Source: Aspergillus flavus
Lineage: Eukaryota; Ascomycota; Eurotiomycetes; Eurotiales; Aspergillaceae
DNA: 64,000 nt
Direction of reading: 5' to 3'
Assembly (NCBI RefSeq): GCF_009017415.1
Contig: NC_092409.1
Location: 2,170,001-2,234,000, forward strand
Position 1 is the stretch's first letter. Every line of letters starts with the position of its first letter. The translations under genes and the position numbers were made by a program. Below are positions 1 to 64,000 of the stretch, in pieces. Below the pieces are notes generated by a model. That model was given only the letters and a program-made list of their open reading frames with translations. It did no database searches and was not told the origin of the DNA.

Positions 1-728
1 TTTCCGAAACACCATTCAATTGATCTACCATTAGGTATATGGCCATTTTCCATTGAAAGGTTATTCATAACCAGAAGAAGTCATCAATAAGGGATGGCTT
101 CCTAGATGCACGGATATACGTCTACTACAAGAGAGACCCTGATTGACATACCAAAGGGGAAAAGTCGGCTTGTTATAATGAGGACAATGAACACCAAAGG
201 AGCGGAACAAGTTAAAACTTGAAGTGGGGATGGGTTTCCTAAATCTTCTTCTTTTTCCTCTTTAGTCAACACAAAGAAGAAAACAAGGTTCAATGATACT
301 AATACTATCTCTAGTATAAATTTGAGAGTAACGAAGAAGAATTAGTTGCTTTCAGCAGAATGTAAATATAATCTGATTGGAGTTTTTACAATCTCAAGAC
401 CAAGAATGCATCACTCATTATTTTTAAGAGATTCTATAGAACGTAACTGAGCTGATTGATTGATTATAGATTAATTGAGTGATGGGACCCTAAAGATAAG
501 ATCGGCCCGGATCTTTCTTGTCCAAGAACAGGTTGGCTTTCATGGATGCCGAGACGATCCGCCGTTTTTTCCGGCGTCTCGTGCACTCCCTGTCCTTAGC
601 CTTGGCCGCCTTTCTTTCCCGTCCTCCGTCTCTCTTCCCTCTGCACGCCTTTTTCTCTCCTCTAGCTAGATTCGCTTTTCGCCTCTCTCCTCTCCCTCCC
701 TTCCCCCACCCCCTGGTTCATTGTTAAG
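1..728. other. Non-coding left edge and IDH1 upstream region
   Basis: No supported gene. The first 450 bases are AT-rich. From about 590 to 720 the plus strand becomes strongly pyrimidine-rich (runs of C and T), as is common just upstream of highly expressed fungal genes. This probably forms the promoter and 5' UTR of the IDH1 gene that starts at 729. Short open frames here have no recognisable content. Confidence 0.5.
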
Positions 729-2390
729 ATGTTTTCCCTAAGGACAGCGCAGCCCGCGCAAGTAAGTATCTGCACATACCCGATCAATGGCTGACTTTGA
801 ATTGTGTTCTCTTTGTCCTTGGGTCACCCTTGGCTATTTGCATATCTTCCTTCTGCCCGATAGAAATCGGACCACTACAGGCTCTAATCCCCCCCCTTCC
901 CTTCCCTTTTCTCCCTCCATGCTCTTCAGTTCTGGTATACTTCTAATTCGCATACCTCGTCAATCTCTTATTCCTAGAATTATTACTCTTATATGTCCTA
1001 TTTCACGTGTGATTTCCCCACCATTTTCTTCGTTCGCTAACTTGCATCCTGACAGTCTTTCCTTCGTCGCGCTGCGGTGACAGCTCCCACCGTCCGCTCC
1101 TCCTTGGCAGCAAGATGTATGTCGTCTATATCTCCTCCGTATGGCTGGTTTTTAGATGGATCGTATGGCTGACTCGCGAGTTTTAGCCTTCGCTAGCGTT
1201 CAGTCGGACATCTTCAAGCCGACCAAGTATGGCGGCAAATACACGGTCACGCTTATTCCAGGTATATCTACATTCTCATATACCCCTTGGAGTCGCCTAT
1301 ATACCTGCTAACGCTGCCTACTTATCTTTTGAGTAAAGGTGATGGAATCGGTGCTGAAGTTGCTGAATCGGTCAAGACCATTTTTAAAGCCGATAATGTG
1401 CCCATTGAGTGGGAGCAGGTAGATGTTAGTGGTGTTGATGCGGGCAACAAACACTCGGAAGAACTTTTTAAGGAATCTATCGCTTCCCTTCGCCGCAACA
1501 AGCTGGGTCTCAAGGGTATCCTCTTCACTCCTGTTGAGCGCTCGGGCCACCAATCATTCAATGTTGCTCTCCGACAGGAGCTTGATATTTTTGCCTCAAT
1601 TGTTCTGATCAAGAACATCCCGGGCTACAAGACACGCCATGAGAATGTCGACCTTTGCATCATCCGTGAGAACACCGAGGGAGAATACTCTGGCCTTGAA
1701 CATCAGTCTGTTCAGGGTGTCGTCGAGTCGCTGAAAATTATCACTCGTGCCAAATCTGAGCGTATCTCTAAATTTGCCTTTGGCTTTGCCCTGGCAAACA
1801 ACAGGAAGAAGGTCACCTGCATTCACAAGGCAAACATCATGAAATTGGCCGACGGTCTGTTCCGTAGCACTTTCCACAAGGTTGCCGAGAACTATCCGAC
1901 TCTGGAGGTCAACGATATGATTGTTGACAATGCATCCATGCAGGCCGTGTCCCGGCCCCAGCAGTTTGATGTCATGGTCATGCCCAATCTGTACGGCGGA
2001 ATTCTTTCTAATGTCGGTGCAGCCCTTGTTGGCGGCCCAGGCGTTGTCCCTGGCTGCAACATGGGTCGCGACGTTGCTGTATTTGAACCCGGCTGCCGTC
2101 ACGTCGGGCTCGATATCAAGGGCAAGGACCAGGCGAACCCTAGTGCTATGATTCTCTCCGGGTCTATGCTTCTGCGCCACCTCGGCTTGGATGATCACGC
2201 AAACAGAATCTCCAAGGCTGTGTACGATGTCATTGGTGAAGGGTGAGTAGTTCGACCCGTTTATGGGATACCTTGCTCCCTTACTGATAATTTCTCTCAT
2301 AGTAAAACGAGAACCCGCGACATGGGTGGTCAGGCTACCACCCATGAATTCACCAGGGCCGTTCTGGACAAGATGGAGGCTGCTTTGTAA
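729..2390 (+). CDS. IDH1: NAD-dependent isocitrate dehydrogenase subunit 1, mitochondrial
   Basis: Regulatory-type subunit of the mitochondrial NAD+-isocitrate dehydrogenase of the TCA cycle (isocitrate to 2-oxoglutarate). Five exons: 729-761, 1056-1116, 1187-1261, 1339-2242, 2303-2390, giving 386 aa. The ATG at 729 opens a basic, hydroxylated presequence (MFSLRTAQPAQ, then SFLRRAA and RSFASVQ) that reads across two introns into the mature start around DIFKPTKYGGKYTVTLIPGDGIG. Family landmarks are GDGIGAEV, LIRENTEGEYSG-type text (CIIRENTEGEYSGLEHQ), the VDNASMQ region and PNLYGGILSN. The last exon adds the conserved tail GGQATTHEFTRAVLDKM. Intron 1 is long (294 nt). The long open frame starting at 1287 only captures exon 4 and misreads intron sequence as an N-terminus. 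It converges with BUD23 downstream. Identity is firm. Subunit 1 rather than 2 is judged from the tail and overall sequence. Confidence 0.95.
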
Positions 2391-3018
2391 ACTGCGGGAC
2401 CTTGTCCGGCTTAATTGCTGTTCTCACGATAATGAAAGCTTGTATAAGCCAGTAGATTACTCAGTGAATGCTCCCTGGGTTTGTGTCTTTACTGTGTATT
2501 ATCTTTCGCTGAAGCGACATCGAAGGCGTCCTACTCACAATTGATGCTTATCACAATTTTGCGGAGCTAGGGTGTGTAAAATTACATACTAGGTTTTGAA
2601 AATAGAAGAAATTTCGCTTTAATTATTAATCAGCAGGATACTTCCATCTGATCTCCCACAAGCTTGCATGGGGAAGCCGTCTTCGCTTCTCTCATTTTAG
2701 GGCACCTCTTTAGATGTAGCGGGCTTTAAGAGCCAACCCAATTTGGCAAGAGGAGAATACCGCTGCAAGGTCTATTCCCATGATTCACGAAGCTCTTAAG
2801 GACCTAGAAGGGTAGCTGGCGTTTGGTTTCTACACGCTGTAAATGGATCTGCGCCTGGATGCAAATAGTCACAACGCAATCATTAGATCCATATCGTTCG
2901 TGGCCACGGCTCTAATTTGCCCTTCTGCTTTATTGTTTTCTGTTTCCTACGCAATGAGCCCCAACACCAAAGGGATATCGACTTGACCAAGCACAGGAAG
3001 CCAACCATGGTTGTATGA
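2391..3018. other. Convergent 3' intergenic region IDH1/BUD23
   Basis: About 630 bases between two convergent stop codons. It should contain both 3' UTRs. I see no additional gene, repeat or RNA in it. Confidence 0.5.
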
Positions 3019-3924
3019 TTAGAAAGCTGGACGCCGCTTCCTGCCAGTGTACCTAGAATTCTGTTTCACAACCTTGCCCTTTCTCTCCATCTGCTCCTTT
3101 TTTCGCATAATCCAGGCCTTATCGCCTTTCCGGGGCAGTTGCATTTTCCCATGCTCCATTGCCTTTCTTCTGGCGTCCAAGATATTAACATCATCCATTC
3201 CATTCACGACGCCAGTAATATCACCCTGCAGACCACCGCCTCCGACAGTCAAAACAAGGTACAGCTTGCTGTTCTTTGTCCCGGGATCATCTTCTAGGAT
3301 ACCAGCTCCGAAACCGGCCTTGATGGCAGCACCGCTGATCATATTTCGCTGTGCATCGTTTTTAGGATAGAATTGGCAAACAGCACGGCCCCCACGCCGT
3401 AGGCTAGCATAAAGGCCTTCAAAAAAACGCCGTAGGCGCCCTTCAGGACTAACATCACTCGTTTCAGCGTTGCAGAGCCACTGAATGGCACTGATACTGA
3501 TAGCTGCATCAAACGTGCCTGGGCGAAATGGTACTCCTTGTCCAATATCAGCAAGAAACAAATCACCTTCTACATCTCGTTGAAGGGCGATATCAAGCAT
3601 GCTAGGTGAGATATCCATGCCTATCCAGGTATGAGGCCCCCCATGTTCAGGGGGCACTGCAGAAAGAATTTCGCCGGAAAGCCCAGAGCCACAGCCGATA
3701 TCAAGAACCAGTGATGGAGATCGAAGGTCAAGTAGTTCAAGCGCTCGATTGGTCATATCAGACTGTATATTACGAATTCGCGAGGACGTGGTATATTTGC
3801 GAGATTCATTGTCGTCATAGAAAAGATCAGGGGGCCTTTGATCAGAGACAAACGAATGGTCGGTAAGATGTTTGCGCAATTTCTTCGGATTGGGATCTTA
3901 CAAGACATCCTCCGGACGTGACAT
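3019..3924 (-). CDS. BUD23: 18S rRNA (guanine-N7) methyltransferase Bud23
   Basis: SAM-dependent methyltransferase that makes m7G in 18S rRNA and is needed for small-subunit export. It acts with the Trm112 partner. Two exons: 3902-3924 (MSRPEDV plus two bases) and 3019-3835, giving 279 aa. The tiny first exon is supported by a gtaaga donor, a CAAAG acceptor and the restored family start MSRPEDVLPPDLFYDDNE. Residues 51-59 hold SAM motif I (VLDIGCGSG). The conserved NESRKYTTSSRI segment precedes it. The C-terminus is lysine/arginine-rich (KGDKAWIMRKKEQMERKGK, then a TGRKRRPAF end) as in the family. The longer in-frame open frame beginning at 3879 contains intron sequence at its start and should not be used. 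It is divergent from SVP26, with starts 523 bp apart. Confidence 0.94.
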
Positions 3925-4447
3925 AGCTGCTACCTTAATTTAAACTCCGTTACTTAGCGAAGTGCTTTAGAACGTATGCCTTATTTTTGAATCAGAAGGT
4001 TGAAGGTGAAATGTTCAATAGAAAATCTTAATAAGATTAAGACATAAGTCCGAAAGAGAAGAGTTAAAGGACAAGACGAAAAGAACTTGATATAGACCCT
4101 TGTTCTTTTTCCCTTTCGGGACTTTCTTTTTTTTCTTTCCCGGACCCATCTCCATTCTGCCGGAGGGGAAAGGTGGAGTTGGTGCCTTGTACGGTAAATT
4201 GACGCCTGAGGCATGAAAACATCAGCATATGTGGTACTCCATAAATCATTGACCGCGCGTTTTATTCAAGTCATCCAACATCCGTCAATTTGCCCCTCTA
4301 ACGGCTCCTATTTCATAATCCAATTGATCGAACCGCTTTTTATCATCGGATAGATTTGCGATTGTCTGGCTTCATTTGTCCGCTTCTTGAACCGCAGAAC
4401 ATCTATTATAATAACTGGAGCTAGACTGATACTTTGAGCTCGCCAAC
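3925..4447. promoter_or_regulatory. Shared divergent promoter BUD23/SVP26
   Basis: 523 bases between two divergent start codons. AT-rich with several T-rich tracts (around 4115-4140) and no open frame with recognisable content. It presumably carries both promoters. No specific factor site can be assigned with confidence. Confidence 0.45.
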
Positions 4448-5324
4448 ATGTGGATCCTACCCTTACTAGGATATTTGGGGGTTATTGTGGGGTTCTCATT
4501 TCTTACTTTGGCCATAGGTAAGATATGTGTGTTGCCTCATAACGGGTGGCAGCTAGGGGCTGCTAAGTTGGGATATTTTGCCAGTGGACGTGAAGCGAAA
4601 TAAATCGTATACAGCTGTGTTACGGCTCAATTGCCAACAAGCGGCTTCAATCGTATTGAGACTGCATTGGACTGACGAATCTTTAGCTTCTGGGCTCTAC
4701 TATATGTCGGAGCTTGTAGAAGAACACACTGTTCTCGCCCGTCGCCTTTTGACTCGGTTGATATACAGCATTATCCTCATCCAGATCCTCCTATTCGTAT
4801 TTGACCGGTTTCCTTTCTCTCTATCCCTTCTCGGCATCGGTTCGCACATCGTTTATGCAAGCAATTTAAGACGGTTTCCTATCGTCAAGCTATCGGATCC
4901 CTTTTTCATTCTGTCATGTGTTCTTGTTGGTCTAAACCATTGGCTGTGGTTCCGTCATTTCTCAAAACCTCTACCTGCGTCGCGAGCTGCATCCAGCTGG
5001 CGTCAACCATACCAAATTAATGCGGAGGACATGCCGACTTTCACTGAAGTTGCATCTTATTTCGGACTTTGTGTCTGGCTGGTCCCTTTTGCGCTCTTTG
5101 TCAGCCTTAGTGCGGGTGAAAATGTCTTGCCCAGCATAGGGTCCGAATATGCTACTGGCGATCATGTTTCAGCCCCAGGGTTTGCTCGTAATACTTTGAC
5201 TTCAGATGGGAAATCCAAGAACAAGGGCATGGCAAAGGTTCTGGTGGATAGTGTTCGGGACTGGGTCAAAGAAAACGGCGAATTGATGGGATTTTGGAGA
5301 GGTGAACGCTCGAAAAGGTTCTGA
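4448..5324 (+). CDS. SVP26: Svp26/TEX261 family ER-Golgi membrane protein
   Basis: Multi-span early-secretory membrane protein. Yeast Svp26 is a cargo adaptor that helps sort glycosyltransferases and other type II proteins from the ER. Two exons: 4448-4517 and 4687-5324, giving 235 aa. Exon 1 encodes MWILPLLGYLGVIVGFSFLT, a membrane segment, and splicing restores the hallmark LAIASGLYY(M/I)SELVEEHT. Further hydrophobic helices follow (LIYSIILIQILLFVFD, FILSCVLVGLNHWLWF, SYFGLCVWLVPFALFVSLSAG). The NHWLWF and ASYFGLCVWL blocks match the family closely. The open frame is continuous from 4578 into exon 2, but residues before ASGLYY have no family counterpart and are read from the 169-nt intron. 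Identity is firm from the pattern of conserved blocks. Confidence 0.93.
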
Positions 5325-6124
5325 GGCGCTACAAAACTACGTAATGAGCATTATTCTGGTCTCCTAGTCAGGTTAATGTATTTGTCCTACGATCACCGTT
5401 CAAAGTGACAATAAATCGAAGAGCAGCATGAGCGGGTTACTTGGCTCTGATCAGACTTCACGCACCTATATAAACCTAAGTGGGCGGCAGAAACTTTGCA
5501 TTGTTGAAGGTGCTAATAGATATTGATGTAAGTACAAGCGGAGGGGTATATAACACTTTGAAATTTGTTCTGCGGCGCGATTGAAACCAGACAAAGAGAG
5601 AAAACGGCGAAGGTTGAGAAAAAAGGGGGACAAGAACACGATTTAAGCAGCCGGTAGGAAATAGGTATGTGCAAGTCATGTCATAACCGATAGAAGCATA
5701 CGAGAGCCCTTCCCTGCATTGAGTACGACCAAAAGATAGCTGTCGTTTAAAACAAGGACGGGCTAGTGTGGGAGAAAGTTCAAACAAAAATGTAGGTTGT
5801 GTAAGTAATGTGAGATTAGAAAAGCAAGAGCCATCTTTGGTGATTATCATTGGTTGTAGATGTTCCCCTTTTGACGCTTGGCTGAATCTGTATGCTCGAG
5901 TCATTTATAGTTCGTTCAAATCATGATGGCCTCGGTCGTTGAAGCAATGTCCGTTTGCAATATCAACGACAAGGTGAGGTGATTGTGCGGGTGGGATAAA
6001 GGCAGAACATATATATAAAGTGGACCGCTCAGATTCTCCTCGGTGCAGCTGGCTGAGCGGACAAGACGCAGGCGATCAGGCTAACAATCGTCAATCTCGT
6101 GACTTTAGCAAGGAATAGTCGAAT
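5325..6124. other. Convergent intergenic region SVP26/RhoGAP
   Basis: 800 bases between convergent genes. A 142-codon open frame on the minus strand (5476-5904) is not supported by any recognisable domain. Part of the stretch may belong to an alternative last exon of the RhoGAP gene (see that entry). Otherwise I see UTR-like sequence only. Confidence 0.4.
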
Positions 6125-9100
6125 CTACTCACCATCATCATCGTGCGCAGAAGGAAAAGGAGACCTAAGATTATTAACCTCCATGAAAAGTAGAGAGCTT
6201 TCTCTTCTTTTCGATTTGATGGAACGCGAAGCTTCAGGATTTGGTGTTAGCAACCTGCTCGTTGTGGGAGGACTGGTATGCTTCTCGTTATTACTTTCCA
6301 AGAGATTGCCAGAGGACTGATCGTAGCTCGACTGGTATGGCATACATTCATCACGGTCACGAGGATCCCCCTGTTTACGGAAAGTTGTTTTTGTATGCAA
6401 AGTCGGCATCTCTGTCAGCATCTGGCATGGCGTAAAATGAGAAACCTCTGGAGATGTAGGACTATCTATGTTTAAATCCTCAGTGTCGGAACACATGCCT
6501 AGCAGGTTCTCGAAGATTCGCTCGAATTCAGTAAGAAACATCGAGAAAACTGGTGCTGGGATGTTTAATGTTGGAGCAAAAACTATGCCAACATTTCTGA
6601 CCGTCATTTTATTGACATCAGAGTTGTTCACGATGATAATCAAAAACTGGACCAATGCTCGCAGTAAAGCCAAGTTTGGCCTCGGAAGTCTGTGGACAAG
6701 CGAGTTTAATGCGGCGATCTTATCCTGCCTTTCATTAAGTTCTGGAACGAAGACCATTAGCATCAATATTCGCAAACATCACTCCACATCAATATCCGTG
6801 CTTACCAAGTACTCGCAAAAACTCGATATGAAGTTCACGAGTAAGAACAGTAGTGGGCAACTCTCGCAGATATTGTTTGAAAAGCGAGGCCACGGCATGT
6901 ACATCGTAATATTGATCACCGGCGAGAAAGTCCACATCCCCTTCAGTATTGAACCTTTCTTTGAGCGCCTTGACAACGATGTTTGACCCACTCAACCGAA
7001 ATATCCCTTCCTCTGATTCTGCACCCTTGGCCTTGAGATACTCGATGCAACGGTAGACTACAGCAGGCAAATCAACGTCGACGCCCCGCGGCGCACAAAA
7101 CTGCACCGCCTCCGCCAATGGGATACCGAAGACTGGCCTGACAAGGTCCCTTCTATCACCCGAGGTAAGGTTTTGTGGTTGAACTGATGGAGAGTCATAA
7201 CTGGCTTGTAGTTGTGAGGCAAGGTCGACTGACGATCTCGTGCGGAAGCCCCAAATGCTACGTTTTTTTTCTTTGGTACTAGTTGCCGATTTGTTGCCCC
7301 AAGCTCCCGCGTCCTGGATAACAGCTCCATTTGTGGGTCCAGATATTATTCTAGACGAGAGCTGGCTAGGGTCTGGCACATGGTTCGTTGCTTGGGTTGC
7401 ATCTGTAGGGTCGGTTGGTGACATCTGGGAAAAAGTGGGTGACCTAAGTGCCTGTTGTTCGTAAGGTGGTCCGAACACTGGTGGTTCGGCAGGGACAGCA
7501 TCCTCGTAACTAAATCCTTGAACTAGATCGAGGCCATCAAGATCCGAACTGTCGGTTGTTCTGTTGTTCTTGTTTCCGTTTGAAGGCATTTTGGGGTTGA
7601 CTGTTATGTTGGCAAGGTGTACACCAGAAGCCTGACCCCTGGAGGATCCACTATTCGATCCTTCGTTCTCGGACTGCCCTTCTACATATTCCAAGAGTGC
7701 CTCTACCCAAGAATCCCTCTCTTCGTCGCTTTCGGCACACAAAACATGTCGCACAAGAGCCGAAGAATCCTTTTTCTTTGGTTCCAGAATGAGAAATGCG
7801 TGGCGGTATTGATTGTCAGAGTCATCTTCAGCTCGTGTAGGCGGGCTATTATTTTGACCGTTTGTGCCCTGCGATTGCTTGCCAATCTGGGCATTGTAAA
7901 TTTTGATAGTTCCCAGGTGAGGACCACCTGGCGATTCAAGGTATTTCAACTCGGGGCCATGCAGGACAAAATACCGAGCCTTCCAACCGCCAAAATTCTT
8001 GCCTCTTTTTGTCAAATACCCTTCTTTTCTGGGCTTACCATCTGGACCACGTAGTATTTCGGAGCTCACATGTTGACTACCTTTTAGCAAACTTGTTTCA
8101 TCGTCCCGGGGCTCAATGGCATCGGACGTGAGGAATTGGCATATAACCAGAGCCGCTTCTTCATCCATTGGCGTATCGAGAAGGGCTTCGAAGTATGCAT
8201 TTATTGCGGCTCGCCTCGCATCCACCTTTGCTGGGGAATGCCCACTGAATATGGATCTGTCTGGTAACTTCCCACCGTAGCTAGACAACTGTTTCAATTG
8301 TTGATCAAGTTGTGGGAGTGCCGCGATGACCTTTTCCACACGCCAGAGCTCCCTGTTTTCAGAACGTGAAGTGACGCTCAGTGTAAAAACAGGCTCCTCT
8401 TCTGAAGGCCTAGACGCTAAGTAACTGTTTCGCGAAGGGCGGAGCCGTGATGACGACACCTTAACTAGCACCAAAGGTAGCGCATTTGGAGATAACAGAT
8501 AGCCTGGGTAGTCTTCTGAAACTAATCCACGATAAATACCATTGGTGTTTGGCACTGTGGACCTAGTACTTTCGGCTCTAACAGCCGCGTCTATCGAGGG
8601 GATAGATCGACTGGCTACATCGATTGGCAAGTAGGAATGTGTAGCGCTGAAGGGGGCCTGATACTTGCTGACATGAGGTGATAGAGCCAATCCCGAAAGG
8701 CCACTTCCTGATGCTATAGGTAAAGAAGCCATATTGTTGGTCATGTCTCTGGGCAACCGAGGCAAAGGAGAATTGGGTGGGCGATCCTCAGGCCTTGGAC
8801 TGACAGGCAAGCCGGGGCTCTTCGGCGGTATGATGATAGGGTGATCGCCGGGGGTCATGCGGGGGCTTAAAGGGGCTGTTAAAGATCCAGATTGTTCAAT
8901 GATTGAAGCTGCTTGTCGACGCAAATGATCTGCAGGTGCCTTCGTCGAATGCGAGGATTCGTTTCTTGAAGAACTGACCGTAATCCTTTCTCGTGCCAGG
9001 ACAGCTTCACGTTCTCGATCATCGTCATCGCGCGTTTTTCTTCGTCCCCGTTCTATGGGTAATTCATCAACTGCCAAAATATCCTCATACTCAGATTCAG

Positions 9101-9965
9101 AGTCATAGATATCTGGATTGCCCAATAAAGTGCGTTCGCCTTGAACAAGATTCAAGGGCGCAGGTGGAGGTTTGCGCACAGGATGTGGGACTCTTTGCTG
9201 TTTATCTTCACCTGGCATAGTATCATTAACAGGTGAGCTGGAGCTTGCCAAAGAACTTGGGCTCGCAGCTGCTAGTTCTTGTTGAGAATACACTGATGGT
9301 GGGGGAGGTTGCGAGCCTGATCGCCGATCCAGCCCGCCTTTATGACCGGTAGAACACTCCTTAATCAGATTTTCCGATAATTCCTGTGCTGCCACGTTCT
9401 GCGATCGGATAGTGCTAGAGGATAGATTTCGCCCGATAGAATTGGGACTAGGTGCTGACACGCCTTGATACTGCGACTTTCCTGGCTCGGGGTTCCCTTG
9501 CCCAAGAGATTTGTCTTCACTTTGGATGGCTTTATGCTGGAAGTGAAGTCCATTATTTGGTGGTAAAGATGGCGCAGGGCTCTGTAACTCCTTGAACTTC
9601 TTCCTATATCGCTCTTTTTCTTTCAAAGCACGTTCAAGATCTTTATTTAACCCAAGGATAAGTGTTCTTTGTTTATCAACCAGTCTCCAAAGTTGCGAAT
9701 TCTGAGATGCTGCATGGTGTTTTTCCTTCAAAAGATGTACGATTACTGCCTCGGCAGACCCTGCAGTGGTGATGAGATTCCCAATATCAGCTTGGCTCAA
9801 AGCTGTAGCATCAAATGAAGACTTATGTGACTGCGAGGCTGAAGAGAGAGATGATATCGCAGAGTCGATTGAGGAAGTGCGGGGCATGATGCGCTGCCCG
9901 GACCGCTCCCCAGGCACCGAGACAGATGATATAGGCGAAGGTGTTGAGGATTGGTTGGCTTCCAT
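6125..9965 (-). CDS. BEM3: PX-PH-RhoGAP protein (Bem3 type)
   Basis: GTPase-activating protein for Rho-family GTPases, in yeast Cdc42, acting in cell polarity. Two exons: 6806-9965 and 6125-6741, giving 1258 aa. Order of regions: Ser/Pro-rich N-terminus, a charged coiled coil (about 93-129), a long disordered Ser/Pro segment, a PX domain (about 495-620), a PH domain (about 640-768, opening KEGYLTKRGKNFGGWKARYF) and a RhoGAP domain (about 944-1130). The GAP arginine finger is in EEGIFRLSGS near residue 986. The GAP domain continues across the 64-nt intron (LRVLELNERQDKIAALN). The ATG at 9965 is the first in frame. The frame runs further upstream but only with non-ATG codons. The 3' end is uncertain: a perfect gtgagt donor starts at 6132, and splicing to 6052 would extend the frame to a stop at 5916. 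Confidence 0.9.
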
Positions 9966-11537
9966 TGCGTCTAGAGGCTGTCGAGATTTAGTGGGTGTTG
10001 TTTGTTCGGTCAAGTTTCGATCATGCTGGTCAGGTCTATCCAACGGTAAACTTCCAAATACGCTCAATGAGACTTGGGTGGCACCGGATGGAGGAACCGG
10101 GAACGTCGCATGAGCTATTTAATGACTGATAGAGCGTTTTGAAAGCGCAAAAGTGCAGCAAACTAACCTCGGCGACAAGAGTAGCCTTCGTAGTTAATTG
10201 CGGGGTGACTGGACGTGACAGCTTGTATACAGGGAGGTAATGTACATTTACGGAGAGTAGCAATGGCCACAGCCTCAGCAGTGTACGTCGGGATCGTGGT
10301 CGCAGATGGTCACGGGCAATGAAATAGAATCGCAGATCAATGTTGAATGCGTAGGCAACCGGTGTCCTGCTGAATGTGGCCTTGGAGGCCCTGCAAAGAG
10401 CTGGTTGAGGTTGAAGTGTTCTTGATACACTGCCGCGGAAGCTGCTGCATAGCAGACTGTGTAGGAGTTGGAGCTCGAATTGGAATTGCGGACCACGAGT
10501 GGGCGCTAGACTCGGGCGGTTAGTTGAGTGGGTGATTGGCGCCGGTTCAGGGGTAAGATAGTATCTCTACTACTTCAAGTTACTGTTCTTAGCATGTAAC
10601 TCCTTATTACTGCATACCAGTTAACGTAGGTTACTGTGACCAAGGAAAACAACGAGTATAGGTAGTTCAAACTTACAGCACCAAGTACAGGGCACTCTCA
10701 TTCCATACCAGCTATATATGCTTGACTGTTTACTATGTGCAGTGGTTACGTGTGAAGTGCATACGAATGGTAATACACATACACGGCGAATACGTATGTA
10801 GTAGGTACATACAGATCTGATAAAGTGGCAGATTAAAACGCGAGTGGAGAAATCGGAAAATAAAAGTGAGATGTATCCGTACTTTGTACGGAGTATGGAT
10901 AGTAGTACATGATATACTGTATATGTAGGAGTACGGAGTATACTACAGAAAATACGAGTGAGGAAACGGAGGCCCGGAGGGACTAGCTTTGGCACTTTGT
11001 ATGTTATTTGGCTTGCCCCACATACTAACTACTAGTAGTAAGTACGTAGTGTTACCTACCTAGACTATAACTAAGTAGTACGGAGCATGTACCACTAATT
11101 CAAATGACTATCTCATATAATCTATTTTCCGAATCAAACAAAAATCTATGCAATATACCTTGGTTAGGTAGTATGTAGTTTACTAAACTGTTCCGGAACT
11201 CAGTCTAATAGCGCGGTTCTATGTATGTTGAGATGAGTATCACCCTTGCAATCCATTTCTATATTGTCGGGCAAAATATTCAAAACGTAGTATACAGGTT
11301 CAAGGGCTAAATGGCAAAAGAAGTAAGCGGAGGTGAATGAGGAGAGATGAAAGAAGGAGCCCAAAGCCTCGCCAATGCTACCTAAGAATGAGGAGGTGAG
11401 TATGTCAAACAGGAGCCGAGGGAATCGCAACATTTATTCCTCGCCTCGGTAGATAATTTTAAAGCGCTTTTGATTCCTTGAACACCTTTATTGTCCAGAC
11501 CTTGAAACGCCAGAGAATCACACATAGAAATACAAGG
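9966..11537. other. 1.6-kb intergenic region with TAGTA-rich and TACGGAGTA motifs
   Basis: Region between the RhoGAP start and the 3' end of MDM31/32. No coding signal. From about 10550 to 11180 the sequence is unusually rich in TAGTA/TACTA steps and has two exact TACGGAGTA copies (10887-10895, 10932-10940) plus a one-base variant near 11078. This may be a decayed repeat. A splice-like gttagt donor near 10167 and a tag acceptor near 10115 could mark a 5' UTR intron of the RhoGAP gene. Confidence 0.45.
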
Positions 11538-13824
11538 TCATGCTATATTTCCAGCCATACCCATAAAAATAGCCTGGGCTGCTAATTGGAGGGACCAAAA
11601 CCCTACCTTCTTGAAACGTCGCTTGCGTGCTTGCTCATCCACAACATCCCGTGCAAATGCGTCATAAACCTAAAAGACATCAATGAGAGTTCCAATATTT
11701 TTTCGGAGAGAGATGGTTGACTTACCGCTGCCGAGAGATCATCCATTAAGCCGCTATCGAATATAGTCCAGCTGCCGTCGAAATCACCAACTCGTTTGAC
11801 AAGGCGGCAATTAACAGGGATGAAAGTACGTCGTGAATTGATGTATGCCACAATGGGCCTGATGAGGGCATTGTTTATATATGAGAGATCTCGTGTGAAG
11901 AGAGGGACAACTGCCCTAACATTGTTTAAGTGTAGCCGTAAGTCGGTGACTAGAAATCGCCTGTCGTTCTCACTAGGAGTTTCACCAGGCTGAGCTGAGT
12001 TTTCCAATAATGCATCACGGTAATGAGTAGATGTGACAGTTGCTTCTAGTCGATCATAAATGTCAGCCATTACCTTGGTTAGGCTTTCATCATTATCTGT
12101 TGGAAACATAATGTCGGCAACGATGTCGACGGTTCCTTCATGGATCCATGAAAATGGCCCTTGTACTCCGCGGTTTAGATGATCGATATTCAGACCATCA
12201 ATACGTATCCTGCTATGTTTCTTCCAATGGCTCGCTCTGCCATCCTCTCCTACCCCGTTGTCTAGTTGTGCTCCGGTGAAACTGTGAGTCTGCCGTGGGT
12301 GAATAGTGAACAACGAATTGTCAAAAGACCCTGACATCATATTGGCTGACATGAAGTCATAAAACAGCCATTGTTTTCTCAGTTGTGGCAGGTCGCAAGA
12401 GAATATACTAACAGAAAACGGTCTAAAATTGTCTGGCTGGTATACCGTGACTAGCACATCGCTCATCTTGAAAGAATCGATCTCGAAGTCTCCGGGGTTG
12501 TGCTCATGCCGGTAGGATTTTGGGTCGAAGTCGTCTTCTGACCAATAAACATACCTGCGATCAACAACGCCCCGTATCCCTTGAACCTCGACATCTCGTA
12601 GCAGCCCTTTGCCATTGATCCATTTTGTAAATGATAATGTAACGTTTACTGTCTCGATTGCCAGGTCAAATTGTGTATAGTTCGTATCCTCTTCCACCGA
12701 TGAGAGTCGTTGATCCGACAGGTCCAGGTTAGGCCGATCATTAAGTGCTGCAGCCGCAGCCACAGCAGCTGCAGTTTTAGGTGAGCCTTTACTAACATGG
12801 CCTGCTCCCTGGCCGGGTCGCCTGGAGACAAAGACATTCTTGAACGTTATCACGCCATCTCTCCACTTGGGGACGATCGCTGACTCGAACACAACTTTTA
12901 CCCCTGAAGATTTCGTGAGATAGTTACCTATCCACCCAGCCAAGGTTTCTGTATACCTTTAGTAGTAGATCAAATTACGGATATCCAGACCTCAAACATA
13001 CCTTGAGCGAAAACCGTATTGATTGCGATGATCAACAAGGAGAAGAATGTCGTTGTGCCTAAGACAACCCAAACAACATGCCCTAGAAGTACCCATGAAA
13101 AAAGTGCTGTTATCTCGTCGAGGTTGAAAGGTCGAACACTTCGAATCGAAAACCACTTGAATCGTACTTTAAGCCGAGACCAAAAGCCGTTGGCTGCAGC
13201 CAATAGCTCCTCTTTGGTGGGCCGGTGCAATTGTGGCATGTGTGGCAAACGGTCAATCAGATGGCGGGTCGATGGTCCTGGTTGTTGCGGTCTAGGCATG
13301 TCCTGCTTTGACCTTGTGTCTTTCGTGTTCATCTCATATTCGGAGGGTTTGACATTCTCCAAAGAGCTTCCATTGCTATATCTCAGAGATTCCATATGTG
13401 CCTCCATCTTCGGTAGATCATCCTTGCTCGTGTGGGAGCCTCTTGGTGGTGATGCATTTCTTGATGAGCCGTGAAGAAACCTTCTATCGAACTTGTAGAT
13501 CATATGCGTAGCATGGGATATAATCTTTTCTGGGGCTACAGCACAAGTTGTCCCAGTCTCTACTGCGGTCGAGTTTGGGGATATTCCGATTACAAGAAAA
13601 CTGCCTGAAGCGAATCGTCTGGTGATCTGTGTAGTCTTCCGGGGAGGTAAGGAGGATATCTTCCTCGTCTGTCTTTTGAACAAAAGGTCGCATATGATGT
13701 TATTCGAGTTTGTTGCTGTATCATGAAAATATGGTGTGCGACTTGCCCAGAGACCGCGTCCAAGGAAAGGATTCGCTGCTTCCCAGAAGCTGGTGTACAA
13801 CCTGCGTCCGAAATTGCTAGACAT
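11538..13824 (-). CDS. MDM31: Mdm31/Mdm32 family mitochondrial inner-membrane protein
   Basis: Inner-membrane protein required for mitochondrial distribution, morphology and mtDNA nucleoid maintenance. Three exons: 13002-13824, 11726-12948, 11538-11669, giving 725 aa. The basic N-terminus (MSSNFGRRLYTSFWEAANPF) fits a presequence. A membrane segment lies at ITALFSWVLLGHVVWVVLGTTTFFSLLIIAINTVF. Splicing then gives FAQETLAGWIGNYLT, which is contiguous in the family. The intermembrane-space domain carries GVKVVFESAIVPKW, KWINGKGLLRDVEVQGIRGVVDRR and SFDNSLFTIHPRQ, all diagnostic. The third exon restores DLSAAVYDAFARDVVDEQARKRR and a final hydrophobic stretch (VGFWSLQLAAQAIF). Whether this is the Mdm31 or the Mdm32 paralogue cannot be decided by eye. 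Its start is 308 bp from the divergent PNO1. Confidence 0.9.
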
Positions 13825-14132
13825 TATTGCCGTCACATGCTGGAAATTATATAGCGATGAGGTGAAACAGGGACCGTTTCAGTTATTTCGAACCAAAAAT
13901 CCAGTAGCACTTTCCAAGACCTTCGATGAATATGTGACAGGCAACGTATGCCCGTGGGCTGCTGAGGTCGAGAAGTGTTAAGTGGTAGTTCTCGGACAAA
14001 ATATGCATGAAATCATCAACCCGCGCCTAAAGACGTTTGTCTTGTTTGCAACCGAAAACTCTAGATTTCCCACTACATCCACCATCCATCCTTTTACAGT
14101 TCCCGAAAATCATTACTAGCAACCCAAGCAAA
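13825..14132. promoter_or_regulatory. Shared divergent promoter MDM31/PNO1
   Basis: 308 bases between divergent start codons of a mitochondrial-morphology gene and a ribosome-biogenesis gene. No canonical TATA box stands out and no other gene is visible. Confidence 0.4.
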
Positions 14133-15023
14133 ATGCCAGCACCGACAGCACTCAAGGGACTTGATCAGACAACAACGGCCGGAGTGCCCGTCACTCAGGC
14201 TGCTATCGGTATGTTTTATTTACTCGGACTCGTTGGTCTACACCAACTATTTAACTAACTATTAGTTCAAGATGACGAGGTTCTAATCGATGCTCAGACA
14301 TCAGCGGAGGAAAGTGTACCGGTGCTTGCCCCCCTAGGCGAAAATGCCCAAGACACCGACATGCGCATTGATGAGGAAGGTCGGCCAGTTTTTACACCCG
14401 CAAAGGATACCAATACTGTATATCGAGTAGAAACTCGGAAGGTGCCTGTCCCTCCTCATAGGTTTTCTCCTCTCAAGGCCTCCTGGAGTAGAATATACCC
14501 TCCGCTAGTTGAGCACCTCAAGTTGCAGGTGCGCATGAATATCAAAAGCAGGGCGGTTGAGCTACGTACTTCCAAATTCACCACCGATACGGGCGCACTA
14601 CAAAAGGGCGAAGATTTTGTCAAAGCCTTCACACTTGGGTTCGATGTTGACGACGCTATTGCATTACTCAGATTGGATGACCTCTATATCCGATCATTCG
14701 AGATTCGCGATGTTAAAGCATCGCTTCATGGAGAACATCTTAGCCGCGCCATTGGACGGATTGCGGGCAAAGACGGCAAACTTAAGCACTCAATAGAAAA
14801 TGCTACCCGTACCAGGATTGTCCTCGCAGATCAAAAAATACACCTATTGGGTGGCTATCGCAACATCCTGGTTGCACAAGAAGCTGTTGTCAGCTTGATT
14901 CTCGGAAGCCCACCGGTATGTCTGCCCGTCTGTCTCCCAGGATATGCAAATACTAAGTCACAACAGGGCAAGGTATATGGTAACTTACGCAAAGTGGCGT
15001 CACGCATGAAAGAGCGCTTTTAA
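14133..15023 (+). CDS. PNO1: KH-domain pre-rRNA processing factor Pno1/Dim2
   Basis: RNA-binding factor of late 40S assembly that cooperates with the Nob1 endonuclease and the Dim1 dimethylase at the 3' end of 18S rRNA. Three exons: 14133-14208, 14266-14915, 14967-15023, giving 260 aa. An acidic N-terminal leader is followed by the family block FSPLKASWSRIYPPLVEHLKLQ. A first degenerate KH fold is followed by a canonical KH with the GKDG loop (GRIAGKDGKLKHSIENATRT). The IHLLGGYRNI segment and the C-terminal GSPPGKVYGNLRKVASRMKERF are near-invariant in the family. The last junction is important because the frame also stays open a short way into intron 2. It converges with the proteasome beta-6 gene, with a 220-bp gap. 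Confidence 0.95.
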
Positions 15024-15243
15024 TGCCCGCGCACAGCTATATGAACTATTCATTTTCCTTTTAGATCTCTTTTGACCACGGTACTGGCGTTAAAGGTTGA
15101 AAAGAAATTGGTTTCGACATAATTGACATGATGGTGAAGAAAAAGTGGCTTACACCAGAATTATCCTATCCATGCTTTCATACCATGAGTAACGAAATAT
15201 CGGAATGAACTTGATGAGACATAACGTCGAGTATAGCCTCCTT

Positions 15244-16081
15244 CTAGTCCTTTTTCAGTGGAGTGTAGATCTCTTCTATCCCGTTTTGCGTAATAACCAT
15301 CATTTGCAACCCATCTCCAACTTCGATATGTCGCTCCACAGCGCTGGTAAACGCGTCACGCACGAGCTGTTCGACGGTCTCCCTGGGCAATGGCTCAGGC
15401 TTCTTAGGTTCGAGGGCATGCCCGTCCCCACTGCTGGGGATGTATTGATTCTTGAAGTTAACTTGGTTATCCAAGAACGGCATGATCAAACTGGCGGCAG
15501 ATCCGGCCGCTCTGCACTGCTCTCTTTCGTATGAGCCTACCGGATCGTAGCTGTACAACGCTCCTTTGCCCTCTTCATCCAAACCGGCCAGAATAGCATG
15601 CACATAATAGGGGAAGAAACGCTTCTGGTAGAGAATAGTCGACAATCGCTGAGCGCATGCTCTGACAGACATGGGCTTCCCGTGTTGATACTTGTACATC
15701 TTCACCACTGCGTCTAATCTTTCTTTGAGTGCTTGACCATCCGCAGCGAAGCCCACGACCGACAGGATAATATGGGCACCCTCGCCAGTATCATCATCAC
15801 CGCCAATTTTAAAAACCTTAGGAGCATAGCGAGAGTTGATGTTATACCCTGCCACCGACCGAGTGTCTCCAGCAAGGATAGCGAAGTCAGCACCTGTGAT
15901 ACCCAAAGTGGAGCCACCGTTGTCAGTGTACCTATGTAGGTCAGTTCCAGCGCCCAGACTACTTATAAGAGTTGGGTACATACGGGTAAAATGAGTGTTC
16001 TTTGTTCGGGGCGTTTGTTGGTTGAGAGAAGGTGTAGCCGACGGCCTGGCTCTGAGGTTGGTGACCCATGAAAGACATCAT
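15244..16081 (-). CDS. PRE7: 20S proteasome subunit beta-6 (Pre7/PSMB1)
   Basis: Non-catalytic beta-ring subunit of the 20S proteasome. Two exons: 15984-16081 and 15244-15931, giving 261 aa. The first exon gives MMSFMGHQPQSQAVGYTF and ends within HSFYP. Splicing restores the family junction FYPYTDNGGSTLGI. The body follows the beta-6 signature: GDTRSVAGYNINSRYAPKVF, the NTN-fold block RFFPYYVHAILAGLDEEGKG, YDPVGSYEREQCRAAGSAAS, MPFLDNQVNFKNQY and ERHIEVGDGLQ. This matches yeast Pre7 along its whole length. Two ATGs are adjacent at the start and the upstream one was taken. It shares a 448-bp divergent promoter with the HCNGP-like gene and lies less than 2 kb from the beta-7 gene. Confidence 0.96.
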
Positions 16082-16290
16082 CTTGTAAGGAGTATCTCAA
16101 TATCGACCAAGGGTTAGGTGATAATTCAAAGTGAGTACAGGTGGAGTGTAGGGTGTAGTTATCGACTTGGATAACCCAGAAGGCTTCGGGATTTGAATGA
16201 ATCTCGATTGGGGAAAGAAGTTGTAGTTCTTGGGTGGAGCTACTTCAACCAAGTAGTAGTATTATCACCGTGACGCGGTGCAGCTGCCTT

Positions 16291-16306
16291 CGGCTTATAT
16301 AAGCCG
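16291..16306. promoter_or_regulatory. Perfect 16-bp palindrome around a TATA box in a divergent promoter
   Basis: CGGCTTATATAAGCCG is a perfect 16-bp palindrome lying 210 bp upstream of the proteasome beta-6 start (minus strand) and 224 bp upstream of the HCNGP-like start (plus strand). The centre TTATATAA reads as a TATA element in both directions, so it could serve either gene. The function is inferred from position and sequence only. Confidence 0.45.
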
Positions 16307-16529
16307 ATAGCTTTCACTTCTCCACTGGAACATGAACTGTCTTTCCACTGCAAGCAGAACAGCACAGTACCTATGTATTGGAATTATAAAGCCAATTCAG
16401 TCTCAGGCTTGTGGCTGCTGCTTTGACTGGCATTTAACGGTAGAACAGTTCAGCCTTAACCATACTCTATAGCTTGCAAAACGAGAGTGCGCGCACTCAA
16501 ACGAATGATCAGACCTAAGACTTGCAATC

Positions 16530-17330
16530 ATGTTAGGCCTTGGAGCGTATGAAAGCAGCAGCGAGGATGAGGTCCAGAAGAGGGCCCCCTTAGCAACGAA
16601 GGTGATATACACAAACTCATTGTGTACATATTCTTAGGCTAAGCGGTTCAGTTCGTAAATAAGGTGCAGCCAGTTGAAGTTTCGAAATCAGCGCATGCGG
16701 GTATGTTCACATTGATCCTTCCTGTTGCTCACGTCTAATCGTACATTGCCTCTAGTGCCTGATAAATGCCCAAATTTGCCAGAGACGGCTACCAGCCGAG
16801 AACCCAGGGGTCCTATCGTTGGGCCATCACATGAAGAAGCACAGCCAGGACTGCACTTCAGCGAGCGATCCCGCTTGTCCACTTCCCGTACACTGATTCA
16901 TGACTTAACATTACCACCGGTTCCGAATTTAGATATACCTATTTCACCTCCTGGCTCACCCGATGCCAACGCGAATGCAAAATTTGCCCATTTCCTATTG
17001 TTGAAGAAACAAGGCGTTCATTTCAACGAGAAGTTAGCTTTCTCAGCATCCCTAAAGAACCCCAGCTTACTCAAAAAATTGATGGACCATGCGGGAATTG
17101 ATGGTCAGATGCAATATTCTACCTCCTTGCCATCTGAAGTATGGGACATGTCGGGTCTACCGAGATGGGGTTTCAAAGAAGAACTATTGAAGTCACAGAA
17201 AGTGTTTCACCAGAAAACCGAAGAGCAGTGGAGTGCAGGCCAGAGAGATACAGTTGACTTTGTTGCCGCCACAACTGCTGATTCTACTGGTGTGGGGTCA
17301 ACGACCAGTTCACGAACAAGACCGTGTTAA
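16530..17330 (+). CDS. HCNGP-like (SAP30BP family) nuclear protein
   Basis: Member of the HCNGP/SAP30BP family, linked in animals to transcriptional repression and splicing. The fungal role is largely uncharacterised. Three exons: 16530-16601, 16652-16700, 16756-17330, giving 231 aa. Exon 1 gives MLGLGAYESSSEDEVQKRAP, the classic acidic family start. The C-terminal half carries the domain: KFAHFLLLKKQGVHFNEKLA, SLKNPSLLKKLMDHAGID, and YSTSLPSEVWD leading to WGFKEELLKSQK, equivalent to the YLP-x-D-P block of animal members. The middle is Pro/Ser-rich and likely disordered. The 49-nt exon 2 is chosen because the other nearby acceptor leads to an immediate stop. The family call rests on the two end blocks, and the exact middle exon is less certain. 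Confidence 0.8.
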
Positions 17331-17938
17331 CTCTTCGTTAACATAATCAGATCCTGCCCATGGGGAACTCTTCTTAAGGGGTGTTGCGCCCGATGCCCAA
17401 AGGGACAATTTTTTACCCCAGAAAAAGAATATCATACAACTGGTCTGCACAAAAGAGCACGAGAGTTTTCTTCGTACCCCATCGTAATCCATGAGTACTC
17501 AAAGGCAACTGTATATATCTAGTATTCGTGGAGTTTAACAAAGGAGCAACAGTACCAGCTCCGGTCTGTAATATTTTCCTTGCTACATTCAAGGGAAAAG
17601 TATTTTAGAATTAAAATTTGATTGGGTTGTTGTAAGTGATGTGACAATCAAGGTACAGAAGGTTGTGTATAGTAGAGTACTCCGTAGGGTGAGACTCGCT
17701 AAGCGCGTGGACAGTACCGGTTCCGATAAGCGCGCTGGCAGTGGGCGTTGCTAACGTAACAACGAGCTCCGTCAGCTCTCTACTGCCTAGCTCCAACCAA
17801 GTGCTTATTACCCAGTTTACCAACTCAACTCTTCAAGCCGCCAAATCGAATTTAACTAAGCCCTTTACTCTGACTCGCCTCTTCAATATCACCAGCTGGC
17901 GTATTTGTTCTATAGATCATAATATTTGACCTTTCACC
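17331..17938. other. Intergenic region upstream of proteasome beta-7
   Basis: 608 bases with one exact TACTCCGTA motif copy (17678-17686). It holds the promoter of the beta-7 gene. AGCCGCCAAAT near 17838 is only loosely like the yeast Rpn4 site (GGTGGCAAA) and is not claimed as one. No gene is seen. Confidence 0.4.
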
Positions 17939-18836
17939 ATGAACCACTATCCTGAAGTCTGGGGTCGGGTAAGTCCTCTATTACATGAATGCTCCTACAT
18001 CTCTAACCATCTACCTCAAGCCTAGGGATGATATTTACGGGCCTTACAACTCCTCATATCTTCAGACCACTGGCTCAAAAACCCACACCCAGTCTCCTGC
18101 TGTGACTGGGACGTCGGTAATAGCGGTCAAGTTCAACGGTGGTGTGGCAATCGCTGCTGATAACTTGGGTATGGTTACAAGCCTTTGACGTTAAGTGGGA
18201 AGTTCGTAATGAAAATATTGACCTTTTCCAGCATCGTACGGATCTCTCGCTCGGTTCACCGATGTCAAACGCCTGCGCGTATTCGGCGACTCTGCTGTGG
18301 TTGGCTTCAGCGGCGATGTGTCAGACATGCAATACATCGATCGCCTTCTGGAATCTCTTGACATCCGGGAAAATTATTCGACACACGGCAATATGATGAA
18401 CGCAAAAAATCTCCATACGTACCTTTCTAAGGTCCTTTATAAACGTCGCTCCGAATTCAACCCTCTTTGGAATCACATTCTCGTTGCGGGATTTGATGAA
18501 GACAAGAAACCCTTCCTCAGCTCAGCCGACCTTCTCGGTACTACATATTCAGCTCCACATCTCGCGACTGGGTTTGGTGCGCACCTTGCTATCCCCATCC
18601 TGCGTCGGCTGTTCCCTGAAGAGAAGCCCCTTGAGGAAATCAGTAAAGGCGAGGCAGAAGCGGCCTTGAGGGAGTGCCTTAAGGTTCTGTGGTACCGTGA
18701 TGCGCGGAGTCTGGATAAATATTCAATTGCAGTGATCACGGCGGAGGGGGTTGAGATCAAGGAAGACCAGGTGATCGAGGCCCAGAGCTGGGCGTTCGCT
18801 GAGTCTATCAGGGGGTATGGAGCTCAGGTTAATTAG
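17939..18836 (+). CDS. PRE4: 20S proteasome subunit beta-7 (Pre4/PSMB4)
   Basis: Non-catalytic beta-ring subunit; in yeast its C-terminal tail helps hold the two half-proteasomes together. Three exons: 17939-17968, 18021-18168, 18232-18836, giving 260 aa. Exon 1 is only 30 nt (MNHYPEVWGR), joined to PRDDIYGPYN. The propeptide is followed by QSPAVTGTSVIAVKFNGGVAIAAD. Intron 2 falls in the block DNLASYGSLARFTDVKR, which splicing restores. Further signatures are FSGDVSDMQYIDRLL and the HTYLSKVLYKRRSEFNPLWN stretch, then TYSAPHLATGFGAHLAIP and YRDARSLDKYSIAVIT. It converges with the FAH-family gene, the stop codons being 176 bp apart. Confidence 0.95.
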
Positions 18837-19011
18837 GTATAGCTTTGGACATCCGCAAGAATTTTACTAGCAAGGCCTTGCAATTTCATGACTAAATAAG
18901 CTTCAAATCGGCAGAGAGAATCCATAGTTACTATGTTTCCACAGCAGACAAGGCAAGCTGTACAGTCTCGTAGCACCTGCTAATATTTTATCCAACTCAA
19001 CACCACCTCTT

Positions 19012-20215
19012 TCATAGCTTCGATGGTGGCTTTTCAAAGGCGACTCGGTTAACGCATGAACCCACATCTTCCAGAGAGACCTCTACCTGATCGCCATTTG
19101 TAAGCCAAGCCGCAGGTTTCCGGCCCATCCCAACACCCTGTGGCCTATGAAGGGACATGTAAGTATTTAGTCTTTTTTTTGGGGGGGGGGGGGGGGGGGG
19201 GGGGGTGGTGGGAGAAAAAATGAATGGGTACTCTGGAAGAGAGATAAAACTTACGTTCCGGTGAAGATTAGGTCACCAGGCAGCAGAGTGGTGCCTTGGG
19301 AGAGAAATGATACTGTCTGGGCGACCCCGAATATCATATCTTTGGTTGATGATGACTGGACTGTTTGACCGTTGACTTTAGTTGAGATATTTAAGGCATT
19401 GGGATTGCGGATCAGCTTTGTAGAGACGATGCCTGGTCCAAAAGGTGCCCAACCATCGAAGCCTTTGCCCAACCCCCATTGTCCTCCGCCACGTTTGAGT
19501 TGCCAATCGCGATGGGAGATATCGTTTCCCACAGCATACCCGAGCACATAATCCAATGCTTGCTCCTCGGGAATATTCTTGGCTTGCTTGCCAATGACAA
19601 GAACCAATTCGCATTCATAGTCTAGTCCCTCCACGTCTTGCGCCATAGAGCATATAGGGATATCATCATACGGACCAGTAATGGCTGTGATTGGCTTGTA
19701 GAAGAGGACCGGATACTTTGGAATGGGGAGGTTGGATTCTCTCGCATGCTGCTCATAGTTCAATCCCAAACAGCGCACCGTTGCAATGTCCTCCCTCGCC
19801 AATGGTGCGAGGAGCATTTTAACCTCAGCGACTTGGTCTGTGACTTGATACTGGCCAAAAATATCCCCTCGAATCACTTGTGCCCTAGTCACCTTTCCAA
19901 TGTCACTGGTACCAGCGGGCATAATGGCATCACCATAGTAGATGTGACCATCTGTAGCTAAAAAGCGAATGAGACGCTACATGGTGGAGGGGGAGAAACA
20001 GTCAGCCTACGTGGTGGTGAATGAAGATGAAACAGGGTTTGAAACCAAATGACATGGTGATATAGCCGAGGTCAATGGCAATATCTTCGCGCCATTTACA
20101 TGGGACAAATATGGCGTATGGGCGACAACCCCAGATATTGATATGGGTAGGGTATAGGTATGAGTATGGACGTCCGACGGAATATATTAGATATACTTAC
20201 AGAGAAGGTAGTCAT
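19012..20215 (-). CDS. Fumarylacetoacetate hydrolase (FAH) family protein
   Basis: Mg2+-dependent FAH-fold enzyme. Members hydrolyse or decarboxylate acylpyruvates and related 2-keto acids. The exact substrate is not readable here. Three exons: 20201-20215 (15 nt, MTTFS), 19255-19976, 19012-19144, giving 289 aa. The first exon is chosen because the family start RLIRFLATDGHIYYGDA is otherwise without an ATG: the nearest ATG is followed directly by a stop that lies inside the acceptor. Family motifs: RCLGLNYEQHARESNLPIP, LFYKPITAITGP, the acidic metal site region DVEGLDYECELVLVIGK, YAVGNDISHRDWQ, and the TLLPGDLIFTGTPQGVG end spanning intron 2. Intron 1 is long (224 nt). Intron 2 (110 nt) contains a 25-base homopolymer. 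Confidence 0.88.
19181..19205 (+). repeat. Homopolymer run of 25 G inside an intron
   Basis: Twenty-five uninterrupted G on the plus strand, preceded by eight T, inside the second intron of the FAH-family gene. In the transcript it is a C25 run followed by A8. The G strand could form G-quadruplexes. The length is also prone to slippage and sequencing error. Confidence 0.9.
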
Positions 20216-21155
20216 TTTCTTATGGGTGTGCCTTTCAATCATATGGAGAAGAATGGAAGACGACAGGAGGATAGATCGTACTACTTATATAGTCCCGACA
20301 TAGGTCGTTCATTTTCTAATTTAACTTAAATTGTATATATCTTAATAGTATGGGCTATCTACATATCTCTCGGCCGGGAAAAGGAGATACCCGCTCGCTT
20401 TCTCCCCAGACTGGCGGGGACCGGAGGCTAGCGCTAGCCACATTCGCGACTTACCCGTGATTTTCCCTTGTCCGTCTTCGAAACATCCGCCCAATGATGC
20501 CCTGAGCAAATTACACATTCATTGCCTTTCGTGACATCGTGCGCAAAAAGTCATGGCCCGATTATCAGGTCTCCAGAGGGAGGTCTTGTCTCTCTATCGG
20601 AAATGCCTGAGAGAGATCCGAAAGAAGCCCTTAGTAAGCGACAGGCCTCTCTGAATTATCATATAAATAAACATACATATAGACTAATACGGTGTCCTAA
20701 CCTGGCTCAGGAGACAAGAGGTAATTTTAAGACTTATGCTAGGTATGTCCCTGCCTAAATGGCAATGGTGTTCTAACCCGCCGAACGTTTTTGTGGAGGA
20801 GTCTTCTCATGACATGACACAGGATGGAATTTCAAAAATATATCTCCGTCAACAAAAAGGATTTCAATGCCATTGAGTATTTACTGCGCAAAGGACACAG
20901 GCAGCTTGAGATATATTCCTCCCCTGGAATTCGCAATATCCGATAGCTTGGATGATCAAGCACTATCCGCAGTCATAGATTGGTACGAACCGGAGGGGAG
21001 GAAAGAGAAGGAGGAGAATGGCCAAAAAAAAAAAGATAATGTAATAATGTATGTAGAATTGCAGTATCTAGTAATCTACATATAATCAATAGAATGGACA
21101 TTTCGAGTCCAACCCTGTTTTAATGATGTCATGTGATCTATCTTTTACCGTTACG
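20216..21155. other. Intergenic region between FAH-family and small HSP genes
   Basis: About 940 bases. Two short plus-strand open frames (20522-20758, 20867-21085) lack recognisable content and are treated as chance. Contains the FAH-gene upstream region at its left end and the start of the heat-shock promoter at its right end. Confidence 0.4.
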
Positions 21156-21173
21156 GAAGGTTCGGGCAACTTC
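21156..21173 (+). promoter_or_regulatory. Heat-shock element, four 5-bp units
   Basis: GAA-gg-TTC-gg-GCA-ac-TTC: four alternating nGAAn/nTTCn units in exact 5-bp register with one mismatched unit (GCA for GAA), 355 bp upstream of the small heat-shock gene. This is the binding architecture of a heat-shock factor trimer. The assignment rests on sequence and position. Confidence 0.6.
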
Positions 21174-21345
21174 TCGTAACATACTTAAGCACCATCTTGA
21201 GCTGACAAGGCGTTCCTTATCTTATCAATCGCTATCGCAAAGTGAAGGCTCCAGAGCTATCTGGGGATCTTCGTAGAATATACTCGACTTTCCCAGAGCA
21301 TTCAGTTTGCTTATACGTACAAAACAAATAGGATATGGTAGCTCC

Positions 21346-21353
21346 TTCTAGAA
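21346..21353 (+). promoter_or_regulatory. Minimal heat-shock element (TTCTAGAA) next to TATA box
   Basis: The palindrome TTCTAGAA (two inverted HSE units) lies 15 bp upstream of a TATAAAAA box (21368-21375) and 175 bp upstream of the small HSP start codon. A single pair of units is a weak site alone but fits with the larger element at 21156-21173. Confidence 0.5.
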
Positions 21354-21367
21354 TGAAACATTGTAAA

Positions 21368-21375
21368 TATAAAAA
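21368..21375 (+). promoter_or_regulatory. TATA box of the small HSP gene
   Basis: TATAAAAA located about 150 bp upstream of the ATG at 21528 and directly downstream of a heat-shock half-palindrome. TATA-containing promoters are usual for inducible heat-shock genes. Confidence 0.55.
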
Positions 21376-21527
21376 TGGGTAGCTATATCGTATCATTCAC
21401 TCATCGTCTTTCCAACTCCACGAAATACATTAATATTTACTATCATTGACTTGACACTACTAAGTGCCTCCGAATCACTTCTGATACACCACCAAATCCT
21501 CAATTATTACGCGAGTCACTTCAAAAC

Positions 21528-22124
21528 ATGGCTTTCTTCTCCAATTTCTCCGGCGACTTTGCTCCTTTGTTCCATTTACTTGATGACTATGATGTCCATC
21601 AAGCATACCGCCCAAAGCCAAGGACTACAACTGTTCGCTCCTTCACACCTCGATTTGATGTCTATGAACTAAACAACAATTACCATCTTAATGGAGAACT
21701 ACCTGGCGTTAACCAAGCCAGTCTCGATATTGAGTTCACCGATCCTCATACGTTGGTCATAAAGGGCCGCGTGGAGCGCAAGTACAGCGACAGCACATCC
21801 AGTACCAACGAGCATGCTGAAGTTCCCAATGATGCTTCTTCTGTCAAGTCACTCCAACCAACAGTCGAAGATGAAGATGAAGAGGCAAATGATGCAGCAT
21901 CTGTTGGTTCATCAGCCCAATCTTCAAAGCAGGTGGCCCTCCAAGAGCAGACCAACCACAAATATTGGATCACCGAGCGCCCGGTCGGCGAATTCCATCG
22001 AGCCTTTACCTTTCCGACGAGAGTAGACCAAGATACAGTCAAGGCTACTCTGAAAGATGGGATCCTTTCGGTCATTGTCCCAAAGGAACCTGCCCCTACG
22101 TTTAAAAAAATTCGCGTCGAGTAA
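21528..22124 (+). CDS. Small heat-shock protein (Hsp20/Hsp30 family)
   Basis: ATP-independent chaperone holding unfolding proteins, single exon, 198 aa. The N-terminal arm is aromatic-rich (MAFFSNFSGDFAPLFHLLDD). The alpha-crystallin domain starts at FTPRFDVYELNNNYHLNGEL and continues with PGVNQASLDIEFTDPHTLVI and GRVERKY. An acidic, Ser-rich insertion of roughly 60 residues (about 88-145, with the stretch EDEDEEANDAASVGSS) interrupts the domain, as in filamentous-fungal Hsp30 proteins. The domain resumes at YWITERPVGEFHRAFTFPTR and DQDTVKATLKDGILSVIVPK. The tail FKKIRVE carries the I-x-V motif that docks on neighbouring subunits. The upstream heat-shock elements and TATA box support stress induction. 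The lack of introns suits expression during heat shock, when splicing is impaired. Confidence 0.95.
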   Translation: MAFFSNFSGDFAPLFHLLDDYDVHQAYRPKPRTTTVRSFTPRFDVYELNNNYHLNGELPGVNQASLDIEFTDPHTLVIKGRVERKYSDSTSSTNEHAEVPNDASSVKSLQPTVEDEDEEANDAASVGSSAQSSKQVALQEQTNHKYWITERPVGEFHRAFTFPTRVDQDTVKATLKDGILSVIVPKEPAPTFKKIRVE

Positions 22125-23651
22125 ATTGCCAGCTGTTGGGCCTTTACAGTACCGATGATGGGGCTCGTCCGATTTGACACCGGACTCTCTAATATAACTC
22201 CATTATAAAACTTGGAAGATGTCTATAGGAGACTTTGAAGACGGTTGACTGAGTACGTTGAGTTGCCATGCTACGGTTGGTTTGAGCATTAACGGGTTTG
22301 CGGGTCATTTGGTTTTGTATTTGGGATTCTATGTATCCTCGTTGTTGTATGACTTGTATTATAGACAAATTTTATGACAGTTTAATAAAGAATTGATATA
22401 CTTTTGACCGGGGTTATGGTTTTATCTCGTTATTATGACTAGGTCAGTAACTACCCTAAGAAACGTCAATAGTTCGACGGTATGCCATTAGTGGAAAACC
22501 CCCTTGCTTCTTGCAAAGGATCTGGGTCAATGTGCATATACATACATACATATCACTGTATGCAGTGGTATCATTATTATCATATGAGTATCCATACGGA
22601 TTTGGTTATAACCCAAAGGTTGGATATTAACGTGGCGTAGCCCATGATGTTGTGAGGAGCTGCAAGAAGCAAAACATGATGTATGATATGATAACTTTAG
22701 TATATGACCACGTGTACGCTGCTTAAAAGTAGATCATGTAGTACTGTCTATCTTATTATACTTATTCTCTTGTTCTTTCATCTTCTTTGGAATATAGATG
22801 GAGTAGCTAAGAGCAGGGTTTCGCCTCAGATGGTGGCGCGGTTGTTGATCGCTGCAGGCCTGTTCATTGATGAGACACTACCGGGCAGGACTGAAACCCT
22901 AAGCGATGTCGTCTGCTGGATATATCCATTTTCGCTTAAACTGCATGTTCGCACTTTACTACTATCTTACCAGGCGGTTGGGTCCCCAGGTTGGGTACTG
23001 CATCTTCCTTCTCGATCTACCCCACTTAGAATGTGAATTGTCAAACGCTACCTTGGGAGTGTCTAGCTCATGCAGTGCACGGCTATAGTAACCAATTGCT
23101 ACCACATTGCTTCACCGCTATGTTGCCTCGTATCTTTTACTCCGAAGCTCACACTTATGGGCCTCCTCGCATCGTAAAATCATATCTACAGAGAGAGAGA
23201 AAGGAGGAGTTATGAAGGAAAAAAAAAAAAAAAAAGAAAAAAGGAAATGCCAAGCAAAAAAGCTTTTGGTGAATATGGGCCTCACAGTCATGTTCCTCCA
23301 TATTAAACCTTACGAGGGAAGGGCGACAAAGAGAAGGTCAACAGAATAAAAAAATAAAACCAAATAGAATGATGGGGTACGAGTTTCTTGACTGCCTATT
23401 GAAAGCAGTAGTAAGAAAGATGGAAGAAATAGTGCTTTAGTAACAAAAGTCGTCGACAAGGGTATATCCAGAAAGCAAGCCAGAAACGTCACAGTGAAAC
23501 ATTTGGCAATATATTAACGCCACACAAACACACACATCAAAAAGAAAATAATAAAGAAAAAGAAAGAAAGAAAGGTAAGAGGAAGAAGAAAAAGAAGAAG
23601 AAGATGATGAAAATGATGATGAAAGGGATTAACGATGGATTAAAGGTGATG
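22125..23651. other. 1.5-kb intergenic region without gene
   Basis: Between the small HSP gene and the convergent disordered-protein gene. Short open frames (for example 22704-23036 and 23107-23349) look random and low in complexity. A poly-A tract lies near 23219-23235 and purine-rich AAG/GAA repeats near 23540-23620. The latter probably belong to the 3' UTR of the minus-strand gene. Confidence 0.4.
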
Positions 23652-25925
23652 CTATCGCGTAAAAATCTGGTCGATTTTGCTGTTTTGCTGATTTGCTGAC
23701 ATGCGCCGCTCAGTATCGAGAGTTCGGCATTTTGTTCTGCCTCTCAAGGGTTCCGGATATACGCGCCCTACGTCCACAGCCCGTTCTGGGCGTTGTGATG
23801 TGGGTGCCACAAGTGCCTCAATCTCTGATTCTAGGTACTGACTAGCTGCATTGGCCGCAATAGCTCGCGGGTTTTGATCATGCGCCACATTCGGAGTTTT
23901 CTTGAGGATCCTTTCCCCTGATTTTGACCTATGCGAGTCGAACGTGTAGGACTTGTCGCTGTTGAGCGCAGCGTCAGTTGTCCTTTGGTTCGAATTCTCT
24001 AGCACTGTGTCTCGACCATAGCTGAACCTTGCATTACGGGTTGCGAAACTTTCACAGAGCTGTTCGTTGGATATGGTATCATCGGCCGTTGGAATTGCGG
24101 CCGTATCTGGTATACGCTTCGAAGGAAGCATGGCTCTACTAGAGGATGCTTCCAAGTGGCGTAGCTGAGTGCAGTACGGAGAAAGTGACACTGTGTGACC
24201 AGGGTGTTGTGATGAAGTAAAGGATAAGCTTCTTGGGCGTTCACTGGTTGATATCTGTGGTGTCTCAAGGCACATTGTTGCCATGTTTGTTGACCAACCA
24301 CGTGTGACCCATATAGGGCTCATTCTAGGTCCTTGAAGACTTAGACGGCGGTTCATAGGAAGCTGCTGGCTCAACTTCGAGTGATTTTCTACATCGCACA
24401 ACTCAGTACCCCCGAGTGTAAACCTGCGACATCCCGAGGGCCGTTGCGTTGATTCTTGGGAATCAAGAGAAGCCCCAGTGCGATTGTCTTGTAGAGAGCG
24501 AACTGATGCAGCGGAGCTGTAGCCGCTATCTACTTTTCTGTGCGAATGCGAAATCTTTCTTCGGCGGGGAGCTTCTTGATAAGTCTCCCCAATGAAGTCG
24601 AAGGGGGTTTCCTCATCAGATACACATATAGCTTCGTCTTCCGCTTCCTTAGCGTACAACCCAAGGGATCTCGCAATAATCGGCGATTTCTCAAAAGAGA
24701 ATGGACTTGCCGGAAAATCTTCATATCTCGTAATGTCGGGGAATGACGGGATCTGTACGATAGTAGACGGTTTATTTCCGAAGGGACGCGGCACCTGCCC
24801 ATTACTCGATGATATCCCATTGTTGGGGCCATCGACACTGGCGTACTCCGAGACTGGGACGGCCATAGGACCCCGAATTTCTTCAGGTCCGCTTTGATAG
24901 TCACTCATGCCCGGAGAACTTGATGTAGCAAATTCAGATGGATCATCTTGAGTCAAATGATCTCTGCTCCAACGTAGCTCTGTTGTATGTATGGCACTGG
25001 TGTCCTGAGTCGGGCTGCTTGGCCTGAGTCGGCTTCGGTCACTGGGACTGGGGGAAGCTGAGCCGTTCACTACCCGTAAAGACCCCAGCTTAAGGGCTCC
25101 CAAATGGGTGTATCCGAAGTCACCAGGCGTTGGCGGGCGAACCTCAGCAAGCGAGTTAGTATGTTGCAAGACAGTATCCTCGCGGTCTATTAGTGGCCAC
25201 TGGAATAGCTGGGGTGACTCGTCTGTACAGCTGAGCGAGAACCCTAGCTCTTGTCCAATTGGCGACGGGCATCGACGAGTCGCACCTCTTACTGATCGTC
25301 TCGTGGCGATTCCAGGGCGCGTAAGTAAAGAACGCCGACGGATCAAGGAGAAGCCTGGGCTATCTATCATGAAATGAGTGTTCGAAGACGTGGCTTCTTC
25401 AAGGCTGCCTTGGTGCATGGCGCTTCTTGTACCCGGTGCAGGTGAATTGACTGAATAAGATCTCCTTGGCGGTCCTGGCCGAACCGACGGAGATCGAGGC
25501 TCACTGTGTAGGGTAATTGGCTGCCTAGATGGCTGAAACGAAGCTCGCCTGCACAAAGGTCCCGATATACCTGAGTGAGAAGTGTCTAGGTGGAGGCAAA
25601 CATGATTTGGCTCTCTGGATAAGGACTGGCACTTTCCAGTTCCGTTGACACCTGCCCATGGCGCCTCAGACTGTAGGGATACCGAGGGGATTGACTGCGA
25701 CCTTCGGTCATTGGATTCAGGGTCAGGCAAATCTATAGAAACGGAAGCAGTAGTCGAAGAGTCTTGCCAGGGAGCATGGTTGGGTGCCACAGGAGAATTG
25801 GCGCCAGCACTTTGACGAGGTGCACGGCAGCTTGCTGAACGGGAGGTGAAAGTCGATGGTGGCTTTGACAACCGGTTTGATCGGCGCTGTTTGTTTCCAC
25901 TTTGTATAGAGAGGAAACTTCCCAT
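23652..25925 (-). CDS. Predicted N-myristoylated, largely disordered fungal protein
   Basis: I do not recognise a domain. Single exon, 757 aa from the ATG at 25925. The frame is open 18 codons further upstream but without another ATG of better context. The start MGSFLS fits an N-myristoyltransferase site (Gly2, Ser6) and is followed closely by a basic patch (KQRRSNRLSK). Together these form a typical dual lipid-plus-charge membrane anchor. The rest is rich in Ser, Pro, Arg and Thr with repeated RRxS-type phosphorylation-like sites (RRRSLLTR, RRKIS, RRMS). A conserved-looking segment around EDEAICVSDEETPFDFIGE is followed by VDSGYSSAASVRS, which contains a DSGxxS phosphodegron-like motif. A plasma-membrane-associated regulatory or scaffold role is inference only. 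The upstream region is long (2 kb) and shared with the divergent ATG10 gene. Confidence 0.7.
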   Translation of the reverse strand: MGSFLSIQSGNKQRRSNRLSKPPSTFTSRSASCRAPRQSAGANSPVAPNHAPWQDSSTTASVSIDLPDPESNDRRSQSIPSVSLQSEAPWAGVNGTGKCQSLSREPNHVCLHLDTSHSGISGPLCRRASFQPSRQPITLHSEPRSPSVRPGPPRRSYSVNSPAPGTRSAMHQGSLEEATSSNTHFMIDSPGFSLIRRRSLLTRPGIATRRSVRGATRRCPSPIGQELGFSLSCTDESPQLFQWPLIDREDTVLQHTNSLAEVRPPTPGDFGYTHLGALKLGSLRVVNGSASPSPSDRSRLRPSSPTQDTSAIHTTELRWSRDHLTQDDPSEFATSSSPGMSDYQSGPEEIRGPMAVPVSEYASVDGPNNGISSSNGQVPRPFGNKPSTIVQIPSFPDITRYEDFPASPFSFEKSPIIARSLGLYAKEAEDEAICVSDEETPFDFIGETYQEAPRRRKISHSHRKVDSGYSSAASVRSLQDNRTGASLDSQESTQRPSGCRRFTLGGTELCDVENHSKLSQQLPMNRRLSLQGPRMSPIWVTRGWSTNMATMCLETPQISTSERPRSLSFTSSQHPGHTVSLSPYCTQLRHLEASSSRAMLPSKRIPDTAAIPTADDTISNEQLCESFATRNARFSYGRDTVLENSNQRTTDAALNSDKSYTFDSHRSKSGERILKKTPNVAHDQNPRAIAANAASQYLESEIEALVAPTSQRPERAVDVGRVYPEPLRGRTKCRTLDTERRMSANQQNSKIDQIFTR

Positions 25926-27966
25926 GACTTGCGGGCAATAACAAAACTCAGTAGAGGCTGAGACTCCTGATACTGTCAAATCAAATCATATATGAATATA
26001 TCTTAGAAAAGACAGAAGCACGACATGCGGATGTTAATAGTTTGTGAAGAGCATCCAGGAGAGCTTTTTTTTTCTTTTTCTTTTTCTTTGTTTGAGATTT
26101 CCCAATGACGGTGGCTATCTCCTCTCAATGTTGTAGTTTGACGTCGACGGCTCACTATTGTCTGCACCTGCCACTGCTTACAGATCTCGGTTGTTGACGG
26201 TCTGTTACAGACGGACAAATTCGAAAAGTTTCAGATAGTCCGCCAACGATGTAAAGGTTTCCAGATTCTTTGTTCAAAAGCTTGGTAGCCTGGAGAAGTG
26301 ACCCAACGCGGAGATGAGAAGGTGCAAGGTTGTCGAAAGTGTCGTAGGAGTGTGGGGGGTTGATTGAATGAAAGACTCGTGATTATATCTAACGACCAAG
26401 GAAGGCACGCAAAGAGAAATGGCCAGATAAAGACGCGATGATGTTGAGGGACGAAGTGGCTATACACAAGGTCGGTTGACGGAATGAAACAGCAGCGCCA
26501 TTGAGAAAAAAAAAAAGAACAAGAAAAAAGAAAACACAGTTTATCCTTGAAACAAGATGATGAAAGGTACCTGAAGAAGAAAGACGAGAAGCCAACAAAG
26601 AAGCGGAATACGAACAGGGCCAAATCGGAGACAAGTAAGGGAAAAATAAGATACATAACGAAGTGGAGAGAGACAGGATTTGCCATGGTTGGAGCATGCA
26701 AAAAACACCTAACAATGACGAATGCGTTACCCACTGGCGCTACAGCTCCCGTGGGGAACGGAATTGGGAACGAGATGACGGATCATCGCGGTCGGAGGGC
26801 GATGAAGGTTGAGATGCGAGCCAGGTTGACAAGGGCCATTGTACTGGAGTATGGTGGGTATATCCCGTAAGTAGTAATGGGGGGAGAACACGACAGCATG
26901 AACGAACACGGCCAGGCCGAATGTTACAGAAGCCGAGATGCAGCCAGGTGCACCTAAGAGGCAAAGCAGAAAATCATTGATCGAATGATGAACCGCTTGA
27001 GATCATGGGAGTTCTGCTTAGTTAATTTAGTGTACCACCTAGTAGGCTAGTACTTTGTAAATAGTGGGGACTGATTTACTTAGTACCTCAGCTAGTACGG
27101 AGTAGTTGTGAGAAGAATGATGGCTACTACTGATAGTATGGCCACGCCAGGGCAGAGCTTGACAGCAATGCCGAAATGATTGGGTGGCTATGAATCTTGG
27201 CTGTGCTGCAAACAGCAAGCCATCCAAAAAGGGGGGGGGGAGGGGAGAAAAAAGGTTCAGCCACGATGATGGTCATTGCATACAAAAAGTAAGAAGAAAT
27301 CATGATCGTCGGAAAAATAATAATTATCTAAGTTCAGTGTACTAGTTACCGTGGACTTCAATCCCTCTTTGAGATCTGTTATATGTAAACAAACACAAAA
27401 GGCTAAAAGAAAAAGAGGAAAGAGTGAGGACCGAGGAGGAACTCGACCAGTACAGTACATACGGAGTAGATGTACACAATTCTACTCTACACCGGCTGGG
27501 CTGGCTTACGTATTGTACAGTCATGATAGATACATATCTGATACATTCCAGAGGAATTTGAATTTGGAAAGGGATTTCCATGAACTCAGCCACAAAACCC
27601 CCACCCTCCATCATCAGAATCTATGATCTATTCATTAGGCTGGCGATCCTTACCGCTCTCTACATAGTTAAAGCCTTTCTTTTTCTTTTTCTTTTCTCTT
27701 TCTCTTGACCAAATCTGGGTTCAGTGTTCGGGTTCGCCGATCCGTACTGTGAACTCTTAGCTGGATCGGTGGGCACGTACTGCTGCCGCAAACAATCGTA
27801 AAAGATTGTTCTTAGCCCAAGAACGGCGTTGGGTCGAGACAACGCAAACCGGATCGGTGTGCATCTAGAGGAGTCAGCAGAGATCACGTCAATGCAAGAA
27901 GTGTCTGCCGCAGTTGTTCCCCGTTGGTCACTGGAGGTAGAATTACACCGCGTCTTTACCAGTCGC
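25926..27966. promoter_or_regulatory. 2-kb divergent intergenic region, purine/pyrimidine tracts
   Basis: Between the myristoylated-protein gene and ATG10. Contains A-rich and AAG-rich tracts (26065-26090, 26505-26535), a G10 run (27231-27240) and two exact TACGGAGTA copies (27096-27104, 27460-27468). TAGTA-type low-complexity sequence occurs near 27030-27110. The 167-codon minus-strand frame at 26231-26734 is F/L/S-rich from purine tracts on the other strand and is not a gene. A long 5' leader for either gene is possible. Confidence 0.4.
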
Positions 27967-28943
27967 ATGGCATCATCTTCACTCTCGAGCCAGAGGGTTT
28001 TGTCGGCCTTCCCTTTTCTCACACCAGAGGAATTCGAATGCGCCTGTCGCGCCTTCCTGGATCGTATTGATGTGTTGGGCAACTTAGATGGGGTGGGATG
28101 GTCATCGATCCGTTTTGTACAACAGGTAGCAGCTGCCTTTTCCTTGGGGTTATTTCCAACGTCCGTCCAATGACAATTGACCTGGTCATTGATGGCTGTT
28201 TCAAGATCGAATGCGGGGCCTCTTCTTTCTCTTGCTTCCGCGTCTACTCCTATCTATCTAACTAGTTCTTTTAGGCAACCGGTCCAGTTCTGAAAATATC
28301 GCAGAGCATTCATAATACTAGTATTCCATACTACGACAACGCCCTCTCCGGATCCGTAGATACTGAAGAACCGCAAGTGGAAATTTGCGAAGATGATCCT
28401 GTCCGTGGAAAATCATTTGTGCCATTGTACATGCTTGCTATCATCTGACCAGTATCTCAACAGGAGGCCCTCATTCGCGCATCCAACTCTAGCAACTGTT
28501 TACACATAGAACATGACATTATTCTCTCCCCAACATACCAAGTCCCTGTTTTGTACTTCACGTTACGGCGGGACAGTCATCCCGGGCCGTTAGGGATAGA
28601 CGAAGTCTACCAATATCTGGTACCAGACCAGTACAGAAGGGAACTTTCAAATGTTGGTGTCATGGGTGGCATCAGTTTCGGAGTATGTGCGAATGACTCT
28701 TGGAACCTTCCGTCTATTGTCGCTTATGATTCGTAGTACCATCCACAATCCGGAACTCCGGCGTTCTTCGTTCACCCATGCAATACCGCAGACGCTATGA
28801 AGCAAATAGCAGGCCAGCAGCGGGTTACACCTGAGGCGTATCTTATTATATGGCTCGGTATGGTTGGCAATCGCCTGAATCTCCCTCTGCCGCATGAACT
28901 TTTTGCAACGGAGGGCGTGCAAGAACCCCAAGGTCTAAGTTAA
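27967..28943 (+). CDS. ATG10: Autophagy E2-like enzyme Atg10
   Basis: Ubiquitin-conjugating-like enzyme that transfers Atg12 to Atg5 in autophagosome formation. Four exons: 27967-28125, 28275-28400, 28464-28682, 28737-28943, giving 236 aa. The start MASSSLSSQRVLSAFPFLT is followed by PEEFECACRAFLDR, the usual N-terminal block. Exon 3 gives the hallmark SPTYQVPVLYF. The catalytic region is PAFFVHPCNTADAM with the active-site cysteine at residue 183 (the HPC motif holds the catalytic Cys in human ATG10). The end WLGMVGNRLNLPLPHELF matches the family. Donors of introns 1 and 2 are poor (gtagca, gtccgt), so exon 2 is the least certain part. The frame is preserved across all junctions. The stop lies 78 bp from the stop of the convergent U2B'' gene. 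Confidence 0.87.
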
Positions 28944-29021
28944 ATTATTCGAAGCAGGCACAGTCTGGCGGGTTCTCTGTTCCTCCCCACTCTTTCCCGG
29001 CCAGTTTGTGGTCGGGAAAGC

Positions 29022-29721
29022 TTAATCTTCGTCCGACGAATCTTCCATGGGCACATCACTTTCCTCGTCCATTGGGGCTTCTCCTTCGTCACTTTCCTCC
29101 TCACGGGGCCGTTTGACTCCCTGAGATGTAGCCTCCCCATTCGTTTCCCCAGTGGGTCTTGAGGGTAATGTGGTTGAACCAGGAGGCCCGCTGAAGATGG
29201 ACTTCTGAAGATCTGTTGAGGCACCTCCAGCTGGTGCAGCAACAGTCGAAACATTGTAGGCCCCACGGAGCTTAGCAATCACATCCGATGTACCTTTAGC
29301 ATAGACAATTTTCTAGATCCCAAATGAGTGAGCATGACATGTCATCAACGGCACAATATGGAGTGAAACATACCAACTGTTTCCCAAAGAATTCAAACCC
29401 CTGAAGAGCGCGCATTGCTTGAGTACTTGCTTGGACGTCTTTGAATACAATATGGGCTTGGCCGCGCATCCTTTTTGTTTTCATAGCCACGACATCTAGA
29501 ACCGTACCGTAGGTGGAGAAAAGCATATAGAGAGAGAGGCGTAGGTCATATTTGGGAAGCTTATCCGGAAGATTGGCACAATAGAGGCTGGAAGATTGTC
29601 AGAAGCTCTGGTGTTGAATCTGGGACGAAGGGGTTTTCACTGACGTTTGATTTGGAAGACCAGCGGCTGAAGCGGGTTTGCTTGAAGGATTAATGCGCGT
29701 AGGGGCTACTTTCGATGCCAT
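29022..29721 (-). CDS. MSL1: U2 snRNP B''/U1A-type RRM protein (Msl1)
   Basis: Spliceosomal RNA-binding protein of the U2 snRNP that binds the loop of U2 snRNA stem IV. Three exons: 29645-29721, 29374-29587, 29022-29312, giving 193 aa. A single RRM is visible: RNP2 region TLYCANLPDKLPKYDLRLSL, then YMLFSTYGTVLDVVAMKTKR, RNP1 RGQAHIVF, and the end FFGKQLKIVYAKGTSDVIAK restored by splicing. The sequence RGQAHIVF is typical of U1A/U2B'' proteins rather than generic RRMs. The C-terminus is long, acidic and disordered (EEESDEGEAPMDEESDVPME). No second RRM is present, as in yeast Msl1 and unlike human U1A or U2B''. It is divergent from the ARPC1 gene, with starts 315 bp apart. Confidence 0.92.
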
Positions 29722-30036
29722 TGCTTGTCACTTAGAAACTTTGCAATTTCTTAATACGAGACGAGGTAGTGGGCAAGACCAGGCAGAGGGGGGTATTCTT
29801 AGGAGCTAAGATTGAAAAATAAGGGCGGTGATACTTGTGCTGGTACGGAGTATCTAGCGTGCTATTGGACCAGCCTGAGAGAATATCATGTGATAGGTTA
29901 TATAATCACCCGCGCGCGTCATCGATGGTTACGACGCCCCTCGGACACGATAACCAAACTGCGTCAACAACTTCAGAAGCAATCGGAATTTAAAATTGAC
30001 CGACAGTAGAGAGCTCCTCCTGTCGTCTGGACTACA
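29722..30036. promoter_or_regulatory. Divergent promoter MSL1/ARPC1
   Basis: 315 bases between divergent starts, with one exact TACGGAGTA copy (29844-29852). The GC-rich CGCGCGCG-like stretch near 29910-29930 is the only other conspicuous feature. No gene is seen. Confidence 0.4.
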
Positions 30037-31316
30037 ATGGCTGCTCCGGAAGTTCATCACCTCTTCCATAACCCCATTGCTGATCACTCGTTTTCCCCTG
30101 ACAAGTCAACACTTGCAGTTGCTCGGGACAGCAATGTGGAGCTCTACCAGAAAGCGGGTAACAAGTTCTCATTGACCGATGAACTCAAAGGCCATGAGAA
30201 GATTGTAACAGGTGTTGATATTGCTCCTAACAGTGGTCGGATTGTTACCTGTTCGCAGGGTATTTGCCTCCATTCCCTTACTTTCTAAATCCACCTCCTG
30301 ACCCATCACGAAATATAGATCGCAATGCATATGTTTGGGAGCGAACCCCCGCTGGCTGGAAACCGACTTTGGTCCTGCTTCGGATCAACAGAGCTGCAAC
30401 CTTTGTGAGGTGGTCTCCATCCGAACAAAAGTTTGCTGTTGGCTCAGGGGCCCGTGTGATCGCAGTTTGCTACTTTGAGGAAGAGAACGACTGGTGGATC
30501 TCGAAACACCTGAAGAAGCCTATACGGAGTACCATCACTACACTCGCTTGGCATCCGAACTCTGTTCTTCTGGCTGCAGGCTCGACCGATTCCCACGCGA
30601 GAGTCCTTTCCAGTTACATCAAGGGTGTTGATACCCGCCCCGAGCCGAGCGCCTGGGGAGAACGTCTTCCATTTAACACTATATGCGGAGAGTTTCTGAA
30701 TGACTCGGCAGGATGGATTAAAGGAGTATCCTTTTCTCCAAGTGGAAACGCGCTTGCATTCACTGGACATGATAGTAGCGTCACTGTTGTGTACCCAAGT
30801 GCGCCGGACCAACCTCCTCGGGCTATGTTGAACATAACCACCCGCTTCTTACCGTTCAACAGCTTGATATGGAACGGAGAGAACGAGATCATTGCTGCTG
30901 GCCATGTGAGTTTGCTCGATATACACTAGTAAAAGCTCTGTTATACTTACTCGAGTAGGATTGCGAGCCGTACCGCTTCCATGGAGATGAGAACGGATGG
31001 CAGCTTACAGGAACTATCGAAAACAAGTCCGGTTCTGGTGTCGGTGCTGTTCGCGAGGAGTCTGCTCTGAATTTGTTCCGTCAAATGGATCTCAAGGGAC
31101 AAACCCAGGCTGATACTCAACTGAAGACCGTCCATCAGAACACTATTAATACAGTTCGCGTATATGAGGAGGCCAACGGAAATGTCAGCAAATTCAGTAG
31201 TAAGTTTTGGGACCGTCTGCATACGTTGTTTCATAAGCCAGTTAGTCTTGAAACTAATTTTTCCAACAACAGCGAGTGGCGTTGATGGTCGTGTGGTTGT
31301 TTGGACAATAGGTTAA
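30037..31316 (+). CDS. ARC40: Arp2/3 complex subunit 1 (ARPC1/Arc40), WD40 protein
   Basis: WD40 beta-propeller subunit of the Arp2/3 complex, which nucleates branched actin at endocytic patches. Four exons: 30037-30259, 30319-30905, 30959-31199, 31273-31316, giving 364 aa. The start MAAPEVHHLFHNPIADHSFS is typical. Repeat-like blocks include LKGHEKIVTGVDIAPNSGRI, CSQDRNAYVWERTPAGWKPT and INRAATFVRWSPSEQKFAVG. A conserved family block is CYFEEENDWWISKHLKKPIR, followed by LAWHPNSVLLAAGSTD. Splicing restores AAGHDCEPYRFHGDENGWQL and the last exon gives STSGVDGRVVVWTIG. The final 44-nt exon completes the last blade. One TACGGAGTA copy falls in this coding sequence (30523-30531, within IRST). Confidence 0.95.
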
Positions 31317-31779
31317 ACAAAATGAGTCTGGTACTCGCTTATCATTCGACATATGACCAGTTTCAAGGACGAGGTACTCTCGATGTACATACATGAACAT
31401 GGGTAGCTAAGCAATACAAAGTAGAGAAGCGCCTTCCGATCCAGCTTGTAACCTGTAATCGTGATTACGGTACTATCTAGCGGGTATATGAGATGGAAAT
31501 GCTATCAAAATTACAGGGATGTTGACAGTTGCACATACCTTATGTAACAGATGACACAGTGCGCCACTGGTCTATAGTACCTGCGCAATACGGTGGAACT
31601 TCAATACAGGTTCCGGCTAGTCTCTGATTGGCGTAGATTTCCCCGGATTCTCGACGTCACTCCGATGATCGATCAGAGGTCACGAGCCGCATTTCTCCAG
31701 AATTGGTGTGCCTTTACTGCGCTTTCCCAACAAACAATGGCAACGACTATGAAGTCCAAAGACAGAGCTACACTTTATA
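31317..31779. other. Intergenic region upstream of the lipase gene
   Basis: 463 bases between two genes on the same strand. It holds the ARPC1 3' UTR and the lipase promoter. TTATAA near 31776 is too close to the start codon to be a functional TATA box. No gene is seen. Confidence 0.4.
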
Positions 31780-33106
31780 ATGATAATGGCATTTGATGAA
31801 GTTGTTACAGTTATCCTTGTTGTCTTATCTATCCTACTATACGGAACGTGCTCAACTGCTAGTCTCATTTCCTTTGGAACAAGCGGAGCTTCTACTTACG
31901 ACCAGAGCGACAGAAAAGACAGCACCGTCTCGCGCGAAACTTTTGCCTCTTTAGAAGAGCTCTCGCGCATTGTTGACGTCTCGTACTGTGTCGGCAGTAC
32001 AGGAGTACAGAAACCGTTCCGTTGCTTGAGTCGGTGTAATGAATTTCCGGGCTTTGAATTGATCACCGTGAGTTCTATGACCTCGACTGCCTTTTGACAC
32101 CACGGCGCAACTAATCCTTAATACTGGCTAGACGTGGAGCACCGGCCCCCTCCTCTCGGACTCGTGTGGCTATATCGCGCTGTCCCATTTCCCACATGCG
32201 AAGCGCATAATTATTGCTTTCCGTGGCACCTATTCAATCACAGACACTATAATCGACCTTTCAGCCTACCCGCAGGCGTACGTACCATATGACCCTAATG
32301 GTCGGGACGACCAGGAGTTGTTAAGATGTCGTAATTGCACAGTTCACGCGGGATTCCTGGCCTCGTGGCTGAACACTCGCCCGATCATCCTCAAACATGT
32401 TTCGGCAGCAAGGAAACAGTATCGTGACTATAAAGTGGTGCTCGTCGGTCACTCGCTTGGTGGGGCAGTTGCAGCGCTGGCTGGGCTTGAGATGCAAATG
32501 CGAGGCTGGGAGCCGCAGGTGACGACATTTGGAGAGCCTAAGATCGGAAACAAGGAGTTTGTCACGTTTCTTAACGAAGCGTTCAAGCTCGGTACGGTGT
32601 CACCATCAGATGATGCTCAGCAATGGAAATTCCGGAGGGTAACTCATGTAAATGACCCTGTGCCTCTCCTGCCACTAGAAGAATGGGGATATGAGATGCA
32701 TGCAGGAGAAATTTTCATTTCAAAGGCTGTTCTCCCGCCCTCCGAGTCCGACGTGATAATTTGCGATGGTGACAAAGACGCACGCTGCATCACTGGCGAA
32801 CAAAATAACATGAGAGCCATGTTTCACGAGATCAAGTTGAATGCGGCGAAGCACGAGTGGCTTTATAGCGTGGCGGACCTCACAGATCAGGTGGTTTTGG
32901 CTGAGAGTGACACATCTCCATCGGCAATGGGCTTTCCAAGCGGCGCTGAAAGGCAACAGATATCGCTTCGCCTGCCGTGGAATCTTATTCCTTCTAGATA
33001 CCGACTCTGGGAGCTATTCTTTGCTCACCGAGACTACTTCTGGCGGATAGGTCTCTGCGTTCCTGGCGGGGATCCAACGGGCAAGGAAAAGAATTATCAA
33101 TCCTAG
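31780..33106 (+). CDS. Class 3 lipase (alpha/beta hydrolase), membrane-anchored or secreted
   Basis: Lipase_3-family serine hydrolase acting on acylglycerols or related esters. The substrate is unknown. Two exons: 31780-32067 and 32132-33106, giving 420 aa. A second in-frame ATG lies at 31786. A hydrophobic N-terminal segment (VVTVILVVLSILLYG) acts as signal peptide or membrane anchor. Family landmarks are SLEELSRIVDVSYC, RIIIAFRGTYSITDTIID (oxyanion region), FLASWLNTR, and the nucleophile elbow VLVGHSLGGAVAALAG with catalytic Ser204. FGEPKIGNKEF and VTHVNDPVPLLPL follow, where the Asp of DPVP is the expected acid. The catalytic His is probably in the AAKHEWLY segment. Several cysteine pairs suggest an oxidising compartment. 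About 90 extra residues follow the His, longer than the minimal fungal lipases. Confidence 0.88.
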
Positions 33107-33713
33107 GTGTTCTAAACATATTAGATACTATGATTAATGGGCAATACGCAATGACGGGGTGATAGAGACGAAGAGCCTTCCTAGCCTTTGTCTTATTTCT
33201 TATAGATATTATTTTATTGTTCACGATATAGAGTATATGGTTTTACGACTAAGTCAGAGATTCTCTTTGCCGACTAGATTATCTGTATGCTTGATTGCTT
33301 GTCCATTGGCTGGGAGAACGAGTTGATGACCCTAAGCATTGGACAGAGACGCAAAGGTGCTGTATAGTATGTAGAGAATATGATTCCTGCAGTAGCCTGC
33401 ACTGCATGCCTTAGTTATTATCATAGGACCAGGTTCAATGTGTTTTGATCGGGACAGCGAGCGAATTGATGAGATAAGAAAATGCAGACAGTGTGACGTT
33501 GTAAAGACTGGGTATTCATAGGGCGAGCCATTAAAAACGCAGAATTCGAACTTGAACCATTATGTGGATACGTGAGATATACATCTGAGAGTTTCAAGGG
33601 TAAACGATGGTGACTAGTAAGATATGTCATAATCATGTCCAGTAAGCATAAAGGGATGCAGACCCGAAGGAAGAATAGGGCAAAGTGAGACTGAAAGGAG
33701 AAGGTCCTTGTTT
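33107..33713. other. Convergent intergenic region lipase/PhoD-like gene
   Basis: 607 bases between convergent stops. It contains UTR-like AT-rich sequence, and a minus-strand 98-codon frame (33421-33717) that overlaps the PhoD gene end in another frame and is not supported. Confidence 0.4.
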
Positions 33714-36700
33714 TCATTTCCCATGTCCTAAGCTTGGGATAATGACCGGCCCATATTTGACAACCGTTCCATAGGATCCGTCACCCTGGACCATAAAATC
33801 CACGGCAAGATTCAGCCTGCCTCCATGGACCACGGGTGCTTGGCCATACATCGCATTGACCGTTTCAGGATCATAGGCTACAATGGCAGCGTAATTCCGG
33901 CGACCCATCAGCTTACGGTGTTCGCGAGCCTGCCCCGTGACGTCTGTTTGGAATATCTCCATCATGTCCTCCTTCGTATCAGTAGGCTGCGAAGGAGAGG
34001 AGCGCTGCCCATTTGCTGGAACGTAGAGCGGTTTGTTACTGCTGTGAAGAAGCTTGATAACATATGAAGGCGGGGGATTGTTCACGACAGCGGACGAAAT
34101 GATTTGATACATGGTCTTGTAGTCAGAGGGATGGGCTGGATCGTGGACCAAGCCTGCGCCGCACACATTGACAGATCCGGAAAGGAACGTCATACGAAGA
34201 AACTTTTGATGTGCAATACCCTGTAGAGTGCGAATGAGGTACGTTCGCTCCAGATCCTACATGTACATAGAACTATTAGAGCTGAAAAAGAGCGGGGATC
34301 AGGAAACATCTTCAGACGCACCTTGGATTCATGAGTCCACTGATCTCGGAGCTCGTCCATCAAGTCGAACTCTCCGAACGGGCTTAATATGCCTCCCATA
34401 AGGCCAGACTTGCCTACAGCACGCTTTACGGAATCAAACCCAGAACCTACCACTTCTTTTGCGCCAACCACACCCGCCACAGAGCTCGTAACTTTGCCAA
34501 GGACATTGTATGCACCCGTAACAGCTCTTTTACCCGAAGCAACAGTGTTTGCAATATGTTCTGCAGTCTCCAAGCGTGGGTAAATGACAGGCACGGAGAT
34601 CATCCACAAACAGTGCTGTACGGAAGGAGGCAGCATTGCGACTTTGGGGAAAATACCTTGATATGTAGGTCCAGCGACAACTTGGTGTGGGTTGCGCTCC
34701 GACCGGCAATCAAGGCCAACGACAACCACGGCCGGTCCAAGGAACTTAACAAAATGCCAGCCGGTGCCAGTAATAGTGAATAAGTCCACGTCGGTACTGG
34801 CATTGCGAAGCAATTCAAGCGTCGTATGGTGCTGGAAAAGCAGATACATCTCAGTCCCAACGCGTCCAATGTTTTTGAACATATTCGAAAACTGCATATG
34901 TTCAGGGTACGATCCATAACCGTCAAATCTACCGGGCGTCAGCCGAGTCTACAGTATTATTCAGGATAGACGGTCACTCACATGTCATGATCATCAACTT
35001 GGCAAACATAAGGAATCTGGGCGAACGACTCCCGTAGGTAAGGCTGATCGAAGTGGCTAGTATAGTAATGAAAGTATGCATGAGAGACGTCTTCCTCATG
35101 TGCAGCAGTCCAAGGCATGGTCCTTCGAGCCTCCTTGCCGCGAATTACAAGCCACTGCTTAAGCGAAGGAATCTCTTTCCACATTCTATCCGCATAGATC
35201 TGTCCGCCTAAACACAGTTGAGCATGGAACCCCCCGATTTCATTGTGCTTCTGCATGATGTCCTTCCACATAAAACTCACGCCTCCAAGACGAGATCGCT
35301 CATTAGCATTTACATTGAGTGAAAAGTCATTCCCCGAAGTTGTGACGAAACGCCAATTCGTTTCATGTCGACCAGCGACCAAGAACTCGTAGCGCGTGCA
35401 GCCCAGATGTGACGTGATTGCGTAGGTCCATTTGGCGGGACCGGATTCGTTCATTTGCAAGTCAACGTCGTACTTGTAGAACGTCCACCTTTGATGAACG
35501 GCGATAGCGGATGCCTTCAATTGACGCGGGTTCGGTGACAGGTCGACGCTCTGATGGATATGGATCGTTGGAGGCTGCGCAGCGTCGGTAACAAGTAGAA
35601 TGGAACCTAACCAAATACCGCGCTCTAGATTCATATTGACATAGCGAAGGTATGGTCCAAAGTAAACACCATTCGTTGGCGCAACTTTGTATAAGTCCAC
35701 CCCACTACTCGGTGGGGGACCAGTAAACCCTGCAACAACTGGCGACTGTAGACTCTCATAGCCTGGAGTAAGAGGAATCCCAGGGGAGGCCAACGGTTTA
35801 CCAAAGGCCGATAAACCCGGTGAAGCGAGGGGATGGCTGCTATATATGCTCCCTACCGGTGATAGAGGAGTCTCGTTGAGGTTTAACGGTGTGGGCCCCT
35901 TTGGGAATTCCCACTGAGTCGACTGAGTAGGGAGGTGAATGTAGTAGTACTGGCCTGAGTTGGGGTCCATATGAGCAATCCATCCTTCGGGAAGTGGAGG
36001 GGGGGAGGCAGGTGGGATTCCTGTAGAGGTAGGTAACATTGCAGCTTGAGACTCTTGAACTATCTGCTGCTGCCCATCCAGGACGCCGGTCTGCGTGCCA
36101 TTCTGTAGGGATTGTTCTAATGGCTGTTCTTGCCTTGGGTCATTCGCAAACGCCGGGTGATCCTGAGCCGAAACTTCTAGTGCCGCAGAATTTGTGGCTG
36201 CATTGATGGGCGCCACCGTCGCGGGATGCACCGCTGATGCAGCCTGCTGCCCTGGAGTTGTCTGAGCGCGCTGCTTTTCATTTGGGTAACCTTGCGACGT
36301 AGCCGGGCCAGATACACTTGAATATGCCGGCGGAGGGGAAGAGCTTATGCGCATCCTTTCTAGATCCTGTTCCAGAGCATTTGATGGGATCCTTGGATGA
36401 TGCAAAGCTTGCCCTGCCTGCGCTGAACTTGCTGCTGATTGGGGTGGGAAGGGATTCCCAGGGAGGTTCTCCGTAGATACAACTTCCGCGCCTTGATATA
36501 CTGTGGGAGGCCCATGAGGTTGGCTCCCTGGCTGCTCCGTCGGCGTCCATGGCCTCTGGACGGGCGGTTGGCTCGTTGCTTGCTGACCCACATACTGCTC
36601 GGCTCTTCTGTGTGCTGCAGAGCTTTGGGCTTGCAAGCCTGCTAGAGCTGAAGTACCTGCGATACCAGAAGCCGCATAGCGTGCCTCGATATCCGAAGCT

Positions 36701-37419
36701 GGCGGTTGGCCCGGCTCAACAATTGGGGTTTCTGGAGGTGGAGGGGAGCCCCGCTGGGCGCGAGTTGTCGACGTCGATGCAGTTGAACTAATGCGATTGA
36801 TTGCACTGCTAGGAGTCTGTAGGCTTTGTGCTGTCGGCGGCCTCGCTGACGGACCTGACGAGGTTGCGGCCTGAGGAGGAGGGTAGTACTGCTGACGGTA
36901 GTTCGGGTGAACAGTCCCATCAAGTTGGGTACCGTTGGCAAGCGCCGGCGGAGCAGGAGTTCGCTGATATCTCGTTACAAACAGGCCCTCTTTGTCCGGA
37001 GTATCACCCGCAGGTGACTCAGGCAGGGGCTTCGGGACATTGCCTCGTCGTTCTGCCAAAGTAGCAGGTTTAGGTTCGCGACCATCTCGCGGCCGTAAAG
37101 CCGCCGGATAGTCCGACCTGGATGGGCCGGTGTTAGCAGGTATGGAAGGCATGTTATCTGGATTCGTGGGGGAGCCGCCTGTGCGTCCGCCATCAGCCGT
37201 CGGAGTTGGACGGCTGGTACTTGCGCTGCGCATTTTCTGGGGGTTTTGTCGGTCATCAGGGTATGGAAGGGGAGCACCCTGTGGTACAGGTGATGGTGTG
37301 TCTCTCTTGTTAATCCGCAACGGTCCAACAATGGGGGGCTCGACCGGCGATCGTCCCGGAGTATGGATGAATAACTCCTCGTCGGAGTGATTCCCTTGAC
37401 GGGCCTTGCTGGGATTCAT
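33714..37419 (-). CDS. WW-domain PhoD-like metallophosphatase family protein
   Basis: Three exons: 34982-37419, 34322-34928, 33714-34256, giving 1195 aa. The first about 470 residues are disordered and rich in Pro, Gln, Ser and Ala. A WW domain follows (about 475-510, PLPEGWIAHMDPNSGQYYYI then QSTQWEFP, both signature tryptophans present). The C-terminal about 620 residues are a PhoD-like phosphatase domain of the fungal PhoD_2 type: NGVYFGPYLRYVNM, a putative metal-site loop VCQVDDHDIFDGYGSYPEHM restored across intron 1, then SGSVNVCGAGLVHD and the end VDFMVQGDGSYGTVVKYGP. Whether it is an active phosphodiesterase cannot be read from sequence. The WW domain implies binding to Pro-rich partners, possibly its own tail. 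The intron position inside the DDHD(I)FDG motif is notable. Confidence 0.88.
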
Positions 37420-38113
37420 TATGTATCCTGGTACGAATAAGCTATGTTACGTCAATTCTGTTGTCAAACATGGTCAATGTGATTTGAGGTAATGAGGGGG
37501 ATCTTTAGGAGAAGGAAAAAGACGCGCTGTAGAGATGCGGGGGAGGGGACAAAACCTACCTGGTGGTGGTAGTAGTTATAGTCACTTTCACCTCAGGCCC
37601 TCAGCCGACGAGGACAGGAAAAGGGCGACAAATGTGAATCCACGAAATGAGGTATATTCTTGTGGAAAATAGGCAGCTTCGTTCCAAATGCTTCGGCGAT
37701 CACCTTGCAAAGGTCATAGTTTAGCCGCCGAGGGGTTTCTGGTGTAGACGCTTTCGCGATCATCATTGGCTCAGTCAGATGGAGCACCACTTTCTGGGGG
37801 GGTTTTTGAGAACAAATGATATCGCATAATTCCCTTGTTGCCCGAACAGACTTTATGTTCTAGCAGACCTTTTCTAATTATAATAAATAGACTTACGGAG
37901 TATGTTCCAATTGCAGGATCGGCCCGCTTCTGAGATCCATGGGTCACCGCATTCAATGCTTGCCTCAGGTTGGTATTTATATATTACGATCATTCCGTGG
38001 TCTCGACCTTCACGAAGACATCAAAGATTAATTATATGTATATATGTCATGACGATGAACAAATAAAACCCAGTGAACATAATGCCATCGAAAATTCCAA
38101 CCTTCCTCCCTTC
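37420..38113. other. Intergenic region between WW-PhoD gene and transcription factor
   Basis: 694 bases separating two minus-strand genes. It contains the WW-PhoD promoter and the transcription factor's 3' UTR. One exact TACGGAGTA copy is present (37894-37902). No gene is seen. Confidence 0.4.
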
Positions 38114-40739
38114 TCATCCGTAACTGACTAAACGAAAGCCACGTTCAGCCAAGAGTTCAACCCAGTCAATCCATGGGAATGGTCTACCACTATTACCACT
38201 GGATCGCTGCATCTGGCACTCATACACCAATTGGAGCATATAGCACGTTGTAGACGCATTATATCCGATCTCATTTTCTTCGATGTTTGAGAGCAGCTCC
38301 CATGCCTTGACTTTGAGGTCGATCGTCTCCGCCGCAATCCCCGCCAGGAATAAAGGGAAGATGATGAAGTGCGGTAGACTGCCTTGAATGTTCATGATCG
38401 TCGCCTCTGCGTGTTGTAAGATCATGGTCGTGTGGTGATGCACCCTCTGCTCGGGGATTTCGCCCAAACCGATGCTCTGCCCAGGGCACGGGCTGGTGGT
38501 GTAGTAACAGAGAAGTGAAGTATGGAAGAGTAGATTCATCTGATGAACTAGCCTTAGCTTGGAAAACCGCGATGTAGTACAACGAAAAAAATGGACCAAC
38601 CTGCTCGAGAATGCTTTGTAGTTGTTTTGGCAGCCTCGTTTGCTTCTCGGCCCAGAAGCGAACCTCCGAAGAGTCCCAAAGTTGCTTCAAGTCTTCATGT
38701 AGATTGATTGGGGCGTATGGATCAGATGCGCCCAGCTTCTTCCTGCCCGCAATAGCTAACCCTAATTGGACAGCTAGCCCGAACATGTCTCTGTACAGCT
38801 GCAACAGTAATGTTGGGTTGTCAGGCTCATGCGATCCGATGACATCGGTCCCACAAGAGTCGATAGAAGAAAGAGAAGACCCGGGCCAGGGGAGCAGGTC
38901 GCTTCCTAAAACCATCTTGACATAGTCTCCTGTACCTGCGCCACTGAGAAGGGCATACAAGTCAATGTTGCAGATCCACCAGATGACGAATGGAAATCGC
39001 TCCACTCCAAGAGCCGACTGCCTCAGGAGAGTAATCTCGAGCATTTGGGATATATAATGAGACCAGAGACTCGACCCATCTGGCTTGGCAACCATGACCT
39101 TCAGAAATTAGACATCAGCCTTCTTTTGCGTCCGAGATCTCCGATACCGAGGTTGCAAGAAACCTACCTCGTGTATGAGCAGTAGAAATTGCGTAAGAAA
39201 TAAACCGTCCGATAGAAGATTGTCGCTGTGGTGGAGTATATTCTGTGGAAGTGGGAAATCCTGCCGGTGAAAATTCAGGGCGCTCATATTTATACAGCTT
39301 CCTTGACGGTCTAGACCGAGCTTAGATATTGCCATTATCGCATGAAAAAGCTTTATAAACGGTGGTTAGCCATTGTACACATAATAGGATAACTGGAGAA
39401 GCGCGGCATACTGGTGGGCAGATACTGGCTTCTTGTTCCAAAACTTCGACTCCCAGTCTAGGACCGTGTGAACCGTCGGGCCAGATCCCTTGGGGGACTA
39501 GTTTGGGCCATATCACATTGCGAAAATGTGAGAGTAGCATAGCCTCATAATCCGTCAGCGTGGTTTGTTCCTGTGCGTTGTAATCATCTAGAGCGCTCAA
39601 ATCAGCTGAATATACTGAGACTGTAGATGAATGTGAGGAGTCTTGAGGGTCAGACTCCAGCGTTCGAGTGGAACCTCTGTAGTCTGAACACAGGTATCTC
39701 CTAGCATCAGGAAATGTCTTGAGTATGACAACATTTGGATCGTTCACCTCTGGATTGTCATTCCGTTGGCTACTTTGCCCACTATCTACTAAGGGGCTTG
39801 ATGTTGAGCTCCTGGATTGCCCCCCAGATCTTTCATCGGCATGTCCAGGAAGATAAGAGAAGCTCTCCGGCATTACTATAACAGTATAAGTGCCGGGAAT
39901 GGACGACTGAGCCTTCCTTTCCCGTTCCTCGTCAGAGGTGAGTGTCGCGAAGGAAGGCAGCAGATCGGGTAGTCCGTAGTCTGCAGATGGAGGCCTAACA
40001 CTTCTACTCGTATGAGCTGTTTATATTATCAGAATTAGCGTATTGTACGTAGCATTAGGCAAGAAGGAAATGGAAGATGGTCTCACGGTCCCAAACAAGA
40101 TTGCCTACTGTTTCCACGTCTGACATCCGTTCGATTACTCGACGAGTATCGTCTCTAAAGGACAAGCGTGGCCGGTAATCACAATCATGGCCTAGCCTGG
40201 TACATTGCTTGCTCAGGGCAAATCAGCCTGTGATTCCGTCATCCAAGAGAAGAGCTTTTTGTTTTCAAGTACATTACACCGAGGATGCTTCTCGTCACAT
40301 TTGACTGTACGTCCGTTAAGTCACTACAACATTCATAGGTCTCTTCTTGTTGAAGTAGTATTCAAGGATCATCTCACCTTTGCGACTCTGTTACATTCAC
40401 ATTAGGCAAGTTAGCATACTAGGCCAAGGGGCTAGTTTGTATATAAAAGGAACTATGGCGATGGGGGTATCGGCGTACTCTACACGTCCTAGAAGTAAAA
40501 TGAGCTAAAAATTTCCACCAAACCATCAGAGTCCTAGCGCAACGAGCGTACCAGCAACCTGTCCGAGATCTCGGTGGAAACCGTCCATGAGAGCGCGGAA
40601 TTGAAGTCTTCACGGGCACAGCGGGGTTGACACCGGAGCTCGAGGTTGCACCCTTTGGAGCGATTATGGGTAGCCACAGAGAGCATTTTCTCGATGTCTT
40701 GCCCCGTTTGTTCGGCCGGACTAAACTTATGACGGTCAT
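38114..40739 (-). CDS. Zn(II)2Cys6 fungal transcription factor with micro-exons
   Basis: Nuclear DNA-binding regulator; targets unknown. Nine exons: 40552-40739, 40479-40488, 40378-40387, 40273-40304, 40087-40207, 39412-40016, 39168-39350, 38601-39098, 38114-38539, giving 690 aa. Exons 2 and 3 are 10 nt each and exon 4 is 32 nt. They are called because only this path yields a perfect zinc cluster: RTGCWTCRSRKVKCDEKHPR followed by CNQCTRLGHDCDY, with cysteines at 62, 65, 72, 79, 82 and 89 (C-x2-C-x6-C-x6-C-x2-C-x6-C). The rest shows a Ser-rich linker, then a helical C-terminal region typical of the fungal-TF accessory domain (HSDNLLSDGLFLTQFLLLIH, FPFVIWWICNIDLYALLSG, FPLFLAGIAAETIDLKVKAW). 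All junctions keep frame. The N-terminal start at 40739 is the only in-frame ATG but less certain. Neighbours give no clue to its regulon. Confidence 0.85.
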
Positions 40740-42494
40740 CGTGGCGATCTGATCTTCTATCAGTGAGAGTCAACTCCCGACTCATAGAGAAACAGGTGGA
40801 TACGTCTGGGAAGCCCGCGTTCTATCTATGCAAAGCCCAGGCCAAGGAGAGCATGAAGAAATCGAGATATGGTAACAGTAGAAGGATATGAAGATGAAGC
40901 TAGAATACAATGCCAGGTAGACCGAGACCAGAATATGTATGATGGCTACATTTTTTTTTTTACCTTTGATCAGAGGTGGCATGAAGAGGCGAAAAAGAAA
41001 ACAACAGTCATAGCACGCATTTCGACTGCAAGACAAGCTTAGGCATCGAGAATCAGACAAGGCCCAGAAAGCCCCCTTCATCAGCCAGCCTTGTACTGGT
41101 GGCGGTCTTCATGTACCTTACGGTCTCAATTGAGAGGCAAATCGGAAGGTCGTTAGCAACTCCCATTTGGACAGCCCAATGTTTGTTTGCCCCTCTAGAA
41201 AAAGAAAGATTGGATAAAAGAGATTAGTTTTGGCATCCTAGTCAGCATCTACATTAGCGCGAGAGAGCGAGCAGGACGAACGGTGCATTCCGAACAGCAG
41301 ATGCCAACCATGTGGGATGGATGAAGAATCTTGCGGGTCGGATGATGACCTGGTGTCTTTTTTCGACTTCTTCTTTCCCCTCACTCTATTTTGCTTATTT
41401 TTTTATTCTCTCTCTCTCTCTGTGTGTGTGTGTGAGTGTGGGTTTCTTTTTTTCTTTTTCTTTTTCTTTTCTTTTTTTTTTTTTATAAACCCAAGAGGTC
41501 AACATCACTTGTGATCAAGACGATGCTTCAAGGGACCAAAAGTCAGCCGGTCATCTGACCCAATGCAGTAAAGAAAGGCGATTCCCAGAGTCAGCATTTC
41601 GTCCAGCCTACTAAGACTAAATTAGCATCTGGTAATGGCCCGGCAGTTGGGTAGGTTTTAGTTCGTTAATGACATGACAGTTCGGAACTTTATCAGGTGC
41701 CCGAGATCCAGTCAGTCAGTTTCCTCCCAGTGCAGCCACCACGACTTGGGAAGATTAAATTTCTTTATTATTGCACTATGCAACTACTCTAGTTGATGCT
41801 TCTCGTTCCTTGAGTCTATTCCCCAATATACTCCCCTAATGCTCTTCCTTTTTCTTCCCTGTAATCTATTCCTTCTGAGCGTGTTGGATGATTTCCTAAA
41901 ATTTTCTTCCTACTACGTAGTAGGGTCAACTCTGTAGTGGTGGGGTCTAGCCCTAGCTAGTACAAGGGAATAATCCTACTTCATGCTGACCCGCAGGTAC
42001 TAACGGACTACGCTAATGCTACAGGCACAAAGACATGGATAGCACCGGCCACTCAGAAATAAACCCTGTGAATTGCGGGATCCCCAGGCCCTCAGAGACA
42101 CGCGCCTGGGCCGGTCTGGATCTTCTTCCCCAAGCGGATATGGTTTTTAATTTGCATAGCCTTCTACTACTACTACTAGTGGGCCTAAATAAAAAAAGAA
42201 AACCCACTTCTAAACCAACAGGATCTAATAACTCATTCCCATGTATGATTGGCTGGCAGGCTCAGCCGAACCATTCACTCATGGGTGCATGTTTGTATCA
42301 TGAAGGATTTGGATTTTGTATATGGGACTTTTTTTTTTAGGGCATCTCATCCTCATCGAACGAAGGCTATCGGTCACTTTAAGTTCCTCTGATAGGCTGA
42401 CGCTTACTAGTTGAATAATGTCGTAGCCCTTTCGGATGCTTCCGGTAGACCCTAGCTGCTACCCATGCTCGTTGCGACGTGGACAACTCGTGCC
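40740..42494. other. 1.75-kb intergenic region
   Basis: Lies between the transcription-factor start and the 3' end of ECM29. It holds a microsatellite (41407-41440) followed by a T-rich tract. A 101-codon plus-strand frame (42035-42340) has no recognisable content and ends in a T-run, so it is not called. The region upstream of the transcription factor probably contains its promoter and leader. Confidence 0.4.
41407..41484 (+). repeat. (TC)n-(TG)n microsatellite followed by T-rich tract
   Basis: A run of TC dinucleotides (41407-41420) passes into TG dinucleotides (41421-41440, one interruption). T-rich TTTCTTTTTC-type sequence then runs to about 41484. On the minus strand this is a purine/CA tract upstream of the transcription factor. 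Probably length-variable. Confidence 0.85.
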
Positions 42495-45400
42495 TCATTG
42501 CATGAGTCTCGCTAGGGCTTGGTCTAGTGCTTGCTGCACCGGCCCGGATCTTTCGCCCTTCCTCCAGGATTTCAGTAACTCGCAGAGTTCCCCATCGATG
42601 TCAAGCCCAATATCAAGTTGTCTGCAGAGCATAATGTATGACATTGCGGCCTGCGCACGTTCTCTTCGGATTGCTTCTGCAGTCACATCTATCTGGCGAG
42701 ACAACATCTCACCTGCCAGGGCCGCCAAAGACTTTTGTACTTTGCGCAGCTTAGGTTCCTCGTCGTGTGATTCTAAAGCCCCTGTTGTTACTCTACTGAA
42801 GAACATGCGGAGTTGCTCGTACAGCGTGATCTGCACATTTCTGCCTCCACTATCCAATGTTTCGTGCAGAAGTCGCTTTATGTCTGACATAGAATTATTG
42901 GTAGCTGTGTATGTAGTCAGCAAAGCCTATATAACGGCAAAACGAGGGAGAATTGACTTACCTTCAGCTGATGCGGCGCATGTTAGATTGATACATTGCA
43001 AGAGACATTTGACACAAGCTACCAAAGTATCCTCTCGGGTTTGTCTATTGGTGGTTAGTCATTGATAGGATAAAGGGATGTCACGGTTGTACTTGTTCTT
43101 TTGACCGCTGCCTGAGTCGATGTCCATTGAGTCCTCTCCCTCGTCAAATTCACTGAGCACCCGAGAAACAATATCAACGGCATCTGGCATCAAATTGAGA
43201 TCTTGGCGCGCTTGAGCAATCCCACCAAAAGCAGTGATAGCATGTGGGCGATATGTTGGGTTAATCCGTTTAGCTTCCCTGATGGCGATGGCCTGAGAGG
43301 TTGGTGAGCACTTCAGGCCAAATACTTTTGAAGAAAAAAGGGACGGAAAACACAGAAAGAATTTACCTTCATTGTATCACCAATTCGAGGCTTCTCTAGC
43401 CATAGCGTCTTTGCTTGGCTGGTAAATTTCGTAAATGCTTTCACGACAACTTCTTTACCATCCCATGTTTTACCAGCCAATGCTTTCTCCAGAATAGGCC
43501 ATAGGTACTCGCTAGTGGCAAGATCCAGTTCGGAGTCTAGTGCCATGATGCTATTCGCAAATCCCAATGCTGCAGTATGTTTGACGATCCAGCGAGGAGA
43601 ATCGAGATTGTCTGAAACAAGGCTGGTGATCTCTTTTATATATAGCGATACCGCACGGTTACCGCCCACATTATCCTGCCATGTCTTCTCAAATGCTTCT
43701 TGAACGTGTTCATCAGTATCGTACTTGGAAACAAATATGAAAGGCAAAGCAGTTGCAGCAAATGCCATGAACCGGTCATTGGACAACTTAGACGTAGAGT
43801 GTAAAATCTCGGCTGCGATGATTCGCTGGTTTGCGTCTTCTGCCGTTAGATACAGAGACTTCGCATGTTCAATTGTTTTCAACACTCGGTCATCTGAAGC
43901 TAGTCGCATGAGGTAGCCTATTGATGTACAATAAGACGCACTGACCGTGTCATTGCGGTCAACGACGTATTTTATAAGAAGCTGGATGAAACGATCCGCA
44001 TATGGGCGGAACAGGACTGTTCTCATGCTCAGGAGAACTAGTACACGACTGCAGCCCACTTTCGTTGGAAGCCCAACTGCAGAGCGAAGCACGCTTTCCA
44101 GATTCCCAGCGAATTCCCTCATGCTAGTTTCGTCGAGCATATCTATCAGATACCGCTCAATAACTTCCATCATTGGAGATGTGCGTATGCTGGACAGCCT
44201 CATTTTGTCGATTTCTTGGCCTGTTAACCCATACTTGTCTGCATTAAGATGGACATAGTTGACTGCTTGTGGCTCTAGGGAACTTAGAGAGTTCAAGAAT
44301 TGTTCCATCACGCGGGGAACAAATGGGCGCAACGGTTGACCAGGGCTTTTCTTTATTATCTGGATTAAAGCTCCGAGAGCAAATCCTTGAACCTCTTGAA
44401 CATCAGATTCCATACCTTTATCGCTCAATAAAAACGGGATAGTGCCTGCTAGCATAGTGCCTGCTCGTCTTGTCTCGGTATCACTTGTTTCCAGAGTACG
44501 GATCACCGCGTTGGTTATTGTCTGGCAAAGCTTCAGAGCAGCCGCTCGAACTGACTCCTTGATATCATCTATAAGCTTGAAGGCCTTTAGAAAGATTTCC
44601 TCCATATACTTAAAGTATTTCTCTGGCTGACGCCCTTGAATCAAATCCGCAATAGCAGCACAACTTGCCTGTCGAACGCGCCACTCTCGACCGGCCAGCA
44701 TGCTTCTCAGCAGATCGTCCATAATTTCATCAAAATGATCGCTGATGATTGCAGCAGGATCCTTGACCAACGCCTGCCATATTGTGTTCATGGACCGCTG
44801 CACATTTGGGTTCGGATCAAACCGGTAGCGAAACAATTTTGGGTAGATTTTGGGATTCTTGGCCAGGTAGCCATTGGCGCTGGAATCGGAGAATATAGTG
44901 CTAATACCTAGCTTGCTAAATGCTGCACGATTGGTCCAAAGGGCATTATTTGACGCCAAGGACATGAATCGATACACAAGTGTGGGGTCGCCAGCCTCAG
45001 AAGCTAGGTTCATAATATCTTTGTAAGTATTGACTGATGACCCGCCTCCAGTTGGTAGAGCACCTGGCTCAAATAGTTCGGTGTCTTCGCTGACTTTGCC
45101 CCCCGCAAGATTGGAGCCAGAGGCCGTGAAAGAGTCAACTAAGTCGCGTACTAAGTCATCCTTTAACGTCTGGTCGCCGATATCGTACACAAGGCTTAGA
45201 CCTTGGGCCCCAGTCTCTTGCACCACTTCATCTCTATCCGCGAGCAGACGCGTGAATGTCCTCTGACATTTACGCAGGCGGTCCTGCATTTGTTGTAGGT
45301 GACCACAATTCTTCACCAGACATAGTAACCATATCGAAGACGCTTTCCTCAGAGAAGGCTTTGATGCACCGCAATCAGAAATGATCTTGTCGCACATTTC

Positions 45401-48286
45401 GGCCAATACCGCATCAGAGAGTTGCCAGGTGGGGAGTTTTTCGTCGACGTCAAATTCCGTGGCCATAGATTTAGAGGTCCATCCCGCTGCAGCACTACTC
45501 AAAGCCTCGCCGATAGTAAAATGTGTCTCTGGGCTACGGATTTCATGCAGGTTGTGTAAGCAGTTCAAGAATTTAGTAAACTGCGGGTCTCTGTGGTCGA
45601 CCTTTGAAAATGACAAGGATAGGAGGCCTATTGCTGTGATCGCTGTTTCACTCTCAGCCTTCGCGTCCGGCTTCAACTTATCAACGATAGTATCCCACTC
45701 GTCGTTTGAAAGGACTGTAGTAGACAAAACTCCGGAGAGACTGAGCTGGCCGATGGCCACCTGTGCAGACCGTCGAAGCAAAGAATCGCGTGCATCCCTA
45801 ATGATATCAAAAATCGTGGCAATGAATAGTTTGACAGTCGTTTCCGGTGCTTTGTATATGACGTTGCGGAATGCCAGTCGGCTTAAGATATACGCGAGCG
45901 CAAGGACTGCACCTCGAATTTTAAGCACAACTTCGCCAATGGCAGATTTCCAACTTTCGATAGGGACTGATAGTTCTGAAAGGAGTTCTCTCAATTTGTT
46001 TTCTGAAAATGCAGGGTGAGAAGCGAGAATTCCAAGTGCGCGTGCTGCGAGGTTCTGAAGTTCTTGATCATTACTGTAAAGGGAATTTTTCAACGTGATA
46101 ACCATTGATACCATGGGCTCAACGATGTCGTTCGAAGCTAGAGAGCAAATGCCGATGAAGTTTTCTCCACACTGCCACAGACCTTTTTGAGCCCCGCCAC
46201 CAAGGCCAGAGAGAGCACTTGTCAAGAATAGCAGCACGGCTTCTTTGTCGGAAGTTTCGATGTAGCGTTTCACAGCGCACCGGGCTTGTTCATCGGATGT
46301 AAGAAGCACGTCCAATTTGATATCCCAGTCTTGCTCTATTTCCATGCTTATATTCGAACCCGAGAATGATTCCCAAAGCAGAATGTTGCGAAGAAAAGTA
46401 ATTGTATAATTGAACGCCTCCTTATAGGGACCTGATAATATTTCTGCTGCAGAAAGACCTGGTACCACAGTGGACGCAGTCGAACCCAGGAGAAAGCGCG
46501 CTGTCTCTGGAAAATTCGGAAATTTGAACCATGACGAGCGTGAGTCAGATGTCACCGATGTAAACCATACCTTGTCTTTAGTGGGATTTAGAAGACGATA
46601 CCAATACGGGTGCAGCCCTTTCTTGCCTTCTTCTACGACTTCCTGATGTCTTTCAGATCCGCATGCGACAGCCATGAGGTCAATCCAACGAGCCACAACA
46701 TCACTATACGGCAAGAACCTATTGGCGAAACGTACAGCAGCATACTGAGTTCGGCGAACGACCTTGAACCCAGTTACAGGGTCCTCTTCCCCAGGGAGGC
46801 TATTCATCTGACGAAGCAAGAAAGGTCGCAAACTTTCTTGGAACTCTTTATCCCAGCTATCCACCGAGGAGTTAAGAATGCTTCCTAATGCTTGTTCGAT
46901 ACTCACAAAGATTTGAGCGCTGGAATCGTCAGAGCTTAGTGATATGAAAAGCCACCTAATGAGTTCGAAGCCCGAGATAGCAGTTTGCTCATCTTGTGAT
47001 TGAAAATCCACCTTCGGCACCAATATGCCGATGCTCTCGTAAGCAAGACCTCGTAAGCTTAGGTCCGTTGCAGGCAGCCTCTGTCCACTGGACCCTGGAC
47101 TCGGCCACCCTTGGGAATTGATAAAGTCTCTAAGGCCCGCTATAACCTTTGGCGCGATTTGCTTGAGGTCTGTGGGAGATCCGATGCGAACTACCCACGT
47201 GGTAAAAGTGAAGATCTGGGTTCGCAACTTCGAGGCCTGCAATCCTTGTGAAGATCTTGCAACGTCCGAAAGAAGGCCCTCTTCAATCAACCGAAGGACA
47301 TTAGCTGTCTCCGTTGCAGCCCTGAGTGATTTTCCCAAGTAAACTAGAATCTTAATTTGTAGCGCAGTGCGCGCTGGGCTTGCGCCTTCAGGTTCCACAG
47401 AACCAAAGTACAAGGTAAACAGTCGACGTACAACATCTATATTTTCAAGAGCTGGTATGAAGCGCTTCAATATTTCCTCGCCAAGATCAGCTAGGCGGGA
47501 ATTTGGGTCGGCAGACGCCACCAGAGCAGGGAAAAAGCGCTCCGAGTCTGTGAAGGCTCTGCTACAGAGAAACCTTAGAGCCGTAGCCTTCGTCTCGGTA
47601 AGATTCAAACCCCCATGTGAAGATGGGTTCCATGTTTCGGACAGGGAAGCGCCCTTGTTGAGGAATGCGTAATCTGCTGGGGACAATCCCGGACAGGTGG
47701 AGGCGTTCTTATCCGCAGGGAAGAGAATCAATAATTTTTCAAACCATGACGACAAGAATTCAGTGTCCTTGTCGGATAGACCTAGCCGAGATTTCAGTTG
47801 TATGTCTTCGGTGCTGTCCTTCGGCGGAAGCTTTAAGAGAGGTAAGAGCCGCAGGACAAGGTTAAACACAACAGCCGCCTGTTCGTCGGTCGATGTTCCA
47901 ATTTCGGAAATCCCTTGGAGCAATGGAAGCAGAATCTCGATCCTCGCACTGGCGCCTAAGCGATCAATGCCTTGTTGGATATAGATTAAGTCGAAGTGTC
48001 TAATGAGCTTGGATTTCTGCTCCTTAAATTGCTTCAGCAAAGCTGCAACTGGAAGCTTAATGGACGGAGCTTGCACTCTGTTGTTGATATGCTGACACAC
48101 TGCAATTACTTTGTTGCGGACTGCAAGGCTCTCAGAGCCTAACTTTAGCAGTAAAGGAGCCAGATACTTATTAAGTAAAGCATCGAGTTTCTCATCTGTA
48201 TCTGCTAACGCGATCCTGAATTCGACGTTGGATATTAAATTCAGCTCGCGAGCCTCAGAACTTGCTGACGCGGCTTGTGCAGCCAT
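42495..48286 (-). CDS. ECM29: Proteasome adaptor/stabilising protein Ecm29
   Basis: Very large HEAT-repeat protein that binds the 26S proteasome, tethers or inspects 20S-19S association and links it to vesicles and stress responses. Four exons: 43367-48286, 43093-43292, 42962-43044, 42495-42904, giving 1870 aa, the same size as yeast Ecm29. The start MAAQAASASSEARELNLISN leads into VEFRIALADTDEKLDALLNK and YLAPLLLKLGSESLAVRNKV, the diagnostic N-terminus. Recognisable later blocks include PFLLRQMNSLPGEEDPV, DIMNLASEAGDPTLVYRFMS and YRFDPNPNVQRSMNTIWQAL. The C-terminal exons add RPHAITAFGGIAQARQDLNL and a helical end. The 13 residues preceding the chosen Met in the same frame are probably leader. 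Two core proteasome genes lie in the same window. Confidence 0.93.
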
Positions 48287-48659
48287 AGCAAAAATGAAAT
48301 TTTTTTTAATGAGAACGACAGACACAAGGTCGTCCCGGCAGTAGAGTTAGGAGATAGGTGGACTTGAGATAGTCTGATGTACTCCGTACTACTAAGTAGT
48401 ACCCCACACGCCTCACCCAGGCAGAGACGCTCACGTCAGTTACAGTCCTGAGGCCGGCAATAAGCTTCTTCCCCAATTAGGAAATGTTTGTATTGTATTA
48501 GTCATCATGTATTGTAATTACCTAGCTAACCGGTCAATGAGACAGCATGACCCTAAGGCCCTACAAGAGTCAAATTCAACTAGGAGCGTTTACTTTGAGA
48601 CTTATGGGCTGGTATACGTGCATATATATATGACATTGTACATCGCCCCCTAACGCTAA
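48287..48659. other. Short intergenic region ECM29/IRC20
   Basis: 373 bases between two tandem minus-strand genes. It must contain the ECM29 promoter and the 3' UTR of the SNF2 gene. One exact TACTCCGTA copy (48380-48388) lies near the middle. Confidence 0.4.
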
Positions 48660-51600
48660 TCAAAAACCTGCTCCAGCTCTTCTCCGGTGCTCTGCTGCCT
48701 CACCTCTTAGGAACCTTGCTACCTCTCCGCTGGCACCTGCCTGGAAATTATTGGCCTCCTTCTTTGTTGGATTGCCAAAAAGGCACCTCCATAAGTCGTC
48801 CTTTTTAACGAGTTCCCCGCCAAATGCTCCTCCAGCCATTAAATTCGACAGAGCTGCATCTCGGATTTCTAAGGAGTTTGCCGAGTCTATAGCCGCCTCA
48901 GTAATATTATCTGTTACAGCTCTTCCGTTTTCGACATCTGCACATAATGGCTCCGCTTTTTCCTTCTGCACTATATGAGCTAGACGACGTGACACGGAGA
49001 GTTCGTAAATTGATTCTTCGACGGTGTCAGAAACTAGATACATCCAAACGGTGGTTGGTCGGTGCTGACCAATACGGTGTACACGAGCGATAGCCTGGAG
49101 CTCGATTGCAGTATTGATAAGCGGCTCGCAAAGGAAAACGTGGGTCGCGTTCACTAGGTTGAGCCCTGATGAATGGGCCCTCGCGTGCAAGAAAAAGCAT
49201 TCAATCTAGCAGGGATACAGTTGAGTACGACAATTCCCCGAGCTACTTGGGAAGACCGGGGTCATGAAGCTTACCGATGGGTCACTCTTGAACTTTGATA
49301 TACCGTCTTTGCTGTCAACACTGCTAAAGCCAATCTTAAACCTGTGGAACGCAATGGCTAGAACCTCTAAAAAGTCCTTATATTGCGAGAATATCACAGA
49401 CTTCCCACCAGGGTCATGGTGGCGCAGCCATAGTATATGACGTGCTAGCGTGTCAATCTTCGTGCCGAATGAACCGTCTAAATCGACGGTTTTAATCTCT
49501 CTCAGAGTGCCGGAGCTTATATCAGTATATATCGAGTTCTTTGGTCGACGTTCAGGCTCAACTTTGGCTGGCGGCTTCTCCTCTTGCACAAGAAACTCCT
49601 GCGGCTTGTAAGTGATTTGATAGAAGTCATTAGCTTTCAGACGCTTTTTGCATGTCGGGCAAGTTCGATGTTGATGCCACCACATGCGCAAGCAATCTTT
49701 GCAATACTTGTGGCCACACACTGTTAGGACACCTTGATGTTGTTAGCTAGTCTTATAACATGTCTACAATCATAGTACCGTGCTCACCAACTTCAAAGCC
49801 GGATTGGCAAATGACACATATCTTTGACGAGTCATCTGAGCCTGATTCGTCTCGGAGGTGGATTAGGTAACGATGTTTTGCTCTCAATGCGGAAATCTTT
49901 TCGTCTATTATCTCCTCTTGCCTGAGCTTTGCAGAAAAAAGCGCCTCATTCAAGGGTTTACCAGCGCTTTCTTCGTCGTACGGGGCCACTGTATCGGAGA
50001 TTTGTTGAAGCTGACGATAGTATTCAAGTCGATTGTTCATAGTATCTCGAAACATTTCCACCTCCTTCTCCATGTTTGTTGCAACTTTAGCTTGCTCAGA
50101 AGCCATCTGACTCGCATTCTGAAGAACTAAGCTTACAAGTTCGAGTTCAGCGCGGGCGCGAGAGTTCCCCCCGCTTGCCTGCCACTCAAGAGAGGTCGCA
50201 AGACTTCGAAGCTCACCAATGATGCCGCGAAGTGAGCCCAGCTGTGGGTCGGGCTTGATTCTACTACGAGTGTTCATCATCTGTAGAAAGAGAGCGGGTG
50301 AAGGTCCTTCTCCTTTCTGTGCTTGGACAATTCCGCTCTTGACTTCATGGGCAATGAGAACATTTTTCTGTCCAGTCAAAGCATCGTGGCGATCAGCGAA
50401 CATTGCACGCAAGGCCTCCATGTAAACATACACCTCATCTTGATGCTTTGTAGACTTTTCATATTCGTCGCCCTCCAGCTCTGATTCATCCTCTTGGTCA
50501 ATGAGTGACTCGGAAAGAAACTTGATCATGGTCTGACGCCATTCATCGTACTGGGCAGCATGTTTGTTCATACTATCACAGAAATTTTCAAGTTTATCGA
50601 GTATGCGGTGGGATTCAAGCCCTTTGCTCCATAGCTGAGGTTTCATTTTGGGGATATTAACAAACTGATTCTTTTGTGCTCTTTCTCTGATTATTTTCAT
50701 GAAGTGGCCAACCTTTCGCGAGATCTCAGCCAACATCTCCTTTCGAATCAGCTTTGCAGACTCGTACGCCTCAACTTCGCGTTTTTCGAGTGCTCTAGAC
50801 TCTTCGGAATCGGGCCTAGTGAGCTTGGGGTCTGTTTTCATTTGGAAATAGGCATTCCCGGTAAAGAAAACACATATATGTTGAACTTCAAGAGCAGCAC
50901 GCAGCCTCTGACGCGCTCCTCCTCGAGTGTTCTTAGCTGCTTCTTCTGTTTCATCCTCGCTTGCTGTGTCAGCAGATGTTACATCTCGATCCACGTTGAC
51001 GGCATCCATCCGACGTTCCATACGCTCTGAGTGCAACCGATCCCGACACTCCTTGACAATTGCATTAGCCCGCTCTAATGACTTTGACCAGAGGCCGAGT
51101 GCTTGTTGCCGGTGTTTCGCATTTTCCAGCAACTGCCCCCGGCGCAATTGTGAAAGAAGTAAAGAGCGCTCCTCTGCGTGTATAAGTGCGTCATTCTGAT
51201 CGATCATGACCTCAAGAACTTCAGCCACGGAGCGCAGCGGTCCAGTACCGGTACCTAGCCCACGAAGAGGCTTTCCAGCAGGATGGAGACAAGTTCGGCG
51301 AAGTTTGGTTAACCAACTTCGCATTCTTTCGATTATCGATAGGTCATCAGGATCCCAATCACCATTCAAGGGAGCGCCAGATAGATTGAGACCACATGCT
51401 CCACACATTTCTTCAAACAACTGTCCGTAGCGTTGTTCCTCAACTGCCGTAAAAGGGACCGTGATGACGATTCTCTTCTGAGGAGGTATGTGGAGTTCAT
51501 TGCGAACATGAACCTTACTATGTCGGAGGGCAATCATACTAACAATGTTCGCTAATTCAGTCCTGAAGCTCCCGCATAACCTATGCCAGATAACACCACA

Positions 51601-53262
51601 AAATGGTTCGTAACGGAGGAATAGTAAAAGACCGAGGAGGTCAGATATATCTTTTCGGAGCGGCGTCCCTGTCACAGCCCAAGCATTTTGACGAGGAATC
51701 AAACGGGCAACCCTTGCTGCATTGCTGACTCCACTTTCAATCATCTGAGCTTCATCGATACAGACCCGCCACCAAGAAATCCGAACCAACGGTGTTCTCC
51801 TTGGTTCAAATCTCTTCTTATGCCGCAGATTCCTCTGTGGTACATCGCCAGAATAGTGAACTTCACGCGCAAGAATATTATAAGTAGTAAGTACGACATC
51901 TTGGTCTGCGAGCAATTCGATTAGTTCTTCATCCGACAATGACTGGTGACGCTGGATACCAGTGTAGTGGAAGACGCTGAGTCCAGGTGCATGCAGTTTG
52001 ATTTCCTGTTCCCACTGTTCAAGAATTGCGGGTGGTGTTATTATTAGGGTTGCACCTGATGGCCTCAAGCCATCATGACGATGGTCTGGGAAGGTTTCTT
52101 CAGGGGCTAGGTGTCGGCGATTCAGACAGATTAAACTTATGATTTCAACGGTTTTCCCAAGTCCCATTTCTTCGGCGAGGATTCCACCTCGGAGATGGTT
52201 GCCCCCGTCAAACCAGTTCGCAAGGTCAGTGGCGACAATCATGAACAGTTGGCTGGCAAAACAAACTCGTCCATCTGCATCAATGAATTCCCGAAATGAA
52301 GCGGGCAGGCCCCCTTTCAACGTATCTCTGACAGGAACCACTTGCCCGTCAGCCTGAAGCTCCACGCCTTCCCTTTGCAATAGCCACCTGACGGCCCTCC
52401 TTTGGAATGGGAACATCTGACATTCGATCAAACTGCATTTAACCTCTGCTGATGATTCAGGTGTGTCTGGAGGAACGTATACGTGATCATAAAAGTCGCG
52501 GGGGGACCACGAAAGCTGTCTCTGACTGTGTCGTTCCTGCTGTGAAGCAAGATCCTCTTGCTCCTGAAAGACATATCTAGAAAATACTTTTCGTGCTCCC
52601 TCCACCAGTTGATTATTACCGAGAATATCCAGAGAATCCTTCCACAAAATAATTGTTTCAAGACAGAAGGAGCTCTTTCTTTCGGGAACAGTATATAAAG
52701 TGGACTGATAGCACACGATGGGAATCTTTCTGGGAAGGCGATCAGCACAAACAAGGCTACTGGCGAACTCCAGGTCCTTGCTGAATTTTATAAACGGTGG
52801 GTCATGTGATTGATATTCAAAGACAGTTTCTCGGTCTACCGTCGTTGCTAGCTCTAGCTTGAACCAGTCAAGTGTAGTCGTGCCGACGCAAACATTTTCT
52901 GCAGCAAAAATATGGACGGGTAACTGGGAGAAATTATCAAAAGATCTACCTGGGTCATCCTGGATCGGGCTTGCGGACGCAAAATCCTAATCAAGGTCAG
53001 TGAATCATCCGAGCTAAGCCCTTCACGCATTAGCTTGGTGGCATACCAAGTACAAGTGAAAGCGCGCCAAGGGAATGTAACCTCGAGGTACTCTAGTATC
53101 CGAAAGACCATTAAGCTCTCTGAGGCTCTGAATACCCGAGGTCAACTTGCGACGCTTGTTTGGGGGGGCATCACTGTCGAGGTCTTCCGGGGACCTCCGC
53201 GCAAGAGCAGTTATCAAGATATCTGGCACTGCGCCTGGAGGTGTTGGTGAACAATTAGACAT
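48660..53262 (-). CDS. IRC20: SNF2-family ATPase with RING finger (Irc20/SHPRH type)
   Basis: Swi2/Snf2 DNA translocase and predicted E3 ubiquitin ligase of the Irc20/SHPRH group, linked in yeast to recombination and SUMO/ubiquitin turnover on chromatin. Five exons: 53047-53262, 52950-52986, 52898 down to 49788, 49275-49732, 48660-49205, giving 1455 aa. Helicase motif I/Ia reads GGILAEEMGLGKTVEIISLI (about residue 320) and motif II is CIDEAQMI (DEAQ form). A long charged helical insertion with SHPRH-like character follows the first lobe. A C3HC4 RING (ICVICQSGFEVGVLTVCGHK, then YCKDCLRMWW and TCPTCKKRL) sits before the second lobe, at about 1110-1155, and an intron splits it. The second lobe carries GKSVIFSQYKDFLEVLAIAF, SSGLNLVNATHVFLCEP and motif VI ARVHRIGQHRPTTVW. 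The tiny 37-nt exon 2 is inferred from frame and acceptor quality. Confidence 0.9.
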
Positions 53263-53947
53263 TATTTCCTACAAAAGGCTAAGACGACAGATGATATTAC
53301 CTGGACAATAAACTCTATCCTCCGACACAGCCATACTTCACCCTTTCGTAACGCTACCTGATCCTCCCACCACAAGGTAGTCGTGGCGGAATCCCATCTG
53401 GAGTTCATCCTATCGAGAAATATCACGTGCTGATACTGTACATACTACTACCTAGTATTGTATCCCTACGGGTCGAACGAGCTCCGATTGGCCACAGGAT
53501 CAGTCCAAGCAGGAGGGTATCCACCTTTGACCCTTGGATCAAGCCTCAAGGTGTTAAGGTGTTCATACTGTATTGTAGTAAACATATTCCAGAGTGGCGA
53601 ATGGGGATAACAAGGCCGTCTCTGTAAGATGGAACTTAAAGCTTATTCGATTGCTACACCTGACTGCATGGATCAAACAGACATTGTGATACGAGAATGT
53701 TCTTAGTCAGCCCAGTCATCTACCTTCAATTTTCCCATGCATGATCGCGACAAGTATTCTAGCGAGATCATACAAGGAAACCAATTTTTAGACCGGATTG
53801 ACGGATTCGATCTCCTAGGTACTCTAATGAAATGACTCGAGAAAACTACAGTGGTTGGCAACTAAAGTACCTAGCACTTGAAGCTTTCAACTTGACCTAG
53901 AGACGAGTGTAACATAAACAGATGTTCCGGAATGCAGCATAAATCTA
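53263..53947. other. Intergenic region upstream of IRC20
   Basis: 685 bases between the IRC20 start and the 3' end of the PNGase A gene. A small patch of TAGTA-like sequence occurs near 53445-53460. No gene is seen. Confidence 0.4.
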
Positions 53948-55715
53948 TTACTTCAAGAAAGAGCTATGGTCGCTATAGTCATTTGACTTTGATGGCTGGT
54001 CATCTCTATCATCTGTATCGGATACAACGCTCCCGTTCACTGCTCGAACTGACCTTTTGTAGTGACCGAGGATACTGTTGCTCTCAAATACATCAGTTGT
54101 ATCACCAAAAGATATTGAGCTGTTATCCGTGGGTTGATAGAATGCTTCGCCCCATTGTTGAGTGTGCAAGCGTGATGGTCCCGAAGTGAGAGTATAAGTA
54201 GAAATACCGGTTGCCCCTGTTGTTTTGATGTCGAGACCCCTACTCATCCAAGCGTGGATAGATTGCCCCGCATCGGTAGGGCGATACGTCTGATTCACAG
54301 ACAAGGGATATTCGAATTGGACCTCATTTGATGTTTGGTTAGCTCCAAAGGCTATGATAGTAGACCTTCCAGATGTGTGTTGATTGGTCGATTGGCTCAT
54401 GCCTTGCTGGCTAAACAGACCAAAATTGGAATACGTGAGGTTTTGACTCCATTGAAATGCGGATGATTTTATAGAAAGGGTCCTTTCACCAACAACGGAG
54501 TACGCCAGAGAGTCATTCCCTCCAGTCTGATTCTGGACAAGGCTCCGCGTGGCTTTGAATTGCGGAGTAGGTGCATCAACGTAGGGCTTCTCCGTTCCGA
54601 GGCTTGTACTATCCAAGGCAGAATCACTCAGATACAGGAAGATATTTCCCGTCACAGCCCAGTATGAACCGACGCTGTCGGAGAGCGTAACGGTCCCGTT
54701 TTGTGCAACACTCAAGCCGACAATCTTAATCTCAAAAGAATGAGGCTGTCCGTCTTTGAGAATGGGGAGGAAGGGCGAGATATCGATTTCAGGTTGTCGC
54801 AGATCAAAGGCGTCTATCCCAACAATCGGGCGCCAGAAACCTGGTGCAACCCCTCCGGTGAAAATTACAGGGAATGGCCATATAATACCAGCAAGGATAT
54901 CATCGACATAGAGTTGGACTTCGCGAAATGGGGAGTAACCATAAAGCTCGCCCATTGTGGTATTGAAAGCTTCCGTATCGTACGAGAAGACATTGGACCA
55001 CCAGAACTCCTCAGTAGACTGACCACATGCGGAAATGGACACAACTGCACGCGAAGTATTAGGAGGTATCTGGTACAGTGTCTTTGTATTATCTCCAGGA
55101 ACAGTAAAGACACTCGACAAGTTGGAGGCTGACTTCCTAGCGGATATTGGGAGAATTACATCTGCGGTTCTGGCATGACCCTCGCAGGAGAAGTATGCAG
55201 TCAGGGTCACACTGAAAGGGCCGGTATATATATCATTTATGATATTTCCAAGGTCGAAAATTAGTTTTTGCTGTATCTGCCATAGTGCGTTATACTGCGA
55301 CATATCTTTTATATAGGCCCAGACAATTCCGTCGGCCGTAGGTTCCGCTGTCGAGGTTCGGAATACCTCTGTATCACCAAGAAAAAGAATTGCTAACCGA
55401 TCAAATTGGCGACCTTGGGAGGTAACCGTAAGGTTAATCTTAACCGTGTCGAATTCACATTCAGGGGGGCTGTAGTATCCTATTAAAAAAAATCAATATA
55501 TTGTAAAACTGACTGCGCTTGATGCTCTATATACCTATAAAGGGGTGTCCATAGCTCGAGGCAAACACATGCTCCATCAGCAGCACATTTTGGTTACAAT
55601 GTGTGCCGTCAACTCCACCGTATTGGACAGGCTGATAAATTTGAAATACTTCTAATGTGCCCTCGGAAGGAGCAACTAAAAGAAAGCAAAGCCATAAGAC
55701 TGTGCGAAGCAACAT
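53948..55715 (-). CDS. Peptide-N4-(N-acetyl-beta-glucosaminyl)asparagine amidase A (PNGase A)
   Basis: Secreted glycoamidase that removes N-glycans, PNGase A family (plant and fungal type). Two exons: 55535-55715 and 53948-55479, giving 570 aa. The ATG at 55715 opens a clear signal peptide (MLLRTVLWLCFLLVAPSEG). The N-terminal domain shows LEVFQIYQPVQYGG and, across the intron, GYYSPPECEFDTVKINLTVT, then GRQFDRLAILFLGDTEVFRT and STAEPTADGIVWAYIKDMSQ, the most diagnostic block. FDLGNIINDIYTGPFSVTLT and PGFWRPIVGIDAFDLRQPEI follow. Several N-x-S/T sequons (for example NLSS, NTSR, NTTM, NDS) suggest the enzyme is glycosylated. The frame is open 17 codons upstream of the ATG but without a start. 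The intron is 55 nt. No membrane segment is seen at the C-terminus. Confidence 0.9.
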
Positions 55716-57112
55716 AGTTCCGACGTAACTGCCTCTAAATCGTGTTGAAGCAGGTCTGGATAACAATCTTTTGCGTTCAGCGTAGTTTCAAGAAGACACA
55801 ATGAATCTTTTCAACTGAAAATTCAGACTTGCAATTGAGGAGCCCCCTTAGAGGTTATCTTGCTGTTAACTGCCAAGTTAGGCACATATAATGGCGTCGT
55901 CGAGCATTATAAGCTATCAGAGTACTGTATTCAAGATTAAAACCGCTTGTAGCCAGGGTTAGTGAGATAACAGGATATCGATCATGGAATGAGGGGGCAT
56001 GTCACAATATAAAAAGCGACCAGTTAGATACTCGTAGTACGGCTCCATTTTGCATAAATACATTAGCGTAGAATCAAGCCGTAGTGCCCATTAGCTGCAG
56101 CCAGATATAATCTCAACAACGGGTATTATGTCGAAGAGTCCTCGGCTGAGGGCTGAAATGGCGGGTCTGCACGAATCTCAATGCTTGTTCCGTGTCCCCT
56201 ATAGCTGGAGGAACTTTTCTGCTAGTTGTCAAGCAAGTCGTCGGTCTACAAGTATGGTTCCCCTGCTATGGACACAATCCATATTCCGTACATATGGCTG
56301 ATTGGAAAATCTGACCCATTGAAGAGATGTGCCGGACGATCATCGGAGTCCGATAAGCCACCCCAATCTAGTCCAATAGTACCGCGGTCCGTGCAATTTG
56401 ACCTTTTGCATATCTTCTGTGGTCTGCTGCAGGGGAGATACCGGAAGATTTGACGATGTCCGTAATTGTGACACGACTTACACGTCAAACCAACTTGCTT
56501 GTTCAAATACATCCTTTCTAGAGGATAATAAAGCTGATGTTGGTCTCATTACTAGATTGAACCACGAACTGTTTATAGCAGCATCTCCATGAAAATCTAA
56601 AGCAAACGACACTCTCGATACATCTGTCATAAAGATCTGGAGCGTATCTAGTATGCTTAGCTGAGTCAGCTCCCAAAGCTGTACGTAGTCGCACTCTTCG
56701 ACGCTTTCGCCGATTATATAAATATCAAGACGCACCGTTGAACTAGCCGTTGCGTGGATCAGATGGCTCTTCCGTTTCCCCGTTTTGTGCTCGACCACGC
56801 TACTCCCACTGCTGAGTAACATATTCTTGATGGAAGGATCCATCCCTAGTTCTTCGCTGCTATAGAACGAGGGGCTCCATGTCAAATTAACAATACAATG
56901 AGCCCGGGCTGTCGCTCATCGAAACAAAGGGAATGGAGCGAAGGACATGCCTTCTCTGGTCCTATAGTCCTGCGTATAGGCTAGCAGCAGAGGGCAAGGT
57001 AGTTCTAATTTACATTATGTGGAGCTCCTGAGTCCTCACCCAGCCAGAAAAGAACATCAATAAATTCGTTTCCCCCCTTCTTCTCCATCCTAATCTCAAA
57101 CAAGCCTTCAAC
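55716..57112. other. 1.4-kb intergenic region with an unassigned open frame
   Basis: Lies between the PNGase A start and the 3' end of the mitochondrial coiled-coil gene. On the minus strand a frame at 56478-56843 (121 codons from an ATG) lacks recognisable domains. A gtaagt donor near its end and a downstream acceptor near 56432 could extend it, but nothing ties it to a family. I do not call it a gene. Confidence 0.35.
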
Positions 57113-58219
57113 TCACATGAAAAGACGCCAGGCACCAAGAATCAAAGCGGCGGTACCGGTGCATACACCCCTGAAAAAAAAAAAAACATGTATTAGTACA
57201 ACACAGGGCAAGTTCCAAGGATTCAAGGTGACATACATCAGCCACTGTAGCGTAGAGAACTTCACGGCTTCTACGCGTTCTCGCAAACCCGCCACCTCCT
57301 GCTCTATTCGCGTTTCCGTCTCCTTTATTCGCATTTCTTGGCTATTTGCTTCTTCTCGAATACGACCCTTTTCAAGGTTTAGGTCCAGACGAACGGATGC
57401 TTGCGTGCGCCCAATCTCATCCCGAAGTCGTGAATTGAGCTTAGCTAGATCTGCAGCAATCTTCTCATGTGACGAACGTGTTAGTTGCGCTTCGGTTGAA
57501 TCCGCGTTGAGTAGTTCTGAGCGAAGTTTGGCGAAATCGACTTTCTGAGTATACGTCGATCTTTCGGTGTCTGTTGCGAAAATCATTAGCTTCAGAACCT
57601 AGGAGGTGCTATGCGGAATGTGCAAATGCCTTGATGCTATTTGACAAGCTTCCGCCGAAGGATTGAGGAGCCACTCACCTTCTCTGAGGACCATTGTCCG
57701 GGTTAAATTCTGAATAGACTCTTGGATAACATCATTTAGGACTCGCATCATCGCGACAGCCTGTTCCTCACTGAAACCTTCCTCTTTCAACCGCTGAACG
57801 AACTTTAACGTATCGAAATGGTGGTCCCTTTGTTGGGTGGCGGAGGCATGGAAAGCGCGCCGAGCTGGTTTAAATGCAGCGACGTAAACACCATTATATC
57901 GGATAGGATTACCTGTGGGTGCTGCCGGTCGACTGGTTGGACGACTCGTTGATTCTGGTAATCGTCTAGATATTGAGGATAAGGTCGGCTCTCGGACTGT
58001 TGCGGAAACAAATGTAGAAGAGTGAGGAGAAAAGGTCAAAGTATGTAGTTGTCGCCCGGCAGAGTTCCAGCTATGTATGCGTAGCGTTCTCTGTTGTTGC
58101 CTTGCTGATAAAATGTTGCTCTGGGGAGGAGGAACAGTAGTCCGAGCAGAGGAGCCGTTCCATGTCAAGCGAGGGAGTATAGACCGTGGCACTTCGGTAA
58201 CGGACTTTTGTGGTGCCAT
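57113..58219 (-). CDS. DUF1640 mitochondrial coiled-coil protein (FMP32/CCDC90/MCUR1 family)
   Basis: Inner-membrane mitochondrial protein of the DUF1640 family. Yeast Fmp32 is linked to cytochrome c oxidase function and the animal MCUR1/CCDC90B proteins to calcium uniporter or assembly roles. Three exons: 57679-58219, 57237-57570, 57113-57170, giving 310 aa. A long basic, Ser/Arg-rich N-terminal targeting region ends near RRAFHASATQQRDHHFDTLK. The family core is FVQRLKEEGFSEEQAVAMMR and LNDVIQESIQNLTRTMVLRE. It continues across intron 1 as DTERSTYTQKVDFAKLRSEL and a long coiled coil (about 200-285). The last exon supplies a C-terminal membrane helix, QWLMGVCTGTAALILGAWRL. The acceptor at 57571 is chosen over two others upstream because only it keeps frame and family sequence. 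Intron 2 ends in a T-run before the acceptor. Confidence 0.9.
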
Positions 58220-59224
58220 TTCCTTGCGCGGTAGAATAGCAGTGTTTTATGCGAGTCAGGCGCAATCAGTTTGTCGGAAGGGCTTCCAAAAATGAATGTG
58301 TTTGATCAGCTTCATAAAGTCAAATGACGATGAGGTTCCTGCGATCCGGATGACTAACTTAGGGGCTCTCGTACTCTCATTCGATGATCCGAGACGGAAG
58401 GCATTAGTAGCGAATTCAACTCCGCTGAGTCCCGTCATTGGTCTCGACTTCCCCGAGTCGGAAAACTGGGACTTTCCCGACTCCGGAGAAGACTAGTCAA
58501 CTCCGTAGTACGGAGTATGTACTGGCATTACTGAAAAATAAACAAAAAAAATAAAAAAATAAAAATAAAAACTGGAATCAAATTCGGTATTGCGTCATAT
58601 CACGACCAACCATAACCTACATTATGACTCGCTGAAAAGTACTCGATTTAAGGACACAAAAATTATATGTAAAGTAGGAACGATGGAAGTAAGATGTAGT
58701 AGGTGGTATTAAAAAGGCTCTAGGCCTTCTCTACTACCTTTATAGGCGGGTGTTCTTGTTATTCAACTATCATCTACGTACTCCGTATTCAGCTAAGTAA
58801 CCACATTTACTGGCATCGTTTGATAAAAGCAACGTGGCCTTTTAATAACTTCGGCTTAGAAAGTTAAGATAAAGACTCGCTACTCAAGGCCATGAAAAAT
58901 GATTTAGCCTGTCATAGACATCTCTACAGGAATGGAAGCCGTCTAGTCATGATGCTTGTTTAATTCAGTGAAAGATATAGGAGGATTCTACTGAATTGAT
59001 CAGAGCTGGACATTTAGGAGGAAAGTGCGTGTTTCAAAGCGATTTAACGCACATCATGGTCTTGGAAAGATTAAACTATATATATTTCCACAATTAGGCA
59101 CTTCGCTGTAAGGCATACCTGACATTCTCACACCATAAACGGAGTCGGCGTGTAACGGCGTAACAAGTATTGATCCTGTTTTGAGCCAGTAAATTGGAAG
59201 ATATAACCTTAATTAATCACAGGG
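58220..59224. other. 1-kb intergenic region with TACGGAGTA motifs
   Basis: Between the coiled-coil gene start and the PMM 3' end. It carries an inverted pair (58500-58516), an exact copy at 58779-58787 and an A-rich AAAAATAAAAA-type tract near 58535-58572. No gene is seen. Confidence 0.45.
58500..58516. repeat. Inverted repeat of the TACGGAGT motif, 1-bp spacer
   Basis: ACTCCGTA, one G, then TACGGAGT: two perfect 8-bp arms. One of two hairpin-like arrangements of the dispersed motif in this window (the other is at 60708-60727). Confidence 0.75.
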
Positions 59225-60292
59225 TTATAGCTGGAATATTTCTTTCAGCTGCTTCATGGTATCGTCAGGGTCCTTGACCGCATGCCCAATTGTCCTAGAA
59301 TCGGTATAGATCTCGTAATCATTACCTCCGGGGAAAGACTTGTCCCCGAAGAAATGAATAGTCTTGTATTTAATGCCCGAGATATCTTTTTCGGCTTCAA
59401 TATGGCGCAGGCAGTAGGTCTTGTCCCAGCCGGCTGGGAAAACGTCGAACGAGATCTGGCCACCAATTGAGTAACTACAAAGACTATCGTTAACATTGAA
59501 TGCTGGATGGCATGAGCCCGAAATAATTACATCTATGACTTACCTAAGATTGTAGTCAGGAAATTCCGTCTTGAGGGCTTCTACGAAGCTCTTTCTAATG
59601 TTATGCTGTTTGTCATAGCTGTTACCTTTATAAGCCAACCATAGTAATTCAGAGCAGGAGTGAGCTCCGGTACGTACGCTTCGAATTCAATCCTCTCATC
59701 CACACTTGCATTGCGGCCAACAGGGCTGACATTAATCATTCCGTTGCGGAACTCGACGAAAGTACCACGCTTCTTTGGCAGCTGCAAATCCGCGATGTAC
59801 TTAAGGCAGAAATTAGCCAATTTTTGGTATTTCTCTTCCCCAATCCACGCGATAAAGCTGTTGCTGGCGAGGAACCTGCCCAATCGAATTGCAGTCAATC
59901 CATTTTCGGCAAAGCAAAAATCAAAAAGTGAGGAAACTTTTGTCGAGGATGTGCCTAGTTGCTCTTGCTGCTTGGCAAGATCAGAGCCACCAACCTGTGC
60001 ACTGTGAGGCTGCGGGCTGCTTTCCGAGAATAACGGGGACTAACGGTTCCAATGGCACACTTATGGCGCAATTGAGAGAGGAGCTGGAGCATTTCGGGAG
60101 AGATAGTCTGCGGTGTCCAAGGACCGGTTAGTAAAGCTTCAACCCAAAATCCTTATAATGAGACATATCATCGGCTTTACAACCTACCCTTCTCGCAGGG
60201 GTCAATGTACCGTCGACATCGAAAAGACAGATCGTGTCCTTTACAGGACGGTCCTCCAGAGCTGGATACACACCTGCGGCTTCCGCTGCCAT
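59225..60292 (-). CDS. SEC53: Phosphomannomutase (Sec53/PMM)
   Basis: HAD-superfamily enzyme converting mannose-6-phosphate to mannose-1-phosphate for GDP-mannose, N-glycans, GPI anchors and cell-wall mannans; cytosolic. Five exons: 60188-60292, 60045-60107, 59678-59994, 59544-59618, 59225-59474, giving 269 aa. The HAD motif I is [14 protein letters not shown] with nucleophile Asp25. Splicing restores [20 protein letters not shown] and [20 protein letters not shown], then [13 protein letters not shown]. The cap domain has [19 protein letters not shown] and, over intron 3, [20 protein letters not shown]. Motifs [20 protein letters not shown] and [20 protein letters not shown] complete the fold. 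The gene is intron-dense (five exons in 1.07 kb). The start at 60292 is the only ATG. Open sequence upstream lacks one. Confidence 0.96.
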
Positions 60293-60707
60293 GACGCTGT
60301 GCTGAGGAGGTGGGAAGGTACAGAAGGTTGAGATACGTAGAAAAGATGGCAATAGCTAGAGGGAACAAAAGTCAATCCGGCGTTTGCGGAAATTAAGAAA
60401 ACAGGCTCCTTATATATCCACGAAGAACGAGTCCTGACCGCATGCGGCGAGAGGAGGGATGTACCAGGTACTAACAATAATTTACCTGTTTTATAGGGAA
60501 ATCTAAACACTGTACCAGGCATTACAGCAACGAATGAAGGCGGTCAACTACTACCATGATACAAGTACTAATCTGAGTATTAGTATGTAGTCCTAGTTAT
60601 TGCGACTGCGGAGTAAGTACTACTACGTATGTAGATATCCTGGTCGGCGTGGGTCCATGCTTATCGATAACAACTTGAACCTGGGGAAAATATGCACCGA
60701 TAAGGAT

Positions 60708-60727
60708 TACTCCGTAAGTACGGAGTA
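60708..60727. repeat. Perfect 9-bp inverted repeat of the TACGGAGTA motif, 2-bp spacer
   Basis: TACTCCGTA, AG, TACGGAGTA: perfect 9-bp arms around two bases, able to form a short hairpin or bind a dimeric factor. It is the most complete of the motif arrangements in the window. Confidence 0.8.
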
Positions 60728-60913
60728 TATATGATAGTATAGCACCGTATCTGGTCATTCGATGTCGAACACCGAAAAGACAAACAACCTCTTGAGTATC
60801 AACTCTAGGGACCATCGATGTAATTAAAATTGTATAACTATCCCTGAGTTATACGTTGATTAAACGCTAGAGCCTCCGGCCTGGAATGCCTCCCCATCAG
60901 TCACACACTGTTG

Positions 60914-60950
60914 GAGAGAGAGAGAGAGAGAGAGAGAAATAATAATAATA
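60914..60950 (+). repeat. (GA)n and (AAT)n microsatellites
   Basis: About twelve GA repeats (60914-60937) followed directly by four AAT repeats (60938-60950), just downstream of the J-domain gene stop. Likely length-variable. Confidence 0.9.
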
Positions 60951-60991
60951 GTGCCTACTAACATAGATTAAAACAAGAGGCCACTATGCAG

Positions 60992-61830
60992 TTATCGTCC
61001 AACTGTGGACTGGAAAACTTTGGCTGCCAATTCGCTTAATAACCTGGCACGGTCACCTTGTGGAAGATCTAGGAAGACCTCGTAGACACTTTTGCCCTTC
61101 GCATCACGAACAGCGCCGAGCCGATTTCCTGCAACGGCACCAGCGAAAGCACCGGCAGCATTGGCGACAATGAATCCAAGTGCACCACCACTTATTCCAC
61201 CAACAATAGACCAGAAGCGAGATGTAGGCCTGGTCCGCCGACGGCCATCAGCGTCAGTATCATCACTAGCGAGGCCCTCTTCGCGTAGCATCTCCTCAAA
61301 CACCGAGCCAAACTGTTCAGAGGCACGTTGTTCACGGTCGCTCGTGCCAAACCCAAATGAAGACCATGAAAATCCCCCGGTGCCACCTAGGGGTACTTCA
61401 TCCTCGGTTTCTTCTTCCACTGGCCTTGTTGCGTCGTACTCTCTCCGACGTGACTCGTCTGACAGGGTATAATAGGCATCATTGATTTCCTGAAATTTGC
61501 GCGTTCGGGTAGGCCGCTCAGGAGAATCGGCAGGTACACGGTCAGGATGTGATTTCAAGGATTCTCTGGAAGGGTCAATCACACACAATGAGGAACGTTC
61601 AGGTATGAGCAGATGCTGATAATCACCTTTTATATGCATTGCGAATTTCTCTTTGGGTTGCGTTAGGAGACACGCCTAGAACCTTGTCTGTACCCTAGTC
61701 AAAACAAACACTATCGTTTGGTCGGGTGGAATCGAGAATAATATTTACAATAATCAGGTTGTTCTGCACACTAGAAGTATTAGTGCTCACACGCTCTAGA
61801 CGAAGCCTTGTTGGCAGACTTACTCGGCAT
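60992..61830 (-). CDS. J-domain (DnaJ-like) protein with glycine-rich membrane segment
   Basis: Hsp70 co-chaperone of the class with only a J domain. Four exons: 61824-61830 (7 nt), 61749-61763 (15 nt), 61627-61687, 60992-61565, giving 218 aa. Only this path restores a J domain from its start: MPKQPDYYKVLGVSPNATQR, EIRNAYKRESLKSHPDRVPA, then RTRKFQEINDAYYTLSDESR, with the HPD motif intact. Exon 1 ends at a perfect gtaagt donor. A disordered acidic segment follows. A Gly/Ala-rich hydrophobic stretch (SIVGGISGGALGFIVANAAG then AFAGAVAG, about 145-180) could span or insert in a membrane. It is followed by the end NRLGAVRDAKGKSVYEVFLD. No Gly/Phe-rich or zinc region is present. Location is unknown; mitochondrial or ER membrane association is possible. 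Confidence 0.85.
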
Positions 61831-62348
61831 ATTTACTAATATAACGATCTATGAATGGATATAGATTGCAGATTTGACGTGTAAGTTTAGATCGTGGCCT
61901 CCAAATATATTCGAAGTAAGATTATTACGCAGAGCGGGGATCATGAGCTAAAACTTGTACTTAACAACATAAATCCGCAAAGCAAATGAAGTGGCACGGG
62001 AAGGAAAATGACGTAGCCTACCGATGCCCCCGTTGATGCCTTAGGCAGAGAGTATATCTATGTTAAGTCGATAGCGCAAGTATTCAATCCTGGCAGTATC
62101 ACGGCTTCCAGAACTGAAAAGCGTTATTTATGGCTTCTACTATATTTTTAGCATGTTGGTTAGTTATCATTGTCTCTACGATATACACACTAATAAGCCT
62201 TATCGCTGGGCCACTTAAACTTAGAAATAAATGCGATATCGACCGGGTACGTACAACGTGGGTTTGGCCTGGACAGAGTTGGAGACAGAAATAAGGGAAG
62301 AAAAGTATGAGCAAAATACTTTTAAAGAAAAGAAGCACGCTTAAAAGC
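61831..62348. other. Intergenic region J-domain/GMC genes
   Basis: 518 bases between tandem minus-strand genes, AT-rich. It holds the J-domain gene promoter and the GMC oxidoreductase 3' UTR. No gene is seen. Confidence 0.4.
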
Positions 62349-64000
62349 TCAGGCTGCGTCGGAGAGGATAACATCGGCTGCCTTTTCGCTGACCATGTAG
62401 ACGGGCAGCGCGATATAGTATCCGGGTATCTTAGGGAAAACCGACGCGTCTACTACTCGGAGACCATCGACACCCAAAACCCTAAAGCGAGAATCTAACA
62501 CGCTATTCTTGTCAGTGTCAGGGCCGATAGGGTTGGTACAACAAGCGTGATGGCCCCATGCCTCTCTCTTGATGAACTCCTTCAACTCTGCTTCAGTAGT
62601 GACATTGGGCCCTGGCCATACCTCCTCAAAACTTCCATCTAGGGGCACCAAATTATCAAAAATCTTCCTCGAAAATTCCATAGCTTCGTACACGGCCTGT
62701 AGGTCTTTGTCGTCGGCATCGTTTTCTGTGATGCCGGTATCGAACGAGTTGAAGTTAATGATCGGGGTGTCTTTAGGATCTGTAGATCTGAGCTCCACCG
62801 TGCCTGCATTATTGCGACTGTGTGACTTCAAGGTAATCCAGGTCCAATGCTGAGCGTCTTTCAGGGCCTCATAAGAGTAGCCGGGGAAATATCCTTGGAA
62901 GTTGGCAGGGGCTCCGGATATGAGGAGATCCGGCTCTCCATCCGAAGTAGAGGACTTCCGGATGATGGCAATCGCAATGCCGTTAGTTGTATATGTTCCT
63001 TTGTCCAGGGAATTGTTTTGCCACTGTTCAAGACAAGGATCTGGCAGACTATCCATGAATGTGCACTTGGTGGTAAGGGTAAAATCCGTGGGCGTCTTCC
63101 CAACTAAGCCAGTCTCATAGCGATCTTGGAGGTTGGTGCCAACACCAGGAAGGTCAACAAGCACCGAGATGTTCCATCTGTTCAACTCATCCTTGGGTCC
63201 AATGCCACTAAGCTTCAGTAGCTGAGGGGTATTGAACGTGCCTGCAGACAAGACGACTTCGCGGGCCGCATTGACATACCCGGGAGTACCTACAGATGCA
63301 CTTTCTGACCGTGGATCCGCTCTGTACAAACTTCGACCCCTGATATAGTCCACCCCCGTTGCCCTAGGCTTGGTACCAGATGTCTCAAAGCGTACATTGG
63401 TCACAAGAGTGTTCAGCTGGATATCAAGATGGTATTTGCGCGAGCCATCGGCATTCACAGCATTGACCGTGTCCATCAAAAAATCACGGGGACCTGTGCG
63501 TCTATATTCAGGAATGTCTACAGCGAGAGGCACCTGGAACAGACCGACTTGCTGATCACGAGTCGCACCATCGTTGTTGAGGTCTCGGAGCAGAATATCA
63601 CTAAGGCCGGTCACGGTATCGACAATCTTGCCTAGTAGATTCTGACCAGCAGCTGTAGCTGCCGCAATGACCAGGGACAACAGCTTCTGATCCTCAAGAA
63701 CAAGCTTCAGCTGTGTTAGACTGGTAGTGAGCCAGCCATTAAAACCATGTCCAGCAATACTGTTCGGCAAATAGCGATTACGCTCCAGCCGTTTGAGATA
63801 TTCGCGCATCTTCTCGGCTGACCAAGAGTCATCACTCGTAGCAGACGCAATGCTATCCCAGTCACTGTCATAGGCAAGGATCGTGCTATCTAATTGTTAG
63901 AAAGGATGATAGATTTTATATCAATAGCTGGGGAACTTAAGAGTCTAACATCATGGCATTGTGTGCGGAGCAACCTCCCAAGGTGCCGGCTCGAGGATAC
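62349..64000 (-). CDS. GMC-family flavin oxidoreductase, 5' part beyond window
   Basis: FAD-dependent glucose-methanol-choline oxidoreductase (aryl-alcohol oxidase, choline dehydrogenase or similar). Partial: the N-terminus with the Rossmann GxGxxG lies past the right edge. Visible exons: 63950-64000 (partial) and 62349-63885, about 528 residues. The first reads YPRAGTLGGCSAHNAM, the conserved GMC motif near the flavin. Splicing uses an unusual acceptor (gatag) that gives AMITILAYDSDWDSIAS, because the nearer tag acceptor would put a stop in frame. Signature 2 is present as AREVVLSAGTFNTPQLLKLS followed by GIGPKDELNRWNI. The C-terminal catalytic region has REAWGHHACCTNPIGP (active-site His) and LRVVDASVFPKIPGYYIALP. 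The substrate cannot be told. Many relatives are secreted, but the signal sequence is not visible. Confidence 0.9.

Follow-up and report, generated by a model that had tools for sequence, protein, structure and literature searches.

Two consecutive 10-nt micro-exons are predicted to complete the zinc cluster of a Zn2Cys6 regulator in Aspergillus flavus

Analysis of a 64,000-nucleotide stretch of the Aspergillus flavus genome (hereafter the window) points to a putative Zn2Cys6 / Fungal_trans_2 regulator with a zinc cluster that would be assembled from five exons, including two consecutive 10-nt micro-exons (Table 1). We consider it quite probable that both micro-exons are normally included and are indispensable for the DNA-binding cluster, that this layout is old and common to at least Aspergillus and Penicillium, and that it falls into a blind spot of gene finders. 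The gene occupies positions 40739 to 38114 of the minus strand, and its nine exons add up to 2073 nt including the stop codon TGA, the total that the original prediction had given, and encode 690 amino acids. Re-reading of the strand also agreed with that prediction on the positions and sizes of the cluster exons (188, 10, 10, 32, and 121 nt), on the four GT..AG introns between them (63, 91, 73, and 65 nt) and on the presence of GCTAAC in the 91-nt intron, whose branch A precedes the 3' splice site by 23 nt. The four introns that follow exon 5 are likewise GT-AG.

Table 1. Exons and cluster introns of the putative regulator and open frames in its neighbourhood (positions in the window).
Feature	Position	Strand	Details
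Exon 1	40552..40739	-	188 nt, ATG to TG| of the Trp63 codon; contains Cys62
Intron 1	40489..40551	-	63 nt, GTACGC..CTAG; length divisible by three, no in-frame stop
Exon 2	40479..40488	-	micro-exon of 10 nt, GACGTGTAGA: completes Trp63 with its first base, followed by Thr-Cys65-Arg
Intron 2	40388..40478	-	91 nt, GTACGC..ACAG; CTAAC
Exon 3	40378..40387	-	10-nt micro-exon AGTCGCAAAG: Ser-Arg-Lys and first base of Val70
Intron 3	40305..40377	-	73 nt, GTGAGA..ACAG
Exon 4	40273..40304	-	32 nt; Cys72 and Cys79; phase 0 end after Asn80
Intron 4	40208..40272	-	65 nt, GTACTT..CAAG
Exon 5	40087..40207	-	121 nt; Cys82 and Cys89 (cluster end), Met108 (ATG at 40126)
Exon 6	39412..40016	-	605 nt; by homology
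Exon 7	39168..39350	-	183 nt; by homology
Exon 8	38601..39098	-	498 nt; by homology
Exon 9	38114..38539	-	426 nt including stop TGA
Class 3 lipase frame	32132-33106	+	PF01764, 99.4 bits
WW domain and PhoD_2	34978-37446	-	Long open frame; first 160 of 543 PhoD_2 positions at frame end, 316 bits
Proteasome adapter ECM29 frame	43313-48346	-	ECM29_N, 562 bits; upstream of the regulator, same strand
SNF2-related domain frame	49753-52986	-	Pfam
PNGase A domains frame	53948-55492	-	Pfam
GMC oxidoreductase domains frame	62349-63896	-	Pfam

Joining the end of exon 1 (TGC TG|), GACGTGTAGA, AGTCGCAAAG and the start of exon 4 (TC AAA TGT) gives the reading GCWTCRSRKVKCDEKHPRC, after which the cluster goes on as NQCTRLGHDC across intron 4. 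Both 10-nt exons have canonical splice sites on either side and lie within the size range of 3-30 nt used for micro-exons (PMC11121469). Intron 2 carries the best branch site among introns 1-4, while intron 1 lacks a good CTRAY near the 3' end, with CTCAT 12 nt away and CTGAT no closer than 37 nt, and the sole candidate in intron 3, TTAAC at 11 nt, is weak. In intron 4 the acceptor that keeps the frame is AAG, and rival AGs are found 4 and 20 nt upstream. Eight ATGs occur in the 361 nt upstream of the chosen start codon (40740-41100, minus strand), and the corresponding upstream frames could influence translation of the regulator if the leader is long. Additionally, a pyrimidine-rich tandem repeat of TTTTTC units adjoined by CA and GA runs is present on the plus strand at 41449-41482, about 710 nt upstream of the regulator ATG. 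Among the neighbours, the WW/PhoD_2 gene probably goes on in a further exon, since only the beginning of the PhoD_2 profile is covered where its frame ends.

The claim that a perfect Zn2Cys6 motif appears only when both 10-nt exons are joined was borne out by enumeration of the possible exon chains. For the 247-nt gap from exon 1 to exon 4 we listed every chain with up to three exons of 3-40 nt and GT-AG introns no shorter than 40 nt. With exons 1 and 4 kept fixed and a pattern for the conserved motif that had been drawn up after inspection of the real sequence, the motif was obtained from a single GT-AG chain out of 73, the 10+10 chain using both micro-exons, and from none of 2000 dinucleotide shuffles of the 247-nt stretch. 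The spacing C-x2-C-x6-C arose from three of the 73 chains, two of them with stops, and some match to it was present in 189 of the 2000 shuffles, where stops were not excluded.

Zn2Cys6 clusters have the spacing C-x2-C-x6-C-x5-12-C-x2-C-x6-9-C, and the six cysteines of the 690-aa protein fall within this range, in the exact form C-x2-C-x6-C-x6-C-x2-C-x6-C that had been predicted, with a Pfam match to Zn_clus (PF00172) at residues 60-94 scoring 39.6 bits against a cut-off of 21. The only other Pfam domain at E <= 0.001 is Fungal_trans_2 (PF11951), which matches residues 536-686, corresponding to the end of exon 8 and exon 9, over profile positions 250-381 of 384 with 23.4 bits against a cut-off of 21, and for which no single stretch passes E 0.001 alone; relatives score higher for this domain (56 bits for P0030 and 39.3 bits for P0009). 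Residues 1-120 match ten PDB sequences, including HAP1 (CYP1), PPR1, and GAL4, the best at 2e-07. Altogether, the 690-aa protein looks, from its predicted sequence, like a DNA-binding regulator of the Zn2Cys6 / Fungal_trans_2 type. PacX of A. nidulans was considered as a characterised relative and discarded, given that its cluster is reported to lie near the C-terminus, and a P. oxalicum gene tag led to no paper.

It has been described that glucose-dependent isoforms of the Trichoderma virens regulator Xlr2 arise from a 20-nt micro-exon in its GAL4-like domain that had been missed in annotation (PMC11121469). In both regulators a portion of the Zn2Cys6 cluster comes from a micro-exon overlooked in annotation, but that of Xlr2 is single and 20 nt long and codes for PCRRCE with two cluster cysteines, and its isoforms were seen in RNA-seq by its authors (PMC11121469). 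Moreover, Xlr2 has PF04082 where the A. flavus protein has PF11951 (PMC11121469); PF04082 was not found in the latter by Pfam at E <= 0.001, and by predicted domain make-up the regulator is not a close relative of Xlr2. In Fusarium, the CYP621A gene is reported to contain a one-nucleotide exon confirmed by reads, which resembles our case in lying in a conserved motif, being needed for the frame and challenging gene finders, and differs from it in being the single 1-nt exon of an enzyme gene (PMC12940212). Since micro-exons in conserved fungal domains are thus known (PMC11121469; PMC12940212), the suggestion that the arrangement is very unusual for fungi applies to two such exons in a row and not to micro-exons as such. 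Among the open-licence papers listed by our searches, none described, in its title or the beginning of its abstract, a pair of adjacent micro-exons within the zinc cluster of a fungal protein. Single micro-exons in fungal domains are known, and what is new here is apparently the tandem and old arrangement.

The homologue search returned 161 proteins, of which the 120 listed were analyzed; 108 of these are Eurotiomycetes judging by their names, from which the genera were assigned by hand. The best homologue is a protein of A. flavus AF70 with 92% identity, and a protein of A. oryzae RIB40 is 100% identical in the best local alignment, which covers 35% of the query. The cluster was intact in 63 and not intact in 57 of the 120 listed models. 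Intact clusters were found in 15 of 49 listed models from Aspergillus, 13 of 30 from Penicillium, 6 of 8 from other Eurotiales, 7 of 10 from Onygenales, 10 of 11 from Chaetothyriales and Verrucariales, 3 of 3 from Leotiomycetes and 9 of 9 from unnamed contigs, which leaves 34 of 49 and 17 of 30 not intact in Aspergillus and Penicillium, respectively. The core encoded by the micro-exons mostly reads CWTCR[S/T]RK[V/I]KC in intact homologues, the six cysteines are invariant across 15 aligned intact homologues, and the cluster of A. bertholletiae P0002 is identical to that of the regulator. Five intact models of about 700 aa (P0030, P0066, P0091, P0106, and P0112) come from short 'lgn' contigs of 2.3-3.6 kb, which might be cDNA; these models were not counted as proof.

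The damaged models bear traces of exon borders. The end of exon 1 is missing in 16 of the 57 non-intact listed models, and the 41 others were sorted by where the cluster match ends. Thirteen of them (six from Aspergillus and seven from Penicillium) continue as Trp-Tyr, as expected from read-through of TG|GTAY, and another 13 show Cys62 followed by a split codon; eight (seven from Penicillium and one from Aspergillus) contain exon 2 and end directly after Arg66, three have Trp and then something else, and four, all from Aspergillus, are cut at Gly61, where there is no border in our gene. One or more further models also end off the borders seen at the A. flavus locus. To the right of the gap, re-entry at Gln81, with which exon 5 begins, was assigned to 10 listed models, and five carry exon 4 in the +1 frame (xNVMK). 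Among the latter, P0056, P0080, and P0100 have this frame straight after Arg66, as expected if the 10-nt exon 3 is omitted, and in P0057 and P0062 the residues ahead of it resemble, by eye, a frame-shifted exon 3. The A. flavus AF70 model P0001 reads GCWYVRCARTLM|SRK|AHTSRS, in which exon 3, by comparison with the window, is preceded by a read-through and followed by exon 6, and Pfam found no Zn_clus in this model. The Onygenales models P0099, P0108, and P0117 have a different 5' end and enter at TRARKVKC, so that the first micro-exon may be missed in them. Intron 1 is in frame and stop-free here and apparently also in P0050, which was not counted as evidence because intron-retaining models are selected for that property.

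Coverage of conserved residues was calculated over the 79 models from Aspergillus and Penicillium (28 intact by definition) for residues conserved in at least 95% of the intact homologues. It amounted to 0.81-0.87 in exon 1 up to Cys62, dropped to 0.67 at W63, to 0.47-0.52 in exon 2 and 0.46-0.47 in exon 3, and then rose to 0.58-0.62 across exon 4 and to 0.77-0.82 over the part of exon 5 that ends at Arg107; at residue 119 and beyond it was 0.84-1.0. The steps at exons 2, 3, 4, and 5 coincide with the borders of the A. flavus gene, while the last rise (W119 0.89, D120 0.87) is off any exon border, still within exon 5, and comes after Met108, where some models start. Coverage and model footprints together support, at the level of predicted proteins, four introns in Aspergillus and Penicillium. 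Because the model ends and the coverage steps fall on the same borders, the micro-exon layout probably occurs in both genera and is frequently annotated wrongly; outside Eurotiales the introns may be missing. Searches for orthologue DNA in viral and GTDB contigs gave 25 and 120 pattern matches, respectively, none of which was confirmed by tblastn.

Within the A. flavus genome (37.74 Mb in 8 contigs), a strict pattern with exon 2 in context matched this locus once and had no match in the reversed control. A looser pattern retrieved the locus and six other places, and no zinc cluster was seen there when the 400-nt surroundings were read by eye in three frames. The same Pfam family, PF00172, matched at least 150 other places in the genome (150 scored of 503 candidates), and, unlike at the present locus, many of these matches run through almost the entire 39-position profile within a single open frame; the remaining matches are partial, and introns are thus possible in those genes.

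Introns of fungi are short, and pairing presumably takes place across the intron, a mode known as intron definition, for which the Xlr2 paper cites work on S. pombe by Romfo from 2000 (PMC11121469). Each of the short introns considered here (63-91 nt) would be recognised as such a unit, and the introns would probably be removed one by one, so that each micro-exon would come to form the margin of a longer exon. As a 10-nt exon has little room for the assembly of both neighbours at once, removal in sequence would be the simplest mechanism. Gene finders would often miss such exons, leading to published models without a DNA-binding domain. The sequence itself, the single fitting exon chain and the traces in protein models are observed, and the orthologue layout, the actual splicing, its order and the constitutive inclusion of both micro-exons are what we infer.

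Alternatively, a signal could control micro-exon inclusion or intron retention and so generate forms with and without a working cluster, as the glucose-dependent isoforms of Xlr2 would suggest (PMC11121469), and an in-frame Met108 just past the cluster could provide a 583-aa product lacking it. Our calculations make such a regulated switch rather doubtful, since 11 of 13 computed skipping or retention events lead to early stops, after 62-99 residues when exons 2, 3, 4, 2+3, or 2+3+4 are skipped or intron 2, 3, or 4 is retained, and after 106 residues upon retention of introns 1+2, 1-3, or 1-4. The other two events keep the frame and damage the cluster, which makes a switch conceivable: retention of intron 1 would place 21 extra aa between Cys62 and Cys65, for a total of 711 aa, and loss of exons 3 and 4 together would remove 14 aa (676 aa). 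Pfam scored Zn_clus at 41.7 bits on the N-terminal piece of the spliced form and at 33.9 bits, from profile position 5 on, on the intron 1-retained piece, and found nothing up to E 1 on the piece without exons 3 and 4. The original prediction that intron retention removes the DNA-binding domain is thus not fully borne out for intron 1, whose retention would not abolish the domain outright. Besides, the skipped forms seen among the homologues are gene models, and the fact that 10 nt is not a multiple of three was given little weight because the 20 nt of Xlr2 is not one either.

A related and quite improbable reading is that the tandem micro-exons, predating the split of Aspergillus and Penicillium, act as an obligate splicing gate, with a signal-dependent damaged-cluster form as antagonist; given that most failures would lead to a stop and the rest to a damaged cluster, the efficiency of splicing would then set the level of active regulator. 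It is highly improbable that the micro-exons are never used and that the product starts at Met108 without a DNA-binding part, as in the models of A. oryzae RIB40 and A. fumigatus: P0004 and P0086 do begin at the matching Met, but most of the 79 Aspergillus and Penicillium models keep the conserved residues of exon 1 as far as Cys62, the cysteines do not vary in the aligned intact homologues and the exon chain is far from chance. Nested introns of the stwintron type, reported from Aspergillus nidulans (PMC6616335), are barely credible here, since introns 1-4 each have their own complete GT and AG, no splice signal of an outer intron is split by an inner one and the coding sequence requires both pieces in between.

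If the preferred reading of two normally included micro-exons is right, an orthologous group of fungal regulators would often be listed without its intact DNA-binding domain, and transcription factor inventories would therefore undercount such regulators. Moreover, the gene would offer a test bed for how a spliceosome of fungi copes with exons in a row that are too short to give much space for simultaneous assembly on the introns at either side.
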